Part shown: positions 1-57,064 of the stretch, piece after piece
Layout of the letters: each line of letters begins with the position of its first letter
How positions within the stretch are numbered: position 1 is the first letter of the stretch
From: a virus
Strand: one strand, 5' to 3'
IMG/VR virus record: IMGVR_UViG_3300044981_000083
Location: 1-57,064 of that record
Length of the DNA: 57,064 nucleotides
Made by a program: the position numbers and the translations under genes
Notes under the pieces: model-generated
Told to the model about the DNA's origin: nothing
The model's input: only the letters and a program-made list of their open reading frames with translations
Database searches by the model: none

Positions 1-94
1 CGCTTCTCGAATGGCGATCCTCGGGGATTTTGAGGTTTCGATCTCGCTGCCCTACGAGCCGGGCGAGTGTGGAGACCGGCCATTCAAGCCCTGA
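1..94 (+). CDS. 3' end of small late protein crossing the circular join
   Basis: This is the C-terminal part of the 61-residue gene annotated in full at 56846-57031. On the closed circle the stop codon is at 92-94. It is the last gene of the rightward late block. Its end overlaps by 11 bases the end of the leftward gene at 84-332, so two convergent transcription units meet here. I recognise no family. Confidence 0.6.
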   Translation, partial: ASRMAILGDFEVSISLPYEPGECGDRPFKP

Positions 95-127
95 TCCAGC
101 CGTGGCCGAGTCCTTTAAGCATCTTGT
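1..127. repeat. Left copy of 127-bp terminal overlap
   Basis: These 127 bases are identical to the last 127 bases of the window (56938-57064). An exact overlap of 127 is what an assembler with k=127 leaves at the ends of a circular contig. The natural reading is one copy in the real molecule and a unique genome length of 56937 bp. A true short terminal repeat is less likely, because the overlap cuts through a coding gene. Confidence 0.9.
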
Positions 128-332
128 CGCGGCAGGATCGGCAGGCATATTTCATGCAAAGCGCTCCCATTTGATCATAACGGATGCGCTCTATATCAGC
201 CGTCGAATTACAGATCAATCCACTCGGCCGTGCTGACATTTCGCAATTGGCAAATTTCAAGGCCACTTGATCGATCTTTCGCATCGCCCATGCTTTGGCG
301 GCCTGGAAAGTGCGGAGGTTTGAGATATTCAT
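84..332 (-). CDS. Small cysteine-containing hypothetical protein
   Basis: The protein has 82 residues and five cysteines, with a CRSC pair near the C-terminus, so a small metal-binding fold is possible. It starts five bases after the stop of the H-NS-like gene and is the last gene of the leftward block; no separate strong ribosome-binding site is visible. The in-frame Met at residue 17 is an alternative start. Its 3' end overlaps the convergent late gene by 11 bases. No family recognised. Confidence 0.55.
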   Translation of the reverse strand: MNISNLRTFQAAKAWAMRKIDQVALKFANCEMSARPSGLICNSTADIERIRYDQMGALCMKYACRSCRDKMLKGLGHGWIRA

Positions 333-336
333 TGTC

Positions 337-663
337 TCAAGCTCTGATCTTGAACTGATCCATCGCCTTTCCCCGCTTCATCTCGGCGACGAGCCAGCGC
401 GGTTTCAGGCCGCGCCCGGCCCAGGTGGCGCCGGTCCTGGGGTGGCGGAACTTGGGGGCGACGCGGCGGATGGGGGTGGGCTGGAAGGTTGCGGTCATTC
501 TCTCCATCGTGCGATAGAACTCGGGTGGCTTAGCCAAGGCCGACGGAGCGTTGCTGATCCGTTCAAGCTCTGCAATGCGCGTCCGTATCTTCGCCTCCAG
601 GATGGTCTTGATGTTCTGCCGCAAGGCGGCGAGTTGGACGGCTGAAAGGGTGGCGAGGTTCAT
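337..663 (-). CDS. H-NS family nucleoid-associated DNA-binding protein
   Basis: The product (108 residues) has the two-part layout of H-NS/HvrA proteins. An N-terminal helical coiled-coil region (about residues 5-40) serves oligomerisation in this family. A C-terminal AT-hook-like DNA-binding motif, TWAGRGLKPRWL, lies at residues 80-91. H-NS proteins bind AT-rich DNA and silence transcription. A phage copy could repress phage genes, reprogram the host nucleoid or interfere with host H-NS; which of these is not decided by the sequence. The start at 663 is chosen because AAGGAGA lies just upstream; a longer frame to 879 has no such site and runs through the dispersed motif at 730-743. Confidence 0.85.
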   Translation of the reverse strand: MNLATLSAVQLAALRQNIKTILEAKIRTRIAELERISNAPSALAKPPEFYRTMERMTATFQPTPIRRVAPKFRHPRTGATWAGRGLKPRWLVAEMKRGKAMDQFKIRA

Positions 664-729
664 TGTTGAGTCTCCTTCGGTTGGATGGTCTTCAAGTTTT
701 GGTTCACGCCGACTCCGAACTCGCTGGCC

Positions 730-743
730 GGCTAAACGGTCAC
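730..743. repeat. Dispersed element GGCTRRACGGTCAC, copy 1
   Basis: The sequence is GGCTAAACGGTCAC, followed by CCTGTCTCAG. It overlaps the stop codon of the leftward gene at 740-940 and lies upstream of the H-NS-like gene. It matches copy 3 (17033) over 24 bases with two differences. Confidence 0.6.
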
Positions 744-940
744 CCTGTCTCAGCATGGCGCTGGCCGGCCGGATTGTTGATAGCCTCGATGCAAAGCGAA
801 AGTGCCGCCTCAGTTGCATGGAAGGCGCGGTGCCATTCTCTGGCGCATCGCGCACAGAGTGCGACGTGCTGCCGGCCACATGAGATGTTGTAGTTGAAAA
901 TCACGATAGCAGGCTCCTTGCACCATCCTTGACATTTCAT
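740..940 (-). CDS. Small zinc-finger-like protein
   Basis: This 66-residue protein has N-terminal Cys pairs (CxxxC) and a CARC pair about 30 residues later, which suggests one structural zinc site. Its ATG overlaps the stop of the preceding gene in an ATGA junction (937-940), typical of translational coupling. A longer frame to 1033 is possible but lacks this junction. No named family is recognised. It lies between the recombination-like genes and the H-NS homologue. Confidence 0.65.
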   Translation of the reverse strand: MKCQGWCKEPAIVIFNYNISCGRQHVALCARCAREWHRAFHATEAALSLCIEAINNPAGQRHAETG

Positions 941-1386
941 CCTGTATTTCTTTCTGTTTGGCGCTGCGCGGCCGGACTGTTGTTGACGAAAGCCGCATTC
1001 CACAAGCCCCGCAGCATCAGCGTCGTTTGCCACAACTCGGCTTTGTCGGCAATCTTCCCGGCCGCGACGTAGGCGGCGAGTACGGTGGCGACGAATGAAG
1101 CTTCGGAGCTGACGAACGGAGCGACAGAGTTTGCCGGTCCCGGCGCCTCAGATTTCGGTTCCTGTGCGCCTGCTTGATCGGCCGGGACGATCTTCGCGAT
1201 CTTGTGGATCGTGTTGCCTTCCCACTCGCGAGTCGCGAGTTCGACCGCATAGCGTCCGCCTGTTTTGAGGCCCGCGAGCTTGTTCGGCCAGATTTCCAAG
1301 CGGGCACCCGTGGTGGTGATGACCTTGGCGACCTTCTTGCCTTCCTTGGGCGGCTCGATCGCCGCGATCTCGATCAGGACGGTCAC
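937..1386 (-). CDS. Probable DNA-metabolism accessory protein (nuclease partner)
   Basis: The protein is 149 residues and begins with GTG, overlapping the exonuclease stop by four bases. The first 70 residues are beta-rich and alternate charged and hydrophobic positions, as in small OB-fold proteins. The rest is Ala/Pro-rich followed by a helical segment. In phages, a gene coupled to a RecB/Cas4-like exonuclease is often a single-strand-binding or annealing partner. That role is inference from position; no diagnostic motif is visible. Confidence 0.7.
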   Translation of the reverse strand: MTVLIEIAAIEPPKEGKKVAKVITTTGARLEIWPNKLAGLKTGGRYAVELATREWEGNTIHKIAKIVPADQAGAQEPKSEAPGPANSVAPFVSSEASFVATVLAAYVAAGKIADKAELWQTTLMLRGLWNAAFVNNSPAAQRQTERNTG

Positions 1387-2186
1387 GCTGCAACCTCCTT
1401 CACATGCCCATAGGACCGCAATAGCTCGCCCATGGTGAGGGGAGGCGGCGGAAGGGCCTTCGATGCCCGTTCCTTCAATCGCGGCTTGGGCGCGGCCTTA
1501 GCCACGGCGGGCGCTGCCATCTTCGGGGCTTGCTCGACACCACACGTCTTGTCGAGGCGATAGGCTTCGAGGTAGAGCGCGAACAGGTTCCAGTGCCGGG
1601 AAAGGTCGGTATAGGCATGGTGCTGGAAGGGTGAGCCATCCTTGGGAAGGATCAGCAGATGGTAGCTCGCAATGGGATGCTGCGGGTGATTTTCCTCCCA
1701 CAGCTTGCCGTAGGCCGCGAGCGCGAGAACGTGGTCCGGATAGGGCTTGGCTGAAGTCTTGAAATCGATCAGCCCGATATCGCCGTTGATAAGCGCGATT
1801 GTGTCCGGCGTGCCTCCGAATTGATGGGTCTCGGAGACCAGCGAGGTTTCCTGGGCGATGGCGCGGACTTGGCATTGCTCGCGCCAAGCCCGGAAAGCTT
1901 CGAAGGCCACGAAAGCCTTGCGCAGATCGTCGGGCGAGGTCAGGGCGTCGTGGGCGTAGGCTTCGATTTCCCGATCGGGGCGACCGCGCAAGTCCATTTC
2001 GGCCATGCCGTGAACCGTTGAGCCGATATCGATCGCGCCCTTGTCGAACAGCGACAAGCCTTGCTGGCCACGCTTGTACGCCCAAAATTTGAGGGCGGTT
2101 TGATCCATGTAGCGCGAAATCGGATCATGGACGCCGGGGATCGGCTGGCCGGCGGCGTTGATGTATCCGTTTTTAGGCCTGGGCAT
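1383..2186 (-). CDS. PD-(D/E)XK family exonuclease (RecB/Cas4-like)
   Basis: This 267-residue protein carries the nuclease core of the PD-(D/E)XK superfamily: an early helix with HGMAE, a GGTPD segment supplying the metal-binding Asp, and then IDFKTS supplying the D-x-K of the active site. A QhxxY-like helix follows (ALAAYGKLW). Phage members trim DNA ends for recombination or replication. The C-terminal 60 residues are Pro/Ala-rich and probably flexible. It overlaps the next gene by four bases. Confidence 0.85.
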   Translation of the reverse strand: MPRPKNGYINAAGQPIPGVHDPISRYMDQTALKFWAYKRGQQGLSLFDKGAIDIGSTVHGMAEMDLRGRPDREIEAYAHDALTSPDDLRKAFVAFEAFRAWREQCQVRAIAQETSLVSETHQFGGTPDTIALINGDIGLIDFKTSAKPYPDHVLALAAYGKLWEENHPQHPIASYHLLILPKDGSPFQHHAYTDLSRHWNLFALYLEAYRLDKTCGVEQAPKMAAPAVAKAAPKPRLKERASKALPPPPLTMGELLRSYGHVKEVAA

Positions 2187-2198
2187 CTTCCCCTCCCC

Positions 2199-2480
2199 TC
2201 ACGCGCCAACGCCGAACTGGTCGTGATACTTATTGAAATCTGCGCGGGCTTCGATAAGCGCGGCTTCAAGGGCGTAGATATGGGCGTGCTGTTTGCCGTT
2301 CTCCGCGAGCGGCAATAGGCGTTCGATCTCATCTGCAAGATCGTCCATATCATCACCAAGTTCACCGCAGCGGCACTCGGCGCAAGCATAAGCCTCGCAG
2401 CCGGCCGCCTCTCCCCGATGCAGGACGCGATTGCGTGTGCCGCAGCAATCGCATTCGCCAAAGATCATCCGATAAGTCAT
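2199..2480 (-). CDS. Small zinc-binding hypothetical protein
   Basis: The 93-residue product has a CDCCG knuckle, a second cluster CAECRCG, and an acidic helical C-terminal half. This suggests a zinc-ribbon fold joined to a helix. The start at 2480 has a clear GAGGA site eight bases upstream. An alternative start at 2552 adds 24 residues and would give an ATGA overlap with the upstream gene, so it cannot be excluded. Function unknown. Confidence 0.7.
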   Translation of the reverse strand: MTYRMIFGECDCCGTRNRVLHRGEAAGCEAYACAECRCGELGDDMDDLADEIERLLPLAENGKQHAHIYALEAALIEARADFNKYHDQFGVGA

Positions 2481-2548
2481 TATTGGTTCCTCATTTGTTG
2501 CCGGTATGTATTTGCTGGCTACGTCCGAAATTGACGTAGCAATATGCC

Positions 2549-2905
2549 TCACGCCGCGTCCGCGAGTTCATCCCGGATGCGCTCCTGGATGTAATCGGTG
2601 TAATCGTCCTCGATGCGATCGAGGATGATCCAATAAAGCTGGGGATGGTCTTCGCCGTTCAGGCTGACGAGCTTGCCCTGGGCGTCCTTGCCGACCTTGC
2701 CGTTGTCGAGGTCGACGGTGATATCGGAAACCCACCAATCGCCGTCGCTGTAGGAGATTTCGGCTTTGCCGGAAATGTAGCCGCCGCGCCAGCCGGCCTC
2801 GCTATAGAGCGGAAGCTCATCGAGGACGATCTCGAAGCACAGGCCTGCGGGACCATGTGACAGGCGGGGACGAATCGATGTAGGGAATGTCGTGATCTGG
2901 GTCAT
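2549..2905 (-). CDS. Hypothetical protein, first gene of leftward operon
   Basis: This 118-residue protein is the gene nearest the promoter at about 3.0 kb. It is rich in aromatic and acidic residues (stretches such as SDGDWWVSDITVDL and a C-terminal EDDYTDYIQERI). No catalytic motif or family is recognised. A start three codons earlier (2914) is possible, and neither start has a strong ribosome-binding site. Being first in the block, it is likely expressed early. Confidence 0.65.
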   Translation of the reverse strand: MTQITTFPTSIRPRLSHGPAGLCFEIVLDELPLYSEAGWRGGYISGKAEISYSDGDWWVSDITVDLDNGKVGKDAQGKLVSLNGEDHPQLYWIILDRIEDDYTDYIQERIRDELADAA

Positions 2906-2974
2906 GGGGACCATCCATGGTTCGGGTTGCGTTCCGGCCGGGAGGATGTTTGCCGCATCCCCCGGCCATGTTTT

Positions 2975-3004
2975 TGTGTAGCACGTCGCTTTTCCCCTTG
3001 TCAA
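2975..3004 (-). promoter_or_regulatory. Leftward promoter, -35 TTGACA
   Basis: On the minus strand TTGACA (3004-2999) is followed after 18 bases by TACACA (2980-2975). The -35 matches the sigma70 consensus perfectly; the -10 is weak. It would drive the leftward block 84-2905. Its -35 box overlaps the -35 box of the rightward promoter in the quasi-palindrome CTTGTCAACAAG. Confidence 0.5.
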
Positions 3005-3026
3005 CAAGAAAAGCTTACGCTATGAA
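2998..3026 (+). promoter_or_regulatory. Rightward promoter giving a near-leaderless mRNA
   Basis: TTGTCA (2998-3003) and TATGAA (3021-3026) are separated by exactly 17 bases. Transcription would begin near 3033, and the first ATG is at 3035, so the message would be leaderless, as is known for lambda cI from PRM. No Shine-Dalgarno sequence precedes that ATG, which fits. Confidence 0.55.
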
Positions 3027-3034
3027 CATTTTTT

Positions 3035-3439
3035 ATGACCACACAACGCATCAAGGGCGAGATTGTCTTTTCCTGTGATCGCTGTTCGGAGACATTCGAG
3101 CCGCCAAGACTCGGCACAGGCTCTGCGCAGCGCGACTGGAACGACACGTGGGAAGACGCCAAACGCGCCGGCTGGCGGGCATTAAAGAACGGCAAGGATT
3201 GGGAACACGTCTGTCCAGACTGCCTAGGCAAGCCATTACCCTTCAACGGCGCAAAGACAGAGCTTTCCGCCTACTCTCGCAGCATCTTATCCGCGATAGC
3301 CAAAAAGCCGATGCCTCGGCAGCAAATCAGTCCTGGCGTCGCCACTCGCCTATTGCACGAAAATTTGGTTCAGCCTGTCAAGATCATGTCGACCGAGTTC
3401 TTGCAAATCACTGAGGCCGGAAAGGCGATGCTCCGATGA
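3035..3439 (+). CDS. Zinc-ribbon / winged-helix-like regulator candidate
   Basis: The 134-residue protein has an N-terminal zinc ribbon (CDRC near residue 14, CPDC near residue 61). Its C-terminal half (about residues 75-134) looks like a winged helix, with a helix, a PMPRQQI segment and a final beta-like FLQITEAGKAML. It is first in the rightward block, apparently from a leaderless message, and overlaps the next HTH gene by four bases. A regulatory role is inferred from these features; the family is not recognised. Confidence 0.7.
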   Translation: MTTQRIKGEIVFSCDRCSETFEPPRLGTGSAQRDWNDTWEDAKRAGWRALKNGKDWEHVCPDCLGKPLPFNGAKTELSAYSRSILSAIAKKPMPRQQISPGVATRLLHENLVQPVKIMSTEFLQITEAGKAMLR

Positions 3440-3675
3440 AGCGCCGCCTCACCACAGACGACGTGCGCGCCATGCTGGCGATCGCGGTCAAGTCGGAGGG
3501 CTCGCAAAGGGCATTCGGCCGCAAGCACGGCTTCACCAACGCCTACGTCTCCGACGTGATCTTGGGGCGCCGACCGCCGGCGGATGCCATTTGCAAGGTG
3601 CTGGGGATCGTCCGGAAGGTGAGCAAGACCTATGAATATGAGTTCGAGGCGCGCGTTCAATCCCGCCGGACGTAA
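3436..3675 (+). CDS. Cro/CI-type helix-turn-helix DNA-binding protein
   Basis: This 79-residue protein has a helix-turn-helix around residues 23-45 (SQRAFGRKHGFTNAYVSDVI), as in small XRE/Cro proteins. The stretch SQRAFGRKHG resembles the first HTH helix and AYVSDVILG the recognition helix. It is coupled to the upstream gene by an ATGA overlap. The pair probably controls the back-to-back promoters near 3.0 kb; that is an inference from position. Confidence 0.75.
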   Translation: MKRRLTTDDVRAMLAIAVKSEGSQRAFGRKHGFTNAYVSDVILGRRPPADAICKVLGIVRKVSKTYEYEFEARVQSRRT

Positions 3676-3688
3676 CGGGATTAAGCCG

Positions 3689-3748
3689 ATGGTATGGTAT
3701 AGCCTCGGGGCGGATGGGAAGCCGCTGGAAGTCGAGAGGGGAGATTGA
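3689..3748 (+). CDS. Possible 19-residue leader peptide before methyltransferase
   Basis: An ATG frame of 19 codons ends in TGA at 3746-3748, overlapping the TTG start of the methyltransferase (TTGA). This would couple translation of the methyltransferase to the short frame. There is no strong ribosome-binding site for the peptide, so it may be accidental. Confidence 0.3.
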   Translation: MVWYSLGADGKPLEVERGD

Positions 3749-4536
3749 AACCACTCGCGATAGATCTTTACTGCGGGCTCGGCGGCTGGGCGGAAGGATT
3801 GCTGGCCGAAGGCTATGACGTGATCGGCTTCGATATCGAGCGGCATGTTTACGGCGAGCACCGCTATCCTGGCCTATTGGTAATCCAGGATGTCCGCACG
3901 CTTCACGGTTCGCAATTCAAGACCGCCCAACTGATCGTCGCATCGCCGCCATGCCAGGCATACAGCTACCGGGCGATGCCGTGGTCGCGCGCCAAGGCCC
4001 TGCCGCCGCCCGACAACACGCTGTTCGAGGCGTGCTTTCGCATCCAGCGCGAGGCTTGCGAAGCAGCAGGGCGGCACATTCCGCTGATCGTCGAGAACGT
4101 GCGCGGGGCGCAGAAATGGGTCGGGCGCGCCCGCTACTCGTTCGGCAGCTTCTACCTTTGGGGCGATGTGCCGGCGCTTATGCCGATCGCGCTGCGGCGC
4201 GGGAAGTCCAGCGGGATGAATTGGAGCGACCAGACAAAACGCGGGCAGGACTTCACGCGCTTGGCATGGCAAGAGGCGATCAAAAACAACGGTGGCTCGT
4301 GGTTCAACATCGCGAACAACACCACGAGTAGCAAAGGACGCAATCCGGATGGCCGCAAAGGCAAAGGTGGGACGTGGTTCCAGGAATATGGCCCGGATCA
4401 AGGAAGCCGAAATTTCGGTTCCAAGTCTCCGCGCCGCAAGATGTACAGCGCCATGATCGCCAAGATTCCGCTGACTCTCAGCCGGCATATCGGAGCGACC
4501 TTTCGTCCGCCGCGAGAACCCTCTGCCTCGCAGTGA
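3745..4536 (+). CDS. DNA (cytosine-5) methyltransferase
   Basis: The product (263 residues) shows the order of C5-cytosine methyltransferases. Motif I, DLYCGLGGW, for S-adenosylmethionine lies at residues 7-15. Motif IV, SPPCQAYSY, has the catalytic Cys at residue 70. Motif VI, IVENVRG, is at 115-121. It is short for the family, as phage versions often are. It starts with TTG after AGGGGAG. Methylation of phage DNA against host restriction is the usual role. It stands alone, with no partner endonuclease nearby. The stop codon lies within dispersed element copy 2. Confidence 0.88.
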   Translation: MKPLAIDLYCGLGGWAEGLLAEGYDVIGFDIERHVYGEHRYPGLLVIQDVRTLHGSQFKTAQLIVASPPCQAYSYRAMPWSRAKALPPPDNTLFEACFRIQREACEAAGRHIPLIVENVRGAQKWVGRARYSFGSFYLWGDVPALMPIALRRGKSSGMNWSDQTKRGQDFTRLAWQEAIKNNGGSWFNIANNTTSSKGRNPDGRKGKGGTWFQEYGPDQGSRNFGSKSPRRKMYSAMIAKIPLTLSRHIGATFRPPREPSASQ

Positions 4537-4546
4537 CCGTCTAGCC
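4533..4546. repeat. Dispersed element, copy 2
   Basis: The plus strand reads GTGACCGTCTAGCC, the complement of GGCTAGACGGTCAC. The TGA inside it is the stop codon of the methyltransferase. GGATTGATCCA follows 33 bases after its first base; the same spacing and sequence occur at copy 4. Confidence 0.6.
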
Positions 4547-4726
4547 TGCCCACCGCCGCAGCGTTGGATTGATCCATAAAAAGCCTTTCATCCCCGCCTC
4601 GAATCAGGACACTATCGCCCCCGCTGGATTGAACATCGTCGGCCCGTGGTGTGGTGGTACTAGCGCGGGCAGACGCTGGGAATCCGCTGCTTTGCGCCAG
4701 GGGCGCGAATCTGGGGAAAGTTGATC
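4537..4726. other. Intergenic region after methyltransferase
   Basis: These 190 bases hold no convincing gene. They contain dispersed element copy 2, the near-palindrome GGATTGATCC, and a short possible stem GCCCG/CGGGC around 4645-4670. A promoter or small RNA is possible but not shown. Confidence 0.4.
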
Positions 4727-4999
4727 ATGAGCTATCCGTCAAATCCAAACCAAATCGAAACCCCCGCAGCGCCAACGTCGCTCCTTAATTCCAGCGCCGA
4801 CCTAATTGAGCGCTTGGGGAAACTTTCACATCGGATTGCTTGCCTGGGCGACAGTTTGCTTGGCGCCGAACCGACGCCGATTCAAGGTACTGGCAAGGAA
4901 AGCGAGCCTTCGCCGGCTGTGCTGCGTAACCTCAATCGTTGTCATGCTTTCATTTCCGAGTGTGAGAATCTTCTTACGCGCATCGAAAAGCGCGTGTGA
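4727..4999 (+). CDS. Small helical hypothetical protein
   Basis: The protein has 90 residues. An N-terminal Pro/Asn-rich stretch is followed by two amphipathic helices (about residues 25-45 and 70-90) that could form a coiled coil. ATG at 4727 is preferred, with GGGGAAAG upstream; a TTG at 4721 is also in frame. No family recognised. It is the first gene after a 190-base gap and precedes the 158-residue protein. Confidence 0.6.
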   Translation: MSYPSNPNQIETPAAPTSLLNSSADLIERLGKLSHRIACLGDSLLGAEPTPIQGTGKESEPSPAVLRNLNRCHAFISECENLLTRIEKRV

Positions 5000-5012
5000 G
5001 GCGGCTTCCTGA

Positions 5013-5489
5013 ATGAGCGCCGACTTTCCAACCGCCGACGATGTAGCCTGGGCGATCGTCGCGGGATGCCGCGAGACCGGCGAAGACCCGATCGCGTGCG
5101 ACGGCCGCAAGATGAGCATTCGCGGAAGGCATTACGCGCTGCATGCGCTGCTGCACGTCTTTCCCGAGTTGCCGCGTTATCGCGCTGCTGAACTTGTCGG
5201 TTGTCCCGGAAAGCCGGCGGCATTCTGGAATAATTCGTGGTATCAGGTTATAAGACCGTGTGGCGCCGGGGGCGCCCTGCATATGGCGAATTGGTTTGAC
5301 GACGAAGCCTATGCCCGCGTCATCGCCATTGTCGAGCTGAGCGCGTCGGATCGCCGCGCGCTTCCAACCCGATCGCTCACCATCGACTTCCGCCGCAAGC
5401 CCTCAACAGACTACGATGACGTTACCGCCGCTCAGATGGGCGACCCGGCGCCCGGCCGCTCTGCGCTCGACCAGAGGATCAACCGATGA
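5013..5489 (+). CDS. Conserved-type hypothetical protein, possible DNA-binding helices
   Basis: The first 80 residues of this 158-residue protein are helical, with a DDVAWAIVAGCRE helix, a GRKMSIRGRHYALHAL basic segment and a VGCPGKPAAFW turn. This resembles the C-terminal DNA-binding domains of DnaA-like or GcrA-like proteins, but I cannot confirm it. The last 40 residues look disordered. It overlaps the next small frame by four bases. Confidence 0.65.
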   Translation: MSADFPTADDVAWAIVAGCRETGEDPIACDGRKMSIRGRHYALHALLHVFPELPRYRAAELVGCPGKPAAFWNNSWYQVIRPCGAGGALHMANWFDDEAYARVIAIVELSASDRRALPTRSLTIDFRRKPSTDYDDVTAAQMGDPAPGRSALDQRINR

Positions 5490-5548
5490 ATTGGATTTTG
5501 ATTGCCGTTGTGAGCGGATCGAATGCGGTGTTTTGCACTGGGAGGTAA
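5486..5548 (+). CDS. Possible 20-residue membrane peptide
   Basis: A 20-codon frame begins in an ATGA overlap with the preceding gene and has a hydrophobic start (MNWILIAVVSG). Its last codons contain GGGAGG, which is the ribosome-binding site of the endolysin gene at 5555. It may serve mainly to couple translation, or be a remnant. Confidence 0.4.
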   Translation: MNWILIAVVSGSNAVFCTGR

Positions 5549-5554
5549 ATTTTA

Positions 5555-6460
5555 ATGCTGATCTTCGACACCGCCGGCTCCGTCGTTCCATTTATCTCGC
5601 GCCTTCTTGCGATCGACAAGGACGTGGTGGCGATCCGTTACATTGCGCCTGGGCAAGCGAACCTGTGGAAAGTGATCAGCGACACCGAAGCGCGCTGCAT
5701 CGCGGCGGCGAACAGGCCGGGCTTCCGCTTCCGCATCGGGCTGGTCTATGAGACCAACGGGCGCCCGCGCGGCGCTCCGACCGGCTTCAGCGACGGCGGC
5801 TACGCCGCGACGCGAGCACAGCAGCTCGGGATGCCGCCGAACGGGTTTATGGGCTATACGAGCGACGAGGACTCACCAACGAACCTTGATCCTGTGGTGC
5901 AGGCGTTCGAGGCCTTTTTCGCCAAGGTCAAGACGACGAACCGTGCCTGCTATGGCGCCGGGCATACCTACGACGCGATGTACCCGCAAGGCATCATCAA
6001 CGTGCGCTGGCCGACCGAGAGCATGGGCTTCACCGATACGCGCGCCGACCTCAACAAGGGCGACTGGGACCTGCAGCAGACGCTTGCGTCGCCGACGAAT
6101 CCGCTCCACGCGCTCCGCATGGACTACGATGGCAACATCCAGCGAGACCCGAACGCCGATCTCGGATTCTTCGTGCCGCAGGTGGCACCCCCGGTGCTGC
6201 CCGACAGCGTCCTCCCGCACACGGCGACTACGGACAGCGTCGAGGCACTCCAGCTCGCGCTCAACAGCCTGGACAGCGCCGGCCTCGCTGCGGACGGCGC
6301 CTACGGGCCGGCGACCACGGACGCGGTGGAGGAATTTCAGCGCTCGCACGGGCTCGTGGTGGACGGCCTCGCCGGCCCCGCGACGATCGCGGCCATCAAG
6401 TCTAAGCCGAATCCGTCCATCCCGGCCGATGGTCGACCGCCGACGGGGACGATGTCATGA
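5555..6460 (+). CDS. Endolysin: glycoside-hydrolase-like (DUF1906-type) plus PG-binding domain
   Basis: The 301-residue protein has two parts. Residues 1-190 resemble the Rv2525c/DUF1906 glycoside-hydrolase-like TIM-barrel fold, with GFRFRIGLVYE, a YAATRAQQLGMPPN segment and FFAKVKT. Residues 225-285 are a peptidoglycan-binding domain with SVEALQLALNS, GAYGPATTDAVEEFQ and GLVVDGLAGPAT. It should bind and cut cell-wall glycan at lysis. It overlaps the second lysin gene by four bases. The family of the catalytic part is assigned by pattern only. Confidence 0.75.
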   Translation: MLIFDTAGSVVPFISRLLAIDKDVVAIRYIAPGQANLWKVISDTEARCIAAANRPGFRFRIGLVYETNGRPRGAPTGFSDGGYAATRAQQLGMPPNGFMGYTSDEDSPTNLDPVVQAFEAFFAKVKTTNRACYGAGHTYDAMYPQGIINVRWPTESMGFTDTRADLNKGDWDLQQTLASPTNPLHALRMDYDGNIQRDPNADLGFFVPQVAPPVLPDSVLPHTATTDSVEALQLALNSLDSAGLAADGAYGPATTDAVEEFQRSHGLVVDGLAGPATIAAIKSKPNPSIPADGRPPTGTMS

Positions 6461-7203
6461 CTGACCAGCAGATCACCGCCCTCGCTGCGACTTCATCTGC
6501 CGCGCGCTATCCGTGGCGCGCCGACGGCGTGGCGCCGATCGGCTACACCAAGGGCATGGCGCTTGCCTACGCTCGCCTGTACGCGGCGTTGAAGGCCGGC
6601 GATAAGTTCGCCGCTGCGATGGCGGTGGCCAACACGCACGATGCAGAAAGGGACGCGCTGAGCTGGTATGCCGGCATATTTGACGAACACGGAATGGCCA
6701 ACGACGTTGCAGGCTCCAACGTGCTCCGTCACGATTTCATGCTCCTATGGGGCCTCGGGATGCGTGAGAGCAGTGGGCAATATTGCTGCGGGCGCGACCA
6801 ATCCGCAAGGAACGTCTCAGCCGATACTGCGGAGGCGGGGCTTTTCCAGATGAGCTGGAATGCGCACGAAGCCTCGCCGCTGCTCCTGGACCTCTATAAT
6901 TCATGGCACGGCGAGAGCCTCCTTACGGTCTTCCAGGAAGGCGTGCGCTGCAAGCCTGCCGATGCGGAGAACTATGGGATCGGTTTAGGCCAGGCGTTTC
7001 AGGCCCGCTGCAAGCTGTCGCCGCTGTTCGCCGTATGGTTCGCCGCTTTAGGACTCCGCGTCGTACGAACGCACTGGGGACCGATCGACCTCCGTGCGGA
7101 TGAAGTGCGTCCGGAAGTTGACGAGTTGCTGCAACAGGTGCAACTGATCGTGGACGCCGCGTCGGAAGGGGCGCCCCCGAAACCTGGACCCGACACGGCA
7201 TGA
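6457..7203 (+). CDS. Lytic transglycosylase/muramidase-like protein
   Basis: The centre of this 248-residue protein holds GMRESSG and then, about 25 residues later, AEAGLFQMSW. This is the Glu plus GLxQ/M pattern of SLT-type lysozyme folds, with the Glu in RESSG the likely catalytic acid. The conserved C-terminal half has several Trp and Cys residues. It sits directly behind the first endolysin in an ATGA overlap, so this phage carries two different wall-cutting enzymes in tandem. Confidence 0.72.
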   Translation: MTDQQITALAATSSAARYPWRADGVAPIGYTKGMALAYARLYAALKAGDKFAAAMAVANTHDAERDALSWYAGIFDEHGMANDVAGSNVLRHDFMLLWGLGMRESSGQYCCGRDQSARNVSADTAEAGLFQMSWNAHEASPLLLDLYNSWHGESLLTVFQEGVRCKPADAENYGIGLGQAFQARCKLSPLFAVWFAALGLRVVRTHWGPIDLRADEVRPEVDELLQQVQLIVDAASEGAPPKPGPDTA

Positions 7204-7382
7204 TCAAGCCCGACGCCCATATCATCGACCAGGCGTTTGTCGATTTCGTCGGCAAATTGTTCGCCAAGCTGGTCATCAATCCGAACTCGGATGAAGCCGT
7301 CGAGACGTTTCGTGCGGGTTATGCGCAGGCGCGCAAGGCGCGGGACCTGGCGATGCGTGAAATCGAGGCGGTGCAGTCGTGA
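7200..7382 (+). CDS. Small helical hypothetical protein
   Basis: This 60-residue, mainly alpha-helical protein (AYAQARKARDLAMREIEAV at the end) overlaps both neighbours by four bases. Its place in the lysis cluster suggests a minor role there. No family recognised. Confidence 0.6.
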   Translation: MIKPDAHIIDQAFVDFVGKLFAKLVINPNSDEAVETFRAGYAQARKARDLAMREIEAVQS

Positions 7383-7591
7383 AATCGTCGCTAAAAAAAA
7401 TGGTCTTTATCTTCGGGGATGTCACGATGACATTTTCGCCTGATGATATCGAGGTGGTTTGGAAAGAGTGGGAAGGGAAGAATCCCGGGAAGCGCGCTGA
7501 TCGGCATATGAGCAGCAAGGAATTTGCGGATGCTTGCATAAAGCTCCTCAAAGCAAACGCGCGTCCAACGCGAACTGTCATCCATAATTGA
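7379..7591 (+). CDS. Small hypothetical protein
   Basis: The protein has 70 residues and starts with GTG in a GTGA overlap with the previous gene. It is charged, with no cysteines, and has two predicted helices (around PDDIEVVWKEWEG and SKEFADACIKLLKA). Its coding sequence is less GC-rich than its neighbours. A second start at codon 17 (ATG) is possible. Function unknown. Confidence 0.6.
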   Translation: MKSSLKKMVFIFGDVTMTFSPDDIEVVWKEWEGKNPGKRADRHMSSKEFADACIKLLKANARPTRTVIHN

Positions 7592-7606
7592 CTAGGCGGT
7601 GCAGTC

Positions 7607-8110
7607 GTGAGCGTTTCTCTCCCCGATCTCGCCCTTTCCGTCCGCCAACCATGGGCTTGGGCGATCATCCATGCCGGCAAGGACGTTGAGAATCGCTCAT
7701 GGCAGGCCGTCAATCACGGCTTGAAGGCGCGCGGTCGCATCGCCATCCATGCTGCGAAGGGCATGAGCCGCGAGGAGTATTTTGTGGCCAAGGATTTCAT
7801 GGACGGAATCGGACTGCATACCTGTCCTGAACCGGCGCTACTCGAACGCGGCGGAATCATCGGCAGCGTGGAAGTAATCGACGTGGTTTCCGAGTATGAC
7901 AGTCCGTGGTTTTTCGGCCCGCGCGGATTGATCCTGCGGAATCCGACCCCCTGTGCATTTATTGCGATACCCGGCTCGCTCGGCTATTTCCGCTGGCGCG
8001 ATGGCGTCGGCTACGCCAAGCCGGCGCCGATCGCGAGATGGATGATTGATCGGCCGCAGAAACAGGAAGCGTTAGAGTTGCCCGGCAAACCCGAGGACGT
8101 TTTGCTGTGA
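7607..8110 (+). CDS. ASCH domain protein
   Basis: The 167-residue product begins with ALSVRQPWAWAIIHAGKDVENRSW, the hallmark of ASCH (PUA-like, EVE-related) domains, and continues with RGRIAIHAAKG and GGIIGSVEVIDV. ASCH domains bind RNA or modified nucleotides; several phages carry them. It starts with GTG and overlaps the next gene by four bases. A role in RNA or modified-base recognition is family knowledge, not shown here. Confidence 0.85.
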   Translation: MSVSLPDLALSVRQPWAWAIIHAGKDVENRSWQAVNHGLKARGRIAIHAAKGMSREEYFVAKDFMDGIGLHTCPEPALLERGGIIGSVEVIDVVSEYDSPWFFGPRGLILRNPTPCAFIAIPGSLGYFRWRDGVGYAKPAPIARWMIDRPQKQEALELPGKPEDVLL

Positions 8111-8337
8111 TCGACGTGCCTTCCATGATCTTCTGGTCCGCATGGCTCGCGCTGATCGCCGTGAGTTTCGGAGCCTATGAGGGTTTCGCGATCAAGACGG
8201 GCCGCACGACGCTCTCACGTTACGTGTGGACGCTCTCGAAGGATTGGCCGCCTTTTCCTTGGGTTGTCGGCGTGCTAACCGGGGGATTGGCCGTCCACTT
8301 TTTTTGGATCGCGCAGGATTGTCCAGTCATCAAATGA
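8107..8337 (+). CDS. Small membrane protein, holin candidate
   Basis: The 76-residue protein begins with GTG. Two hydrophobic segments (about residues 7-25 and 50-69) are linked by a basic loop, which gives a two-span topology. Its size, topology and position after two lysins fit a class II holin. There is no sequence signature that proves it. Confidence 0.6.
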   Translation: MIDVPSMIFWSAWLALIAVSFGAYEGFAIKTGRTTLSRYVWTLSKDWPPFPWVVGVLTGGLAVHFFWIAQDCPVIK

Positions 8338-8344
8338 GGAAATC

Positions 8345-8533
8345 ATGAAACCCTTCGAAAAGCTCGCCGCCGCTCTCACTTCGGCTCATTCCGACTTCGA
8401 CCTCGCAAAAATACCGCTGCCGGTCTTGCAAGCCGGCGTTGCCGATCTTGCGTCGCGGCTTCAGGCGTTAGAAGTCTTCGCCGCGCCGCCGCATGCGCAG
8501 CCGGCCAGTCCGACGCCGCAACAGAAATCGTGA
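8345..8533 (+). CDS. Small hypothetical protein
   Basis: This 62-residue protein has helical residues 1-42, then a Pro/Ala/Gln tail that is probably disordered. ATGAGGAAATC precedes the start and gives a good ribosome-binding site. No family recognised. Confidence 0.55.
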   Translation: MKPFEKLAAALTSAHSDFDLAKIPLPVLQAGVADLASRLQALEVFAAPPHAQPASPTPQQKS

Positions 8534-8540
8534 GATCGTC

Positions 8541-9236
8541 ATGACCCTCGACCGATACCTCGCCGTCGCGCGCCCTCTCGGTGCGGCCATCGTTGTTGCT
8601 TTCAGTCTGTCAGTAGCGCCCGCGCTCGGGCAAGCGCCCCCGGCCGATCCCACCGTGCTAACCCCCCCGGTTGGCACTCTCCCGGCGCCCCCTACCCCCC
8701 CCGTCGCGACCGCCCCCGCCACTCAGAACACCGTCACCACCACCGGCCCGGTCAACAGCACCACCAGCATCAGCGTCGGCACGTTGGCCGGACAGGTGCT
8801 CACCTGGATTGCGGCTGTGTTCTCCGTGCCGGTTGGTACGCTCATCACAGCGTGGCTCTATAGGCTGTTCGCCAAGGCAGGCATCGACATCACCGACGCG
8901 ATGCGGGCCCGACTTCAGGAGATGATCGTCAACGGACTGAACGTTGGGGCAAAGACGGCTGCCGCCGACCTACGCAACAAGGGCAACGTCGAGATTAAGA
9001 ACGCGACGATCCGGAGTACGGTGGCCTATGTCCAGGAACACGGTGCCGCCGAACTTAAAGCGATCGGCGTCGATCCCAACAGCAACATCGCAGTGGACGC
9101 GATCAAGGCGCGCATCGAGACGGCCATCAATGACGTGAATCAACCGACGCCGAAAGTGCTCACCGAACTTCCGGTAACTCCGGTTGCGCCGACCAACAGC
9201 GACAAGGTGACGACGGCAGCGCCGTCGAAAACATAG
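8541..9236 (+). CDS. Membrane protein with N-terminal signal, LLH-holin-like
   Basis: Residues 12-32 of this 231-residue protein are a signal peptide or signal anchor ending near ALGQA. A Pro/Thr-rich linker follows, then one strong membrane span (about 95-118), then a helical region with STVAYVQEHGAAELKAIGVD. The last motif resembles LLH-family phage holins (Phage_holin_6_1). That and its place in the lysis cluster support a lysis role, but weakly. The start at 8541 is preferred over an upstream in-frame Met because the signal begins there. Confidence 0.6.
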   Translation: MTLDRYLAVARPLGAAIVVAFSLSVAPALGQAPPADPTVLTPPVGTLPAPPTPPVATAPATQNTVTTTGPVNSTTSISVGTLAGQVLTWIAAVFSVPVGTLITAWLYRLFAKAGIDITDAMRARLQEMIVNGLNVGAKTAAADLRNKGNVEIKNATIRSTVAYVQEHGAAELKAIGVDPNSNIAVDAIKARIETAINDVNQPTPKVLTELPVTPVAPTNSDKVTTAAPSKT

Positions 9237-9245
9237 GAGGCTAAA

Positions 9246-9437
9246 ATGCCGATCGGTTTACTGTTCTGGATGCTGATGATCTTGTGGTTGATCTTCGGCG
9301 GCATCTGGTGGCGCCAGGGCTCGGCATGGGCCTATGGATGGGGCGGCAATATGCTGCTGCTATTCGTGCTCCTCTTCCTTTTAGGGTGGCACGATTTCGG
9401 CTTTATCCTGCAAGGTGGCGGCGGCATAGGGCGCTGA
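9246..9437 (+). CDS. Small membrane protein
   Basis: The 63-residue protein has two hydrophobic segments (residues 3-20 and 35-52) joined by a WWRQGSAWAYGWGG linker and ends in a Gly-rich tail. GGAGG precedes the start. It is followed two bases later by another small membrane protein of similar make-up. No function recognised. Confidence 0.65.
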   Translation: MPIGLLFWMLMILWLIFGGIWWRQGSAWAYGWGGNMLLLFVLLFLLGWHDFGFILQGGGGIGR

Positions 9438-9438
9438 G

Positions 9439-9597
9439 ATGGGCCTCATCCTCATCCTCCTCGTCATCCTCCTCCTGGTCGGCGTCGGAGGCTGGGGACC
9501 CGGCGGGTACGGCTACGGCTTCGGGCACGGCGGGATCGGGATCGTCGGCCTGATCCTGATCGTGCTGGTGATTCTGATGCTGACGGGGAATCTGTGA
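9439..9597 (+). CDS. DUF3309-like small membrane protein
   Basis: This 52-residue protein has a hydrophobic N-terminal span of Leu/Ile, a Gly/Tyr/Trp-rich centre (GWGPGGYGYGFGHGG) and a second hydrophobic span ending LMLTGNL. This is the layout of DUF3309, a family of about 50 residues common in alphaproteobacteria. It probably came from a host genome. The start is two bases after the previous stop, and its stop overlaps the next gene (GTGA). Confidence 0.65.
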   Translation: MGLILILLVILLLVGVGGWGPGGYGYGFGHGGIGIVGLILIVLVILMLTGNL

Positions 9598-9788
9598 GCA
9601 TGGACCAGTCTCGGCGATACAGACTCGTGTTAAAGCGGCGTGAAATTAATTCACAACGTTTGCAACAAGAAAACAATACTATGATCGCAGCTGCGCTTGG
9701 AGCGCAGCGCTATGCCAATGACTGCGCCCAGCGGCTCCGGGCAAAAGATGGCGGCAACCTGACGCTGCCGGCCACCACGGGGCTGTGA
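9594..9788 (+). CDS. Small basic helical protein
   Basis: The protein has 64 residues from GTG at 9594 (GTGA overlap), or 62 from ATG at 9600. It is rich in Arg and Gln, probably a single long helix, with no membrane span. Function unknown. Confidence 0.5.
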   Translation: MSMDQSRRYRLVLKRREINSQRLQQENNTMIAAALGAQRYANDCAQRLRAKDGGNLTLPATTGL

Positions 9789-9791
9789 GCG

Positions 9792-10547
9792 ATGGTTGCC
9801 GTTCGCCGCCTCCGATCTCGCGATCCCAACGGTGTCGCGTACCGCGAGACGCGCCCCGGCATCGCGGTGGACGCGCGCGGCGGCGAAGTCGTTGATCCGA
9901 CCGAGAACGTCCGCCAGCTCGTGCTTGCTGAGAGCAAGTACCAGGACGCGATGCGCGGCGAGCTGGAAAAGCAGATGACCATGTCAGTTGCCTTCTCGCG
10001 GGATACGATGAAGATTCTCTCAGATAACGTCGTGGCCTTCCAGAATGCCCAGCGCGACGCCGAGACCAAGCGCATCGACCAGCTCGCCTCGACGCGGCAG
10101 GAGTTTCAGAACACGATCCGCGACATGCTCGCCGAGTCGGTGCGCACCACATCGAACCTCGTCTCGACGCAGCTCGTGCAGATTCAGGCGACATTCGACA
10201 CGCGGGTCACCAAACTGGAGGCTGGAGCATTTACCCAGGCCGGCAAGAGCAGCGTGCAGGACCCAGCGACGGCGGACGCTCTGACGCGCATGGGTAATTC
10301 CATTTCCTCGTTCGCAACCATGACGGCCGAGATGATGAACAAGAGCCGCCTGGAAACCGCGGAGGCCATCTCCAAACTAAACACGACCATCGTTTCCATG
10401 CAAACGTCGGAGGGTCGCTCTGGCGGCAACATCATGGGCCGCGACCAGAGCAACACGCGCATGTGGGCCGTCATCATGGCCGTGGCGGCGGTGGCATCGC
10501 CCGTGATCTCAATCCTTGTCGCCGTGCTGGTCACGCGGGGACACTAA
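9792..10547 (+). CDS. Tail-anchored coiled-coil membrane protein
   Basis: The 251-residue protein has a long coiled-coil region (about residues 45-215) that ends in a single C-terminal membrane span (MWAVIMAVAAVASPVISILVAVLV) and a short tail. Such a tail-anchored rod could bridge the inner membrane and the periplasm, like a spanin. No lipobox partner was found, so this is only a possibility. It is the last long gene of the lysis cluster. Confidence 0.65.
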   Translation: MVAVRRLRSRDPNGVAYRETRPGIAVDARGGEVVDPTENVRQLVLAESKYQDAMRGELEKQMTMSVAFSRDTMKILSDNVVAFQNAQRDAETKRIDQLASTRQEFQNTIRDMLAESVRTTSNLVSTQLVQIQATFDTRVTKLEAGAFTQAGKSSVQDPATADALTRMGNSISSFATMTAEMMNKSRLETAEAISKLNTTIVSMQTSEGRSGGNIMGRDQSNTRMWAVIMAVAAVASPVISILVAVLVTRGH

Positions 10548-10608
10548 TTGGCGCTCACCACGGTCCTCCTGGCGACCGCGGCGTGGCATCCAGAAGGCGC
10601 TAACCGCT

Positions 10609-10818
10609 ATGAGCCCCGTTCCTTTGCCTAGAGTATCAAGGCCCCGCGGACACTGTGCGGTCTGCGGAAAAAGCGTTCGCTGGTCTGGATTTTCGGTGCG
10701 AGCAGCCTGCTCGGAACGCTGCCGTCGTGAGATTGGACGGCTTCATAGACGGGCATTTCGACGATACGGGCATGGCAATGGATGTTCGCCGATGCCGGCT
10801 ATAGAAATGGCGTGGTGA
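10609..10818 (+). CDS. Small zinc-finger protein
   Basis: This 69-residue protein has a four-Cys site (CAVCGK, then CSERC about 15 residues later) in a very basic context, as in small phage zinc fingers. The ribosome-binding site is poor. A 27-codon TTG frame at 10548-10631 overlaps its start and might couple it to the upstream gene. Confidence 0.5.
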   Translation: MSPVPLPRVSRPRGHCAVCGKSVRWSGFSVRAACSERCRREIGRLHRRAFRRYGHGNGCSPMPAIEMAW

Positions 10819-10878
10819 TTTCCACAGCCTAAATTCCTGGACTGTGGCGGCAATGTCACGGTCTTCAATGCTAGGAAT

Positions 10879-10902
10879 GATTTGCGCATTTCCGCGCAAA
10901 TC
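10879..10902 (+). promoter_or_regulatory. Hairpin directly before the ribosome-binding site of the OMP gene
   Basis: GATTTGCGC and GCGCAAATC form a perfect 9-bp stem with a 6-base loop. AGGAG follows at once, and the ATG is at 10914. There is no T-run, so it is not a standard terminator. It could control translation or stabilise the message, or be an operator. Confidence 0.5.
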
Positions 10903-10913
10903 AGGAGACCATC

Positions 10914-11702
10914 ATGCGAATGAAGACGATCCTCCTTGCCGCTGCGGCGGTTCTCTCGCTCAATGCGGCCCGCGCCGCCGACATGCCGGTATTCAAGGCT
11001 CAACAGCCTTTCGCCGGAACGGGCTCGGGCTCGTATTGCGGCGCGGGCACCACAGCCGGCGTCGCCCAGGCGAGCGTGAGCGGCAATAATCTTTTCGCCA
11101 CGTCGCTCGTGAACGGCAATATCAACGCAATCGGCGGCTCTGTCGGTGGCGATTGCGGGTATATCTCGAACAGGGGTCCACTTGGCACATGGTGGCAAAT
11201 CGAGGGCGCCGGGAAATATCAGAACATCACGGCCTCGGACGGCCCCGTGTCGATAGCGAGCCGGTGGGCAGCGACGCAGGAACTCGACTTCGGTGCCGAG
11301 TTGTTTCAGATGGTCTTCGCCGCGGGCGGTAACGTCGGATTGACTTTTCCGAGCTTTACCCCGTCGTTGCCGGCGAACGTCGCCGTGGCCGCATTGCCGC
11401 GGCAATACTTCGGCTTCAAGGTCGAAGAGTTTGGTATTTCCGGCAACTTCTTCGGCGCCGGCGGATCGACCTGGGCTTGGGCTCCTGGCCTGACAACCGG
11501 CTACCGTTGGCAGACGCTCGGCGCTGGCGGACAGCCGAACGGCGGATCGCTCAAAATCTTCGCCGACGTATATTGGCCGCAGCGGGGCGTCACCTTCAAC
11601 AACGTCTTCGGCGTCAGCGGCCCGATCGTGCTCGGTGCGGCGGCGAAGGAAAGCACTCAGTATTTCCTTGGCGTTAATTACGATTTCTGCTTGTCCTGCT
11701 AA
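10914..11702 (+). CDS. Exported outer-membrane-protein-like product
   Basis: The 262-residue protein starts with a Sec signal peptide, residues 1-22, cleaved around ARA-ADMP, as in rhizobial Omp25/Omp31 proteins. The mature part has many alternating Gly and aromatic residues (GTWWQIEGAGKYQNI, LGVNYDF near the end) and ends with an aromatic-rich strand, consistent with a beta-barrel, although the final residues are CLSC rather than Phe. A phage-made outer-membrane protein could alter the host surface and block superinfection; this is inference. It has its own hairpin leader and is the last gene of the rightward block. Confidence 0.7.
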   Translation: MRMKTILLAAAAVLSLNAARAADMPVFKAQQPFAGTGSGSYCGAGTTAGVAQASVSGNNLFATSLVNGNINAIGGSVGGDCGYISNRGPLGTWWQIEGAGKYQNITASDGPVSIASRWAATQELDFGAELFQMVFAAGGNVGLTFPSFTPSLPANVAVAALPRQYFGFKVEEFGISGNFFGAGGSTWAWAPGLTTGYRWQTLGAGGQPNGGSLKIFADVYWPQRGVTFNNVFGVSGPIVLGAAAKESTQYFLGVNYDFCLSC

Positions 11703-11826
11703 CAGGCCAGGGGCGGCCGGCCGGGAGCCGTGATCCCCGGCACTATTTCTCAACCCCGCCGATGAAATCCCACGGCGTCGTCCCTAAATCCTCGGCCTTC
11801 TGGCGTTTGGCGGTTGCGGATCGCCA
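11703..11826. other. Convergent intergenic region
   Basis: Two transcription blocks meet here. The region holds no gene. It contains a GC-rich hairpin at 11720-11741 that may stop transcription. Confidence 0.4.
11720..11741 (+). terminator. Candidate terminator hairpin
   Basis: GCCGGG and CCCGGC form a 6-bp stem with a 10-base loop, followed by ACTATTTCT. The T-run is poor, so confidence is low. The position between convergent blocks is the main argument. Confidence 0.3.
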
Positions 11827-12165
11827 TCACGCCGCCTTCACTGGCGCGTTCGCGATTTCGAGAAGCACGTCGGCATGGCACGGTTTATCGAGTGCGCAAA
11901 AGCAGGCAAGATTTTTGCCGCGGAGATTGGGAAGCATATCCAATACGGTTGCTCTTAACTGAGGATATTGGTCTGCAAAATCAACAGCGCCGCGCAACCA
12001 CTCCCGATAAGCCCATGTCGCCATTTTAGCGCCGTCCAAATAGCCCGCCTCTAACGCGCTTTCGGTTCGGAATGGATTTCCGAATGGCCCTGGCCGCGTA
12101 ACGGATACCGTATTTTCCGGCATGCGCCAGCCCCGCGTCCTGCGTCGTTGGATTCTAATTGGCAT
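11827..12165 (-). CDS. DUF4326 domain protein
   Basis: The 112-residue protein begins with PIRIQRRRTRGWRMPENTVSV, continues with TRPGPFGNPF and ends with LRGKNLACFCALDKPCHADV. This is the DUF4326 pattern found in phages and some bacteria. The conserved Cys/His cluster (CFC, PCHAD) may bind metal. The biochemical role is unknown. It is the last gene of the early leftward block. Confidence 0.85.
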   Translation of the reverse strand: MPIRIQRRRTRGWRMPENTVSVTRPGPFGNPFRTESALEAGYLDGAKMATWAYREWLRGAVDFADQYPQLRATVLDMLPNLRGKNLACFCALDKPCHADVLLEIANAPVKAA

Positions 12166-12241
12166 TGAACCGTTCCATCTGGCGGCAGCGCGCCATCATA
12201 GGCATCAAGGATCAGTCATCGGTCAGTTCTCCGGGACGTGG

Positions 12242-12781
12242 TTATGGGCCTGGGTCTCCCACGATCGACAGCACGTCGAGCTTGCCGCTCTTGCTCTCGC
12301 GCTCGAAGGCGCGGTGCAATGCGGCCATGGCGTTCAAGTAGCCGCGGCACAAGCGAAGCTTGCTCTTGTCGCCGACGCGCTCCTCGATGCGCGGAACGCC
12401 CGGCACATCGACAACAAGCGCGCGCGTCGGATAAGCGAAGCCGTGCTCCGCACCCGGTTCGATCGGGACTCCCTTGTGGCAATGAAAACTGGCGCCGCAC
12501 TTGAGTTGATCGAGCAGCAGCTTCCACTTTTCCGGGTCCGCCTGTTCGGGCGATCCCGGCCGGAACGCGCAGTTGTTGCAGGGCTCCCTGAAGGAGCAGT
12601 GCGGGTCGCTGGTGTCCCAAATCTGCTCAGGGTCAAACGGCTCCCACAGCGTCTTACAATTCCGGCAAACGGCGAGGCCCGGACCGTAGCCTTTGGCGCG
12701 CAAGGTAGGATCGTGAGCGACTTTCCGGCTACCGCATTTCGGGCAGTGGAGCGTCGAGCCTCGCAGGTGTCGCGGGATCAT
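12242..12781 (-). CDS. Cysteine-rich metal-binding protein
   Basis: This 179-residue protein has an N-terminal zinc ribbon (CPKC near residue 13, CRNC near 39). A second cluster follows: CSFREPCNNCAFRPG, then FHCHKG, then LCRGYL. The second pattern recalls the DUF6283-type CxxCxxR...CH...CRG arrangement, possibly an Fe-S or zinc site. It overlaps its upstream neighbour by four bases. No activity can be named. Confidence 0.65.
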   Translation of the reverse strand: MIPRHLRGSTLHCPKCGSRKVAHDPTLRAKGYGPGLAVCRNCKTLWEPFDPEQIWDTSDPHCSFREPCNNCAFRPGSPEQADPEKWKLLLDQLKCGASFHCHKGVPIEPGAEHGFAYPTRALVVDVPGVPRIEERVGDKSKLRLCRGYLNAMAALHRAFERESKSGKLDVLSIVGDPGP

Positions 12782-12993
12782 GTCATCCCCTCAGTGTGAG
12801 CGGTAGCGGTTGGTCGATGGACGGCATAGAGTTGGTCGGACGCGAACGGGATGAGCCGACCGCTGGAATCCATCCGCACCATCACGGATGATCCGTCGAA
12901 AGCCTCTATCTTTCCGTGTTTATCGCCGCAGAAGTGCGCCAACGTGCCAGCTTTGGCTTGGACCAGATCGCCGATCTTAAAATCTGCGCTCAT
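12778..12993 (-). CDS. Small SH3/KOW-like protein
   Basis: The 71-residue protein is beta-rich, with DFKIGDLVQAKAG, HGKIEAFDGSSVMVRM and a final LIPFASDQLY strand. This resembles small SH3-like barrels (CarD/KOW-type). Its stop overlaps the next gene. It may bind nucleic acid, which is a guess from fold. Confidence 0.6.
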   Translation of the reverse strand: MSADFKIGDLVQAKAGTLAHFCGDKHGKIEAFDGSSVMVRMDSSGRLIPFASDQLYAVHRPTATAHTEGMT

Positions 12994-13026
12994 GTGACGT
13001 TCCTCCAGTGATTGAGAGCTTGCTAA

Positions 13027-13449
13027 TTAATCCTCAGTGTCAGCGGCGGCCGGGGAGGGGAGCGGTTGCCAGTGGGATGGCGGAAGCCCCTTGTTGCTGT
13101 TGAAGTCTGTCACCCAACATTCGTAGTGATGGCGCGGGTTGCGTGTTTCACCACCAGGATCATGCCGCGAGACGATGCCAATTTCACCATCTGGACACAT
13201 AGCTAAAAAGCGCGTCCCATCCCTCGGTGCGCTCTCAATCGTGCGCCACTCGCGCTCGCGCAGCGCGGCCTCGAGCTTGACCACGCGGGCACCTAGAGCC
13301 GTCACCGTCTGATTAGCGATGATTTCCTCAAGCTCCGCGATCCTCGCGTCCCGCTGCGCGAGTTCGGCGCGGAGGCGAATTATCTCAGAGCGGGCTTCTC
13401 GCAGTGTGTCGCCACCGAGATCATTCAGCCGCTCGACGATATCGCTCAT
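13027..13449 (-). CDS. DUF551-like phage protein with coiled coil
   Basis: Residues 5-70 of this 140-residue protein are a heptad-rich coiled coil (IRLRAELAQRDARIAELEEI). The C-terminal part has EWRTIESAPRDGTRFLAM and finishes with PPSHWQPLP, the signature of DUF551, a family of small phage accessory proteins. The start at 13449 has GAGGAGG just upstream. Function unknown. Confidence 0.75.
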   Translation of the reverse strand: MSDIVERLNDLGGDTLREARSEIIRLRAELAQRDARIAELEEIIANQTVTALGARVVKLEAALREREWRTIESAPRDGTRFLAMCPDGEIGIVSRHDPGGETRNPRHHYECWVTDFNSNKGLPPSHWQPLPSPAAADTED

Positions 13450-13477
13450 CCTACCTCCTCGCCGGATCATGGACGGA

Positions 13478-13996
13478 TCAGGAGCGGAAATCATTGCGCG
13501 CTTCGGCGGCATCCAACTCCTTATCCAGGTTATCGAGCGCGTCGCGTACATCTTTCATCTCGCGTCGAACCCAGCGCAGATTGCTTTCGCGCTTGTCGTA
13601 CGGAAGCTCTGGATTGGTGCTTAGCCAACCCCAGCGCAGGACTTTTCCTAGCGCGGCTTGCAGTTCGCCGAGTTCTTCAACGGCTTTGCCGACCGCGAAC
13701 GGTAGCCCAGGTCGTATGTATTTCGGATCGGTCATCCCTTCACTCCATCTATTCTCGCCGGATTTCCCTCCATCGACCTGCGCCGGATCAAGGGCGGCGA
13801 CCTCGACCATCTTCTCGTCCTTAAACCAACAGAAGCGCTCTCGCGGCCAATGAATATAACGATGCTCTCCGCTGGAAACATCGGTATATTGCGCTACGCA
13901 AAGCACTGAGTTGCCGGCCAACCAGAACAGGTGCTTAACCTGCTCGTAAACCACCTGCACAGTACTATCGTCCCGGTAGATCGTAACTCGCCTCAT
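13478..13996 (-). CDS. Two-part protein ending in a MazG-like helical domain
   Basis: Residues 1-75 of this 172-residue protein are beta-rich and unassigned. A repeat-encoded AQVDGGK stretch follows (residues 72-78). Residues 88-172 look like a MazG/nucleotide-pyrophosphohydrolase-type helical domain (PFAVGKAVEELGELQAALGK, then a basic helix). In neighbouring genes AQVDGGK is the protein end, so this gene looks like two genes that have become one by loss of a stop. Internal ATG at 13735 (GGAGTGAAGGG upstream) could still start the second part alone. Confidence 0.6.
   Translation of the reverse strand: MRRVTIYRDDSTVQVVYEQVKHLFWLAGNSVLCVAQYTDVSSGEHRYIHWPRERFCWFKDEKMVEVAALDPAQVDGGKSGENRWSEGMTDPKYIRPGLPFAVGKAVEELGELQAALGKVLRWGWLSTNPELPYDKRESNLRWVRREMKDVRDALDNLDKELDAAEARNDFRS
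13764..13783 (-). repeat. Tail/RBS repeat, copy A (internal)
   Basis: The minus strand reads GCGCAGGTCGATGGAGGGAA and encodes AQVDGG. In this copy the reading frame stays open into the MazG-like part, unlike the other two copies. Confidence 0.7.
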
Positions 13997-14409
13997 CGCC
14001 CCTTCCCTCCATCGACCTGCGCTTCGGCAACCCTTGAAACTGTTCCTATCTCGAAGGGCTCTTTTCCGCTCGGCAGTAGATCACGCTCACGGCACCAATA
14101 TACTTTTGGGCTGTCATGCTCGCAAAGAATGTAGGTCACAACGCGCCGACCGACCTGCTTCAATAGAGGTCGCGACTCCCCAAATAGATCGGCGAGCGCG
14201 TCATCAGGTGAAAATCCAGGTGGAACGGCTACCAAGACAATCAGTTCTGCCGGAAAATGCCGGACTGCGCGATTTCGGCGCGTGCGCACCACGTCGCCGC
14301 GCTTGAACTTGGCGTCATGGCATGTTGGCGTTTCGCCGAGCTCTCCGATGAGGCGACAAATCTTGCCGTCTCCAATCAAGAACGCCTCAGTTGTCTCGCA
14401 GCGTTTCAT
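13993..14409 (-). CDS. Hypothetical SH3-like protein with AQVDGGK tail
   Basis: The protein has 138 residues. The central part is beta-rich (KFKRGDVVRTRRNR, ELIVLVAV, VVTYILCE), suggesting a small barrel. It ends AQVDGGKGR, encoded by the 20-bp repeat that also supplies the ribosome-binding site of the next gene. Its own start lies behind another copy of the same repeat. Function unknown. Confidence 0.65.
   Translation of the reverse strand: MKRCETTEAFLIGDGKICRLIGELGETPTCHDAKFKRGDVVRTRRNRAVRHFPAELIVLVAVPPGFSPDDALADLFGESRPLLKQVGRRVVTYILCEHDSPKVYWCRERDLLPSGKEPFEIGTVSRVAEAQVDGGKGR
14003..14022 (-). repeat. Tail/RBS repeat, copy B
   Basis: The minus strand reads GCGCAGGTCGATGGAGGGAA. It encodes the end of the 13993-14409 protein, and its GGAGGG precedes the ATG at 13996 by about ten bases. 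Confidence 0.8.
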
Positions 14410-15071
14410 TGCTTCCCTCCATCGACCTGCGCGAGGGCGGCGAGGGCTATTGAAATGATCCGCTGGTGACGTTTTATCTCTACTCGCATATCACCAGTTG
14501 TCATTCCAGCTTCGGCACAAACCAGATCAAGCGCCGCCGCGAGCCGGTCGCGCCCTGCGGTCAGGTGCTCTATCATCCGGCCGTCCGTAGCAATGCGCGC
14601 CTCTGCTTCGCCGAGACGTTGATAGAGGCTCTCGCGCTCGGCGGCGAGGGATGGGGCGGCGGCGATCAGGCGGGCATTGGCCTTACCAATTTCATCTGAA
14701 CCGAAAGCCGTCGCAATTCCCTGCTGGCAGGCATCAGCGACAACCAAACAACCAGAGGCATCATAGCGACCTATGCGCCATGGCCCTTCTATGTGCCCCG
14801 CGAACCGCTCGCTCTGGATGGGGGCGGCAGCAAGCCGGTCAGCGGTGAAGCGCAACACCCAATAGCCATCAGGCCGATGTATCCACTCACCAAACTTGAT
14901 GCTCTTGCCTGTTCCGTCCTCAACCTCAACAAATCGGCCGCTCTCGTGTGACGGTGGTCCATCGAACACGATATCAATATGCGCCTCGCCCTCGGCATTG
15001 GCGCCGGGACGGGGCGGCGTGGCAACGGTTCGTGTTTCTGCAACTGGCACCACCTCCTTTGGTTCGGTCAT
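14406..15071 (-). CDS. Ead/Ea22-like phage protein
   Basis: Residues 95-140 of this 221-residue protein hold PWRIGRYDASGCLVVAD and KANARLIAAAPSL, the pattern of Ead/Ea22-like early phage proteins. A helical segment follows. It ends AQVDGGKQ from the repeated tail element and overlaps both neighbours by four bases. The role of this family in early infection is not known. Confidence 0.75.
   Translation of the reverse strand: MTEPKEVVPVAETRTVATPPRPGANAEGEAHIDIVFDGPPSHESGRFVEVEDGTGKSIKFGEWIHRPDGYWVLRFTADRLAAAPIQSERFAGHIEGPWRIGRYDASGCLVVADACQQGIATAFGSDEIGKANARLIAAAPSLAAERESLYQRLGEAEARIATDGRMIEHLTAGRDRLAAALDLVCAEAGMTTGDMRVEIKRHQRIISIALAALAQVDGGKQ
14413..14432 (-). repeat. Tail/RBS repeat, copy C
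   Basis: The minus strand reads GCGCAGGTCGATGGAGGGAA. It encodes the C-terminal AQVDGGK of the Ead-like protein, and its GGAGGGAA is the ribosome-binding site for the ATG at 14409. Confidence 0.85.
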
Positions 15072-15403
15072 GGCTTCACCCCACCTTCCACCAGTGTTTC
15101 GGCGTCCGTCAGCGGACGCAACATGTTCGCGACCCCAGCCAATTCGCCATCGACAAAGAACTGCACCGGCTTCCCCGCCTTCACCCTTTCCTCGAAGGCG
15201 GCTCGTGCCGCCTCGTAGTTGTAGAACTGGAAGATGACGTTATTCCCCGGCTCGACCACTACAAAGCCTGGAGCGGGAGATTGCGAACAAAGACGCATGG
15301 TGGACTCCGTGATGGTAAGGGATGGATTGGCCAGATAGGCGGCGATGTCCGAGATGGGGGCGAAGGGGTTGAGGCCGAGGGGGAGTTTATGCTTCATCAT
15401 CAT
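15068..15403 (-). CDS. Hypothetical early protein
   Basis: This 111-residue protein has a beta-alpha-beta core with VVEPGNNVIFQFYNYEAARA and PVQFFVDGELAGVA. It ends VEGGVKP, loosely similar to the VDGGK tails nearby, and its last codons carry GGTGGGG before the next ATG. Three Met codons at the start leave the exact first residue open. Function unknown. Confidence 0.65.
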   Translation of the reverse strand: MMMKHKLPLGLNPFAPISDIAAYLANPSLTITESTMRLCSQSPAPGFVVVEPGNNVIFQFYNYEAARAAFEERVKAGKPVQFFVDGELAGVANMLRPLTDAETLVEGGVKP

Positions 15404-15902
15404 CCGTAAATTCCTCGACTCCGTAACGCAATTTGTGAAGACGCCGATGCTCTTCGTTCGTCAGCGGCCGTTCTTTCCACGGCTCGAATCTCAAATCGTT
15501 GTCATCTTTGGGCCACTCAAATATACCCATGGCTTCGCCGCCGCCTTCGCTCATCCAGGCATGTTCGAACCGATTTTTGAGAGTATTGAAAAGGGCTGCG
15601 AGCCAAGGATAAGGCGGCGACCACGCTGTCTCAAATCGCAAGATAAGCGTGTCTTCTGTCTGTTCCGTTGGTTGGTGGCTATAAGCGTTCCATTTTGTAC
15701 CCCAGTTTTCGCGCGACCAATCTAAAGCGTTCCGCACGAATGTCTTTTCGTGCTTTTGCGACACGCTGAATAACCAAAGATTTAGCGGCGTCGGCACAAG
15801 AATGTCAAAGTTAACCGGATCGCCAGTGAGCGCCAGAATATATCGTTTCTTTGCTAAGTCCACGTCACGGAAAGTAAGTTCATTTAACACGTGATTCGGC
15901 AT
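15387..15902 (-). CDS. Api92-like / DUF1281-type ferredoxin-fold protein
   Basis: The 171-residue protein starts MPNHVLNELTF and contains ENWGTKWNAY and LRFETAWSPP, the hallmarks of Api92-like proteins (YubB/DUF1281 type) seen in phages and conjugative plasmids. The fold is ferredoxin-like without an iron site. Its cellular role is unknown. It overlaps the HNH gene by 23 bases. Confidence 0.8.
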   Translation of the reverse strand: MPNHVLNELTFRDVDLAKKRYILALTGDPVNFDILVPTPLNLWLFSVSQKHEKTFVRNALDWSRENWGTKWNAYSHQPTEQTEDTLILRFETAWSPPYPWLAALFNTLKNRFEHAWMSEGGGEAMGIFEWPKDDNDLRFEPWKERPLTNEEHRRLHKLRYGVEEFTDDDEA

Positions 15903-16347
15903 TTCCACCCCCCATCCCCGCCACTGCATGAACCGCAAACACCGCCGCCCGCATCGCCTCGACATTGGGCGACAGCCTGTAGAGCGCATCCGCCAGCCTC
16001 AACGGGTCGATTCCGAGCCCATGCCACCATGAGGCTTCGCCCACCCGGTGCTGCTCCATGTGGCAGTCGTGGCATCCAGGAGCGGTGAACTGGTCGTCGG
16101 GCTTGGTGGCAATGCCCGTAATAGGCTTGCCGGCCCGCGTCATCCTGACGTGCATCGCCTCTCCGCAGGGGTCGCGCCCGCACTTGACGCATGGGCACTG
16201 GCGGATCGCCTCGAGGTGCTCTTGATCATGCTGGCGTGGAGCGCGGCCCATGGAAGTCTTCGCCTTGCGGGCGGGGGCCGGCACTTTGAACAAGGAGCCG
16301 GGCGCGTGCGGTAGCCTAATGCGGCCTGCTATGCTCATCGGGCTCAT
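15880..16347 (-). CDS. HNH-type nuclease (DUF968/Ref-like)
   Basis: Residues 50-115 of this 155-residue protein carry CPCVKCG, AMHVRM, DDQFTAPGCHDCHMEQHRVG and WWHGLGIDP, the DUF968-like HNH nuclease pattern with Cys pairs and catalytic His. Such proteins act in phage recombination or DNA cutting. The start at 16347 overlaps the upstream stop (ATGA), so the longer open frame to 16494 is not needed. Confidence 0.82.
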   Translation of the reverse strand: MSPMSIAGRIRLPHAPGSLFKVPAPARKAKTSMGRAPRQHDQEHLEAIRQCPCVKCGRDPCGEAMHVRMTRAGKPITGIATKPDDQFTAPGCHDCHMEQHRVGEASWWHGLGIDPLRLADALYRLSPNVEAMRAAVFAVHAVAGMGGGNAESRVK

Positions 16348-16640
16348 GCCGCCAAGGCTGTATCGATTGCGGCTTGAACGCGCGTCACGTCCGAGGACAA
16401 GTTGAACGATCCCGCGCGCTCCATCTGCTCGGCAATCGAAAAACGGATGAAGCACATATTCGGCTGGTTGTGGTCGTTCGGACGCCCGTAGCATGAACGA
16501 ATCAGCCGTTCTAGCGTCGAAGCGGCGAGGTTGTAGTCATCCTCTGACCATGCTTTGCGGCCAGCCTGACGCATCGCCATATCGGCGGCGTCGAAGGCGG
16601 AAGCGCGGATCAGCGATGGCAGCGGGTTCATGGCTCTCAT
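16344..16640 (-). CDS. Hypothetical early protein, first gene of leftward block
   Basis: The protein is 98 residues and mainly helical, with AWSEDDYNLAASTLERLIRSC in the centre. The start at 16640 has AGGGGAG seven bases upstream. It lies about 20 bases behind the predicted leftward promoter, so it is the first product of the early block. No family recognised. Confidence 0.65.
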   Translation of the reverse strand: MRAMNPLPSLIRASAFDAADMAMRQAGRKAWSEDDYNLAASTLERLIRSCYGRPNDHNQPNMCFIRFSIAEQMERAGSFNLSSDVTRVQAAIDTALAA

Positions 16641-16665
16641 GATCGACTCCCCTAGCAACACGAAT

Positions 16666-16694
16666 AGCGTACCTCACAATCTGTTAGCTTGCAA
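16666..16694 (-). promoter_or_regulatory. Leftward early promoter with operator in its spacer
   Basis: On the minus strand TTGCAA (16694-16689) and TACGCT (16671-16666) are 17 bases apart. The 18-bp operator at 16670-16687 fills the spacer, so bound repressor would block polymerase. The boxes themselves are moderate matches. Confidence 0.5.
16670..16687 (-). promoter_or_regulatory. Operator left (18 bp)
   Basis: The minus strand reads CTAACAGATTGTGAGGTA. It matches the right operator, CTAACAGCGCGTGAGGTA, at all 15 outer positions, with a free 3-base centre. The two copies point away from each other, one in each divergent promoter. Confidence 0.65.
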
Positions 16695-16739
16695 GTCTTT
16701 TCCACAGGGATTATTTTCACCACTTGTCAACAGTGGGCA

Positions 16740-16769
16740 TTGCCAGCCTAACAGCGCGTGAGGTAAAGC
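16740..16769 (+). promoter_or_regulatory. Rightward promoter of the Cro-like gene
   Basis: TTGCCA (16740-16745) and TAAAGC (16764-16769) are separated by 18 bases that contain the right operator. This is the same layout as the leftward promoter. The start point would be close to 16776 and the ATG is at 16777, so the message would be leaderless. TTGTCA at 16724-16729 with CCTAAC is a weaker alternative. Confidence 0.45.
16748..16765 (+). promoter_or_regulatory. Operator right (18 bp)
   Basis: The sequence is CTAACAGCGCGTGAGGTA, the partner of the left operator. It is the likely binding site of the Cro-like protein encoded immediately downstream. Confidence 0.65.
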
Positions 16770-16776
16770 CAAGGTC

Positions 16777-17004
16777 ATGACTGATTCGCAACATCTCAAG
16801 TCTGAAAATGGCGTCATCCTAGCCTTGGGCGGATTTCGTTCGGTTGCGGAGTTGTGTGGCGTCACACCGGAAGCGGTGATGAACTGGCGCCGGGAGCGCG
16901 GCTTTCCCGCCGATACGTTCGTGTTGTTGACGAAGGAGCTGGCAAAGCGCGGCTATCGGGCGCCGGAAAAGTTGTGGAAGATGCGCACGAAAAGTACGAT
17001 TTAA
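16777..17004 (+). CDS. Cro-like helix-turn-helix regulator
   Basis: Residues 16-45 of this 75-residue protein form a helix-turn-helix with GGFRSVAELCGVTPEAVMNW, typical of Cro/YdaS proteins, followed by a basic RRERGFPAD wing and a helix. It lies between divergent promoters that each contain the same operator, so autoregulation and repression of the leftward early block are likely. No CI partner was found beside it. Confidence 0.8.
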   Translation: MTDSQHLKSENGVILALGGFRSVAELCGVTPEAVMNWRRERGFPADTFVLLTKELAKRGYRAPEKLWKMRTKSTI

Positions 17005-17032
17005 TTCAAACCGAGGCCCTTACGCGATGCGA

Positions 17033-17046
17033 GGCTAAACGGTCAC
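17033..17046. repeat. Dispersed element, copy 3
   Basis: The sequence is GGCTAAACGGTCAC, followed by CCCATCTCAGAG. It lies upstream of the tRNA and is the inverted partner of copy 4 (15 of 16 bases over GGCTRAACGGTCACCC). Confidence 0.65.
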
Positions 17047-17094
17047 CCCATCTCAGAGGGTTCAAGGAAGATGGCAGGTTTTACGGCATTGAAA

Positions 17095-17167
17095 GCACTC
17101 GTAGCTCAGTGGATAGAGCGTCGGCCTTCTAAGCCGAAGGTCGCAGGTTCAAATCCTGCCGAGTGCG
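17095..17167 (+). tRNA. tRNA-Arg (anticodon TCT)
   Basis: The 73 bases fold into a complete cloverleaf. The acceptor stem is GCACTCG/CGAGTGC, the D stem GCTC/GAGC, the anticodon stem TCGGC/GCCGA with loop CTTCTAA, and the T stem GCAGG/CCTGC with loop TTCAAAT. The anticodon TCT reads AGA/AGG, which are rare in GC-rich alphaproteobacteria. The bases after the discriminator are CCCA, so CCA is not cleanly encoded. No integrase is present, so an attachment-site role is not supported. Confidence 0.95.
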
Positions 17168-17256
17168 CCCAGTATACGGTATGCTGTGGTTGCGGCGGAT
17201 ATACGCGGAGAATCAAAGGTCGCTGCGAAACATGCGGCGATATTATCCCCAATTAG
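17168..17256 (+). pseudogene. Zinc-ribbon coding remnant after the tRNA
   Basis: The frame directly after the tRNA encodes CCGCGGYTRR, then GRCETCGDIIPN and a stop. This looks like the end of a zinc ribbon, with CxxCG pairs, but the frame has no start codon after the tRNA and runs back through the tRNA itself. It may be the tail of a gene cut by tRNA insertion. Confidence 0.35.
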
Positions 17257-17285
17257 CCGGCCGTCATAACGTCTTCTGCCCCAGG

Positions 17286-17299
17286 GTGACCGTTCAGCC
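17286..17299. repeat. Dispersed element, copy 4
   Basis: The plus strand reads GTGACCGTTCAGCC, the complement of GGCTGAACGGTCAC. It is the inverted partner of copy 3 across the tRNA. GGATTGATCCA follows at the same distance as in copy 2, just before the ATG at 17334. Confidence 0.65.
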
Positions 17300-17333
17300 G
17301 CCCCGCCATCTCAGAGCCGGATTGATCCAGATC

Positions 17334-17684
17334 ATGCCCATCAAATCCACCGTCCCCCGCAAGATTTCCGCGCTCCTGCTTGAGCTTATCGCACTGGCCG
17401 ACTATGCGCTTGCCGCGCCCTTCATCTCCTACCTTAACCTCGCCGACCAGATCGAGCGCCTCCATTCCGATCTCGTCTCAGCCAAGATGCGCGCCAACCA
17501 TCTCGGCATCAACTTCGCCGCCGCGGACATGCTCCTGCAAGCGATCGAGCACCTCGCCGAAGCTGATCCGTCCTCCGAAGACGGCCGCTGGGGCCTCCTT
17601 GTCGAACAGCTTGCCATCTATGTGCGAGCCGACATGAAACGGGCGGGTGAACTCGAACTGCAACAGATGCGGGAGCGGGTATGA
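17334..17684 (+). CDS. Helical hypothetical protein
   Basis: The 116-residue protein is almost entirely alpha-helical. The start at 17334 follows the GGATTGATCCA element and has no clear Shine-Dalgarno sequence. It overlaps the HNH gene by four bases. No family recognised. Confidence 0.6.
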   Translation: MPIKSTVPRKISALLLELIALADYALAAPFISYLNLADQIERLHSDLVSAKMRANHLGINFAAADMLLQAIEHLAEADPSSEDGRWGLLVEQLAIYVRADMKRAGELELQQMRERV

Positions 17685-18094
17685 GCGCTGGACCTTTCGC
17701 GAATGAATTTCATTGTGATCTGTGCTGTTTCTATTGTGAAACTCCATTATATATATTGGGGCGCGTATCTATTGCCATATACTGCGCGCGCGCTGGAGTA
17801 TATCGCGCCAAGCAGCTATTCGCGCGTTACGCTCGCTGTTCGAGAGAGCATTTGGTGCGAAAAGCCGATGGTGGAGTAAGCCTGCCAAATAACATCGTGT
17901 CTGCATGCGTGTGGTGTAATACGACTCGGGGCGAGTCGAGTCCGAGCGCGCACAAAAGCAGAATTGCAAAATTACTCTCAAGAAACCGCCATCCCGTGGG
18001 CACGCCATGGCGAAAATATGAGCGGTGGCGAAGGATTGCTAGGAAATCAAGAATGGCAATGCCGACTATTCATCGTTCTTTTCATCTCGCGTGA
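17681..18094 (+). CDS. HNH homing-type endonuclease
   Basis: This 137-residue protein has an N-terminal CCFYCETPL knuckle, then CSREHLVRKADGGVSLPNNIVSACVWCNTTRG, the HNH core with the catalytic His in EHLV and a second Cys pair, and a basic C-terminal tail. The coding sequence is clearly more AT-rich, with TATATATAT stretches, than its neighbours, which suggests recent arrival as a mobile homing-like gene. It overlaps both neighbours by four bases. Confidence 0.85.
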   Translation: MSAGPFANEFHCDLCCFYCETPLYILGRVSIAIYCARAGVYRAKQLFARYARCSREHLVRKADGGVSLPNNIVSACVWCNTTRGESSPSAHKSRIAKLLSRNRHPVGTPWRKYERWRRIARKSRMAMPTIHRSFHLA

Positions 18095-19473
18095 CAAAGA
18101 CGATCGCCATGACCGACGACTTCCCCACCAAAATCCGCACCCTGATGCAAGCCGGCCATGGCAGCGTCTATATCGGCCGCCAGCTCGGCATCTCCAAGGA
18201 CGCCGCGTTGCGCCTGATGCGCAAGGCCAAGGCCGAAGACCTTTCCTCTACCTCCTGCATCACCACCCTTCCCCTCGACCGCATCATCGTCGGCGAGCGC
18301 ATCCGCGAGAAATTCGACAACATCCCACAACTCGCACAATCGATTTCCGACCGCGGCGGCCTCATCAACCCCATCACCGTCGGCCCCGCCCTCCCCGACG
18401 GAACGCACGAGCTCATCGCCGGCGACCGGAGAATGCGGGCCTGGCAGCATGAGAACTGCCGGTTCAAGGGCGAACCGATCCCGGTCACGATCTTCAACCC
18501 CGACGACAAGACTCGCGCGGAGTTTGACGAAAACGAACAACGCGATGCACTGAAACCCTCGGAATACCTCAAAGCGATGCGCATCTTCGAGCGCGCAAAG
18601 GACGCCTGGGAAGCCAATACTAAGGCCAAGCGTTCCACGGAATCAAAGCCCGCTCCCGGCCGTCCCGCCGATCCCGAGGCACCCCGCGCGGGGCGCTTCA
18701 AGGACCAGATCGCAGCTTATGTCGGACGTGACCGCAAGACGGTGGAGAAGGCTGTCGAAGTCGCCATGGCCGCAGAAGAAAACCCCGAGCGCTTCGGCAA
18801 GCTCCTCTCCGACATGGACCGCACGGAGAACGTCAACGGTCCCTACCGCCGCCTCAAGATCATGCAGCAGACCGATGCGCTCAAGGCGCAGCCGCCTTCG
18901 CTCCCAGGCCAGGGTCCCTATTCTGTGATGGTGATCGACTATCCGTGGCCGCATGAACCGGACATGAGCCAAGAGGAAATCGATGCGGCAGGACGTTCGC
19001 TGCGGCCCTATCCGCCCATGGCGTTGGATATCGGCCGAAGCTTCATGCTGGATCATGTCGGACCGCTGGTCGCCGATGATGCAATCGTTTTCTTCTGGAC
19101 CACGAATTTCCATATGCCGCACGCATTCTCTTTGCTGGCGCCATTGGGATTTCCGGTGCATTCCACTATCGGAACGTGGGTCAAACAACGCCAGGGCCGC
19201 GGCCAAGTCCTGCGCGACAAGACCGAGCACTGCATCGTTGCCAAGCGCGGCAAGCCGCTTATCAACTTGACCCACCAGACCACCGCCTGGGAAGGCTGGA
19301 GCCAGCCGCGGGAAAACTCGATGAAGCCTCCGGAGTTCTACCGCATGGTGGAGACACTGTGCCCGGCCAAGCGATATTCGGATATTTTCTCGTTCGGTCC
19401 GCGCGGAGCGCTGTGGGACTGCTACGGCGATCAGGCGCAGCTATTGGCGGTGCAGGAGGAGGCGGCGGAATGA
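18091..19473 (+). CDS. ParB-domain / MT-A70 adenine methyltransferase fusion
   Basis: The 460-residue protein begins with a short HTH (about 20-45). A ParB/Spo0J N-terminal domain at about 60-165 follows and has both nucleotide motifs, LIAGDRRMRA (109-117) and ENEQRDALKPSEY (147-159). A second HTH-like region lies at about 205-230. The C-terminal MT-A70 methyltransferase has IDYPWP at 282-287, a variant of the DPPW catalytic motif, then EHCIVAKRGKP and KPPEFYRMVE. It should methylate N6-adenine, targeted by the ParB part. It starts with GTG in a GTGA overlap; the Met at residue 7 is an alternative. The C-terminal EEAAE is repeat-encoded. Confidence 0.88.
   Translation: MTKTIAMTDDFPTKIRTLMQAGHGSVYIGRQLGISKDAALRLMRKAKAEDLSSTSCITTLPLDRIIVGERIREKFDNIPQLAQSISDRGGLINPITVGPALPDGTHELIAGDRRMRAWQHENCRFKGEPIPVTIFNPDDKTRAEFDENEQRDALKPSEYLKAMRIFERAKDAWEANTKAKRSTESKPAPGRPADPEAPRAGRFKDQIAAYVGRDRKTVEKAVEVAMAAEENPERFGKLLSDMDRTENVNGPYRRLKIMQQTDALKAQPPSLPGQGPYSVMVIDYPWPHEPDMSQEEIDAAGRSLRPYPPMALDIGRSFMLDHVGPLVADDAIVFFWTTNFHMPHAFSLLAPLGFPVHSTIGTWVKQRQGRGQVLRDKTEHCIVAKRGKPLINLTHQTTAWEGWSQPRENSMKPPEFYRMVETLCPAKRYSDIFSFGPRGALWDCYGDQAQLLAVQEEAAE
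19458..19473 (+). repeat. EAAE junction repeat, copy 1
   Basis: The sequence GGAGGCGGCGGAATGA encodes the last residues of the methyltransferase and holds both the ribosome-binding site and the ATGA start of the next gene. Confidence 0.75.
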
Positions 19474-19706
19474 ACCGCGATAAAATCACGTCTTATCAGC
19501 GCGCGCTGTTGCGATTGCGGGCGTTTGAGCTTCTGAGGGGATTCGAACGGCCTGGAGAGCAAGAGGAAATTGCCGGGAAATTCGTGAGATTGAACAAGCC
19601 GTTGCCATACCTTGAATTGAGAAAGATTGCTTTCGAATTGGCAGATTTAGCTGCTGACGACCCGTCTGCTTCAACGATAGAAGAAGACGCGGAGGCGGCG
19701 GAATGA
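19470..19706 (+). CDS. Small helical hypothetical protein with EAAE tail
   Basis: This 78-residue helical protein ends EEDAEAAE. It both starts and ends in the same GGAGGCGGCGGAATGA junction repeat, so it is a repeat-bounded single-gene unit. No family recognised. Confidence 0.65.
   Translation: MNRDKITSYQRALLRLRAFELLRGFERPGEQEEIAGKFVRLNKPLPYLELRKIAFELADLAADDPSASTIEEDAEAAE
19691..19706 (+). repeat. EAAE junction repeat, copy 2
   Basis: GGAGGCGGCGGAATGA is identical to copies 1 and 4 and joins the genes at 19470 and 19703. Confidence 0.75.
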
Positions 19707-20068
19707 AAGACAGTCTGAACCAGATTCTCGCCGAGCGCCAAGCCGTCATCGAAAAGCGTCTCACGGAATTGCGCGACGAACTAATACCGCTTGAAAGTGA
19801 GTTGAGTTTTATCAAGCAATATCGAAATGCCAGCGCAAACCGCTTTACTCTCGAAAGTGCTACCATTAAGCAATTGATCACCGCCGCATTGTCTCGCATG
19901 CGCGGTGGCGGAAAGCCGGTGGCGATCAGAAATTTCATTTTCGAGGAGTTTTCCCGCGATATCGACCGCAATACTATCGGGCCTCAAATCTCGCGTATGG
20001 TTGTGGATGGTTCGGTTCGTCGTGACAGCGATGGCATTTATCATTTGACCGCCGAGGCGGCGGAATGA
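19703..20068 (+). CDS. Coiled-coil plus winged-helix-like protein
   Basis: Residues 1-42 of this 121-residue protein are a coiled coil (EKRLTELRDELIPLESELS). Residues 50-115 resemble a winged helix used in small regulators, with TIKQLITAALSRM, IDRNTIGPQISRMV and a DGSVRRDSDGIYHL wing. It ends AEAAE from the junction repeat. A DNA-binding role is inferred from fold alone. Confidence 0.7.
   Translation: MKDSLNQILAERQAVIEKRLTELRDELIPLESELSFIKQYRNASANRFTLESATIKQLITAALSRMRGGGKPVAIRNFIFEEFSRDIDRNTIGPQISRMVVDGSVRRDSDGIYHLTAEAAE
20053..20068 (+). repeat. EAAE junction repeat, copy 3
   Basis: The sequence CGAGGCGGCGGAATGA has one difference from the other copies and joins the genes at 19703 and 20065. 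Confidence 0.7.
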
Positions 20069-20178
20069 AAACGCTGTTCTGCCGGCTATGCTATTGGATC
20101 GTGACCGTTTGGCCGATCGGTTTCAGCTCATGGCAACCACGTTCCATGCGTTATCCTAGCGAGGAGGCGGCGGAATGA
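20065..20178 (+). CDS. 37-residue protein with EEAAE tail
   Basis: A 37-codon frame is bounded on both sides by the EAAE junction repeat, which makes it a likely real gene despite its size. It has two cysteines and a hydrophobic centre (YWIVTVWPIGFSSW), possibly a membrane-associated peptide. Dispersed element copy 6 lies inside it. Confidence 0.55.
   Translation: MKTLFCRLCYWIVTVWPIGFSSWQPRSMRYPSEEAAE
20101..20114. repeat. Dispersed element, copy 6 (diverged)
   Basis: GTGACCGTTTGGCC differs by one base from the complement of GGCTAAACGGTCAC. It lies inside the 37-residue gene, so it may be a chance or decayed match. Confidence 0.35.
20163..20178 (+). repeat. EAAE junction repeat, copy 4
   Basis: GGAGGCGGCGGAATGA joins the 37-residue gene to the Gp37/Gp68 gene. 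Confidence 0.75.
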
Positions 20179-21257
20179 GCGATCGCAGCGCCATAGAATG
20201 GACCGACGCGACATGGAATCCGGTGCGCGCATCATTTAGAACGACAGTGCGATACCCTAATCTCGGTGCGATGGAAACCCGCATCGGCTGGCACTGTGAG
20301 CACATCTCCGAAGGTTGCCGCTACTGCTATGCCGAATCCATGAATCGCCGCTTCGGCACCGGCCTCGACTACAAGCCCGGTCATCGCGGCGACATCGAAA
20401 TCTTCCTCGACGAGACGACGCTGCTCGCGCCGCTGCGCTGGAAGAAGCCGCACATGATCTTCGTTTGCTCGATGACCGACTTATTTGCCTCGTTCGTCAC
20501 GGACGAATGGATCGACCGCATCTTTGCCGTGATGGCGCTCTGCTCGCGGCATACGTTCCAGGTGCTGACGAAGCGACCGGAACGGATGCGGGAATACTGC
20601 TGCGCGATGATAGCCGGCAAGCGCAACATCATTCAAGCTGCGAAGGACTTTCGTAACTCAATCACGGATGCAGCGGTCGCGCGAGGCAGTTTGATCGTTG
20701 ACTACCCGGAAGAGGGAGAGCCGATAAAAATCCGCCCCCTCCCCAACGTTTGGCTCGGCACTTCCTGCGAAGATCAGGCAGCCGCCGACGAACGCATTCC
20801 GCATCTGCTGGCGACGCCGGCGGCGATTAAGTTCGTGAGCGCGGAGCCGCTATTGGGATCGATCGACCTAACTGAACTTTATCCGGATATCCAATCCGAG
20901 AATGCGCTTCACGCTCTAGCTGGCATCCGAGCAAATCCAAATGGAACAGCGAGTTTCTGCCGTGGCCTCGATTGGGTAATCGTCGGCGGCGAGAGTGGCC
21001 CGCACGCGCGGCCAATGAATCCGGATTGGGCTCGTTCGATTCGAGAGCAGTGCAAGGCGGCAAACGTACCTTTCTTTTTCAAGCAAAACGGTGAGTTTAG
21101 ACCAGTCAGTGATATTCCGATCGAAGAAATACCGAATGGCGGTTACATTTATAAATTTGGTCCCACGGGCGAATCCGTCTGCCGCATCGGCAAGAAGCGC
21201 GCCGGGCGCCTCCTCGATGGCGTCGAACATAACGGAATGCCGTTGCGCCCATGCTGA
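20175..21257 (+). CDS. Phage Gp37/Gp68 family protein (DUF5131)
   Basis: The 360-residue protein opens with IEWTDATWNPV and has the Cys cluster HCEHISEGCRYCYAESM (about residues 40-56), as in Gp37/Gp68 proteins. The cluster resembles radical-SAM iron-sulfur sites. Further conserved pieces are FVCSMTDLFA, FQVLTKRPERM, NVWLGTSCEDQ and WVIVGGESGP. It overlaps the primase by seven bases. These proteins are common in phages, but their reaction is not established. Confidence 0.88.
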   Translation: MSDRSAIEWTDATWNPVRASFRTTVRYPNLGAMETRIGWHCEHISEGCRYCYAESMNRRFGTGLDYKPGHRGDIEIFLDETTLLAPLRWKKPHMIFVCSMTDLFASFVTDEWIDRIFAVMALCSRHTFQVLTKRPERMREYCCAMIAGKRNIIQAAKDFRNSITDAAVARGSLIVDYPEEGEPIKIRPLPNVWLGTSCEDQAAADERIPHLLATPAAIKFVSAEPLLGSIDLTELYPDIQSENALHALAGIRANPNGTASFCRGLDWVIVGGESGPHARPMNPDWARSIREQCKAANVPFFFKQNGEFRPVSDIPIEEIPNGGYIYKFGPTGESVCRIGKKRAGRLLDGVEHNGMPLRPC

Positions 21258-22441
21258 CCGACGCCGAACTCTCCGATCTCAAATCGCGCCCCGAGAACGA
21301 CTGCGGCGCACTCGCCCAGCGCTTCGGCGTCACGCTGCATCGTTCCGGCTCGCGCACCGTTGGCCCGTGCCCGCTGTGTTGCACTGATCTATCCTCGCGC
21401 CGGAAGGCGTGCTTTGAAATCAAGGAGAACGGATATGCCTTCGTTTGCGCGAAGTGCCATCAAGGTGGAGACTGCATCGAACTCGTTTCGCGTTATCTTA
21501 ACATCGAGTTCCTTGCCGCCGTTGAATGGCTCGGCGGGACCAAGGCGGTGGATCCCGCTATCGCTGCGGCCCGAGAGCGCGAACGTAAAGCCCAACAGGA
21601 CAAACGCGACCGCGCTGCCGCTTATTTTCGCGAACGCGCCCGCACCAACCTCTACACGACATGGAACAAAGCCCACAAACTCCCGGGCACTCCCGCCGAA
21701 GCCTATCTGAAGCTGAGAGGCATCGACGTTCCACCTCATGAATATGAGAAACTACGTTTACGCTACATGGACAACTGCCCATTCTTTCACGGCGAGGAAA
21801 TCGGCCCCGATGGCAAAAAGTATCAGAGGATCATCCACCGCGGGCCCGCGATGCTCGCCCCGATCACCGACAACGAAGGAAAATTCAGGGGACTCCAGTT
21901 CACTTGGATCGACCTCGCGCAGCCGAAAGGTAAAGCGGCCATCATCGACCCCGACACGGGAGAAGAAGCTTCGACGAAAGGTCGAAAGACTCGAGGCTCG
22001 GTTGCGGGAAATCATATCGATCTCGTTGGCCCTCGCGCGCCGAAGCAAATCATCGTCGGCGAAGGCACGGAATCGACGCTCTCAATCTGGCAAACCATGA
22101 TCGCCTGCGGCATCGACATTTCCACCACCGCCTTCTGGTCGGCGCTCGACCTGGGCAATCTCGGTGGACCCGCACAAGATTCGCTGACCTACCGGACCGA
22201 AGACAACAAGCCGCGCCGCTGCCCCGGTCTCACTCCAGCTTTGGACAAGCCCCAGATTATATTGCCCGACTCAACGGAAAGTGTCGTGATGGTCGGTGAC
22301 GGTGATTCTCATCCGTTGCTGACGCAAGCCGCGATCTACAGGGGCGTGCAGCGGTGGCGAATCGCGCGGCCCGATGTATTGGTGCGCGTGGCGTGGGCGG
22401 ACAAGGGGACAGACTTCAACGACATGCTGCGGGGGAGCTGA
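21251..22441 (+). CDS. DNA primase (zinc finger plus Toprim)
   Basis: This 396-residue protein has an N-terminal CHC2-like zinc finger (CPLC at 40-43, CAKC at 66-69). A charged linker follows, then a Toprim domain with IIVGEGTES (267-275, metal-binding Glu at 271), VVMVGDGD and GTDFNDML near the end. It makes RNA primers on phage DNA and works with the D5-like helicase encoded just downstream. This is the typical arrangement for phage and plasmid replication modules. Confidence 0.88.
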   Translation: MLTDAELSDLKSRPENDCGALAQRFGVTLHRSGSRTVGPCPLCCTDLSSRRKACFEIKENGYAFVCAKCHQGGDCIELVSRYLNIEFLAAVEWLGGTKAVDPAIAAARERERKAQQDKRDRAAAYFRERARTNLYTTWNKAHKLPGTPAEAYLKLRGIDVPPHEYEKLRLRYMDNCPFFHGEEIGPDGKKYQRIIHRGPAMLAPITDNEGKFRGLQFTWIDLAQPKGKAAIIDPDTGEEASTKGRKTRGSVAGNHIDLVGPRAPKQIIVGEGTESTLSIWQTMIACGIDISTTAFWSALDLGNLGGPAQDSLTYRTEDNKPRRCPGLTPALDKPQIILPDSTESVVMVGDGDSHPLLTQAAIYRGVQRWRIARPDVLVRVAWADKGTDFNDMLRGS

Positions 22442-22445
22442 TACC

Positions 22446-22613
22446 ATGGGCAAACGGAAGATCATCCAGATTGCGGTTGCGGTGTCACATCAATCAAGTC
22501 GCGCCGACGACCTTTTTCTTTACGCGCTTTCCGACGACGGCACTGTATGGCGCAAAATCCAAGCGCATCCAGGCTGGGTGCAAGTCGACACCGACGCCAT
22601 CACCGCCCCCTGA
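22446..22613 (+). CDS. Small beta-rich protein (tectonin-like single blade)
   Basis: The 55-residue protein consists of IIQIAVAVS, LFLYALSDDGTVWRK and a final WVQVDT strand, like one blade of a beta-propeller. Similar small proteins occur next to phage replication genes. The start at 22446 has GGGGGAG upstream. Function unknown. Confidence 0.7.
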   Translation: MGKRKIIQIAVAVSHQSSRADDLFLYALSDDGTVWRKIQAHPGWVQVDTDAITAP

Positions 22614-22691
22614 TCTGCTATCCTCCCCGGTTTAGCAACTGATTCTCTTGCCTCAAGGCCAGCGAAGCGATTCGCGGGAGCGGGGTGGACT

Positions 22692-22895
22692 TTGCGCATC
22701 GTTGAACCGATCCCGTTTTGCTGCGGCATGCCTTGGCACGCACGATATTTCGAGGATTTCGAAACGATTAGCGCAGCCTGTATGTATTGCGATCGAGCGA
22801 TTGCCGTGCCTTTGGAGGCGAAGGACAAAAAGGTCGCCTGCATTTATTGCGGACTCGATAAAGGCTTTCTTCCCGCGGTTGAGATCGAGCCGTGA
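22692..22895 (+). CDS. Small zinc-finger protein
   Basis: The 67-residue protein has CMYCDR and CIYCGLDKG knuckles forming a zinc site. It starts with TTG behind GGGGTGGAC; an internal Met at residue 13 is also possible. It overlaps the helicase start by four bases (GTGA), so it is coupled to replication genes. No family recognised. Confidence 0.65.
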   Translation: MRIVEPIPFCCGMPWHARYFEDFETISAACMYCDRAIAVPLEAKDKKVACIYCGLDKGFLPAVEIEP

Positions 22896-24655
22896 CTCCC
22901 CACCGCCCCCCCACCCCGCAGGAACTTCGCATCGCCCAAATCCTGCGCGACGCGAAGCCCCCGGAGCGTCCCGATATCGAGGCCCTGTCATCCCCTCCCC
23001 GCAAGCGCAGCGCGCCCCGTGCGCCATTTGCCGCTGTTGGCGACAGCAAAGAATCACCACCCTCCCAAACGGGAGGATCGCCGTCGAATGAAAAAACACG
23101 ACCGGCGGGAGAAGCCGGCCGCGGCGAAGCCTCGCCATCATCGAGCACCCTTACAAATCAGCGCCTCGCTTTCCTGCCCCTGACAGATCTTGGCAATGCG
23201 GAGCGGTTCGTCGAGCGTAACCGCGGGAAATTCATCGCTTGTTCGGCGATCGGTTGGCTGCGGTGGGACAACCGCCGATGGTGTAAGGATGGCGTTGACG
23301 AGAGGGTCAGGATCGCCGCCCATGAGACCGTGAGAGCGATCCAGGACGAAGCGGATGCAATCGCGGATACCGATCTCGATACGAAAGTGGGAAAGAAAGG
23401 CCCTGCCAAGGATAAGCAGGCCGTGATGCTCTCCGACAAGCTCCGCGCCTGGGGCCGCAGATCAGAAGCAAATTCGGCCCTCAACCAACTCGCCGACCAG
23501 GCGCAGGCCTATCTTTCCGTGCTCCCCCATCAGCTCGACGCCGACGGCTATGCGATCAATGTCAGGAACGGTACGCTCCGAGTGAAACGTGATGCGTCCT
23601 CCGACGAACCCGCCATCACCTTCACGCCACACGATCCCGCAGATTTTATCACCAAGCTGTGTCCTGTGGACTACGACCAGGATGCCACCTGCCCGCGCTA
23701 CGATGAATTTCTCTCCGAGGTGCAGCCGACTGTGGAAATGCGTCGATTCCTGCACCAATGGATGGGCCTGAGCCTCACCGGGGAGACCGGGGAAGCGCGC
23801 ATGGCGATCTTCTGGGGCGTGGGACGGAATGGCAAGAGTGTGTTCATGGAGACCGCGGCCCACATCGCCGGAGACTATTCGACCACCGTTCCTGTGGAGA
23901 CGTTCGTGTCCGACTCCCGCGGCCGTAATGCCGGCCAGGCCACCCCAGACCTCGCCAAGCTTCCCGGTGTCAGGTTGTTAAGGGCATCCGAGGCCGAACG
24001 CGGCGGGTCCCTGCAAGAAACACTGATCAAGTCCGTGACCGGGGGCGACCAGATCACCGCACGAAATCTCAACCGTCCCTATTTCGATTTTTATCCCCAG
24101 TTCAAACTCACGATCACCGGGAACCAGCGCCCTAATATCAAAGGTACAGACGAAGGCATATGGTCTCGGGTGACCCTTGTGCCCTGGACCGTGGTGATCG
24201 CACAAGAGAAGCGCGATCCGCAACTCCTCTCCAAACTCAAGGCGGAAGCTTCCGGCATCCTCAACCGCTATCTCGATGGTCTCCGCGACTGGCTCGATCA
24301 CGGCTTGAAGCTCCCCGACGAGGTGAAGGAAGCCACCGCTGAATACCGGCGCGACCACGATGCCTTGGGGAGATTCCTGGAGGAGGCGACTCGCCGCAAG
24401 GAAGGCTCCCGCGTCGGCGTCACCGAAGCCTTGAACGTCTTCAACGGCTGGGCCATCGCCAATGGCATCAATGAATGGAAAGGCAAGGGCTTTTCCAACG
24501 CCATGACTGAGCGCGGCTACCGCAAGATCAAGTCCGACGTGATGCAGTTCCTCGATATCGAGCTCATCAAATCAAGATTGGATTATGTGGACTATGAAAA
24601 CAAGCCGATACGGCAGCACCAGATGGGCATGAGCTATGAGGAGGCGTCGTCGTGA
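22892..24655 (+). CDS. D5-like superfamily 3 helicase/primase C-terminal protein
   Basis: The 587-residue protein has a disordered Pro/Ser-rich N-terminus (1-90), a D5_N-like domain (95-300), and an SF3 helicase domain with Walker A GVGRNGKS at 309-316. A Walker B region follows around VRLLRASEAER, then sensor residues in FKLTITGNQRP. These enzymes unwind DNA as hexamers at phage and plasmid origins. It starts with GTG. A GGGAGGAT/CCTCCC hairpin inside the gene (23061-23078) repeats the origin-like element found downstream. Confidence 0.9.
   Translation: MTPHRPPTPQELRIAQILRDAKPPERPDIEALSSPPRKRSAPRAPFAAVGDSKESPPSQTGGSPSNEKTRPAGEAGRGEASPSSSTLTNQRLAFLPLTDLGNAERFVERNRGKFIACSAIGWLRWDNRRWCKDGVDERVRIAAHETVRAIQDEADAIADTDLDTKVGKKGPAKDKQAVMLSDKLRAWGRRSEANSALNQLADQAQAYLSVLPHQLDADGYAINVRNGTLRVKRDASSDEPAITFTPHDPADFITKLCPVDYDQDATCPRYDEFLSEVQPTVEMRRFLHQWMGLSLTGETGEARMAIFWGVGRNGKSVFMETAAHIAGDYSTTVPVETFVSDSRGRNAGQATPDLAKLPGVRLLRASEAERGGSLQETLIKSVTGGDQITARNLNRPYFDFYPQFKLTITGNQRPNIKGTDEGIWSRVTLVPWTVVIAQEKRDPQLLSKLKAEASGILNRYLDGLRDWLDHGLKLPDEVKEATAEYRRDHDALGRFLEEATRRKEGSRVGVTEALNVFNGWAIANGINEWKGKGFSNAMTERGYRKIKSDVMQFLDIELIKSRLDYVDYENKPIRQHQMGMSYEEASS
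23061..23078. repeat. Origin-type repeat inside the helicase gene
   Basis: CCTCCC AAAC GGGAGGAT is a 6-bp stem with a 4-base loop. It carries the same GGGAGGAT unit as the repeats at 24870-25140. It lies in the low-complexity N-terminal linker, where coding constraint is weak. Confidence 0.5.
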
Positions 24656-24680
24656 GCGTTAGCTGCGCTCGCCAAACGAA

Positions 24681-24781
24681 ACGGCTTCCGCTCTCATTCA
24701 AAAAGCGGAAGCCGTGGGCTGAGACAAGGTGTCTCTTCCGGTCCACCAGCCCTAGCGGGGTGTGTCGGCCGACACTGGTGG
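24681..24781. other. Cluster of strong inverted repeats behind the helicase gene
   Basis: Four inverted repeats lie side by side. ACGGCTTCCGC/GCGGAAGCCGT (24681-24715) is a perfect 11-bp stem. GAGACAAGGTGTCTC spans 24721-24735. CCACCAG/CTGGTGG (24743-24781) encloses the 14-bp palindrome GTGTCGGCCGACAC (24762-24775). None is followed by a T-run, so a structured RNA or origin element is more likely than simple terminators. A 67-codon GTG frame (24652-24855) crosses them and is probably not a gene. Confidence 0.6.
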
Positions 24782-24860
24782 CCCAACTACGGGCGAAATT
24801 CGTTTACCCATTCCCACGTGACGGGTCAATATCTGTCTCGAAAGCAACTCACTGATCTTC

Positions 24861-25140
24861 CCAAAATTTGGGAGGATGGGAGGATCATTCCGACTTATCC
24901 ACAAGAGGACGAAGCGCAAAAGTGAAATGTAAGCACATAGGCAGGCACAATCCTCCGCTCCATCCTCCCATCCTCCCGGTTTTGGGAGCATTGCCCCATG
25001 GCGCAAGCCGTTGAAATCATGAGCGATGGGAGGGTGAGGGAGGATAGACGCGGTTTTTATGTATGAGGACTCACGCGAGGACGTAAAAACAGATTCTATA
25101 CGCGATATAGTAAAAACAGGAATCATCCTCCCAACCTCCC
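24861..25140. other. Putative replication origin: GGGAGGAT repeats and DnaA box
   Basis: Paired GGGAGGAT units alternate in direction. GGGAGGATGGGAGGAT is at 24870-24885, its exact complement ATCCTCCCATCCTCCC at 24962-24977, a plus pair at 25028-25045, and ATCCTCCCAACCTCCC at 25125-25140. TTATCCACA (24895-24903) is a perfect DnaA box. AT-rich DNA lies at 25051-25120. The region directly follows primase and helicase genes. No gene is present. Confidence 0.55.
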
Positions 25141-25185
25141 AAAGGGAGATTCAAGTCTGATGATCTTTAGCCTCGATAAGCTTTG

Positions 25186-25203
25186 CCGCGCGCCGGCGCG
25201 CGG
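25186..25203. repeat. Perfect 18-bp GC palindrome
   Basis: CCGCGCGCCGGCGCGCGG reads the same on both strands. It lies 45 bases beyond the last origin-type repeat. It could be a protein-binding site or a very stable hairpin. Confidence 0.6.
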
Positions 25204-25244
25204 ACCACAACCCCTAAGCCCTTGAAATGACTCACCCCGCCTTG

Positions 25245-25275
25245 TAACGCCGCGGGGAATTTCCCCGCCGCGTTA
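25245..25275. terminator. Long hairpin with A/T flanks, possible bidirectional terminator
   Basis: A 15-bp stem with one mismatch surrounds GCGGGGAATTTCCCCGC and is flanked by TAACGC and GCGTTA, then AAAAA. In the leftward direction the A-run reads as U-run before the stem, so termination is uncertain. It may instead belong to the origin. Confidence 0.4.
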
Positions 25276-25280
25276 AAAAC

Positions 25281-25723
25281 CGAATCGGTGTAGGATCAGG
25301 AATCTCGCGGCGGCGTGGAAGGACACGCGCAGTATGCGATGCCGGCCTTTCGAGCATTAGGTTGTCTCGACTGTCGAAAGGGGAAGCTAGCGCCCAACGC
25401 AAAGCCGGTAGTCAGTTGTCGAGGCTGACCCGCGAGATAACTGTTCACTCCCCGGCAGGCGTCCTGGACCGGCCACGCTCACGGTCACTGTGTATGCTAG
25501 ACACCTCGCAAGCCGCCGTGGCGGGCCGGGGGCGAATCAGGCTAAAGGCTGATTGGGCGCTGATCGACTGGGGGGAAACTTCGATGCCATCGAGCCTATG
25601 GATGTCTGGCGCGGCGATGCTGGGGCGCTTGTTGCGCTCTCATGGCGTGCGACTGCCGATCCTCAGCAAGGGGCGCGTCAGGATAGTGATTGGCGTGTTG
25701 TTCTCTCCTCCAGGCTCAGAACC
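25281..25723. other. 443-base stretch with no convincing gene
   Basis: Open frames here have poor protein character and lack ribosome-binding sites, except one at 25584. Short complementary segments (TTTCGA...TCGAAA around 25349-25380; GCTAAAGGCTGATT) suggest RNA structure. It may encode a small RNA or hold transcription signals between the origin and the NusG-like gene; I cannot name it. Confidence 0.35.
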
Positions 25724-25766
25724 ATGGGCCCCTCCTCCCGGCTCAAACGACAATCGATGCTTCTGA
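25584..25766 (+). CDS. Possible small basic protein
   Basis: A 60-codon frame starts nine bases after GGGGGAAA. It is basic in the middle and Pro-rich at the end. It overlaps the better candidate at 25724 and may be accidental. Confidence 0.25.
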   Translation: MPSSLWMSGAAMLGRLLRSHGVRLPILSKGRVRIVIGVLFSPPGSEPWAPPPGSNDNRCF

Positions 25767-25915
25767 TGGTCCCGATTCTTGCCGCGGTGATCTTTCCCGT
25801 GACAATGATTGCGCTCGATTGCGCGGCGGCGGTCGCTTACGGCTTCGCCGGCGATTGGCGGCGCTGCGTCTATTGGCTTGCCGCTGCTGTCCTGACGCTT
25901 TGCGTGACGGTGTGA
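25724..25915 (+). CDS. Small membrane protein
   Basis: The 63-residue protein has a basic N-terminus and two hydrophobic segments (about 13-30 and 44-62) separated by a short RR-containing turn. It is probably an inner-membrane hairpin. The ribosome-binding site is weak; a start at 25757 is possible. The next gene follows after four bases. Confidence 0.5.
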   Translation: MGPSSRLKRQSMLLMVPILAAVIFPVTMIALDCAAAVAYGFAGDWRRCVYWLAAAVLTLCVTV

Positions 25916-25919
25916 GTTT

Positions 25920-26105
25920 ATGGCGAGCGCTCTTGATCGCCGCACCGTTCACCGCCGCTACGGCGAGTTCATACCACTCGCGGAAGTCCCCATTGCTCTG
26001 GCGAACGGCTGGTGCCTGATCGATGATTTGGGCGGCGGTCCGATGAGTGACGGCTATGCGCTGCTTGCTCCACCTCGGACATTCCAGATGGAACATGCCG
26101 CATGA
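25920..26105 (+). CDS. Small hypothetical protein coupled to the NusG-like gene
   Basis: This 61-residue protein contains YGEFIPLAEVPIALANGWCLIDD, a compact pattern seen in small phage proteins, and no cysteine pairs. Its stop overlaps the start of the NusG-like gene (ATGA), so the two are probably made together. Confidence 0.65.
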   Translation: MASALDRRTVHRRYGEFIPLAEVPIALANGWCLIDDLGGGPMSDGYALLAPPRTFQMEHAA

Positions 26106-26653
26106 CATGGCACATCGGGCGCACCGAAGCCCATCGCGAGCATATAGCCGCTGCGGGATTGATCGCGCGCCATGTGCGGGTTTATCTCCCGGAAATTCCC
26201 TGCCATCGGAGATGCGGCAGGCGATCGCGCAATGTGCTCGAACCATTATTCCCAGGCTATCTGTTTCTCAATTTGCATCCATGGGATTCGTGGACCTTGA
26301 TCCGGAGCGTCAACGGGATGCTCGTTCATCGTCCCTATCTCGGCAACGGAGTGCCTGCGATTATTTCTCCCGCGATCGTCGATGCCATAAAATCTCACGA
26401 ACAGGAATTGATCCAGGGTCCAAAGCCCTCGCCATTTCGGGTCGGACAGGCCGTCGAGGTCGCATTGGAAGATCATTTCGGCAGGCTGTCCGAGTTGCAT
26501 GCCATAATTGAGTCCCTCGCAAAACTCGACCGGCAAGGTCGGATCAAAGTCGGAACCGCCTTTCTCGGCCAGATTGTATCGATGGAAGTGGACGCTTCGA
26601 AAGTGCGCCTTGCGGATGCCTCCGAATCGGCCTATGGACGGAAAGTCAGCTAG
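26102..26653 (+). CDS. NusG-like transcription elongation/antitermination factor
   Basis: The 183-residue protein starts TWHIGRTEAHREHIAA, followed by RVYLPEI, RNVLEPLFPGYLFLNL and LIRSVNGMLVHRP, the NGN domain of NusG/RfaH proteins. The C-terminal part (about residues 120-180: FRVGQAVEVALEDHFG and FLGQIVSMEVDASKVRLA) is KOW-like. A dedicated NusG copy placed just before a terminator and the late operon suggests control of late genes by processive antitermination. That is inference. The family assignment is firm. Confidence 0.85.
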   Translation: MTWHIGRTEAHREHIAAAGLIARHVRVYLPEIPCHRRCGRRSRNVLEPLFPGYLFLNLHPWDSWTLIRSVNGMLVHRPYLGNGVPAIISPAIVDAIKSHEQELIQGPKPSPFRVGQAVEVALEDHFGRLSELHAIIESLAKLDRQGRIKVGTAFLGQIVSMEVDASKVRLADASESAYGRKVS

Positions 26654-26876
26654 GCCCAGCGGCCGAAGTCACGGCGAGCGAGCTAGAGCGAGAGCGGACG
26701 GCGCCCGTGGCGGCAGGTTCTCCCCTGCTCGCTAATTCCAGACACTCTCCGGAGTTATGGGATGGCCGCGCATGCCCGCCTGCCCTTTCATGCAAAACTG
26801 GCCCGCATTCGTTACGGGCCTTTTTTTTAGGGGCAGATGAAACATTAACTCACGGAATCGCGGCGGAATCGGTTTT
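26654..26876. promoter_or_regulatory. Late leader region
   Basis: These 223 bases between the NusG-like gene and the small terminase gene hold no gene but contain one intrinsic terminator (26800-26828) and repeated GCGAGCGAG/GAGCGAGAGCGG tracts. Transcription of all late genes must pass the terminator, so a recognition site for the NusG-like protein may lie here. Confidence 0.45.
26800..26828 (+). terminator. Intrinsic terminator before the late operon
   Basis: GGCCCG and CGGGCC form a 6-bp stem around CATTCGTTA and are followed by eight T residues. This is the clearest rho-independent terminator in the window. It lies between the NusG-like gene and the small terminase gene. Confidence 0.8.
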
Positions 26877-27374
26877 ATGGGCGTTCTCGGAAATCCGGAT
26901 CATGAGCGCTTTTGCAAGGCATTGCGCACCCGACTCGCCGCCCGCGAAAAGCGCAGCAAAGCCCGCATCAACGCCTATCGCGAAACGATCTATGCCGGCG
27001 AGCCCGATGTTCCCGACAAAAAGATCGAATCGAACGCCCGCAAGCTCTCGAACAAGCCCCACATCAGGGCGCGACTGGACGAACTCGCCGAACTCGAAGC
27101 GAAGATCGCTGGAATCGAACGCGCTTGGTTGCTGGTCGAAGCCAAGGATCAGCTTGACCGGATCAAAGGGGCCGATATTGTTGAACGCACGTCCGAGCTG
27201 CTTTCGATCCTCGATTTCATCGCCCGCGTTGGCGGTTTCTCCGCGCCGATCAAGGTCGCCCCCACCAATCCCCAGGGCGATGGTCCTGCGGAAATGATCG
27301 TGACCGACGAACAGCGCGCCAAGGCTCTTGCTGCGCTGATGGCCAAGACCGGACTGATGATCGCCGCACCATGA
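26877..27374 (+). CDS. Terminase small subunit (probable)
   Basis: The first 65 residues of this 165-residue protein show the phage small-terminase HTH pattern: basic AAREKRSKARINAYRETIYAG, then IESNARKLSNKPHIRARLDEL. A coiled-coil-like helix (ELEAKIAGIERAWLLVEAKD) follows, as in oligomerising TerS proteins. It recognises DNA for packaging. It is the first late gene, but the large subunit lies 5.5 kb away, which is unusual. Confidence 0.75.
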   Translation: MGVLGNPDHERFCKALRTRLAAREKRSKARINAYRETIYAGEPDVPDKKIESNARKLSNKPHIRARLDELAELEAKIAGIERAWLLVEAKDQLDRIKGADIVERTSELLSILDFIARVGGFSAPIKVAPTNPQGDGPAEMIVTDEQRAKALAALMAKTGLMIAAP

Positions 27375-27658
27375 GCGCCAACCCCCAAGGCACGCGCCTG
27401 ATGGTCGAATCGATGGCCGAAGATATTGACCGCGAGAAGCAGACGCACAAAGCTGCGGGATACGGCGAGAGCAAAGTCGGAAGCAACGAGCGTTGCGACA
27501 ACTGCTACTGGTTTTCGATGAAACTCGGCAAAACATGCTGTGGACTCGTTCAGGACCCGATTCATCCGACCGGATGGTGCAAATACTGGTCGCCGAAGGC
27601 GGGGATCGAGATGACGGCGAAGACGATGCGGGGTCGACCGGCTGGCGCCCGCCGTTAA
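27371..27658 (+). CDS. HiPIP-like iron-sulfur protein
   Basis: Residues 42-75 of this 95-residue protein read CDNCYWF, then CCGLVQDPIHPTGWCKYWSPK. The spacing C-x2-C-x10-CC-x12-C with GWC-x2-W matches high-potential iron-sulfur proteins, which hold one 4Fe-4S cluster. There is no signal peptide, whereas host HiPIPs are usually exported. It may have kept only the metal site for a structural role. It overlaps TerS by four bases. Confidence 0.65.
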   Translation: MSANPQGTRLMVESMAEDIDREKQTHKAAGYGESKVGSNERCDNCYWFSMKLGKTCCGLVQDPIHPTGWCKYWSPKAGIEMTAKTMRGRPAGARR

Positions 27659-27707
27659 GCAAAACCCGCCGGACCTCCCGGCAATTCCCGAAACCTGGAG
27701 AAATATC

Positions 27708-29129
27708 ATGCGGATTTCAAAGACGCGCGGCGCTTTGATCGGACTTGCCGTTTTGGGCATCGGCTCCGGTCTTGCCTATGCGGCGGGCATGTGGAGCACC
27801 TTGCCGATCGTCGGCAATCCGTCCTTCTGCGCCTCGAATGTCTCCGGCGTTGGTCTTCCGGCCTCCCAGGGTCCGTTCGGCATCGTTCCCGGCTCTACGC
27901 AGGGCAACAGTTCGGGCATCTGCGGGCAGACTGTACCGGCCGGACCTCCCACGCTTACGGGCAATGAACTCATTCCCGCGGATACCGGCGGTCAAAGCGT
28001 CGGCCCGACCGGCGCCGCACCGGCGACCGTTACCATCCCGTCGCCGTTGCTTTTCAACCGGGTGAATTGGCTGGTCGGCTCCGATTATGGTCAGAGCCTC
28101 TGGCAGCGCGGCACCACTCCGGTCAATGCCGGGACTCCGGCGGGGAATGCCCTTTACACCGCCGATGGCTGGTATGTTTACACGACCGGCACGCAACAGG
28201 TCACGGTGTCGAAACAGACCGGATCGACCGATCAGCCGCCGGCTTCGCTCGCGTCAATGCGTGTACAGCGCCCGTCCACACAAGCCGGCGTGGCACCGAT
28301 TTGCGTCGGACAGCTTATCCCGGATGATTCCTCGCAGAGCTTCATCGGCCGCACGGCGGTCTTCTCGATCGACGCGATAGCGGGGGCACTCTTCTCGCCG
28401 AACCAAGACGCGGTGTCGATGATCATCGCGTATCATTCCGCTGCTGATGCGACCGCGGCGGCCAACGGGCAGGGCACCAATACCGCGACTTTCGCGTCGT
28501 CGGCCGGGGCGACGCAAAATATCACGAATTACACCGAGGCGGTGAATACGCTGGTTCCGCTCGGAACCGCATGGAATACGCGCTATTCCGTCGCTGCCGT
28601 GATCCCCGCTTTGATTCCAGGCACTTCGACGGCGACGACGGGTGTTGGCGTCAAGATTTGCTTCACCCCGGTAGGTACAGCAGGCGCAACCGACTGGTTT
28701 GAATTCGGCAAGGCACAGTTGGAGTCTCGTGCCGGCGGTGCGGTTGGTCCGTCTCCCTACGTGCCCAATCTTTTGTCGGCCGAATGGGCCTACGAACAAG
28801 CACGGTATTTCCAGGTCAATGAAGGCGTCGGGGGAACTCCGATCGTCGGTTACGGAATGGTCAATGGGACCAACAATGAACTGATCGGAATCAACTTTCC
28901 GGTGACGATGCGAATAACTCCCGTGACCTCGCCGATCACGGCAGGCGGCTTCCGCCTCGATATCGCCGGAACGTTGACAGCGACGGGAACCATTGGCGCC
29001 CCGGCAAACGGCAACACCAAGCAGATCGGCGAGTTGAATACGACCGCCGTTGCGACCTCCGGCCAGGCGACTTGGCTGACCGGCGGCCAGCTCGGGACAG
29101 GCGTGCTTGGCTTCAGCGCCGAGCCGTGA
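27708..29129 (+). CDS. Exported fibre/adhesin-like virion protein
   Basis: Residues 1-27 of this 473-residue protein form a Sec-type signal (basic MRISKTR, hydrophobic ALIGLAVLGIGSGLA, AYA-A). The rest is Gly/Thr/Ala-rich and beta-rich. The C-terminal 120 residues contain EWAYEQARYFQVN and INFPVTMRITP, the receptor-binding-type end seen in many tail-fibre and fibre-like proteins. Why a virion fibre should carry a signal peptide is unclear; the protein may also act at the host surface. Confidence 0.65.
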   Translation: MRISKTRGALIGLAVLGIGSGLAYAAGMWSTLPIVGNPSFCASNVSGVGLPASQGPFGIVPGSTQGNSSGICGQTVPAGPPTLTGNELIPADTGGQSVGPTGAAPATVTIPSPLLFNRVNWLVGSDYGQSLWQRGTTPVNAGTPAGNALYTADGWYVYTTGTQQVTVSKQTGSTDQPPASLASMRVQRPSTQAGVAPICVGQLIPDDSSQSFIGRTAVFSIDAIAGALFSPNQDAVSMIIAYHSAADATAAANGQGTNTATFASSAGATQNITNYTEAVNTLVPLGTAWNTRYSVAAVIPALIPGTSTATTGVGVKICFTPVGTAGATDWFEFGKAQLESRAGGAVGPSPYVPNLLSAEWAYEQARYFQVNEGVGGTPIVGYGMVNGTNNELIGINFPVTMRITPVTSPITAGGFRLDIAGTLTATGTIGAPANGNTKQIGELNTTAVATSGQATWLTGGQLGTGVLGFSAEP

Positions 29130-29133
29130 AGCA

Positions 29134-29268
29134 ATGCCGGCGTGGCTCTCGATCGAAAGCCTTGCCGTCATGGCTCTCGCTTTATTGGGTATAAGCCTTC
29201 TGATCTGGCGCCGCCCGCGTTACCTGCCGCCAAGACGGCGTGGCAGGAAAAAGCGGCGCCCTTTCTAG
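29134..29268 (+). CDS. 44-residue membrane protein with basic tail
   Basis: One membrane span (residues 8-24, LAVMALALLGISLLIW) is followed by an Arg/Pro-rich tail. It starts four bases after the fibre gene stop. This gene argues for starting the O-antigen-ligase-like gene at 29280 rather than at an upstream GTG (29142) that would overlap it completely. Confidence 0.5.
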   Translation: MPAWLSIESLAVMALALLGISLLIWRRPRYLPPRRRGRKKRRPF

Positions 29269-29279
29269 GCTTCCTGGTC

Positions 29280-30515
29280 ATGGTTGCCTTCTGGCCAGGA
29301 ATGCTGGGCGCCGGGCTGACGCCGCGCTGGGCGGTGTTGTGGGTAGGGTTGCCGATCTTGGCGGTGCCGCCGCGCATGACGGCGATTGGATGGGTCGGAG
29401 CTTCGTTTCTGGCGTTTGCTGTTCTATCTCTCGCGTGGTCGCCGTTTCCGTTTGATGGTGTTTATGAGTTAGCGGTCTTCGGTGCGGGAGCGCTCGCATT
29501 CTGTCTCGGGTCCAACCTTGAACGGCTCGGTCATGTGTTTTATGGTGCGGCGCTGGGGCTCCTCCCGTCATCCACCATTGCGGTGATCCAATGGTTTCAT
29601 GGTCCGATAGCGGATATCCTGCAACTGACGCCGCATCCGAGCGGGCTGTTCGTCAACGCGAACATGATGGCGGAAGCGAGTGCGTTAGTAGTGTGTGGAC
29701 TGATCGCGACGCATCGGCATTTCACGCTTTGTCGTTACGCGGCAGTGTTTGCAAGCTTGCCAGTTCTCCCGCCGATGCGGCATTCGCAGATAGCGGACCA
29801 TGCCGCCGAACGGCAAAAATCCGCATTCCGTGTCCTTGCGGCGAAACCGATTTTTACGGCAAGCTCATCGGTTATCAGTGCGGTCGCTGTCGCGGCATCT
29901 TTACCCGCACTTATATTCCCGATGCAGCGCGCGTCGATGATCGCTTTGGCGATTGTGGGTATGATCTCCATCGCTTTGATCGCGATCAAAAGACACGCAT
30001 GGAAATGGCACGGCGCTTCAGTCGGTCCCATGATTACGCTGTGCGCGACAGGGCTTTGCACGATTCTCTTTATCGCGCTTTCAAAACCGACGGGATCGTT
30101 GTCTGAACGCTTTGATATCTGGCGCGCTACGCTTTCCGGCCTGACTCCCTTCGGCCACGGCTCCGGTTCGTTCGAGGGCCTGTTTCCGATCTACAGTAAT
30201 GACCTTCTGAATGGCCTCTATCTGCGTCCGCTCTACGCCCACAATGACCTCCTACATCTGGCATTCGAATATGGGATGTTTTCGCTTATTCCCGCCGCGA
30301 TGGCGGCCCTGCTATTGGCTCGCTCGGTATCGCCGCTGCGCTGTGTTCTTGCGGTGTTCGTGATTGTGGGGTTATTCGGGTTTCCGCTTTTCATGCCGGC
30401 GACGTTGTTCTTGGCAAGCATTGTTGCGGGGCATCTTAGTCGCGAGTGGCCTGAGCTTCGCTGGGCTGAACTGTATCGCGGAATATTACGCTACCGAAGG
30501 CTGGGCCACGCTTGA
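29280..30515 (+). CDS. O-antigen ligase/polymerase-like membrane protein
   Basis: The 411-residue protein has about ten hydrophobic spans, with HPSGLFVNANMMAEASALVV and a large external loop ERFDIWRATLSGLTPFGHGSG, then LYAHNDLLHLAFEYG. This is the Wzy/WaaL (O-antigen ligase) pattern, with the conserved periplasmic loop and the H-N-D motif. It would join or polymerise surface polysaccharide in the host inner membrane. An in-frame GTG at 29142 would add 46 residues. Codon use in 29790-29920 differs from the rest. Confidence 0.75.
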   Translation: MVAFWPGMLGAGLTPRWAVLWVGLPILAVPPRMTAIGWVGASFLAFAVLSLAWSPFPFDGVYELAVFGAGALAFCLGSNLERLGHVFYGAALGLLPSSTIAVIQWFHGPIADILQLTPHPSGLFVNANMMAEASALVVCGLIATHRHFTLCRYAAVFASLPVLPPMRHSQIADHAAERQKSAFRVLAAKPIFTASSSVISAVAVAASLPALIFPMQRASMIALAIVGMISIALIAIKRHAWKWHGASVGPMITLCATGLCTILFIALSKPTGSLSERFDIWRATLSGLTPFGHGSGSFEGLFPIYSNDLLNGLYLRPLYAHNDLLHLAFEYGMFSLIPAAMAALLLARSVSPLRCVLAVFVIVGLFGFPLFMPATLFLASIVAGHLSREWPELRWAELYRGILRYRRLGHA

Positions 30516-30804
30516 CCTCGATAAGACGGATGTTGCGAGAAAGTTGTTTCCATTCCGGTCTAACTACAGGGTGGCATCCGCGCATTTATCGTTGAACGGT
30601 CCAAGTGACGCGGCGACCCTGCAAATTCTCGAACGCGCAATTGCGACCGATCCGAACGACATGACCATCCGCGAGGCGATCCTGATCCATCATCTTCGGC
30701 GCGGCGACCGCAAGGAAGCGGAAGCTGCGTTGCTCGACCTCAAGCGCATCGCCCCCTATTCGCCCGTCGCGCGGTCACTCTTACAGGTGCGGCCCGATCC
30801 ATGA
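30424..30804 (+). CDS. TPR-like partner of the O-antigen ligase
   Basis: The protein has about 126 residues from TTG (start uncertain). A hydrophobic N-terminus is followed by TPR-like helices (LQILERAIATDPNDMTIREA, then RKEAEAALLDLKRIAPYSP). Ligase/polymerase proteins of the Wzy type often carry such a C-terminal TPR domain, so this may be the same gene split by a frameshift; its frame overlaps the end of the ligase by about 90 bases. Its stop overlaps the next gene (ATGA). Confidence 0.55.
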   Translation: MRGILVASGLSFAGLNCIAEYYATEGWATLDLDKTDVARKLFPFRSNYRVASAHLSLNGPSDAATLQILERAIATDPNDMTIREAILIHHLRRGDRKEAEAALLDLKRIAPYSPVARSLLQVRPDP

Positions 30805-31256
30805 AGATCAGCAAAAACAGTGCGCGTGGGCTTGTCGTGGCCATGGTATTGGGTATTGCCGCGATGGCGCCCGGCATCTATGGCGCATTCGTTTCGCGTC
30901 TATTTGCCCAGGGCAACCAGTCTGGCGCGTCCGTCGAGGGCATCCCCGTCAATCGCTCGACCGTCAACGGTTCAATCACGATCACCACGGGGAATACCTT
31001 TCAGACAGTATTGGCATCGAATCTCACAACGCAATTCGGCCAAACCGTCACGCCGCGCTACGCGCTCACGATCGAAAATAACAATGCGAGCGACAGTTGC
31101 TGGCTTTATCTTGGGAACGGAATCGCGACGAAAGCGATTTCGATCCTCTTGCTTCCCGGCGGGTCATATACGCGATACTGGCCATTTGTACCTTCCGATC
31201 AAATCCAGGCGACCTGCTCCACGACCTCGGACACGCTGTATGTCGATACGCAATAA
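30801..31256 (+). CDS. Exported beta-rich protein
   Basis: The N-terminal hydrophobic segment of this 151-residue protein (residues 10-37, ending LFAQG) is a signal peptide or anchor. The mature part is Thr/Asn-rich with two cysteines (about 98 and 142) that could form a disulfide bond. It overlaps the S74 fibre gene by 17 bases. No family recognised. Confidence 0.6.
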   Translation: MKISKNSARGLVVAMVLGIAAMAPGIYGAFVSRLFAQGNQSGASVEGIPVNRSTVNGSITITTGNTFQTVLASNLTTQFGQTVTPRYALTIENNNASDSCWLYLGNGIATKAISILLLPGGSYTRYWPFVPSDQIQATCSTTSDTLYVDTQ

Positions 31257-32505
31257 GATATTCGAAGTCGTCGCGGCGCTTCTCGTTTCTGCTTTTCCTG
31301 CGCTTGCCGATGGGATCAGCAATCCTGGAGGCAGTGGCGCGGGCTTGACTCTCACGGTTAATTCAACCGCCGTTTCCGGCGCCACGGCTGGGCAGGCGCT
31401 CTACTCGGATGGCACGAAGCTACAAGCCAGTGGGATTCTCATAGGCAGTGGTGGCAATATCTATGGCGGCTCTGCGGTCGGCTCGACCGTCACCGTCAAC
31501 GGCACTTCGAACGGTTCGCCCTCGGCGGCCTACGTGTTCATCGACACGATCGGCAACAAGGTCTCAATCGGCCAAGCGGTAAACCCGGACGCAAGCCTCA
31601 CGATCTATGGAGGCACCCAGGGCGCACAGACAGTGGCGCCGCCCAATACAGCGCACTTGCACATCGTCGGTCCGGACGGCACCTTCACCGTGATGCTGGT
31701 GGATGATTTCAGTTCCGGCGCTGCTAACGGCAATAATCTCCAGTTTCGCAGGGCGGATGGCACCCTAGCCAGCAAGACCGCGCTGCAAGCCAACGACGTG
31801 ATCGCCAACATCGGCGCTTTAGGTTTCGACGGCACTGCCTATAGCGGTGGACAGGCGAGTATCAGGTTCATCGCGCAGGACAACTGGGTGAACGGTTCGG
31901 ACCACGCTACTTTCATCGACTTCAGGACCACGCCCGCCGGGTCCGTTACGTTGGGTGTGGCCGCGAAGTTATTTGGCTCCGGTGGCTTTTCGATCGGGCC
32001 GACGCCGGTCGATCCCGGCGCGGGCGGCATCTACGCGGCCGGTCAAATCGCCGCGCCCAATATCACCGCAACATCGGCCGGTGTTACTGGCACTGTATGC
32101 TGGACGACCGGCACCGGCGCGTTCACGATCGATACCACCACGACATGCCTCCTTTCGTTGGAAGAGCTAAAAGACAAGCGCGGGCCGATTATAGGCGCCC
32201 TCGATATTGTCAAGCGCCTCGATCCGTTCTGGTTCTCGTGGCGAGAGGGAACCACACAACGCGCTGGCGATACGCAGGTACAGCCCGGTTTCGGTGCGCA
32301 TCAAGTTGCGAGCGTCGATCCGCGGCTCGCTGCCTACGACAAGGACGGCAATCTACGCGGCGTGCGCTACCAGGAAATGACCGCCGTGCTCGCTGCGGCA
32401 CTCAAGGAAGCTGAATTCCGGATTGCTGAACTCGAAAGGAAGGCTATATGGTCCGAGTCGCCGCCGCTTACCTGCTGTATGCCCTCTTTTGCGCCGTTGC
32501 ATTAG
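31240..32505 (+). CDS. Tail fibre/spike with S74 intramolecular chaperone domain
   Basis: The 421-residue protein begins with a signal peptide (VVAALLVSAFPALADG), then Gly/Ser-rich fibre sequence. Residues 310-405 form a Peptidase_S74 chaperone of endosialidase, with LLSLEELKDKRG, DIVKRLDPFWFSW, VRYQEMTAVLAAALKEAEF and a final coiled coil. These domains trimerise fibres and then cut themselves off at a Ser. The usual S-D before the LK motif is S-L here, so self-cleavage may be altered. The end overlaps the next gene by 58 bases. Confidence 0.8.
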   Translation: MSIRNKIFEVVAALLVSAFPALADGISNPGGSGAGLTLTVNSTAVSGATAGQALYSDGTKLQASGILIGSGGNIYGGSAVGSTVTVNGTSNGSPSAAYVFIDTIGNKVSIGQAVNPDASLTIYGGTQGAQTVAPPNTAHLHIVGPDGTFTVMLVDDFSSGAANGNNLQFRRADGTLASKTALQANDVIANIGALGFDGTAYSGGQASIRFIAQDNWVNGSDHATFIDFRTTPAGSVTLGVAAKLFGSGGFSIGPTPVDPGAGGIYAAGQIAAPNITATSAGVTGTVCWTTGTGAFTIDTTTTCLLSLEELKDKRGPIIGALDIVKRLDPFWFSWREGTTQRAGDTQVQPGFGAHQVASVDPRLAAYDKDGNLRGVRYQEMTAVLAAALKEAEFRIAELERKAIWSESPPLTCCMPSFAPLH

Positions 32506-32693
32506 CCGAAGACAAAAACATCCTCGCCGTTATCGAGCCGGCCGATGCGCAGGCGTTAAGCCAAATCATCGACGACCAGTTGCCGCCGCGCTATGGGCGC
32601 ATCGTAGTCGAATGGTTCAATCGTTTGGTCATGCGCCAACAGCAGCGCGATAAGGAATCACTCAAACCTCCTATCGAATCACCCCCGAACTGA
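32448..32693 (+). CDS. Small exported helical protein
   Basis: The 81-residue protein has a signal peptide at residues 1-20 (AAYLLYALFCAVALA-E). The mature part of about 60 residues is helical, with no cysteine. It overlaps the end of the S74 fibre gene in another frame. Function unknown; an exported partner of the surface genes is possible. Confidence 0.6.
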   Translation: MVRVAAAYLLYALFCAVALAEDKNILAVIEPADAQALSQIIDDQLPPRYGRIVVEWFNRLVMRQQQRDKESLKPPIESPPN

Positions 32694-32707
32694 AAGGAAA
32701 CCTCCCA

Positions 32708-32875
32708 ATGCCCAACGATATCGGCGACGTGAAAGGCATCACCGGCACCTCCATGAACCTCAATACGCAGCCGGGTTATGGCGCGGAGAAGCCGTCCGCA
32801 ACCGCCGGCACGGCGAATCCCGGCAATACCAAGCCATCGAAGCCGGCGGAAAAGCCGGTCCCAATGCCGAAGTAA
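32708..32875 (+). CDS. 55-residue Pro/Gly-rich protein
   Basis: The protein is short, low-complexity and probably disordered (many Pro, Lys, Thr, Gly). AAAGGAAACC lies just upstream of the ATG, so translation is likely. It directly precedes the large terminase gene. No function recognised. Confidence 0.6.
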   Translation: MPNDIGDVKGITGTSMNLNTQPGYGAEKPSATAGTANPGNTKPSKPAEKPVPMPK

Positions 32876-32879
32876 TCTC

Positions 32880-34565
32880 ATGCTGCAATCGATCGCCAAC
32901 GCCTATTCCTTTGTGTCCGGCCTCAATGCGGCCGGCATGGCGGCGTTGGACAAGCTCCTCGCTCCCGAGCTCAAGGCACCCTGGCTTCCCGACCCGCGCA
33001 ACGAACCGCAGTTGCAGGCCTACTACTCGGAAGCGGGTCTAATGCTCTACGGCGGGGCGGCCGGCGGGGGCAAGACCGACCTCCTGATCGGGCTTGCCCT
33101 CACCGCTCACCAGAACGCGGTGATTTTCCGAAAACAGAGCACCGACCTTCGGGGCATCGAGGAACGCCTGACCCAGCTTGCCGGCCGCGATGGCTGGAAC
33201 GGCACGCTCAAGACCTTGCGCCGCGATCAGAGGTTGATCGAGCTCGGACACCTCGAAAAGCCGGGTTCGGAGGAAAGCTGGCGCGGTCGGCCCCACGATT
33301 TTATCGGCTTCGACGAGGGCGGCCAACTTTCGAAACACAAGGTCCGCTTTGTTCTGGGCTGGCTGCGCTCGGTCGATCCGAAACAAAGGCGCCGCGCCAT
33401 CATCGCCAGCAACCCTCCGACCGGCGGCGAAGGCGAATGGCTTATCGAATGGTTCGCGCCCTGGCTCGATCCGAAATACGATAAGCCCGCTCTACAGGGT
33501 GAATTGCGCTGGGCGGTGACGGCGCCCGACAAGGACGGCACCACGATCTGGCTTCCTGACGGCTCCCCCATCGTCTTCACTGGGCAGCGCGAGTGGCGCT
33601 ATGCCAGCGAAGCCGAAATCGCTCAGGGCGATTCCAACAATGATGTGGTGCAACCGCAGACGCGCACCTTCATCCAATCGTTGTTGCGAAATAACCCTTA
33701 TCTGGCGAATACCGGCTACCGGGCGCAGATTCAGTTGCTCCCGGAGCCCTTGCGGACCCAGCTTCTCAATGGCGATTTTATTGTTGGGCGGGAAGACCAC
33801 GAATGGCAAGTGATTCCGACGGCCTGGGTAAGGATGGCGCAGGAGCGCTGGAAGCCGAATCCCCCAGTTGGAGCCATGATGACGGCCATCGGTGTCGATG
33901 TGGCTCAAGGGGGTGGCGATCGTACCGTGTTGGCCCCGAGGTTTGGGCCATGGTTTGCGCCGCTTGTCGAGCGGCCTGGAATCTTGACGCCGACCGGTTC
34001 GCATGTTGCGGCCCTTGTGGTTGAGCACCGAAGGGACCGGGCCATCATCGTCATCGACATGGGCGGCGGCTATGGCGGGGCGGTGAAAATGCGATTGAAC
34101 GACAATGGGATTGGCGTTGGCGAGACTATCGAGCACCTGCGGCCCTTCAATGGGGCGAATGCGTCGGACGAACGCTCGAAAGACCGCCAGTTGGGCTTTG
34201 CCAATAAGCGCGCGGAGGCAATGTGGCGATTTCGCGAAGCCCTTGATCCCGATCAGAACGGAGGCTCCCCGATCGCATTACCGCCTGATCCGCAGATTCT
34301 CGGGGATTTGACCGCTCCACGGTGGAAATTGACTCCCCGCGGAATCCAGATCGAGGACAAGGACGAGTTGAAAAAGCCCGAACGGTTGGGACGTTCTCCC
34401 GACAAGGGAGATGCTATCATCCAAGCGTGGTCGGAAGGTGAAAAGGGGTTGGTGCTTGCGGCGAGAAAAGCCGCAAGGATCGGCGACAATAAATCCATGC
34501 CTAAATTTCCACGTTCCGATGATCTTCCGAGCGAGCGCGGCACCGGATGGCTGGGACGGAGTTAG
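32880..34565 (+). CDS. terL: Terminase large subunit
   Basis: The 561-residue protein shows all packaging-motor features: Walker A GGAAGGGKT at 58-66, Walker B FIGFDEGG at 141-148 with the catalytic Glu, and a coupling motif ASNPP at 176-180. The C-terminal RNase H-like nuclease begins with the metal-binding Asp in IGVDVAQGG (340). It powers DNA packaging and cuts headful or site-specific ends. It starts four bases after the preceding stop, and the portal follows without a gap. Confidence 0.95.
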   Translation: MLQSIANAYSFVSGLNAAGMAALDKLLAPELKAPWLPDPRNEPQLQAYYSEAGLMLYGGAAGGGKTDLLIGLALTAHQNAVIFRKQSTDLRGIEERLTQLAGRDGWNGTLKTLRRDQRLIELGHLEKPGSEESWRGRPHDFIGFDEGGQLSKHKVRFVLGWLRSVDPKQRRRAIIASNPPTGGEGEWLIEWFAPWLDPKYDKPALQGELRWAVTAPDKDGTTIWLPDGSPIVFTGQREWRYASEAEIAQGDSNNDVVQPQTRTFIQSLLRNNPYLANTGYRAQIQLLPEPLRTQLLNGDFIVGREDHEWQVIPTAWVRMAQERWKPNPPVGAMMTAIGVDVAQGGGDRTVLAPRFGPWFAPLVERPGILTPTGSHVAALVVEHRRDRAIIVIDMGGGYGGAVKMRLNDNGIGVGETIEHLRPFNGANASDERSKDRQLGFANKRAEAMWRFREALDPDQNGGSPIALPPDPQILGDLTAPRWKLTPRGIQIEDKDELKKPERLGRSPDKGDAIIQAWSEGEKGLVLAARKAARIGDNKSMPKFPRSDDLPSERGTGWLGRS

Positions 34566-36743
34566 ATGGATTACGGCTCGACATCGTCCGATCCGCCTCT
34601 CCCCGGCAACGAAGGGATTGTGCAGGAAGCCCTTGAGCGCTGGAAGGCCTGCAAGGAATTCCAGGGCACCCAGGACGAAAGAACGCGCGAGGATATCAAG
34701 TTCGCCAATGCTGATTCCAGGAACGCTTGGCAGTGGCCGACGAAGATTTATGCGCAGCGCACCGGGGGCGAATCCGAACTGCCGACGCTCACCATAAATA
34801 AGACGAGGGTGCATAACGACCTCATTATCAATGAAATCTCGAAGAATACCTTTTCCCCGAAGGTGCGGCCCACGGCGGGCAAGGCCTCCTATCAATCCGC
34901 GAAAGTGATGGAAAGCCTATTCCGCAGGACGTTCGATATTTCTCGGTTTGGAACGCATAAAAGGAAAGTCTGCGAGCAGCAGGTCGATGGGGGAATTGGG
35001 TACATACTGCTTGAAACTGCATTCATTTCCGAACGGTCGATGGACCAGGATATTTTTTTGAGGGCTTCGACCGATCCCACGGGGGTTTATATCGATCGCT
35101 ATATTCGCCAGCCTGACGGGTCGGACGCAAAATTCGGTTTTGTCTTCGACAATATGCCGCGAAAGGAGTTCAACCGCCGCTACCCGGAATGGAAGGACAA
35201 GGTTGGTGCCGCTCCGCTCGATAGTGCATTTGCAGACTGGCTTTCCGACAAGGAAATCATGCTTTGCAAGTATTGGCGCAAAGAGGAAAAGAAGGACACG
35301 TTAGTCTGGTTCAAACGCGCCGAAACCGGTGATCCGGAACTGAAACTCGCATCCGAGATCAAAAGCGAAAGCGGCCGAGAGATTTTCGACGCCTTGATGG
35401 CGGATATCAAGGAAGGCCGCATCGACGGCAAAACCCGATCGGTGACTAACGACAAAGTGCGGTGGTATCTGATCGCGGGTGACAAGATTGTCGATGAGGG
35501 AGACTGGGCCGGAAAATATATTCCGATCTGCCGTTGCGTCGGTCGTGAACTCGTCATCGATAAGACGCTTGACCGAAAGGGCCATACGCGACCGTTGATC
35601 GACGCCAACCGGATGCTGAATTACTCGAATTCGGTGGCCGTACAATACGTCGCGTCGTCGATGAAATCGCAATGGCTGGCGCCGGCAAGGGCGACGGAGG
35701 GACAAGAACAATGGAAGACGCAAAACGTCGATAATTACGCCGTGATGCTTTATAATGACGTGGATGACGAGGCGCCGGAAAATCTTCAGACTATTGCGCC
35801 TCCGCAGCGCATCGACCCGCCTTCTCCGTCTCTCGGCTGGCTCAAAGTCGCCGAAGACGCCGAAAAGCACATGATGATGATCTCGGGCCAATACCAAGCG
35901 CAGCTCGGGGAAAACGACCAGCAGTCCGCGATTTCTGGCAAAGCCATCAACGAGCGCAAGGAACAGGGCGATACCGCGACCTACCATTTTCCCGAGCACA
36001 TGAGCGACATGCTACGCTTTATTGGCGTGCAGTTGCTCGACCTTTATCCGAAAATTTATGACACCAAGCGTGCCCTTCACGTCATCGGCGAAGACGGCGA
36101 GAAATTCTGGCTCCAAGTCGATCCCAACATGGACGACGTGGTGCAGGAGGTAGCCGAGCAGCGAAACGACGAAGAGGCGATCAAGCTCGCCTTCAATCCG
36201 AAGCTCGGGGAATACGAATGCGTTTCCGACCCGGGACCCGATTATGCTACCCAGCGTCAGGAAGCCTGGAACGCCTTGTCGCAAATCCTCGCTGCAAATA
36301 AAGAACTAGGCGCCGTGTGCGCCGACCTCCTGTTCAAGTACGGGGATTTCGAGGGCGCGGAGGAATTGCGCGAACGGCTGTTGAAGGAAATCAAGGCCAC
36401 CAAGCCCTACCTTTTCAACGACCAGATCGAACCGCAGATGGTGCAGTTGCAGGAGCAGAACAAGCGTTTGATCGCTATCAATTCCGACCTCATGATGAAG
36501 GCTGCGGAATCCAATCTGAAGCTTAGGGGCAGGGATGAACGCCGCGATATCGACGCCTTCAACGCCGACACCAAGCGTCTCGAAATGCAAGTCAACGCGC
36601 TGTCGAAGCTTCTCCTCACCCCGCAGCAGCGGGCGCAGATGGAGCATGAATTGAACGTCGGCGTTCACGAGCATGTGTTCGATATGATCCGCGAGGCCAA
36701 TGCAACGCGGGTACTGGCCGGATTTGACGCGAACCCGGCCTGA
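34566..36743 (+). CDS. Portal protein, P22 type
   Basis: The protein has 725 residues, the size class of P22 gp1. It has the stem-helix region MMMISGQYQAQLGEND followed by QSAISGKAINERKEQGD, and then DMLRFIGVQLLDLYPKIYD, all typical of the P22 portal family. The C-terminal 100 residues are a long helical barrel-like segment. It forms the dodecameric DNA gate at one head vertex. It begins one base after the terminase stop. Confidence 0.92.
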   Translation: MDYGSTSSDPPLPGNEGIVQEALERWKACKEFQGTQDERTREDIKFANADSRNAWQWPTKIYAQRTGGESELPTLTINKTRVHNDLIINEISKNTFSPKVRPTAGKASYQSAKVMESLFRRTFDISRFGTHKRKVCEQQVDGGIGYILLETAFISERSMDQDIFLRASTDPTGVYIDRYIRQPDGSDAKFGFVFDNMPRKEFNRRYPEWKDKVGAAPLDSAFADWLSDKEIMLCKYWRKEEKKDTLVWFKRAETGDPELKLASEIKSESGREIFDALMADIKEGRIDGKTRSVTNDKVRWYLIAGDKIVDEGDWAGKYIPICRCVGRELVIDKTLDRKGHTRPLIDANRMLNYSNSVAVQYVASSMKSQWLAPARATEGQEQWKTQNVDNYAVMLYNDVDDEAPENLQTIAPPQRIDPPSPSLGWLKVAEDAEKHMMMISGQYQAQLGENDQQSAISGKAINERKEQGDTATYHFPEHMSDMLRFIGVQLLDLYPKIYDTKRALHVIGEDGEKFWLQVDPNMDDVVQEVAEQRNDEEAIKLAFNPKLGEYECVSDPGPDYATQRQEAWNALSQILAANKELGAVCADLLFKYGDFEGAEELRERLLKEIKATKPYLFNDQIEPQMVQLQEQNKRLIAINSDLMMKAAESNLKLRGRDERRDIDAFNADTKRLEMQVNALSKLLLTPQQRAQMEHELNVGVHEHVFDMIREANATRVLAGFDANPA

Positions 36744-36846
36744 TCCGGCGCCATTTCTGTCGGCGCGCGCGGCGCGACTGCAAGAGCCGCATCGATAAGT
36801 TCGCCGATCGACTACGAAACCGCAAAAAATAAAGCAGAGCGTAAAA
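36744..36846. other. Gap between portal and XRE gene
   Basis: The 103 bases hold no gene with a normal start. A frame beginning after TGA at 36727 encodes Arg/Lys-rich residues without ATG, GTG or TTG. The last 40 bases are AT-rich and could hold a promoter for the XRE gene. Confidence 0.35.
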
Positions 36847-37215
36847 ATGATCGAAGTGGCACACTCCATTAATTTGGAGCTTCTTGAACAGTTGAAAGAT
36901 CGGGAATACCGTCAAAAGTTCTTTTTGGCGGAATCCTCAGCACAAATTGCTGCGCAACTAATTGCGCTAAGGAAGAAACGTGACCTAAATCAGCAAGAAG
37001 TTGCAGAATTAATCGGTACTCAACAGCCTGCAATTTCTCGCATCGAAAAGGCTGACTATCAAAGCTGGAGCTTTAGCATTCTGCGCAAGATTGCCGGCGC
37101 CCTTGATGCGCGTATTCGCGTCTTAATAGAACCTTCTGAGGATATTATTGCCGCGCCTGATGATATCAGTTCACTCGGTCTTCTCGCCAAGATTTCTGCT
37201 GGGCTCGCTGAATGA
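36847..37215 (+). CDS. XRE-family regulator (HigA-antitoxin-like)
   Basis: Residues 33-85 of this 122-residue protein are a full XRE helix-turn-helix (AQLIALRKKRDLNQQEVAEL, then TQQPAISRIEKADY). The N-terminal helix (1-30) is as in HigA-like antitoxins. No toxin is beside it. Its DNA is distinctly more AT-rich than the portal and scaffold genes, and it sits between them in the late block, so it looks like a later insertion (moron). It overlaps the next gene by four bases. Confidence 0.82.
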   Translation: MIEVAHSINLELLEQLKDREYRQKFFLAESSAQIAAQLIALRKKRDLNQQEVAELIGTQQPAISRIEKADYQSWSFSILRKIAGALDARIRVLIEPSEDIIAAPDDISSLGLLAKISAGLAE

Positions 37216-37490
37216 GCGACTTCGCCGAAGAACTGAGGATCATCGCCCACGACCGTCCGCGCTTGAAAGAGCGCGAATGTGCGTTGCTGAATCTTGCCGC
37301 CGATACGGTCGATGAACTGGAACGGTCGCAGCAGGCTTTGATCAAGGCTCAGCAGCGCGAAATCGAGATGAACAACAGGCTGCTTGCCATCCAAGCGCAG
37401 TTGATGCGCGCGAGCTTGGCTCCCATGTCGGGGAGAGTAACCGTCATCGGCTACAATCCGTCGTGGATCATGTGGGGGCAGGCAAAATGA
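37212..37490 (+). CDS. Small coiled-coil protein of the head module
   Basis: Residues 5-68 of this 92-residue protein form a coiled coil (DELERSQQALIKAQQREIEM). The C-terminus ends with Trp-rich NPSWIMWGQAK. It is coupled to both neighbours by ATGA overlaps. A scaffold or head-assembly accessory role is possible from position only. Confidence 0.65.
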   Translation: MSDFAEELRIIAHDRPRLKERECALLNLAADTVDELERSQQALIKAQQREIEMNNRLLAIQAQLMRASLAPMSGRVTVIGYNPSWIMWGQAK

Positions 37491-38104
37491 AAGTCGCCGC
37501 CAATGTCAAGGACCTCGCCCATCGGATCACGCGAGAATTCCACGATATGACTCCGGACCAGGAGATCAAGCGAGTTTATCCCGATGCTGAGCGGTTCGTA
37601 CGGCAAAATTGGAAAAGCTTCATTGATGCCGCCCGCAAGATGATCGCGGAGCATAGGGGCGAGGAATTTCTGATCATCAACGGCGAGAAGATCGATAAGG
37701 CCGAAGCGATGGCGCTTCTCAAGGGCCTCTATCACGAAGCCGAAGAATGCGCCGGCGAGTTTCACGGCAAGAACCGTTCCGAGAAATTCCGCGCGAACTG
37801 GCCGGATGAAACTCTCTTCGCCAAGGCGAACTGGAAAAGCTTCGTCCAGGAAGCGCGCCGGAAGTATGCAGGGAAACTTGGCGATCTGCAGGTTCCCGAA
37901 GCCGAAAAGCGGCGAATCCATCTTGCCCTTGTCATCGAGCACGAAATCGCCGGCGGCCGGGAAAAAGACGCGAGGCTCCAACTCGCCCCCAATACCCAGC
38001 AGTTCGAGGGTGACAAATACGAAAACCGCAAGATACTTGAAAAGTTCGGCAAGCAGCCGGACTCGCTCAAGGACTTGCTGATGACTTCGACCCGCTTTCA
38101 CTGA
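37487..38104 (+). CDS. Conserved-type head-module protein
   Basis: This 205-residue, highly charged helical protein contains an internal near-repeat: FVRQNWKSFIDAARKM at about 45 and FAKANWKSFVQEARRKY at about 115, each about 16 residues. It lies between portal and scaffold. I recognise no family; the duplicated NWKSF unit may be a dimer-like fold within one chain. Confidence 0.65.
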   Translation: MKVAANVKDLAHRITREFHDMTPDQEIKRVYPDAERFVRQNWKSFIDAARKMIAEHRGEEFLIINGEKIDKAEAMALLKGLYHEAEECAGEFHGKNRSEKFRANWPDETLFAKANWKSFVQEARRKYAGKLGDLQVPEAEKRRIHLALVIEHEIAGGREKDARLQLAPNTQQFEGDKYENRKILEKFGKQPDSLKDLLMTSTRFH

Positions 38105-38112
38105 GGACGCAC

Positions 38113-38952
38113 ATGGATATTCTCGGAAAATACAGAGTGCCATTGTTTCAGGCGCCAGATATAGCGCCGGGCGCGACGCCTCCCGTTGTGATGCCGCCTG
38201 ATCCTTCGGTAATCCCGCCGGTTGAGCCGCCGGCCGGTGCCACAATCGAGCCGCAGAAAACGCCTCAACTTCCGTCCGGCGTCATCGACGAATTGACGAA
38301 GCTGCGCGCGGAAAAGCGTGAACTCGGCGAACGTGCTGCGCGTCTCGAACGCGAGGCTTCCGAAGCTCGAGCGCTTGCCGAGCGGGCTGTCGCGGCTGAC
38401 AAGGCGATTTCTCCGCCCACCGCGCCGCGCGTTCCTCCGGCTCCGACCGAAGAGGCCGAAATCGACCGACGCGCCGAATACAAACTGTTTCAGCGCGAAG
38501 TATCCTCGGTCATCACTCGCGGCCAGAAGGAATTCGGGCTTGCGGATTTCAACGAGACCGTTCGAGCGCTTCAAGCCTACGGTGCCGACAGCGACCAGTT
38601 CGTCTCCGAAGTGATGGCCGTCGATCGCGATAACGCGCACAAGCTTCTACACACCCTCGCCCATGACGGCGCGCAGACGATCGGATTGCTGGGCATGACG
38701 CCCGCGCAACGCCTCGCCGAACTCACAAGGATGCACATGGCCGCAAAATCCGCTGAGCCTGCTACGTCCGCCATTCCAGTCGTTCCGGCAAAGCCGGCCG
38801 TCGCTGCGACTGTCAGCGCAGCTCCCCGCCCCGCTCCCGTGGTCGAACCGTCTGCCGGAAAGACCGTCATGCGCTACGGCGACGAACGTTCGGACGCGGA
38901 ATTCACGGAAGACTTCAAGAAATGGGAAACGCGCAAGATGCGCCGACGTTGA
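38113..38952 (+). CDS. Scaffolding protein (probable)
   Basis: The 279-residue protein has a Pro-rich start, a long coiled coil (about 58-100, LRAEKRELGERAARLEREAS), a helical middle, a Pro/Ala linker, and a short basic C-terminal end (FKKWETRKMRRR). This is the layout of P22-type scaffolds, where the basic C-terminal helix-turn-helix binds the coat. Position just before the coat gene supports it. Confidence 0.75.
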   Translation: MDILGKYRVPLFQAPDIAPGATPPVVMPPDPSVIPPVEPPAGATIEPQKTPQLPSGVIDELTKLRAEKRELGERAARLEREASEARALAERAVAADKAISPPTAPRVPPAPTEEAEIDRRAEYKLFQREVSSVITRGQKEFGLADFNETVRALQAYGADSDQFVSEVMAVDRDNAHKLLHTLAHDGAQTIGLLGMTPAQRLAELTRMHMAAKSAEPATSAIPVVPAKPAVAATVSAAPRPAPVVEPSAGKTVMRYGDERSDAEFTEDFKKWETRKMRRR

Positions 38953-39149
38953 TTCCTGTTTCATGTCGCGACCTGAGCGTCATCAGGGATCGGGCGTAAC
39001 GCGACATCGCCCTTCGCCGCCGACCTGAGCGATATCAGGGTGCTCCCGTCCTTGTCAGATTCGGGACCTGACATGCACCGCGGCTCTTATGCCGCTTCCC
39101 TTTTCCGCGCCTTGGAGATGGCGCACGACAATCCTCAGGAGCCATCCCG
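38953..39149 (+). promoter_or_regulatory. Structured leader of the coat gene
   Basis: The region has no gene. ATGTCGCG (38963-38970) pairs with CGCGACAT (39000-39007) around an inner stem CCTGA/TCAGG (38972-38987). CCTGA/TCAGG recurs at 39024-39039, and GTCAG/CTGAC at 39054-39072. The repeated ACCTGAGCG stem-loops may be a promoter operator or an mRNA-stabilising leader for the highly expressed coat gene. CAGGAG precedes the start at 39150. Confidence 0.5.
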
Positions 39150-40409
39150 ATGGCGAACAATATCCTCACCCCGTCGATGATCACGCGGTTTTCCATCCGC
39201 ATGTTTCTCAATACCAACTATTTCCTTCAAAACGTAAGTCGACAGTTCGAGTCACAGTTCGGCATCGAAGGCGCGAGGATCGGCGCCCAGCTTCGTATCC
39301 GCTATCCAAACCAATATACCGTGACCGATGGTCCCGGCATTTCGATCCAGGACACCACGGAAGAACAGTTCCTCCTCACCGTCGCGACGCAACGCCATGT
39401 GGACGTGGCATTCACGTCGGCGGAAACCACTCTCGATATCGACGACTACATGGAGCGCATCGTCCTTCCGAGGGTCAACGCCCTGGCCGCGAACGTTGCC
39501 TATCAGGTGATGATCAATACCGCTTCGTCGGTCAAGAACGCGGTCGCAAACGTCGATGCCAATAACAATATCCTCCCGATTACGGACGCTCCCATTGCGC
39601 TTGCAAGAGGTATCCTGGAGGAAAACTCATCTCCGAATTTCGGCGAGATGGGGATGCGCAAGACCGCTTTGGCTCCGCGCTCCGACGTGCGCATGCAACA
39701 GGCATTGCGTGGCTTGCTGAATCCCGTCGATGAAATCTCCCGCCAATACAACTCGGGAATGATGTATGACGCCCTTGGGCTCAGGTTCTTCGAGGATCAG
39801 ACGGTCATCAGCCACACGACCGGGACGTTCACCACGGCGACCGTTAATGGTGCCAACCAGACCGGGCAGGCCCTCACGGTCAATGCTCTGAATGGTACGG
39901 TGAACCAAGGCGACGTGTTCTCGATCGCCGGAGTGAACGCCGTCAACCGGACGAGTTTCCAGTCCTTAGGTATCGCCGCGCAGTTCGTTGCGGTTCAGAA
40001 TGCCGCAGCCGGTGCAGTCTCGATCTCGATCTATCCGGCGATCATCCCGCCGGCATCCAATGCGCCCTATGCGGGCCTGCCCTATACCCCGCAACAATAT
40101 CAGACCGTCACTGCTTCGCCGGCGAACAATGCCACCATCACTCCCTTCGCAAATGCCGGGGTGACCTACCGCGAAAACCTCGTCTATGCGCCGGACGCGA
40201 TCACGCTGGTTGTCGCTCCGCTGTGGATTCCGCCCAACGAAAAGGGCGTCATCGCCGCAGCGAGGCACAATTACGACAGTCTGTCGATGCGCTCTCTCGT
40301 CTGCTATGAGCCGACTACCGATCAGCCGATCGACCGGCTCGATATTCTGTTCGGGTCCGGTGTGCCGAGACCGGAATGGATCGTGCAAGCTATGGATTCG
40401 GTGCCGTAA
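39150..40409 (+). CDS. Major capsid protein, P22 coat type
   Basis: This 419-residue protein starts MANNILTPSMITRFSIRMFLN, then NYFLQNVSRQFE, and has IRYPNQYTVTDGPGI and DYMERIVLPRVNALAANVAY, the pattern of P22 coat protein (PF11651-type). P22 coat adds an inserted telokin-like domain to the HK97 fold; the central Ala/Thr-rich segment (about 215-300) may be the corresponding insertion. It forms the icosahedral head. There are separate scaffold and decoration-like genes on either side. Confidence 0.92.
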   Translation: MANNILTPSMITRFSIRMFLNTNYFLQNVSRQFESQFGIEGARIGAQLRIRYPNQYTVTDGPGISIQDTTEEQFLLTVATQRHVDVAFTSAETTLDIDDYMERIVLPRVNALAANVAYQVMINTASSVKNAVANVDANNNILPITDAPIALARGILEENSSPNFGEMGMRKTALAPRSDVRMQQALRGLLNPVDEISRQYNSGMMYDALGLRFFEDQTVISHTTGTFTTATVNGANQTGQALTVNALNGTVNQGDVFSIAGVNAVNRTSFQSLGIAAQFVAVQNAAAGAVSISIYPAIIPPASNAPYAGLPYTPQQYQTVTASPANNATITPFANAGVTYRENLVYAPDAITLVVAPLWIPPNEKGVIAAARHNYDSLSMRSLVCYEPTTDQPIDRLDILFGSGVPRPEWIVQAMDSVP

Positions 40410-40442
40410 GGTTCGGATCACGCTCACTCTGCGGTGGCGATC

Positions 40443-40456
40443 GGCTAGACGGTCAC
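40443..40456. repeat. Dispersed element, copy 5
   Basis: GGCTAGACGGTCAC is followed by CCCGATGCGG. It lies between the coat gene and the decoration-like gene, 34 bases after the coat stop. Confidence 0.6.
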
Positions 40457-40502
40457 CCCGATGCGGCACTGTGCTGCGCGACTGAAAAAAAGGAGACTCA
40501 CA

Positions 40503-41126
40503 ATGGCGTACGACTCCGAAAAGCACGAAATCGATCCCGTGACGGGGTTTGCGGTGCATAAGGATACCGAGAGTATCGTGGGCGTTGTTCCGCGCCCGCG
40601 CCGCCCCACCGAGCCCGTCATCTATCCGGCCTGGATCAAGCCGCATCAGAGTCACATTATTCGGAAGAAGGTCGAAGGGGCGCCGGATGACGTCTCATGT
40701 CCGGGGTTTGAGAGCCGCGTCGATCCGGTCAACGGCGAGGTAACAGTGCTCGTGAACGACGCCGCCCACGAGGCCGTCGCTACGCTGCCGAGAAACGAAC
40801 GCAAGAACGTGCCCACCGGCGACTATCCGACCTGGGTAGCGCCCCACGAAAGCCATGTGGAACGCAAGAAAACCGAAGGCGCGCCGGATCACGTCTCGTG
40901 TCCCGGCTTCGAAACCTCTGTGAATCGCGTCAACGGCGAGGTCAGGGTGCTCGTGCTCGATGCCGACCACGAAAAGGTCGCAACGGACGCGAAGCAGGAG
41001 GCGAAGGTCCCGGATCCTCCTCTTCACGCGCCCCCGAATCCTTCCAGCAGCGCCGGCGCCTCTCCTCCCCCTCCGGTTCCTCCTCTTCGCCCATCCGAAC
41101 CCCCGCAGGCCGCCGCAACGGGCTGA
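40503..41126 (+). CDS. Head decoration-like protein with internal duplication
   Basis: The 207-residue protein has two tandem copies of about 65 residues. Both contain W(I/V)xPHxSHxxRKKxEGAP, DxVSCPGFE and NGEVxVLV (residues 40-105 and 106-170). A Pro/Ser-rich tail follows. Its start at 40503 has AAAAGGAGAC upstream. Position after the coat gene suggests a capsid decoration or stabilising protein; the family is not identified. Confidence 0.7.
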   Translation: MAYDSEKHEIDPVTGFAVHKDTESIVGVVPRPRRPTEPVIYPAWIKPHQSHIIRKKVEGAPDDVSCPGFESRVDPVNGEVTVLVNDAAHEAVATLPRNERKNVPTGDYPTWVAPHESHVERKKTEGAPDHVSCPGFETSVNRVNGEVRVLVLDADHEKVATDAKQEAKVPDPPLHAPPNPSSSAGASPPPPVPPLRPSEPPQAAATG

Positions 41127-41136
41127 AGGTTCGGAT

Positions 41137-41172
41137 CGCCGCGCGGGTTGGTTCCCTCCCGTCCGCGCGGCG
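41137..41172. terminator. GC-rich hairpin beside parS
   Basis: CGCCGCGCGG and CCGCGCGGCG form a perfect 10-bp stem with a 16-base loop. No T-run follows directly, but the parS palindrome and TTTTT come within 20 bases. Together they could attenuate transcription after the coat genes. Confidence 0.5.
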
Positions 41173-41175
41173 TAA

Positions 41176-41191
41176 TGTTTCACGTGAAACA
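41176..41191. promoter_or_regulatory. parS: Perfect parS-type centromere site
   Basis: TGTTTCACGTGAAACA is identical to the consensus of bacterial chromosomal parS, the site bound by ParB/Spo0J; with flanks ATG..CAT it is an 18-bp perfect palindrome. It is the only such site in the window. It lies 18 bases before the next start codon, in a 5' leader. It is followed by TTTTT, so a terminator-like role is an alternative. The phage has no ParA and its ParB-domain protein is a methyltransferase fusion, so host ParB is the likely binder. Confidence 0.75.
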
Positions 41192-41208
41192 TTTTTAGGA
41201 GACTTCCT

Positions 41209-41988
41209 ATGTTTGTCATGCCGACCCGTGAGCAGGCGGGCTATCTTCCCCCCGAAATCGCCGGCGAAGGTCAAAAAGTCATCCTCGGCGATGGCGAGAC
41301 CGTCAACTGGTCGCCCCCGCCGAACAAACCGATCATTCCCGACATTTCCAATGTCAAGAGCATCCGTAAATACTTCAACCGCATTGGTTACCAAGTATGG
41401 CCGGCATGGCTCTACCATCCAACCGAGCCCGCGAGACTGGCGAAGACGGCCCATGAAGCCGCGGAGCTGGGTGTCTGCTATCGCGAAGCCTCGAACGACG
41501 AAAAAGGTCGCTATGGCCGTTCCCATGTGTGGGACTGGAAGGACGATTCGTTGTGGCGCCCGACGCCCTACGCGGTAAGCAAGGCGAGGGTCTATGATCC
41601 CCTTCGCCCCGAACAGGGCAAGGAATTTCGTCCAACCCCGCCGAATCCCATCGTGGCACAGGATGCGCTGCTCGAAAGACTTCTGCCCGCGATCGCCGCC
41701 GCAGTGGCGAAGGAGGTCCGTAAGCCCGACGGCATCGACCCGCGCCAGTGGGACTCGTTCCTCAAATTCCAGGCCTTCCAGAAGGCACAGGAAGCCCTGG
41801 AGAACGCGAACAGCGAATCGAGGGAGGAAGATGCCCCCGCGAGCGAACTCGCGCTCAGTACCCTCTCCCCCGAGCAGGAACGGGCGGCCTATGAGGCGGA
41901 AGCCGAAAAGCTTGGGATCAAGACGGATGGTCGCTGGTCGCTCGATAAGCTCAAGAACATGGTCAAGCAGGCCCAGAAGGCGGCGTGA
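41209..41988 (+). CDS. Head-module protein with HeH/SAP-like C-terminus
   Basis: Most of this 259-residue protein is unassigned (Trp- and Pro-rich PNKPIIPDISN, VWPAWLYHP). The last 35 residues, YEAEAEKLGIKTDGRWSLDKLKNMVKQAQK, look like a HeH/LEM- or SAP-like helix-extended-helix domain that binds DNA or proteins in phage virion proteins. The ribosome-binding site TTAGGAG is good and lies directly behind parS. Confidence 0.7.
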   Translation: MFVMPTREQAGYLPPEIAGEGQKVILGDGETVNWSPPPNKPIIPDISNVKSIRKYFNRIGYQVWPAWLYHPTEPARLAKTAHEAAELGVCYREASNDEKGRYGRSHVWDWKDDSLWRPTPYAVSKARVYDPLRPEQGKEFRPTPPNPIVAQDALLERLLPAIAAAVAKEVRKPDGIDPRQWDSFLKFQAFQKAQEALENANSESREEDAPASELALSTLSPEQERAAYEAEAEKLGIKTDGRWSLDKLKNMVKQAQKAA

Positions 41989-42212
41989 TGCTCACGTTCT
42001 CAGCCTTAGAATCTGCGGCCCGTGAGCGGTTCGGCCAAGCTGTGACGATCGCTCCCTCGGGGGATGGATTTCGCCTCGCTTTTCCCGATGGCCGCCATGT
42101 GGCATTTCCATTCGGCCGTGCCGATCGGGAACGCATGGCCGATGAATTCATGACCAACACGGTTGCCCCGATCGTCGCTTCGTTGGAGGCGAAGCCTCCA
42201 AACCCTCCCTAG
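41985..42212 (+). CDS. Small head-module protein
   Basis: The 75-residue protein starts with GTG in an overlap with the previous stop (or at ATG 41988). Beta-alpha pattern with GDGFRLAFPDGRHVAFPFG and a C-terminal helix. No family recognised. Confidence 0.65.
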   Translation: MMLTFSALESAARERFGQAVTIAPSGDGFRLAFPDGRHVAFPFGRADRERMADEFMTNTVAPIVASLEAKPPNPP

Positions 42213-42313
42213 GGCCGGGACCCCCAACCCCGGCCCCGGCGGCGGCGCCACGTCGTCCCCCTCAGCCCGTTGTGCCGCCGCCATCCTTCCCGCTTCCGAA
42301 TGTTAGGCGAATA

Positions 42314-42577
42314 ATGTCGATCACCGATAAGCTCGCCCTGATCGCGACGCGACGCACGGAATTCAATGCCGCGCTGCATGCGGATGCGGACGCTTTGCTG
42401 GCGCGCTATGCGGAAGTGGAAGCAAAGAAAAGCGCGGCCTTCACCAAGCATCACGCCCAACTCGAAACCGAGGAAACCGAACTCGCGACAGTCGAGGCCG
42501 CAATCGACCGCATGAGCAACATGGGAAACGCGCCAGGCTCGGAGCCATCCTCCGAGAAGCCCAAAAACGGCGGATAA
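42314..42577 (+). CDS. Small coiled-coil protein
   Basis: This 87-residue protein is almost wholly helical with acidic heptads (EVEAKKSAAFTKHHAQLETE), ending in a disordered tail. The start is chosen at 42314 because upstream codons are Pro-rich and atypical. A structural accessory role is likely from position. Confidence 0.6.
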   Translation: MSITDKLALIATRRTEFNAALHADADALLARYAEVEAKKSAAFTKHHAQLETEETELATVEAAIDRMSNMGNAPGSEPSSEKPKNGG

Positions 42578-42583
42578 GGTGAG

Positions 42584-43366
42584 ATGGCCGGACCTCCCGC
42601 CGAAGGCCCCATACCGGTCGATACCGTTTCGGCTTTATTGATCAATGCACTGACCGATGCCGGGGTGGTGGGAATCGACGAGGCTATCGAGCAGCCGATC
42701 CTCAACCGGGCCTTCACGCAAGCGAATTGGCTGTTAGCACAATGGGCAAGAAAACGTTGGCTTTGTTATCGACTCCAGGATTATTCGTTCGTCTCGACGG
42801 GAGCACTAACATACAGCGTGGGGTTGACGGCTCCGAATGCTCCCACGGCCATCAATATCAATCCTCGACCCGACCGTTTGGAATATGCCTTCCTGAGGTT
42901 TCTCAACCAGAATCCTCCCTCGGGGTTATTCGTCGATATTCCGATCGACATTATCCAGTCCCACGAGGATTATTCAGGCATCACGGTAAAGAACATCGGC
43001 ACCTTGCCATGGCGGATATTCTACGATCCGGTATGGCCGGTAGGGGTGCTGTTTCCCTGGCCGGTCCCGCAGCCGACGATCTATGAGATACATTGCGGCT
43101 TCAAGGTCGTCCTTCCCCGGTTTGCAAATCTCCAGCAGGCGATCAATTTCCCCCCCGAGTATGAAGCCGCGTTGAATTGGTGTCTGGCGCGACGGTTTCG
43201 TGCGAGCTATCAGATGCCGCCTGATCCGACCATCGATTCGCTTGCAAGAGATGGTCTCAATGTGATCCGCCTCGCGAACCAACAAATGCCGACGCTGCGC
43301 ATGCCGCAGTTCCTTCGTGGAGGAAACCGGGCGTATGATTACCGCGGCGATTCCGATTCATACTGA
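42584..43366 (+). CDS. P22 gp4-like head-to-tail adaptor
   Basis: The 260-residue protein has the pattern of P22 tail accessory factor gp4: an N-terminal helix with ILNRAFTQANWLLAQWARKRW, then SFVSTGALTYSVG, RPDRLEYAFLR and a C-terminal helical part with EYEAALNWCLARRFRASY. It binds below the portal dodecamer and begins tail assembly. Position between head and gp10-like genes agrees. Confidence 0.82.
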   Translation: MAGPPAEGPIPVDTVSALLINALTDAGVVGIDEAIEQPILNRAFTQANWLLAQWARKRWLCYRLQDYSFVSTGALTYSVGLTAPNAPTAININPRPDRLEYAFLRFLNQNPPSGLFVDIPIDIIQSHEDYSGITVKNIGTLPWRIFYDPVWPVGVLFPWPVPQPTIYEIHCGFKVVLPRFANLQQAINFPPEYEAALNWCLARRFRASYQMPPDPTIDSLARDGLNVIRLANQQMPTLRMPQFLRGGNRAYDYRGDSDSY

Positions 43367-43382
43367 CAAAGGAGACCAATCG

Positions 43383-43880
43383 ATGAACCTCATTCGAGCC
43401 TGCCGCGCCTTCGGCGCCGGATTCGCCTTGGTGTTGCTCGGCTTCATTGCTCACGCTGCTGTCGGCACGCCGCCGCTCGGCGGTATCGGTCCTGCTTTGC
43501 AGGACGGCCAATGGCTGCTCGGTCTCGCGGGAGGCACGAATTACGGCTACCAGTCGGGGATCACGGCCCATGCCGGGGGCACCCAGGCCGCAGCCACCGT
43601 ACTGCCGACGAACATTGCCCTAGTCGAGGTGGATACAGTCGCCACGACCGGCGATAGCGTGGCGCTGCCGCAATGTATTCAGGGCACGTGGTTGTTTCTT
43701 CGCAATGCCGGCGCCGGAACGCTCGACGTGTACGGCAATACGATCACCAACCCCCTGAGTGCGACGCTCGATACCATCAACGCGACGGCGGGGACGAGCG
43801 CTTACACCCTCACGACCAACACCAACGCGATCTTCTTCTGCGCCAAAAACGGCGCATGGTCGGCGGGCAAGGTCAGTTGA
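43383..43880 (+). CDS. Exported small virion-module protein
   Basis: The 165-residue protein has a signal peptide at residues 1-26 (RAFGAGFALVLLGFIAHA-A). The mature part is Gly/Thr-rich and beta-rich with TTGDSVALPQCIQGTWLFLRN, resembling a small trimeric fibre or decoration domain. Two Cys could pair. AAAGGAG precedes the start. It is one of several signal-bearing late proteins. Confidence 0.65.
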   Translation: MNLIRACRAFGAGFALVLLGFIAHAAVGTPPLGGIGPALQDGQWLLGLAGGTNYGYQSGITAHAGGTQAAATVLPTNIALVEVDTVATTGDSVALPQCIQGTWLFLRNAGAGTLDVYGNTITNPLSATLDTINATAGTSAYTLTTNTNAIFFCAKNGAWSAGKVS

Positions 43881-43883
43881 ACG

Positions 43884-45425
43884 ATGCGCGGTTTCCAGCG
43901 GGACGGCTTTATTCCGCTGACCTCCGGCGCCTATGCGCAACGAGCCTTAATCGCGGATGCACAGCGCTGCATCAACCTTGTGCCCGAGTTGAATCCGGAG
44001 GACACGACGCCGGCCGCAGCGGTGACGCATTATCCGCGCGCAGGACTGAGCGGACTGGGTGCCGGTCCTCCTAATCCCGCCACGGGCCGGGGAGTCTTCA
44101 CTGCCAGCAACGGCAATCTCTATGGTGCGGTTGCCAACAACTTCTATTTCATCAACCAGGATTGGAAATACAACCTTCTCGGCCAGATCAATAACGGGCC
44201 GAATCCGGTTTCCTTTGCCGACAACGGTACGTCCGGAATCATCGTCGATGGTTCGCCGAACGGCTACAGTTTCAACATCACCAACAATCAATGGAATGGA
44301 CTATACCAGGACCCGACTGGAACCTTTATCGGTTCGGTGAGGGCCGATTATGTCGATACGTTTCTCACCTTTGACGCACCGAACAGCAATGAGTGGTATG
44401 CCTCGCTGAGCCTTCAGCTCGCGTTCAATGCGCTGGCAGTCGGGGGTGCGACGAGTTTCCCGGATAAGATCATTACTCATGCGGTGAATTTGAGACAGGT
44501 TTTCCTGCTCAAGGAGTTCACGACCGAAGCATGGTATCTTTCCGGTGCGGTTCCTTTTCCTTTCGAGGAATGGCCGAACGTCTTCGTTCCCTATGGATGC
44601 GCGGCGGCTTATTCTCTGGCGAAAGCCGATACCTTTCTGTTTTGGATTTCACGAAACAGGGATGGCCAAGCGATGGCCGTCATGCTCGACGGCTATGGGG
44701 TCAAGATCATCTCGACCAGGGCATTGGAATATCGCTGGACGAATTACGCCAAAGTTCAGGATTGCATCGCCTATTCGTATCAGCAGGCGGGACATACCTT
44801 CGTCGTATTTCATTTTCCGAGCGCCGATGAAGCCTGGGCCTACGACCTCTCGACAAGGCAATGGCACCAAAGGGTGTGGATCGACAATAACGGTGTGTTT
44901 CATCGCGAGCGTGTCGCATTCCATGCCTTCGTTTCCACGACCAATGGATATCCTGATACGAACGTCGGAATGGACTGGGCGACTGGGCAAATCTACAAGA
45001 TCGACCAGAAGGCATACACCGACGTTGGCATGCCGATCGCGTGTATCCGGTCGTTTCCCCATGTGACGGGCGAGCTCAAGGAAATGACTATCCCCTCTTT
45101 CGTCGCCGACATGGCGACCGGAGATATCCCGAACACCGGGGAAATCAATCAAACCCTGTCTCCCTGGTCGAATGGCTGGAGCAATGGGTTTGGTCCGCTT
45201 ATTGTCCAAGAATCTCCGCAGGTCGCGTGCCGTATTTCGAGGGATGGCGGGGGCACATGGGGGAACTATCGCAAAAAATGGTTTATTTCCGCCGGACGAT
45301 ATCGCTCGATGATGCGATGGCGTAATTGGGGCATGGGACGAGATTTGGTATATGAGTTGGCGTTTCCGGCCTACAATCTCGCTCTCCAAGGCGCCTATAT
45401 CGAGCCGATCAAGCATGCAGCGTGA
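43884..45425 (+). CDS. P22 gp10-like tail hub/stabilisation protein
   Basis: This 513-residue protein begins MRGFQRDGFIPLTSGAYAQR and has repeated beta-propeller-like segments (YGAVANNFYFIN, TSGIIVDGSPNGYSF, WAYDLSTRQWHQRVW), as in P22 packaged-DNA stabilisation protein gp10. It closes the head and attaches the needle or spikes. It follows the gp4-like gene after the exported protein. Confidence 0.82.
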   Translation: MRGFQRDGFIPLTSGAYAQRALIADAQRCINLVPELNPEDTTPAAAVTHYPRAGLSGLGAGPPNPATGRGVFTASNGNLYGAVANNFYFINQDWKYNLLGQINNGPNPVSFADNGTSGIIVDGSPNGYSFNITNNQWNGLYQDPTGTFIGSVRADYVDTFLTFDAPNSNEWYASLSLQLAFNALAVGGATSFPDKIITHAVNLRQVFLLKEFTTEAWYLSGAVPFPFEEWPNVFVPYGCAAAYSLAKADTFLFWISRNRDGQAMAVMLDGYGVKIISTRALEYRWTNYAKVQDCIAYSYQQAGHTFVVFHFPSADEAWAYDLSTRQWHQRVWIDNNGVFHRERVAFHAFVSTTNGYPDTNVGMDWATGQIYKIDQKAYTDVGMPIACIRSFPHVTGELKEMTIPSFVADMATGDIPNTGEINQTLSPWSNGWSNGFGPLIVQESPQVACRISRDGGGTWGNYRKKWFISAGRYRSMMRWRNWGMGRDLVYELAFPAYNLALQGAYIEPIKHAA

Positions 45426-45428
45426 TTC

Positions 45429-46259
45429 ATGGCCAACTCGCAAACCGGCGTTCCCGGCATTCCGCAAGGTCCCTTGGTGGACCGTAACGGCGTGCCGATG
45501 CCGATATGGTGGCAGTTTTTCAATAATCTGTGGGTGCGTACCGGGGCCGCTTCGGGTACGCCATCGCTCGTTCTTGATAATATCTCGTCAACGCCCGGAG
45601 CGACGCTTTATCGCGGCAGTGCAATCTGGTCGGGACTTGCGCCCGCTGCGCGTTATAAAGTCCTGCGGATGGGCGTCACCTATCCGGAATGGGATACGCT
45701 CGACGGCAATTCATTCGGGGCACAAGCCAAGTCAAGTTTCTTCGTTTCGCCGGATAATGCGTCCGGCGTTCCGGCATTCCGTCCGATCGCCTCTCTCGAC
45801 CTTGGTCCGGTCGCCGGACAGATTCCGGGCACGGGCACGAACGACGATGCGACTGCGGGAAATACCGGGGAATTCATCTCGCAATCGATTCCACTTGGTC
45901 ACGCGGTTGCGCTTGCCAGCGGCGTCGCTGCCGATATCGCATCAATCGTATTGACTCCGGGTGATTGGGACGTATGGGCAAACATCGCAAACATTCCCGA
46001 TCCCACCACGACAACCTCGATCATAAGGGCGTGGATCAACACAGTCCCGGCGACCGATCCGGCGGCGCCGAACTCGGGAGCGTATCTGTTGATGCAACAG
46101 GCAATCGGGGCCGGATTGGCTCAGGCGTTTCCGGTGGGAATGAAACGCATCACAGTTCCGACCGCAACGACAACAACGGCCTACATGTCAACGAAAATGA
46201 CATTCGCGGTTGCGAACCTGGGGGCTTACGGATTCCTCGGGGCGCGGAGGCCGCGATAG
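45429..46259 (+). CDS. Tail/virion protein
   Basis: The N-terminus of this 276-residue protein, GVPGIPQGPLVDRNGVPMPIWWQFFNNL, is a motif found at the start of many phage tail-attachment proteins. The C-terminal 100 residues are beta-rich (GDWDVWANIANIP) and end in a positively charged tail. It may be a needle, plug or fibre adaptor; the exact role is unclear. Confidence 0.65.
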   Translation: MANSQTGVPGIPQGPLVDRNGVPMPIWWQFFNNLWVRTGAASGTPSLVLDNISSTPGATLYRGSAIWSGLAPAARYKVLRMGVTYPEWDTLDGNSFGAQAKSSFFVSPDNASGVPAFRPIASLDLGPVAGQIPGTGTNDDATAGNTGEFISQSIPLGHAVALASGVAADIASIVLTPGDWDVWANIANIPDPTTTTSIIRAWINTVPATDPAAPNSGAYLLMQQAIGAGLAQAFPVGMKRITVPTATTTTAYMSTKMTFAVANLGAYGFLGARRPR

Positions 46260-46301
46260 ACCCATCCGTTGGATTTTCGATTGGATTATCGGTCAAAGAA
46301 A

Positions 46302-46541
46302 ATGTTCCGCCGCCAGTATTTCGCGTGGTTCGATCTGAGACGGAAGGAATTCCGGCTGAGCCTCTTTCCGCCGGACTCTCCGGTCCGTCCGTCATTGGGG
46401 TTTCCGACCAAGAGCGATCTTCTGACCTTCGCGGATCGGAAGCGCGGCAACGTGCTATGGTCGCCGCCGTTAACCCGGCAACAAGAACAGGCTGGCTTGT
46501 CGGTCGAAGCTTCGATGCAAGAGAATTCAACCGCATATTGA
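46302..46541 (+). CDS. Small virion-module protein
   Basis: This 79-residue protein has basic and aromatic FRRQYFAWFDLRRKEFRLSL, then LGFPTKSDLLTFADRKRG, which is convincing protein-like sequence. A TTG start at 46269 would add 11 residues. It overlaps the next gene by 85 bases in another frame, which is more than usual, so the start of one of the two may be wrong. Confidence 0.5.
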   Translation: MFRRQYFAWFDLRRKEFRLSLFPPDSPVRPSLGFPTKSDLLTFADRKRGNVLWSPPLTRQQEQAGLSVEASMQENSTAY

Positions 46542-47278
46542 ATGATCCGGCGGTTTATCCGTTCGTTACCTTGCCTCACCTTAAAACTCTCGATGCGTCG
46601 CCCCTGGTCGATGATCCCCGAAATTTCCTTTTGATGGCCGATGGCGGCGGTATCATTTTTCACTGTCTCGATGCCGGGGTTTATGAAGTCCATACCGCAT
46701 TCCTCAAACCTGACCGGGAAAAACTATCGCAGCAAGGTCCGCATATCCGCAATGCGTGCCTTGAAGCCTATCGTTTCATGTTCACGCATTCAGACTGCGT
46801 GGAGTTGCTGACTAAGATTCCGGCGCATAACAGGGCCGCGACAATCTTCGCTCCGCTAGTGGGTTGGACGAAAGAATATCAACGAGAAGCGGTATGGCCG
46901 ACGCCTGATGGAAATGTGGGACTTTCCTACTGGTCGCTGCGCTATGACGACTGGGTGAGGAAGACCCCCGACCTCATGAGCGCGGGGCGGTGGTTTCACG
47001 ACCGGCTCGAACAGGAATGCGAGCGCCTAGGCCATACTCTACCCCACCATGACGATGATGCTGCCCACGATCTTCATGTCGGTTCTGCAGTAGAAATGAT
47101 CTATGGCGGCCAGACGGAAAAGGCCGTGATCCTCTATAATCGATGGGCGCGATTTGCGGGGTATGGGCTGATCGCATTGCTGTGCAAGAATCCCCTGCTG
47201 ATCGATATTGGCGATGCGCTGATCGAAATCCTCCCGGAGACCTTCAAGGTGCTGAAATGCCGGTTGCCGCAGGCATAA
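46457..47278 (+). CDS. GNAT-like virion-module protein (P22 gp14-like)
   Basis: The 273-residue protein has FDAREFNRILNDPAVYPF, then GGGIIFHCLDAGVYEVHTAFLKPD and KIPAHNRAATIFAPLVGWTK. This is the N-acetyltransferase fold with the beta-bulge and P/N motif, as in the P22 gp14/DUF2824-type proteins. It may be inactive and structural. It overlaps the next gene by 22 bases. Confidence 0.7.
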   Translation: MVAAVNPATRTGWLVGRSFDAREFNRILNDPAVYPFVTLPHLKTLDASPLVDDPRNFLLMADGGGIIFHCLDAGVYEVHTAFLKPDREKLSQQGPHIRNACLEAYRFMFTHSDCVELLTKIPAHNRAATIFAPLVGWTKEYQREAVWPTPDGNVGLSYWSLRYDDWVRKTPDLMSAGRWFHDRLEQECERLGHTLPHHDDDAAHDLHVGSAVEMIYGGQTEKAVILYNRWARFAGYGLIALLCKNPLLIDIGDALIEILPETFKVLKCRLPQA

Positions 47279-47937
47279 GCGCCGCCGGATCGCTCGGCGG
47301 AAGCCTGATGAGCTATCTCGGCTCGCAAGGCGCCGCCGGTAAGATTTCCGGCATGGGCGGCCAAGCGATCTCCGCACTCGAATCGATGTTTAACACCGCG
47401 CAAGGCGCGCTCAATCCTTTCATTTCGGCCGGGCAGGGTGTCCTGCCCGCATTATCGAAACTTCTTACGCCCGGTCCCTCACAAACCTCGACCCTCCAAA
47501 ACCTTCCTGGTTTCCAGTTTCAATCGCAATATGGCACCATGGCAGCGACGAATGCGCTTGCTGCCCGTGGTCTCGGGGGTTCAAGTGGTCCGCTCGGAAC
47601 GGCAATCTCCAATTACAACCAGGGACTCGCCGGAACCTCATTCGGAAATCTTACCGGCATGCTGCAAAATTACGCCAACATGGGATCGGGTGCCGCAGGG
47701 TCGCTGGCCCAAGCCGCAGGACAAGCGGGCGGCAACCTTGCCTCGACGTTCACTAGTTTGGGAAACAGCCTAGCTCAGACGACCATGGGCGGGTTCAATG
47801 CGATCGGGAGTGGAATCAGCGGCGGGGCGAACTCGATCGCGAATTATCTCGCGCTCGGGCCCTTGATTCAGAAGCTCATGGGCGGCGGTGGGGGTGGCGG
47901 GGGCGCCTACCAGGTTGCGCCGGGGGCCGACCAATGA
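47257..47937 (+). CDS. DNA-ejection protein candidate (Gly/Ala-rich)
   Basis: The protein has 226 residues, is extremely rich in Gly, Ala and Ser, and has amphipathic and weakly hydrophobic helices. This is the composition of P22 gp7/gp20-type ejection proteins, which leave the head and insert into the cell envelope. It ends GGGGGGGGAYQVAPG. It is the first of four genes of the ejection module. Confidence 0.7.
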   Translation: MPVAAGISAAGSLGGSLMSYLGSQGAAGKISGMGGQAISALESMFNTAQGALNPFISAGQGVLPALSKLLTPGPSQTSTLQNLPGFQFQSQYGTMAATNALAARGLGGSSGPLGTAISNYNQGLAGTSFGNLTGMLQNYANMGSGAAGSLAQAAGQAGGNLASTFTSLGNSLAQTTMGGFNAIGSGISGGANSIANYLALGPLIQKLMGGGGGGGGAYQVAPGADQ

Positions 47938-48497
47938 ACAATTCGACGCTGCGCCGCTCTTTGATGCCGGCCCCTCCTGACCTCGCGGGGAGTGATGGGC
48001 CGTTGGCCTCCGCGATGCCCCAAGGCATGCCGCAAATGGCTCCTGGCGCCGCCCCCAATGCGCCGCCGCAAGAAGGTCCCCCGCAACAGCCGGCGCCCTC
48101 CCACGAACAGACTGTCGCAGCCCTGCGGCATTTCCAGGCGCTGCTTGCCGAAGGTAGGACGCTGTTGAAGAACCCCGACCTCGGCAAGTCCAATGTCAAG
48201 TCCGCGATACAGGATGGCGCCATCAAGCTCGTGGCCGACGGCATCATTTCCCCGGCCGATGCCGTGACCCAGCTCGCAACAGTGCCGGAACGCCCGATCG
48301 AACAGAAGAAATGGGTGGAGAACCTTTACGCGCAAGCGGTGACTGCACAATCCAATGTGCTGGACCATCATCGCATGGCGCATATCGGAACCGGAGACTA
48401 CGGGATTGAAAGCGCGCTGCATCAAAGCAATCCCGATGCCCATAAGCAGACGATGCAAGGGATGATGGAAGCGCATTACGGGGGCGGACGTGGCTGA
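47934..48497 (+). CDS. Ejection-module protein
   Basis: The 187-residue protein has a Pro/Gly-rich first third and a helical remainder (EQTVAALRHFQALLAEGRTL). Position between ejection-like genes and the ATGA overlaps suggest an internal virion protein. No clear family. Confidence 0.65.
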   Translation: MNNSTLRRSLMPAPPDLAGSDGPLASAMPQGMPQMAPGAAPNAPPQEGPPQQPAPSHEQTVAALRHFQALLAEGRTLLKNPDLGKSNVKSAIQDGAIKLVADGIISPADAVTQLATVPERPIEQKKWVENLYAQAVTAQSNVLDHHRMAHIGTGDYGIESALHQSNPDAHKQTMQGMMEAHYGGGRG

Positions 48498-49809
48498 CCT
48501 CTCTTCGCTTCTCCCCCAGCCTCCGCAGCCGACGCAAGGCTTGCTCTCTGATCCGAGCAAGCTTCTGAGCGTATTGGGGCAATTCAACCAGTTGATGCAG
48601 TTCTCGGGCAAGGTGAATGCTGCGCGGGCATTTCAAAGCGCTCTCAAACCCGACGGTACGATCGACAGCGAGAAGCTTGCTGCGGGAATGAAAAGCCCCG
48701 GCGTTTCCATGGGCGGCCCGGAAGCTATCGCGTCGATGCTGGATTTGCACAATCGATCTATTGCAAATGATACTGCGGCGTTTGAGCAATGGGCGAAGCA
48801 GAGCGACTATGCACGGGCAAATTTCACGGCGCGGGCCAACCAGACGACGCCGATCACTTCCGAACAGATTTTTCATGATGCTGTGTCGCTCACGCGCAAT
48901 GCCGATCCGCGCGTCATGCCATCCTCGATCGTCGCGGGAATGACGAACTCCATTCTGAGCGATCCATCGGGCGTCGATCAAGCCTACCGCAACATGGCGA
49001 ATCGCGTATTGGGTGCCGGCGCGTTTGCTCCGGTGCCTGGACCTCCGGGGGTTGGGGGCGCGCCAACCGCGCCGCCGCTTGGGGCCACGGTGCGCGGCGG
49101 TGTCAATGCGCCCCCTGTCGGCCCGCAAAGCCGTGGTTTCAGTCCAATGGTTGTCGGCCAGCCGCCTGGCGAACAGGGCGTGCAGGAAGCTGGCGCCGCA
49201 CGTGCTTCCGACCTCCAGGCCACTGCGAGCACGACGGCGCAATATCATTCGGACTTGGAAAATCTGAAACAGGATTCGCGGATTCTCGAAAACCTGCAAG
49301 GTCCGACCGTCGAGGTTGAAAAAAAACTCAATGCGCTTTCGAGCCGGCTAGGCGGTTTTGGCGTGACGATGACGCCCGACCAGATGCGAGCGGCCGATAG
49401 CTTCGACAAGATCGTCAATCAAATCTCGCTCAACCAATCGAAACTATTTCACGGATCGGATGCGAGCTTGCATACCGTCGTCGGGGCGACCCCTTCCTTG
49501 AGCATGTCGCGGTTTGGCCGCGAAGGCGTGATCGATATGCTCCAGGGCAACCAGGATGCGGTCGATCTCTTACGCAAGCAGTGGCTGGATGCGAGAGCTA
49601 AGGGAGCGCCGGCGAATTCGTACGACACCTTCGTCAACGAATGGTCGAAGAAACTCGATCCGAGAGTATTCCAGTTCAATCGGTTGAACCGGGAAAACCA
49701 ACAGAAGTTTCTTGGTCAAATCGACCCGGAAGATTTCGAGGCATTCAAACAGAAGTATAATGTCGCGATGGAAAACGGCTGGGTGAAGAAGCCAAAACCG
49801 GCGCAATGA
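48490..49809 (+). CDS. Internal virion/ejection protein
   Basis: This 439-residue protein starts with GTG. It is helical overall with a disordered Pro/Gly-rich hinge (about 175-215), followed by a long C-terminal helical part (ASDLQATASTTAQYHSDLEN). It resembles in architecture the large ejection proteins of P22-like phages. No enzymatic motif is visible. Confidence 0.7.
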   Translation: MADLSSLLPQPPQPTQGLLSDPSKLLSVLGQFNQLMQFSGKVNAARAFQSALKPDGTIDSEKLAAGMKSPGVSMGGPEAIASMLDLHNRSIANDTAAFEQWAKQSDYARANFTARANQTTPITSEQIFHDAVSLTRNADPRVMPSSIVAGMTNSILSDPSGVDQAYRNMANRVLGAGAFAPVPGPPGVGGAPTAPPLGATVRGGVNAPPVGPQSRGFSPMVVGQPPGEQGVQEAGAARASDLQATASTTAQYHSDLENLKQDSRILENLQGPTVEVEKKLNALSSRLGGFGVTMTPDQMRAADSFDKIVNQISLNQSKLFHGSDASLHTVVGATPSLSMSRFGREGVIDMLQGNQDAVDLLRKQWLDARAKGAPANSYDTFVNEWSKKLDPRVFQFNRLNRENQQKFLGQIDPEDFEAFKQKYNVAMENGWVKKPKPAQ

Positions 49810-49810
49810 C

Positions 49811-50482
49811 ATGGCCGATACGCAGCAACAGCGAAAAGCCGGCCGAACCGTCTACATCATCCGCCATGGCCAAACCATGCTCAACGTGGATGACAAGATC
49901 AGGTCATGGCTCGATATTCCCCTGACCGATGACGGATTCGAGGAAGCGAAGAAACTGGGATGGGAATTGCGCAATGCGAATATAAAATTGACGGGGCTGT
50001 TTTCGTCCGACCTCTTGCGCTCGCTGCAAACCACGCTGGAAATTTCAGGCATAGCCGGGTTTCCGATCCTGGGCGCGACGCATGCCTTGCGACCGTGGAA
50101 TGTCGGGACCTATGCGGGAAAGAATGGTCCGACTGTCCATAAGAAGATGATGGAGTATGCCGAGAACTCGCCGGACAAGGTTCTAGGCGGCGGGGAGTCC
50201 TTCAATATCTTCAAGTATCGGGTGTTGTGCGGGATCATAGGGTTACTCAATTCCACTCCTGGTATATTAGGCTTGGTCTCGCATTCCAGGGGCGAGCGTA
50301 TTCTTCATGCCTGGGTAGCGGCGGGATGCCCGGAAAACCTCGACGTTGACCTCGACGTGTTCGGAGAGCGCGGGGAAGAGACTGCGAGCGCGCAGAAGCT
50401 GGAAGTGAATTGCGCCCTGATCGAACAGAATGATGACGAAGGCCATCCCGAAGACGCTTTAAGCGCCAGACCAAATGCCTGA
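49811..50482 (+). CDS. Histidine phosphatase (phosphoglycerate-mutase-like)
   Basis: The 223-residue protein has the RHG signature IIRHGQTMLN (residues 16-25, catalytic His 19), then LTDDGFEEAKKLG, SSDLLRSLQT and a second His in LVSHSRGERI. It belongs to the histidine phosphatase superfamily. The substrate is unknown; family members act on sugar phosphates, nucleotides or proteins. It is a metabolic-type enzyme placed in the ejection module, so it may be packaged or act on host surface or nucleotide pools. Inference only. Confidence 0.88.
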   Translation: MADTQQQRKAGRTVYIIRHGQTMLNVDDKIRSWLDIPLTDDGFEEAKKLGWELRNANIKLTGLFSSDLLRSLQTTLEISGIAGFPILGATHALRPWNVGTYAGKNGPTVHKKMMEYAENSPDKVLGGGESFNIFKYRVLCGIIGLLNSTPGILGLVSHSRGERILHAWVAAGCPENLDVDLDVFGERGEETASAQKLEVNCALIEQNDDEGHPEDALSARPNA

Positions 50483-53039
50483 CCTTTCCCCCCAGGACCG
50501 CGACCTTATCACCCGCACCGTCATCGGCGAGGCTGACGACCAGTCGTCCGAGGGACAGGCGGCGGTCGCGCATGTGATCCTCAACCGCTTGAACTCAGGC
50601 CAATATGGCAAGGGCGCGAGCGACGTGATTCTGCAACGCCACGCCTTCGAGCCGTGGTCCACAAGGGCGCGCGAACTTTCCACCATCGATCCGCGCTCTG
50701 ATCATTATCAGAAGGTGGCGCAGAACATCGCCCCTGTCCTAGCTGGCGACCATGAGGACAATACCGGAGGCGCGACGCATTTCCTCAGTCCGAAGATCAT
50801 GGCCTCCCGTGGCAAGCCGCTTCCGTATTGGGCTCGCGGAGCCGGAACGACCATTGGCGATCATCGTTTCTTCGCGCCCGACAACCCGAGCTATGGTGGT
50901 TCAGCTCTCGACGCGATTCACGCCGCGATCGGCGGTGCGTCCGTCCTTCCTGGATCGGCCTTGGCGTTTGACGAGCCTGCCAAGCCCAAAGGAAAGGCCG
51001 CCGGCGATCCATTCAAGGATGCGGGGTTTGATATCCCGACTGCAAACAGCGCATCCACACAAGCCGGCAGCGCCGTCTCAGGCGATCCGTTCAAAGATGC
51101 GGGATTTACGTTGCCGGGGGAGAAAATCGCGGCTCCCTCAACGCCTGCATCCGACAGGCCTCCAGGTGCTTCCGGATATGTGGAAATGCCCGGAAGCGGC
51201 ACCCGGCACTATATCGATGCGGCGGGGAAGTTTATCGAAGTGCCCAATTATCAGGCGCCTTCCGCGCTGTCGCAAGTCGGCCAATTCGCTTCCGAGCTTC
51301 CCGGCCGATACAGCGAAGCAGTGAAGGAAAGCGCGGCGTCGTCCGCGGCGCTAGGCCAAAGCGGGCTTGAAGATTTGCGCAAAGGACTTTACGGCTCGGC
51401 GTCCTGGAAAACGCCACTTGGCGCGCTTGGCTTTCTCACATCGCCACTCTCCGGAGCGATCAATATTGCAGGCCAGGAAATCGACAAGGCGACCGGCGTT
51501 CCAGGCACCGGAGAGAAGGCAGCGCTGGTCTTGCCGATTCCGAAGGCCGGGGCCATCGCCAATGCGGTGCGCCCTTCCGCGAGCGCGCTCAGCCAACTTG
51601 TTGCGGATATCGGCCGCGAAAATCTTCCCGGTGTGCTGAAACGGCTCGAATCGAATCCGACGCTTGCTTTGATGGACGTTGCGCCCGGAGTGCAGACACG
51701 GGCAATGGGCATCGCTACAGGCGAGCCGTCGCGCGGGCAGACGCAACTATTCGAGACCGCGGCGCAGCGGGTCGCCGATCGGCGCAACCAGACCCGCAGC
51801 GCCTTCGGGGAAACGATCGGCGAACCTCCGAACACGGTTGAACTCCTCGACAAGATGAAAGCCGATGCGCGCAAGGTCGGAACAGAGCAAATCGAGCCGG
51901 CCTTGGCGGGAGCAAAGCCAGTCGATGTCACGGGCGTGGTCAAGGCGATCGATGACGAAATCGGCGAGAACGCCTTGCGGAATTTACGCAAGAACAAGGC
52001 GCCCGCGCTCGCTCTAACGCCGATCCAACAGCGGCTTTTGGAGTTGCGCCAGCAACTCACCTATCGCGACAAGAGCGCCAATGCGTTTCCGAAAAAGGAT
52101 CAGTATTTCCTCGATGCGACCGGCGAGCCCAATGCCGGCGCTGCGGATGCGGGTGCGCATGGCGTGCAATCGCGCTTGAGGTATCAAGCGGAAACCTTGC
52201 TGAATTCGAGCGGTTCGGATCGGTTGCAGGGCGGGACCTTGATGAATATCCGCGGCAAGCTTGTTGATGCGATCGATGAAGCCGCGAATGGAAAATATCG
52301 TCCCGCCCTCGCCGCCTATCGCGATGAGATGCACATTCAAGAAGCCTTTGACAAAGGCATGAGCGTGACAAGCGGAGCGCGCACCGGAGACATGGGCCTC
52401 GAAAACCGTCCGGAAGCCTGGGAAAAATGGGCCAAGGGCGCGACCGACAAGGAAATGGAAGCCGCAAGACTCGGCGCCCGGACTGTAATCGACAACACCA
52501 TTGGCACCATCCGCCAGGCCGGACGGGCGGGAACCGATATTCCCGATGCACCGTTTACCAGAGCCAAGCTCGAACTCCTGTTCGGAAAACAGGAAACCGA
52601 CCGCCTGACAAGTCTTCTGGCCGATGAAAAGGCCAAGGCGCAAACCAATGCGCTTTTGACGGCGAATTCGAAGACGGCGCGGTCACAAGCGGCGCAACGC
52701 GAGACGACACCGCGCGAAGTCAAGCCGATCGGCGAAAACGTCAAGAGCTTCTTGCCTTCGGCCCTTGCCGAGATGGTAATGACGCCGGCTTTGGGGATTC
52801 CCGGCTTGGGTGCTGCCGGCGTCTTTGCTGTCGGGGGAGCTCGCAAAGCCGGACAAGCCGTGATGCGCGCCCGTGACGTAGCGCGCAACACCGCCTATGC
52901 GCATCTAGCCTCGACGGCCGCGCCGGAAGAACGCAATGCGCTGTTGTCCGTGCTGCGGGCGCACGTTCAACCTCCTGGAAAGCGCAATAAAGTCGGCAAT
53001 GCGCTTTCGACGTTGGGCAGATTGCCACTCCCGCAATAG
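50475..53039 (+). CDS. Large ejection protein with SleB-type wall hydrolase domain
   Basis: Residues 1-125 of this 854-residue protein form a SleB/Hydrolase_2 domain (TVIGEADDQSSEGQAAVAHV, ILNR, then FLSPKIMASRGKPLPYWA) with the conserved Glu in GEA. Two GDPFKDAGF repeats follow near residues 176 and 207. The rest is helical and Ala/Gly-rich with a C-terminal hydrophobic piece. It should cut peptidoglycan during DNA entry, like virion-associated transglycosylases. It overlaps the phosphatase by eight bases. Confidence 0.8.
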   Translation: MPDLSPQDRDLITRTVIGEADDQSSEGQAAVAHVILNRLNSGQYGKGASDVILQRHAFEPWSTRARELSTIDPRSDHYQKVAQNIAPVLAGDHEDNTGGATHFLSPKIMASRGKPLPYWARGAGTTIGDHRFFAPDNPSYGGSALDAIHAAIGGASVLPGSALAFDEPAKPKGKAAGDPFKDAGFDIPTANSASTQAGSAVSGDPFKDAGFTLPGEKIAAPSTPASDRPPGASGYVEMPGSGTRHYIDAAGKFIEVPNYQAPSALSQVGQFASELPGRYSEAVKESAASSAALGQSGLEDLRKGLYGSASWKTPLGALGFLTSPLSGAINIAGQEIDKATGVPGTGEKAALVLPIPKAGAIANAVRPSASALSQLVADIGRENLPGVLKRLESNPTLALMDVAPGVQTRAMGIATGEPSRGQTQLFETAAQRVADRRNQTRSAFGETIGEPPNTVELLDKMKADARKVGTEQIEPALAGAKPVDVTGVVKAIDDEIGENALRNLRKNKAPALALTPIQQRLLELRQQLTYRDKSANAFPKKDQYFLDATGEPNAGAADAGAHGVQSRLRYQAETLLNSSGSDRLQGGTLMNIRGKLVDAIDEAANGKYRPALAAYRDEMHIQEAFDKGMSVTSGARTGDMGLENRPEAWEKWAKGATDKEMEAARLGARTVIDNTIGTIRQAGRAGTDIPDAPFTRAKLELLFGKQETDRLTSLLADEKAKAQTNALLTANSKTARSQAAQRETTPREVKPIGENVKSFLPSALAEMVMTPALGIPGLGAAGVFAVGGARKAGQAVMRARDVARNTAYAHLASTAAPEERNALLSVLRAHVQPPGKRNKVGNALSTLGRLPLPQ

Positions 53040-53126
53040 GAACCAATACCAGCGCACCATGAAAATGAATTGCGCCCATAACCAAAGCAACGGAATGAAG
53101 CCGATCGGCACAAGCCGAAATCGCAT
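52905..53126 (-). CDS. Possible antisense membrane peptide
   Basis: A 73-codon minus-strand frame has GGGGAAGG just before its ATG and one strong Trp-rich membrane span (IPLLWLWAQFIFMVRWYWFLL). It overlaps the 3' end of the ejection gene and the gap behind it. Nothing else in the late block is on this strand, so it may be chance. Confidence 0.25.
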   Translation of the reverse strand: MRFRLVPIGFIPLLWLWAQFIFMVRWYWFLLREWQSAQRRKRIADFIALSRRLNVRPQHGQQRIAFFRRGRRG

Positions 53127-53141
53127 GGAACCTTCCCCGCA

Positions 53142-54848
53142 ATGAAGCGCATCCAAGTCTTCCTCATCCTAGCATTTTGCGCCTTGGCCTCGCAAGCCTT
53201 GGGGCAGGCCGCCCAGTTGATTCCGGGCGAACAGTGCTTCCAGGCCACCACCGGAATCAACGGCATGGTGGGCCTCCTGGGAACGATTACGGGGGGCACT
53301 GGGGGCACCACCGGGACCTATGGGGGCGTCCCCCTCACGGGTGGGTCCGGATCGGGCGCTACAGCGAATATCACGGTCTCCGGGGGAACCGTGACGGGGG
53401 TGGCGATTCTCAACCCAGGGACACAGTATGTTGTCGCGGACGTGCTTTCCGCGGCTTCAGCCAACATCGGCAACGTGACCGGCTTCTCGGTTTCCGTGTC
53501 CTCCGTTGCAATCAATTCGAGCCTCGCAGGCGGTACGGTATCCTACTACATTCCGTCCACTAACACCTTTAAGCAGACGTGGCAGAATGCGCTTCAGACG
53601 GTCCTGAACACGAACCCCGTCAACCTCGATTCCAACGGCTGTGCGATCGTCTATGGCACCGGGACCTATCGCCAGATTCTCAAGGACTCGCTTGGAAATA
53701 CGGTCTGGGATCAACTCACGACCGCGATTTCCACAGGAAATCCTCCATATTGGGCGAATCTCGCTGGGGGAACTGCGAATGCGATCACGGTCACGGATAC
53801 CGGCTTTGCGGCCCAGGATGGGGCGCAGATAAATTTCATTGCGTTGCTGACGAATACCGGAGCGGCAACCCTCAATCCATCAGGCTACGGGAATATCCCC
53901 ATCGTCAAGGATACCACGGCGGGACCCGTGGCTCTGACCGGGGGCGAGATCGTCGCCCGCAATCTCATCCAGCTGCAGTACTCGGCGACCAACAATAATT
54001 TCACCCTCCTGAATCCCCCGATTCAGTCCGCAGCGGGGGCAACGCCGGCTCCGCTGTGCGGGGCGCAGATGCTGGTCTTGACCAATGGGACAGTTCCAGC
54101 GGCCGATATCAACGTCACCGCTGCCACGCTGGTCATGGTCTCCTCGACCGGGCTCGTCATCAATCGCTCCAACGTCTCTCTTGTCCTCAATATCGCGACG
54201 GGCTCTGCGAGCTCGATCGCCAATGGCATGGATGGGGAGGCGCCGGGGACCAATGCCTGGATCGATGTCTTCGGGATAGATAATGGAGCCGCCCCCGCGA
54301 CCCTTGGATCGTTGGCGGCCGGCAACGGCCTATCGCCGCAACTCCCGACCGGCTACACCTATATCTGCTATCTCGGGGCGGCGAGAGTCGACGGTTCCGG
54401 AAATCTCCTGACCTGGACGCAACGGGGCCGGGAATCGCAATATCTCGTCGGTTCGGCCAATGTTCCCATTGCTCCCAATATTGCAAATGGAGTCGCGGGC
54501 ACTTGGAGTGTAACGAGTCCTGCGCTCGCGTCTGTGGCGGTGGCAGCGTTTGTGCCCCCGACGGCAACCCAGATTAAGGTCTTGGCCGCGGTGCGCTGGA
54601 AGGGAGCTGCGGGCGATGGCAGCGGGTTATTGGTGGCTCCTAACGTAAACTGGGGCGGCACCAACAACGGTCCGCAAGGGTCGGCGGGGCAAATCTGGCC
54701 GATCTCATTCGACGACAGCATATACAACAATCTCAACATCTCGGCGTGGCTGCTGCTTGAGGCTACGCAAACCATCGGCTGGGCTTCGAACAGGGCGAGT
54801 GGGGCGATCTCGGCACTCGGATGGACGGATGCGGTCAATGCGAATTAA
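53142..54848 (+). CDS. Exported tail spike/fibre-like protein
   Basis: The 568-residue protein starts with a signal peptide (VFLILAFCALASQALGQA). Residues 140-200 contain NPVNLDSNGCAIVYGTGTYR, then LKDSLGNTVWDQ, the head-binding type domain found at the start of many tail spikes. Long Gly/Thr-rich beta regions follow. Very GC- and GGG-rich at 53288-53345. A 28-codon frame (53059-53145) overlaps the start and may couple translation. Confidence 0.75.
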   Translation: MKRIQVFLILAFCALASQALGQAAQLIPGEQCFQATTGINGMVGLLGTITGGTGGTTGTYGGVPLTGGSGSGATANITVSGGTVTGVAILNPGTQYVVADVLSAASANIGNVTGFSVSVSSVAINSSLAGGTVSYYIPSTNTFKQTWQNALQTVLNTNPVNLDSNGCAIVYGTGTYRQILKDSLGNTVWDQLTTAISTGNPPYWANLAGGTANAITVTDTGFAAQDGAQINFIALLTNTGAATLNPSGYGNIPIVKDTTAGPVALTGGEIVARNLIQLQYSATNNNFTLLNPPIQSAAGATPAPLCGAQMLVLTNGTVPAADINVTAATLVMVSSTGLVINRSNVSLVLNIATGSASSIANGMDGEAPGTNAWIDVFGIDNGAAPATLGSLAAGNGLSPQLPTGYTYICYLGAARVDGSGNLLTWTQRGRESQYLVGSANVPIAPNIANGVAGTWSVTSPALASVAVAAFVPPTATQIKVLAAVRWKGAAGDGSGLLVAPNVNWGGTNNGPQGSAGQIWPISFDDSIYNNLNISAWLLLEATQTIGWASNRASGAISALGWTDAVNAN

Positions 54849-56376
54849 AACGATCATCGCCGCGCTTGCGGTTACGCTCGCGCTTTCGGCGCCGGTCTGC
54901 GCGCAAACCGGCTCGTCGAAAACCGTCACTGCGCTTAACAACGAGGTCAATTCGCTCTTTCCCGATCAAAACACCGGAGCGATTACACCCTTCGATGCGC
55001 GGCAGACGTTTCTCGATATTATCGCGTCTTCGGCCAATCTCAACGGTACGGTCTTTCTCGGCAATACGGCTTTCATCAATACCTATCTGCCCGGCTTCCT
55101 CGATCCCGGCGTGGCCAACATCACCGCAGCGGCGCCGCAAGCCAACATCTCGATGCTGCTGGCGGCGCAGTCATCGCAAAAGACGCTGGCGGATGGCTAT
55201 CTTGGTCAGATTCCACTTACGATTCTCAACGTAGTCGATACCACCGTCGCGACATACGGGGGCATCTTCGGCGCCTACGTCCAAAACACCCTGCTCGCCA
55301 CTTCTGATCCGGTTGTGGTCGGTGGTGGCAGGACCTACGGTGCCATCCTGGCTGAGTTCTCGACCAGCAATTTATGGGCCGTGGTCGGGTCCGATCCTTA
55401 TACCATCAATGCCAACGGCAGCGTCCACGGCCTCCGGGTCGATTGCGGCCTAGGTCCTAGTGGCCCCAACAACTGCGGAGGTTATGCTTTCGAGGTCGTC
55501 AATAACGGTGCCCAATTCGGTGGCGGCCTCTTGTGCGGGTCGAATGCGCTCATCGTGACGGCTGGTGTTTCCTATTGCATAGCGGCCGTCAACGATCAGT
55601 TTCTCGCATGGTTTTATGGCGCCGGAAATGTCGGGTTTTCGATTACGTCGGAAGTCACGGCATCGGCCGACGCGCAGGTCCTCAAGGCCGTTAACACCGG
55701 GCTGAATTATTATTTCGACGGGTCGCTGTCCGTCAGCTTGCAAAGCAGCGGCGTCATCAACCTTGCATCTGGCGGTAATGTTCAGATCGCTTCGAATTTT
55801 ATCCTCGGCATGAGCGAAATCTGCACTTATGGCAGCATCAGCGGCAGCGTGTGCCAGGCGGTGGGAGCCACGGTCGGCGGCAACTATGTTCTGCGCTGGC
55901 CGGGCGGCTCGACGGATTTCACCGGCACGGGCGGCACGTCGCAGGTTGTCAAGCAGACGACGAGCGGAGGCGCCTTCACGGTGGCGCAGCTTGCCTGCGC
56001 CGACCTCTCGAATGCTGCGGCGTCGTGTGCGACCGATGCCACCAATGCGGCGAACATCGGGTCGGGCACGCTGCCGAGCGGCCGACTGTCCGGTGCCTAT
56101 ACGGGAATCACGGAGCTTGCCGCCGCGGTCGGCATCGGCACCGCAGCGACGGCCGCCACGGGGCTGACCATCAACGGTCCCGGCACTGACGGCACTACCT
56201 TTCCCTTCATCCTGCGCAATTCCGGTAGCGTCAATTTGTTTTATGTCGATGACGCCGGCGATATATTCACAACAGGTGCGAAGCAGGGCGTGACCACGGT
56301 TTGCACCGAAACAGTGGGAAACACGCTGACCTTCACCAATGGACTTCTGACCACAAAAGGCGCAAACTGCACATGA
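54838..56376 (+). CDS. Exported fibre-like protein
   Basis: The signal peptide of this 512-residue protein, residues 1-22 (IIAALAVTLALSAPVCA), is followed by SKTVTALNNEVNSLFPDQNTG, a fibre N-terminal pattern also seen in the Ala/Gly-rich adhesins of Hyphomicrobiales prophages. The central and C-terminal parts are Ala/Gly/Thr-rich. It overlaps the previous spike gene by 11 bases and the next gene by four. Confidence 0.7.
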   Translation: MRIKTIIAALAVTLALSAPVCAQTGSSKTVTALNNEVNSLFPDQNTGAITPFDARQTFLDIIASSANLNGTVFLGNTAFINTYLPGFLDPGVANITAAAPQANISMLLAAQSSQKTLADGYLGQIPLTILNVVDTTVATYGGIFGAYVQNTLLATSDPVVVGGGRTYGAILAEFSTSNLWAVVGSDPYTINANGSVHGLRVDCGLGPSGPNNCGGYAFEVVNNGAQFGGGLLCGSNALIVTAGVSYCIAAVNDQFLAWFYGAGNVGFSITSEVTASADAQVLKAVNTGLNYYFDGSLSVSLQSSGVINLASGGNVQIASNFILGMSEICTYGSISGSVCQAVGATVGGNYVLRWPGGSTDFTGTGGTSQVVKQTTSGGAFTVAQLACADLSNAAASCATDATNAANIGSGTLPSGRLSGAYTGITELAAAVGIGTAATAATGLTINGPGTDGTTFPFILRNSGSVNLFYVDDAGDIFTTGAKQGVTTVCTETVGNTLTFTNGLLTTKGANCT

Positions 56377-56849
56377 AGACCACCCTGCAAATTTCTGTCC
56401 TCGTCGGATTCGTTCTTGTCTCTATCATCGGCGCATTTGTCGAGCACCTGCCGCGCTCCTATGCGGCAGAGGAACCGCGCCGCGTCACCGTGGACATGAC
56501 CATAGTGATGCTCGATCTCGACGGCAAACCGCTGAAGGATTCATTCCAGGCGACGGCAGAAGACCCGAATTGCAAGAAATGCGATGACCTGACTCTGGGG
56601 GGCGCCGTCATGCACGCGCTAGCGCAGGTTCTTCGCGACGACCAGGCCGTCACTGCCCAACGGCCGGCGTGGCTCGCGCTTGCCTTGCGCATCCAGGGCA
56701 AGAGCGATGCGACATTGAACTCCCGCGAGCAGACGCTGATCATTGATCGCATCGAGAAGGTCTATGCGTTGCTGCCGGGGAGTGTCGCGGTGACGCTGCG
56801 CGCGCCGCCGCTAATCGATGCAAATTGGAGTCCGCCGGAACTGAAATGA
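56373..56849 (+). CDS. Exported small protein of the fibre module
   Basis: The 158-residue protein has a signal anchor at residues 7-31 (ISVLVGFVLVSIIGAFV, ending SYAAE). The mature part has VTVDMTIVMLDLDGKPL and CKKCDDLTLGGAVMHALAQV, a pattern seen in short proteins next to phage fibres. The CKKC pair may bind metal or form a disulfide bond. It overlaps both neighbours by four bases. Confidence 0.65.
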   Translation: MKTTLQISVLVGFVLVSIIGAFVEHLPRSYAAEEPRRVTVDMTIVMLDLDGKPLKDSFQATAEDPNCKKCDDLTLGGAVMHALAQVLRDDQAVTAQRPAWLALALRIQGKSDATLNSREQTLIIDRIEKVYALLPGSVAVTLRAPPLIDANWSPPELK

Positions 56850-57031
56850 TCAAGCACGTCGGTGATAAATCTGCGGGACTTATGGATTACCTAACAACGC
56901 CGCCGGCATCCATGGGAACTTGGATCGATGCCGGCGGCGCTTCTCGAATGGCGATCCTCGGGGATTTTGAGGTTTCGATCTCGCTGCCCTACGAGCCGGG
57001 CGAGTGTGGAGACCGGCCATTCAAGCCCTGA
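56846..57031 (+). CDS. Last late gene, crosses the circular join
   Basis: This 61-residue protein starts in an ATGA overlap and ends in the repeated 127 bases, so the same gene end appears at 1-94. It is Gly/Pro-rich with no recognised family. A 13-bp inverted repeat lies inside it. Confidence 0.6.
   Translation: MIKHVGDKSAGLMDYLTTPPASMGTWIDAGGASRMAILGDFEVSISLPYEPGECGDRPFKP
56898..56939. other. 13-bp inverted repeat inside the last gene
   Basis: CGCCGCCGGCATC and GATGCCGGCGGCG are perfect complements with a 16-base loop. It is near the end of the late block and could help stop transcription where convergent blocks meet, but no T-run follows. Confidence 0.45.
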
Positions 57032-57064
57032 TCCAGCCGTGGCCGAGTCCTTTAAGCATCTTGT
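56938..57064. repeat. Right copy of 127-bp terminal overlap
   Basis: Identical to 1-127. See the left copy: this shows that the contig closes into a circle of 56937 bp. Confidence 0.9.

Follow-up and report, generated by a model that had tools for sequence, protein, structure and literature searches.

The virus sequence analysed here carries an intact and conserved gene whose product joins a ParB-CTPase fold and an MT-A70 methyltransferase domain in one chain. The window, i.e. the whole stretch of DNA that was analysed, is an entire IMG/VR virus record (57,064 bases), and the phage is of an alphaproteobacterial type. The fusion gene (18091..19473, + strand) starts with GTG and encodes 460 amino acids in an open frame. 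We propose that this product acts as an N6-adenine methyltransferase of the phage, in the MT-A70 (beta) class, with an NTP-dependent ParB/HTH DNA-binding module, encoded in the early/replication region and modifying phage DNA, a proposal that we see as evenly poised between right and wrong.

The start of the fusion gene and the stop of the upstream ORF share 4 bp (GTGA). Such an overlap, as GTGA or ATGA, recurs at the start of the fusion in several relatives, with a different upstream gene, which supports the GTG start. The protein opens with a helical, HTH-like segment (residues 11–51; 18121..18243) that AF2 models as three helices (pLDDT about 60–70); this segment is specific to the phage and does not align with the relatives. 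It is followed by the ParB-CTPase-fold domain with boxes I–III (residues 55–158; 18253..18564), a helical linker with an HTH (residues 203–266; 18697..18888) that is conserved across the family, and the MT-A70 domain (residues 271–450; 18901..19440), which includes the tetrad DYPW (residues 283–286; 18937–18948), all encoded on the + strand. A preliminary description had placed a ParB domain and an MT-A70 domain in one protein, and Pfam, structural matches and motifs all confirm this.

Two AF2 models were used, one built from 6 alignment rows with a poor pLDDT of 60, and a second built from 12 rows with a pLDDT of 70.7. Structural matches of the MT-A70 half come from the second model, and those of the ParB half are quoted from the first, because METTL3 entries dominated the matches listed for the second. 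In the first model, the ParB half resembles ParB, Noc, and sulfiredoxin structures (Z about 8–10), including Caulobacter crescentus ParB (6t1f_C; Z 10.0, rmsd 2.0 over 76 residues). The Pfam family ParB_N (PF02195) matches residues 76–139 with 24.3 bits in the protein and 27.6 bits in a whole-frame search (cut-off 26.3), while the NCBI ParB/RepB/Spo0J family TIGR00180 reaches 28.7 bits, below its cut-off of 58.45. Box II (LIAGDRRMRAW, residues 108–118) and box III (DENEQRDALKPSE, residues 146–158) are both present and conserved in the homologues, so the nucleotide motifs are intact as previously reported, and CTP use by the protein is plausible, although sequence alone does not reveal it. Other fusions of a ParB fold and a SAM methyltransferase bound ATP, no rule that predicts nucleotide specificity was found, and NTP binding was absent in 17 of the 28 ParB-fold proteins assayed (PMC12704722).

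The region after the ParB fold appears to depart from canonical ParB. None of the 12 fusion members matches the Pfam ParB HTH family, and alignments between a ParB-plus-HTH profile and solved ParBs are mainly to the N-terminal fold, with one Caulobacter alignment continuing weakly beyond it. The AF2 model shows an HTH of another kind than that of ParB in this position.

In the C-terminal half, Pfam MT-A70 (PF05063) matches residues 323–447 (E 3.8e-11, 43.7 bits, cut-off 23.9), and all 12 family members have this match. The alignment of the 12 members shows Y, F, P, or V at the second position of the tetrad, which reads DYPW in the window, L001, and L191; DFPW in L123, L125, L187, and L194; DPPW in L124, L126, and L196; DVPW in L193 only; and DFPV in L192 only. 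The preliminary description was correct that DYPW stands in place of DPPW, and the change is an ordinary one. The window tetrad retains the D, the third-position P, and the W, and DYPW is probably no sign of lost function because the second residue appears free to vary in the family. A mild caution concerns F435, which adjoins the SAM pocket and replaces the R of most relatives, at a position that aligns with what we take to be R536 of METTL3. Separately, the homologue in L192 (5631–7979), with DFPV for DxPW, is without the tryptophan, and its MT-A70 domain is possibly inactive.

A structural search with the MT-A70 half of the second AF2 model gave METTL3 (5il1_A) at Z 15.2, with an rmsd of 3.0 over 158 residues, and MTA1 (9u9e_A), a DNA enzyme from ciliates, at Z 14.7. 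The modelled fold alone does not show whether the substrate is DNA or RNA. An RNA methyltransferase, in which the MT-A70 half modifies rRNA or mRNA of the host while the ParB/HTH half targets RNA or the ribosome, is conceivable but unlikely. METTL3, an RNA enzyme, is among the closest solved folds, and 16S rRNA is the preferred substrate of the MT-A70 protein of STEC phage PA8, which acts with a wHTH partner encoded upstream, so the substrate of the fusion may be RNA (PMC10810198). Against this, the Z score of MTA1, which methylates DNA, is close to that of METTL3, and ParB and HTH modules usually bind DNA. In addition, BCE_0392, a prophage ParB-methyltransferase that resembles the fusion by its description, is reported to make m6A in DNA.

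Searches of viral and genome contigs recovered 11 relatives whose alignments span both domains at 38–49% identity, one in a Rhodopseudomonas MAG and the remainder in IMG/VR contigs. The ParB boxes, the helical region that follows them, and the MT-A70 motifs are all conserved among the 12 sequences (window plus relatives). Of 397 genomes that belong to the same order as the Rhodopseudomonas MAG, only 3 gave a profile match at E<=1e-30, and two of these matches were partial; the fusion is therefore rare. With 12 homologues and several tetrad variants, the family provides good candidates for questions of nucleotide choice and ParB-guided methylation. A different ParB fusion is present in L197 (7001–8464), where the partner resembles a DPPY-type amino-methyltransferase.

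The gene neighbourhood is also conserved. A homologue of the primase gene lies 3–5 kb downstream of the fusion in 7 of the 11 relatives, and 5 of these also reach a D5-type helicase. In the window, a primase-like gene (DUF7146/Zn-ribbon; 21251..22441, + strand) begins 1.8 kb after the fusion and is followed by a D5-type primase/helicase gene (22892..24655, + strand), the same order as in the relatives. Among the others, the contig of L187 ends before the primase position, and L191, L193, and L196 have no primase homologue within the available stretch. These shared primase/helicase surroundings therefore place the fusion gene in an early/replication module. A DUF5131 gene sits beside the fusion in the window (20175–21257), and one is also found between fusion and primase in L194 (8712–9671). 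A tRNA-Arg(TCT) gene (17095–17169) lies just upstream of the early module, and the virus record has no match to the tyrosine integrase family. L001 has a PAPS-reductase-like gene, by reading of the sequence, close downstream of its fusion (9669–10430).

The location of the gene ahead of the primase and helicase would also suit a protein that aids replication, in which the ParB fold nicks DNA and promotes replication or concatemers, while methylation limits self-damage. We find this account improbable, and the nuclease claims made for ParB folds are older than the discovery that the fold binds NTPs, which counts against it. On its side, BCE_0392 is reported to show nicking (PMC5512222) and an associated concatenation (PMC3459991; PMC5512222).

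Immediately upstream of the fusion, an HNH endonuclease-like ORF (17681..18094, + strand) shares 4 bp with the fusion gene and has an overlap of the same length on its other side. This arrangement recalls a restriction-modification pair in which the HNH protein cuts and the fusion protects; however, the neighbourhood comparison found that none of the relatives has an HNH homologue next to its fusion, and in the window this ORF has the look of a local insertion. We thus hold such a pair to be quite improbable. A proposed correspondence between the ORF that precedes the HNH gene (17163–17684) and the small pre-fusion ORF of the relatives is unsupported (hhalign probability 4, E 0.011).

The presence of a parS site in the same genome, also claimed in the preliminary description, is borne out by an exact chromosomal-type parS of 16 bp, TGTTTCACGTGAAACA, at 41176..41191. 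The site is intergenic (between ORFs 40461–41126 and 41209–41988), lies in the structural module, and is the sole one within 3 mismatches in the window. Shuffled sequences contain 0.08 sites when up to 3 mismatches are allowed, and an exact match is expected about 1e-5 times by chance (57,000/4^16). An identical 16-mer forms the chromosomal parS in the Rhodopseudomonas MAG, which has two exact copies, one of them beside an ORF read as mnmE. The phage parS is thus the same as the host chromosomal site and is most likely a target for host ParB that is unconnected with the fusion.

The further suggestion that this parS is a loading point for the fusion did not hold up. Under that model, a ParB clamp would load at the 41.2 kb site and methylate adenines while sliding; the intact nucleotide boxes and the exact parS in the same genome speak for it, yet we judge it extremely unlikely. 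The site is 22 kb from the fusion gene and identical to that of the host chromosome, and parS is found at up to 2 mismatches in none of 10 fusion-bearing virus records. Conversely, none of 24 records that share the capsid type of the window yielded the fusion, a result weaker than it appears because the profile search had no positive control (many of these records are also fragments). For example, the capsid kin G006 has an exact parS elsewhere and no fusion was found in it, and two other kin have one-mismatch sites elsewhere. A link between fusion and parS is thus rejected, given that the two do not co-occur and that none of the 12 members, whose similarity to canonical ParB mostly stops before the HTH, matches the ParB HTH family. 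For a ParA partner, the virus record gave no AAA_31 match, while all control genomes matched, and a whole-frame search of the record gave no second ParB domain.

A more general form of the idea, in which a nucleotide-gated clamp loads at a specific site (parS or one of its own) and carries the MT-A70 domain along phage DNA, is very improbable. If true, methylation would depend on how far the DNA lies from the point of loading and not on a short sequence motif, and the "new way to choose methylation sites" announced in the preliminary description is a conjecture.

The parS sites of the window, like those of three capsid-related phages, would recruit host ParB. No parS-like sites were found near capsid genes in 55 loci. 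The exact 16-bp parS is present in at least 120 IMG/VR stretches (e.g. L018 and L045), some with five copies. Exact or one-mismatch sites occur in L186, L184, and L185 (each at 1501–1516), in two cases inside an HTH regulator-like ORF. In L063, an exact parS (2926–2941) lies about 3 kb from an MT-A70 gene (6038–6514; 31.8% identical to the window domain), a proximity that is probably coincidental. Our literature search found no publication on parS sites that a phage carries and host ParB serves. The occurrence of host-type parS in phages may be of greater importance than the fusion, and of the two it is the orphan parS that is the more curious.

For the reading we prefer, i.e. a methyltransferase acting on phage DNA, we infer that the ParB/HTH half would dimerise and bind DNA in a nucleotide-dependent way. 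It would then present the DNA to the MT-A70 half, standing in for the separate partner subunit that MT-A70 enzymes usually require for full, specific activity (PMC10810198). The m6A would be placed on the DNA of the phage at about the time when it replicates, and would probably shield this DNA from host restriction or mark it for regulation. The conserved primase/helicase surroundings and the m6A reported for BCE_0392 speak for this reading. Domain composition, motifs, modelled fold, conservation and neighbourhood are observations, and the use of DNA as substrate, of an NTP as ligand, the dimerisation and the purpose are our inference.

The ParB–MT-A70 architecture has already been described, and the fusion found here is a further example. 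Compared with canonical ParB and Noc, the window protein has the ParB-CTPase fold with boxes I–III, but it has no ParA, it gives no match to the ParB HTH family, and MT-A70 occupies the place where a C-terminal dimerisation domain, of which none was found, is expected. The MT-A70 protein of STEC phage PA8 works with PNB-2, an HTH nucleic-acid-binding partner comparable to the HTH of the window protein; by contrast, these are separate subunits, the paper names no ParB domain, and the preferred substrate is rRNA (PMC10810198). In Bacillus cereus, the prophage protein BCE_0392 is, like the window protein, a ParB fused to an adenine methylase, and its activity was seen as m6A in Escherichia coli DNA by LC-MS (PMC3459991); the host differs, and the likeness is one of description.

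Closer counterparts are found in cultured phages of rhizobial hosts, where proteins of PHROG 21315 also have a ParB-like domain, an HTH, and MT-A70 in one chain. This profile, to which no function is assigned, is matched nearly end to end by gp19 of Mesorhizobium phage vB_MseS-P1 (19–412) and by gp59 of Agrobacterium phage Rivra. The window protein covers only positions 239–408 of 415, i.e. the MT-A70 half, and is therefore a sister of PHROG 21315 and not a member. Its ParB half is nearer to PHROGs 4715, 12047, and 3264, with GDRR in box II where PHROG 21315 has GHHR. In Rivra (L203), an annotated PAPS-reductase-like gene (4173–5180) directly follows the PHROG 21315 protein.

The 2025 survey of ParB-CTPase folds by Kaljevic and co-workers describes MT-A70 fusions that are enriched in archaea and, in phages, ParB-CTPase folds fused to other DNA methyltransferases (PMC12704722). 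Its ParB–MT-A70 fusions have the same order as the window protein (ParB-like part, HTH, MT-A70). An example that our own searches turned up, the archaeal plasmid protein QLJ53513.1, is 29% identical to window residues 207–450, and its first 94 residues match ParB PHROGs. In contrast to the archaea-enriched fusions of the survey, the one described here resides in an alphaproteobacterial-type phage and carries an extra N-terminal helical segment, and with it a compact, well-conserved group of alphaproteobacterial phage proteins joins the newly recognised ParB-fold fusions.

Follow-up and report, generated by a model that had tools for sequence, protein, structure and literature searches.

Why does a soil-type phage that encodes no partition genes carry a perfect copy of the site at which bacteria load the chromosome partition protein ParB? 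The question is raised by a 16-bp palindrome, TGTTTCACGTGAAACA, at positions 41176-41191 of the window, the 57,064-nucleotide stretch of viral DNA that was analyzed. The sequence is the published parS consensus (PMC10197239), of the chromosomal type; it matches at all 16 bases and reads identically on both strands. From base composition, 4.9e-6 exact copies are expected in the window, and scanning all 57,064 bases returned no second match at three or fewer mismatches. The palindrome extends perfectly to 20 bp (AATGTTTCACGTGAAACATT, 41174-41193), with parS as its core. Among 145 IMG/VR sites from the matches listed, parS is flanked by A..T on both sides in 48 and by AA..TT in 16. An earlier note on this DNA had described an exact ParB-site consensus, present once, in a phage with no ParA, and all three statements hold. 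The ParA family PF13614 has no match in the window or in two related parS carriers, G002 and G003, and the HTH_ParB domain PF17762 has none in the window or in 13 near-complete relatives, in a search that could miss a divergent ParB. With neither ParA nor an HTH_ParB-type ParB, the window phage does not qualify as encoding its own ParABS system.

The site lies in an 82-bp intergenic gap that separates a stop codon at 41126 from the next ATG at 41209, and is positioned 17 nt 5' of that ATG. It is followed by AGGAG (41197-41201, plus strand), the likely ribosome-binding site of the downstream gene, and directly preceded by a strong GC-rich hairpin with an 11-bp stem (41137-41172, plus strand), a feature distinct from parS that may be an RNA element of the leader. 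The downstream gene (41209-41988, plus strand) encodes a protein of 259 residues with no assigned function; it is kept in the phage family at 27-54% identity, and the relatives' copies are not preceded by parS. The earlier note had placed the site in the leader after the coat and decoration genes. The coat gene is confirmed as that of the major head protein (39150-40409, plus strand; phrog_283, E 1.2e-49), whereas the decoration label for the gene at 40503-41126 (plus strand) finds no PHROG or Pfam match. The product of the latter contains an internal duplication, with two similar segments (SCPGFES.. and SCPGFET..). Head-closure, terminase and portal genes were also recognized in the window and, together with the coat gene, mark the parS region as late and the phage as tailed. 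A Cro/C1-type HTH gene (36847-37215) interrupts the late operon between the portal and scaffold genes. CtrA sites, as present in other alphaproteobacterial phages, were not found in the window.

Relatives were collected by coat protein, giving 50 loci with coat segments 60-93% identical, to which more distant ones were then added; GenBank phages include no close DNA relative. The earlier note had looked to related phages for parS at the same place, and none of the 50 loci has it at this leader. A search of 66 whole records of the phage family, which total 1.67 Mb with 0.0002 exact sites expected, revealed an exact parS in one, G002, and a site one change from consensus in another, G003. The G003 site is TGTTTCACGTGGAACA, the B. 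subtilis-type parS as read from the opposite strand. The lack of conservation in related phages that the earlier note would have held against the site thus applies to its position (0/50 loci) and not to its presence (G002, G003): within the phage family, parS presence recurs and parS position does not. Approximately 11 of 14 near-complete family genomes have no parS at all, so phages of this kind can do without the site. Four family members (G006, G012, G024 and G031) encode a tyrosine integrase, and the family therefore includes temperate phages. None of these four carries parS, and tyrosine and serine recombinases are missing from the family's three parS carriers. The split would be in keeping with an episome or a carrier state, in a sample too small to count.

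In both G002 and G003, parS is located inside the linker of an early-region regulator gene, and the two regulators are 39-46% identical; the window parS sits elsewhere. A search with the two regulator sequences, rather than with parS, as queries returned one further homologue, on contig G151. This regulator is 72% identical to that of G002 and also bears an exact parS, which is thereby present in all three known homologues. When the G002 and G151 genes are aligned as DNA, all 16 bp of parS are perfectly kept, while the surrounding linker, the most diverged part of the gene, is diverged and gapped. None of the family's structural genes is found in the G151 phage. As the parS-bearing regulator (L295:2483 in G002, L296:2462 in G151) is common to phages without common structural genes, the regulator and its embedded parS seem to move between phages. 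We do not claim descent of the G002 and G003 sites from a single position, as the MAFFT alignment offsets the two copies by ~18 residues despite the pairing of the two genes by BLAST; excess conservation at the codon level was likewise not demonstrable for this pair with the MAFFT alignment. The comparison of site retention rests instead on the G002-G151 pair and on a pair of Quhwahvirus phages.

Phages at large carry the same site. An exact parS is present in 286 of 50,697 GenBank phage records (2.3 billion bases), a count that includes many close relatives (e.g. Listeria phages) and some unannotated contigs that are possibly bacterial. Two control palindromes of the same composition, one reversed and one with a pair swapped, occur in 0 and 0 records. 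The carriers are named for Listeria, Microbacterium, Arthrobacter, Gordonia, Bacillus, Lactobacillus, Enterococcus, Vibrio and other hosts, and include single-stranded DNA microviruses. Neither 60 evenly spaced records of the 286 nor the ten commonest names include phages of Escherichia, Salmonella or Klebsiella, hosts not known to have a chromosomal parABS. In IMG/VR, at least 120 stretches contain an exact parS compared with 1 for the reversed palindrome; the sample analyzed consists of the first 120 stretches and is not random. Among the matches listed, HTH_ParB is encoded by 0 and ParA by 1 of the 44 carriers of 20 kb or more, and 103 of 120 parS loci have one site only. The viruses labeled 'bajarodino' (GenBank PQ006097, PQ006149 and others) have ~6-kb genomes in which parS occurs 5-6 times (10-12 places when both strands are counted), much more densely than in tailed phages, and the IMG/VR contigs L067, L094 and L113 have 3-5 copies inside ~1 kb.

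Several features of these sites indicate that selection acts on the DNA sequence itself. Only 58 of 122 sites (48%) fall within open reading frames of at least 80 residues, compared with 86% of random positions, and the sites therefore avoid genes. Where parS does lie in a reading frame, the frame encoding VSRET dominates (39 versus 19). In gp67 of two Quhwahvirus phages, 76% identical in amino acid sequence, the 20-bp GATGTTTCACGTGAAACATC around parS is kept within an indel-bearing linker; gp67 has no homology to the G002 regulator. The Quhwahvirus phages Shotgun and Ariadne have a sub-threshold N-terminal match to TIGR00180, possibly a partial ParB-like protein, so ParB cannot be called missing from these two with confidence. 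A literature search limited to open-licence papers returned no paper surveying phages for lone parS. As far as we have found, then, lone parS is widespread in phages and apparently unsurveyed, and the window is one case of it.

A candidate host was suggested by a relative of the window phage, a 57.9-kb contig assigned by binning to a Beijerinckiaceae metagenome-assembled genome (MAG). On contig C212 of this MAG an exact parS lies no more than 1.2 kb from an HTH_ParB gene (1.3e-31) and a ParA-like open reading frame. The site is inside an apparent rsmG, and the locus reads rsmG-parA-parB-like. The binned phage contig was considered as a parS carrier and rejected; the only parS copies in the bin are on C7 and C212, the latter being the par locus. 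The same exact parS occurs in 28 of 40 sampled Beijerinckiaceae genomes, in 1-3 copies that are often ~2 kb apart, and the reversed control occurs in none. Together, the par-locus parS of the MAG and its recurrence in the family indicate that the window's host, assigned through a single related contig in this MAG, likely has a ParB that recognizes TGTTTCACGTGAAACA. The candidate hosts, Alphaproteobacteria, are not known to form spores.

In our view these observations make it very likely that the window site is a selected ParB-loading site. A genuine parS, the missing phage partition genes, the parS of the host clade and the widespread occurrence of lone parS above chance make recruitment of host ParB, which the earlier note had suggested, the best reading; the binding itself we infer. 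We propose that host ParB dimers would load at the phage parS and, closed into clamps with CTP, slide onto adjacent phage DNA. The ParB-coated genome might then be treated like an additional chromosome origin, with host ParA tethering it to the nucleoid, and in a slow, dormant or episomal infection phage genomes could be shared out to daughter cells. A parS works wherever it is placed, so its position is free to change, and this fits the distribution described above. Judged from the genomes, it is about an even call that a selected parS loads the host's chromosomal ParB and that phage DNA is handled by the host partition machinery. As the main benefit we favor placement or partition of phage DNA, because most sites are single (103 of 120 loci listed), one parS can stabilize a plasmid and both phi29 and the genomic island SGI1 provide precedents; we give it about the same chance of being right as wrong. 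For plasmid stabilization, one parS together with par genes is enough (PMC7022226, PMC4368675). The analysis identified no genes for replication or for an episomal life that could establish a carrier state.

The window site would be a variant of the ParB borrowing already known from phi29 and SGI1, which it would extend to the chromosomal system and to hosts presumed not to form spores. For phi29, the work of Meijer et al. 2005, as cited in PMC9437464, describes how the host ParB, Spo0J, aids entrapment of phage DNA in the spore. In records of the phi29 family, gene 15 matches the window's 30-mer around parS at 96-100%, and phi29 has no TIGR00180 match. Both genomes thus contain parS, and the reliance on host chromosomal ParB that is described for phi29 is proposed here. 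Infecting a sporulating host, phi29 benefits by getting into the spore, whereas the candidate hosts of the window phage are Alphaproteobacteria; the phages are also unrelated. SGI1 uses parS-like sites for partition by the ParABS system of an IncC plasmid (PMC10954446). Like SGI1, the window phage is a mobile element without ParAB that bears the partition sites of another replicon; unlike SGI1, which exploits a plasmid system with two sites and the helper protein Sci, it has a chromosomal site in one copy. P1-type phage-plasmids and extrachromosomal mycobacterial prophages encode their own ParA and ParB (PMC7157519). In these systems ParB acts at a centromere-like site, as we propose for the window phage, which in contrast encodes neither protein. 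Compared with the bacterial chromosomal parS sites attributed to Livny et al. 2007 in PMC10197239, the 16 bp are identical, but the window copy is on a phage genome, remote from a par operon or oriC.

Among the alternatives, the one that survives best is a decoy, in which replicated parS-bearing phage genomes pull ParB and ParB-loaded SMC off the host origin and disturb segregation or division in the phage's favor. Many clamps can load from one parS, and a decoy is also independent of position, such that the same distribution data fit. The parS sites of SGI1 destabilize the helper plasmid besides stabilizing SGI1 (PMC10954446). A decoy should, however, favor arrays, and 103 of the 120 IMG/VR loci among the matches listed have a single site; in a fast lytic cycle, moreover, blocking host segregation gains the phage little. 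We therefore consider this explanation unlikely, while giving it more weight than those that follow.

Local regulation is a second alternative. ParB spreading from the leader could dampen or block the adjacent late genes and thereby tie late expression to the state of the host, the roadblock or silencing that the earlier note had also entertained. The window parS is 17 nt before a start codon within the late operon, a parS lies likewise 24 nt upstream of a gene in the Arthrobacter phage Nubia, and excess ParB can repress parS-proximal promoters in Pseudomonas (PMC5521831). The sites of the relatives argue against a common regulatory target: they are in an early-region regulator gene (G002, G003) and never in this leader in ~50 relatives, which makes a late-gene roadblock or silencer unlikely as a general function. 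The varied positions of parS within the family and beyond are also hard to reconcile with a function at a single neighboring promoter. We regard local regulation as quite unlikely.

A chance match, or a functionless piece of host DNA passively acquired, would be in keeping with a parS position that is not conserved, and large scans do turn up rare matches. Set against this are the small numbers of exact sites expected in the window and in the family, where independent relatives nonetheless carry parS, and the complete absence of both control palindromes from 2.3 billion bases of phage DNA. The window parS is also flanked by two phage genes, with no host gene around it. This explanation is improbable.

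That the leader acts only as an RNA hairpin, whether terminator, attenuator or mRNA stabilizer, with an accidental likeness to parS, is in our estimation very improbable. The leader RNA folds into two hairpins with a stability above that of shuffled sequences (z -2.5), and T residues come after the palindrome. The stem of the palindrome, however, has only two G-C pairs, so it does not have the GC-rich stem with T-run of a terminator, and a terminator scan of 32000-50000 omits it; a terminator-only role, which the earlier note would have counted against its reading, is less likely. No hairpin is retained at this place in the relatives. The chance that a random 8-bp half-site would equal that of parS is ~1 in 65,000, and parS is enriched across phages, often in coding linkers, while matched palindromes are not.

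Finally, parS is most improbable as the target of the phage's own ParB-methyltransferase fusion, because the fusion lacks HTH_ParB, the parS-reading domain, and has no homologue in the 15 related or parS-sharing phages compared, including the parS-bearing G002, G003 and G151. The gene (18091-19473, plus strand), correctly recognized in the earlier note, joins a ParB_N-like domain to an MT-A70-type methyltransferase; ParB_N scores slightly below the Pfam cut-off and ParB-like PHROG families match significantly. Although it does encode a ParB_N-like fold, such fusions are common in phages and are known there without a ParABS context (PMC12704722), and this one looks unconnected to the parS mechanism. 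Other features of the window are a tRNA-Arg (tct) gene at 17095-17169, a DUF5131 gene at 20175-21257 with strong matches to the PADLOC candidate defence models PDC-M41B and PDC-M30B, and, adjoining a tail-fibre-like gene, a gene of the Wzy_C (O-antigen ligase) type at 29142-30515, which is also found in several relatives and possibly modifies the host surface.

We tentatively propose that a lone parS, free in its position and capturing host ParB, is a widespread phage strategy: a 16-bp centromere graft that may serve as a minimal one-site device for partition, anchoring or a carrier state, and that may have been repeatedly gained and lost in this family. With similar reserve, we suggest that its carriers range over lytic and temperate double-stranded DNA phages and small single-stranded DNA microviruses, in many host phyla that include non-spore-formers. 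If this is true, the chromosome machinery of the host would segregate, position or mark many phages, and phage-like elements, that have no partition genes of their own, through 16 bp that gene annotation does not report. Such a site would let phages enter carrier states and pseudolysogeny at little cost, and would explain the persistence of some phages that have no integrase. It would also link ParB-SMC biology to infection, and provide a clue to host range that can be read from sequence.
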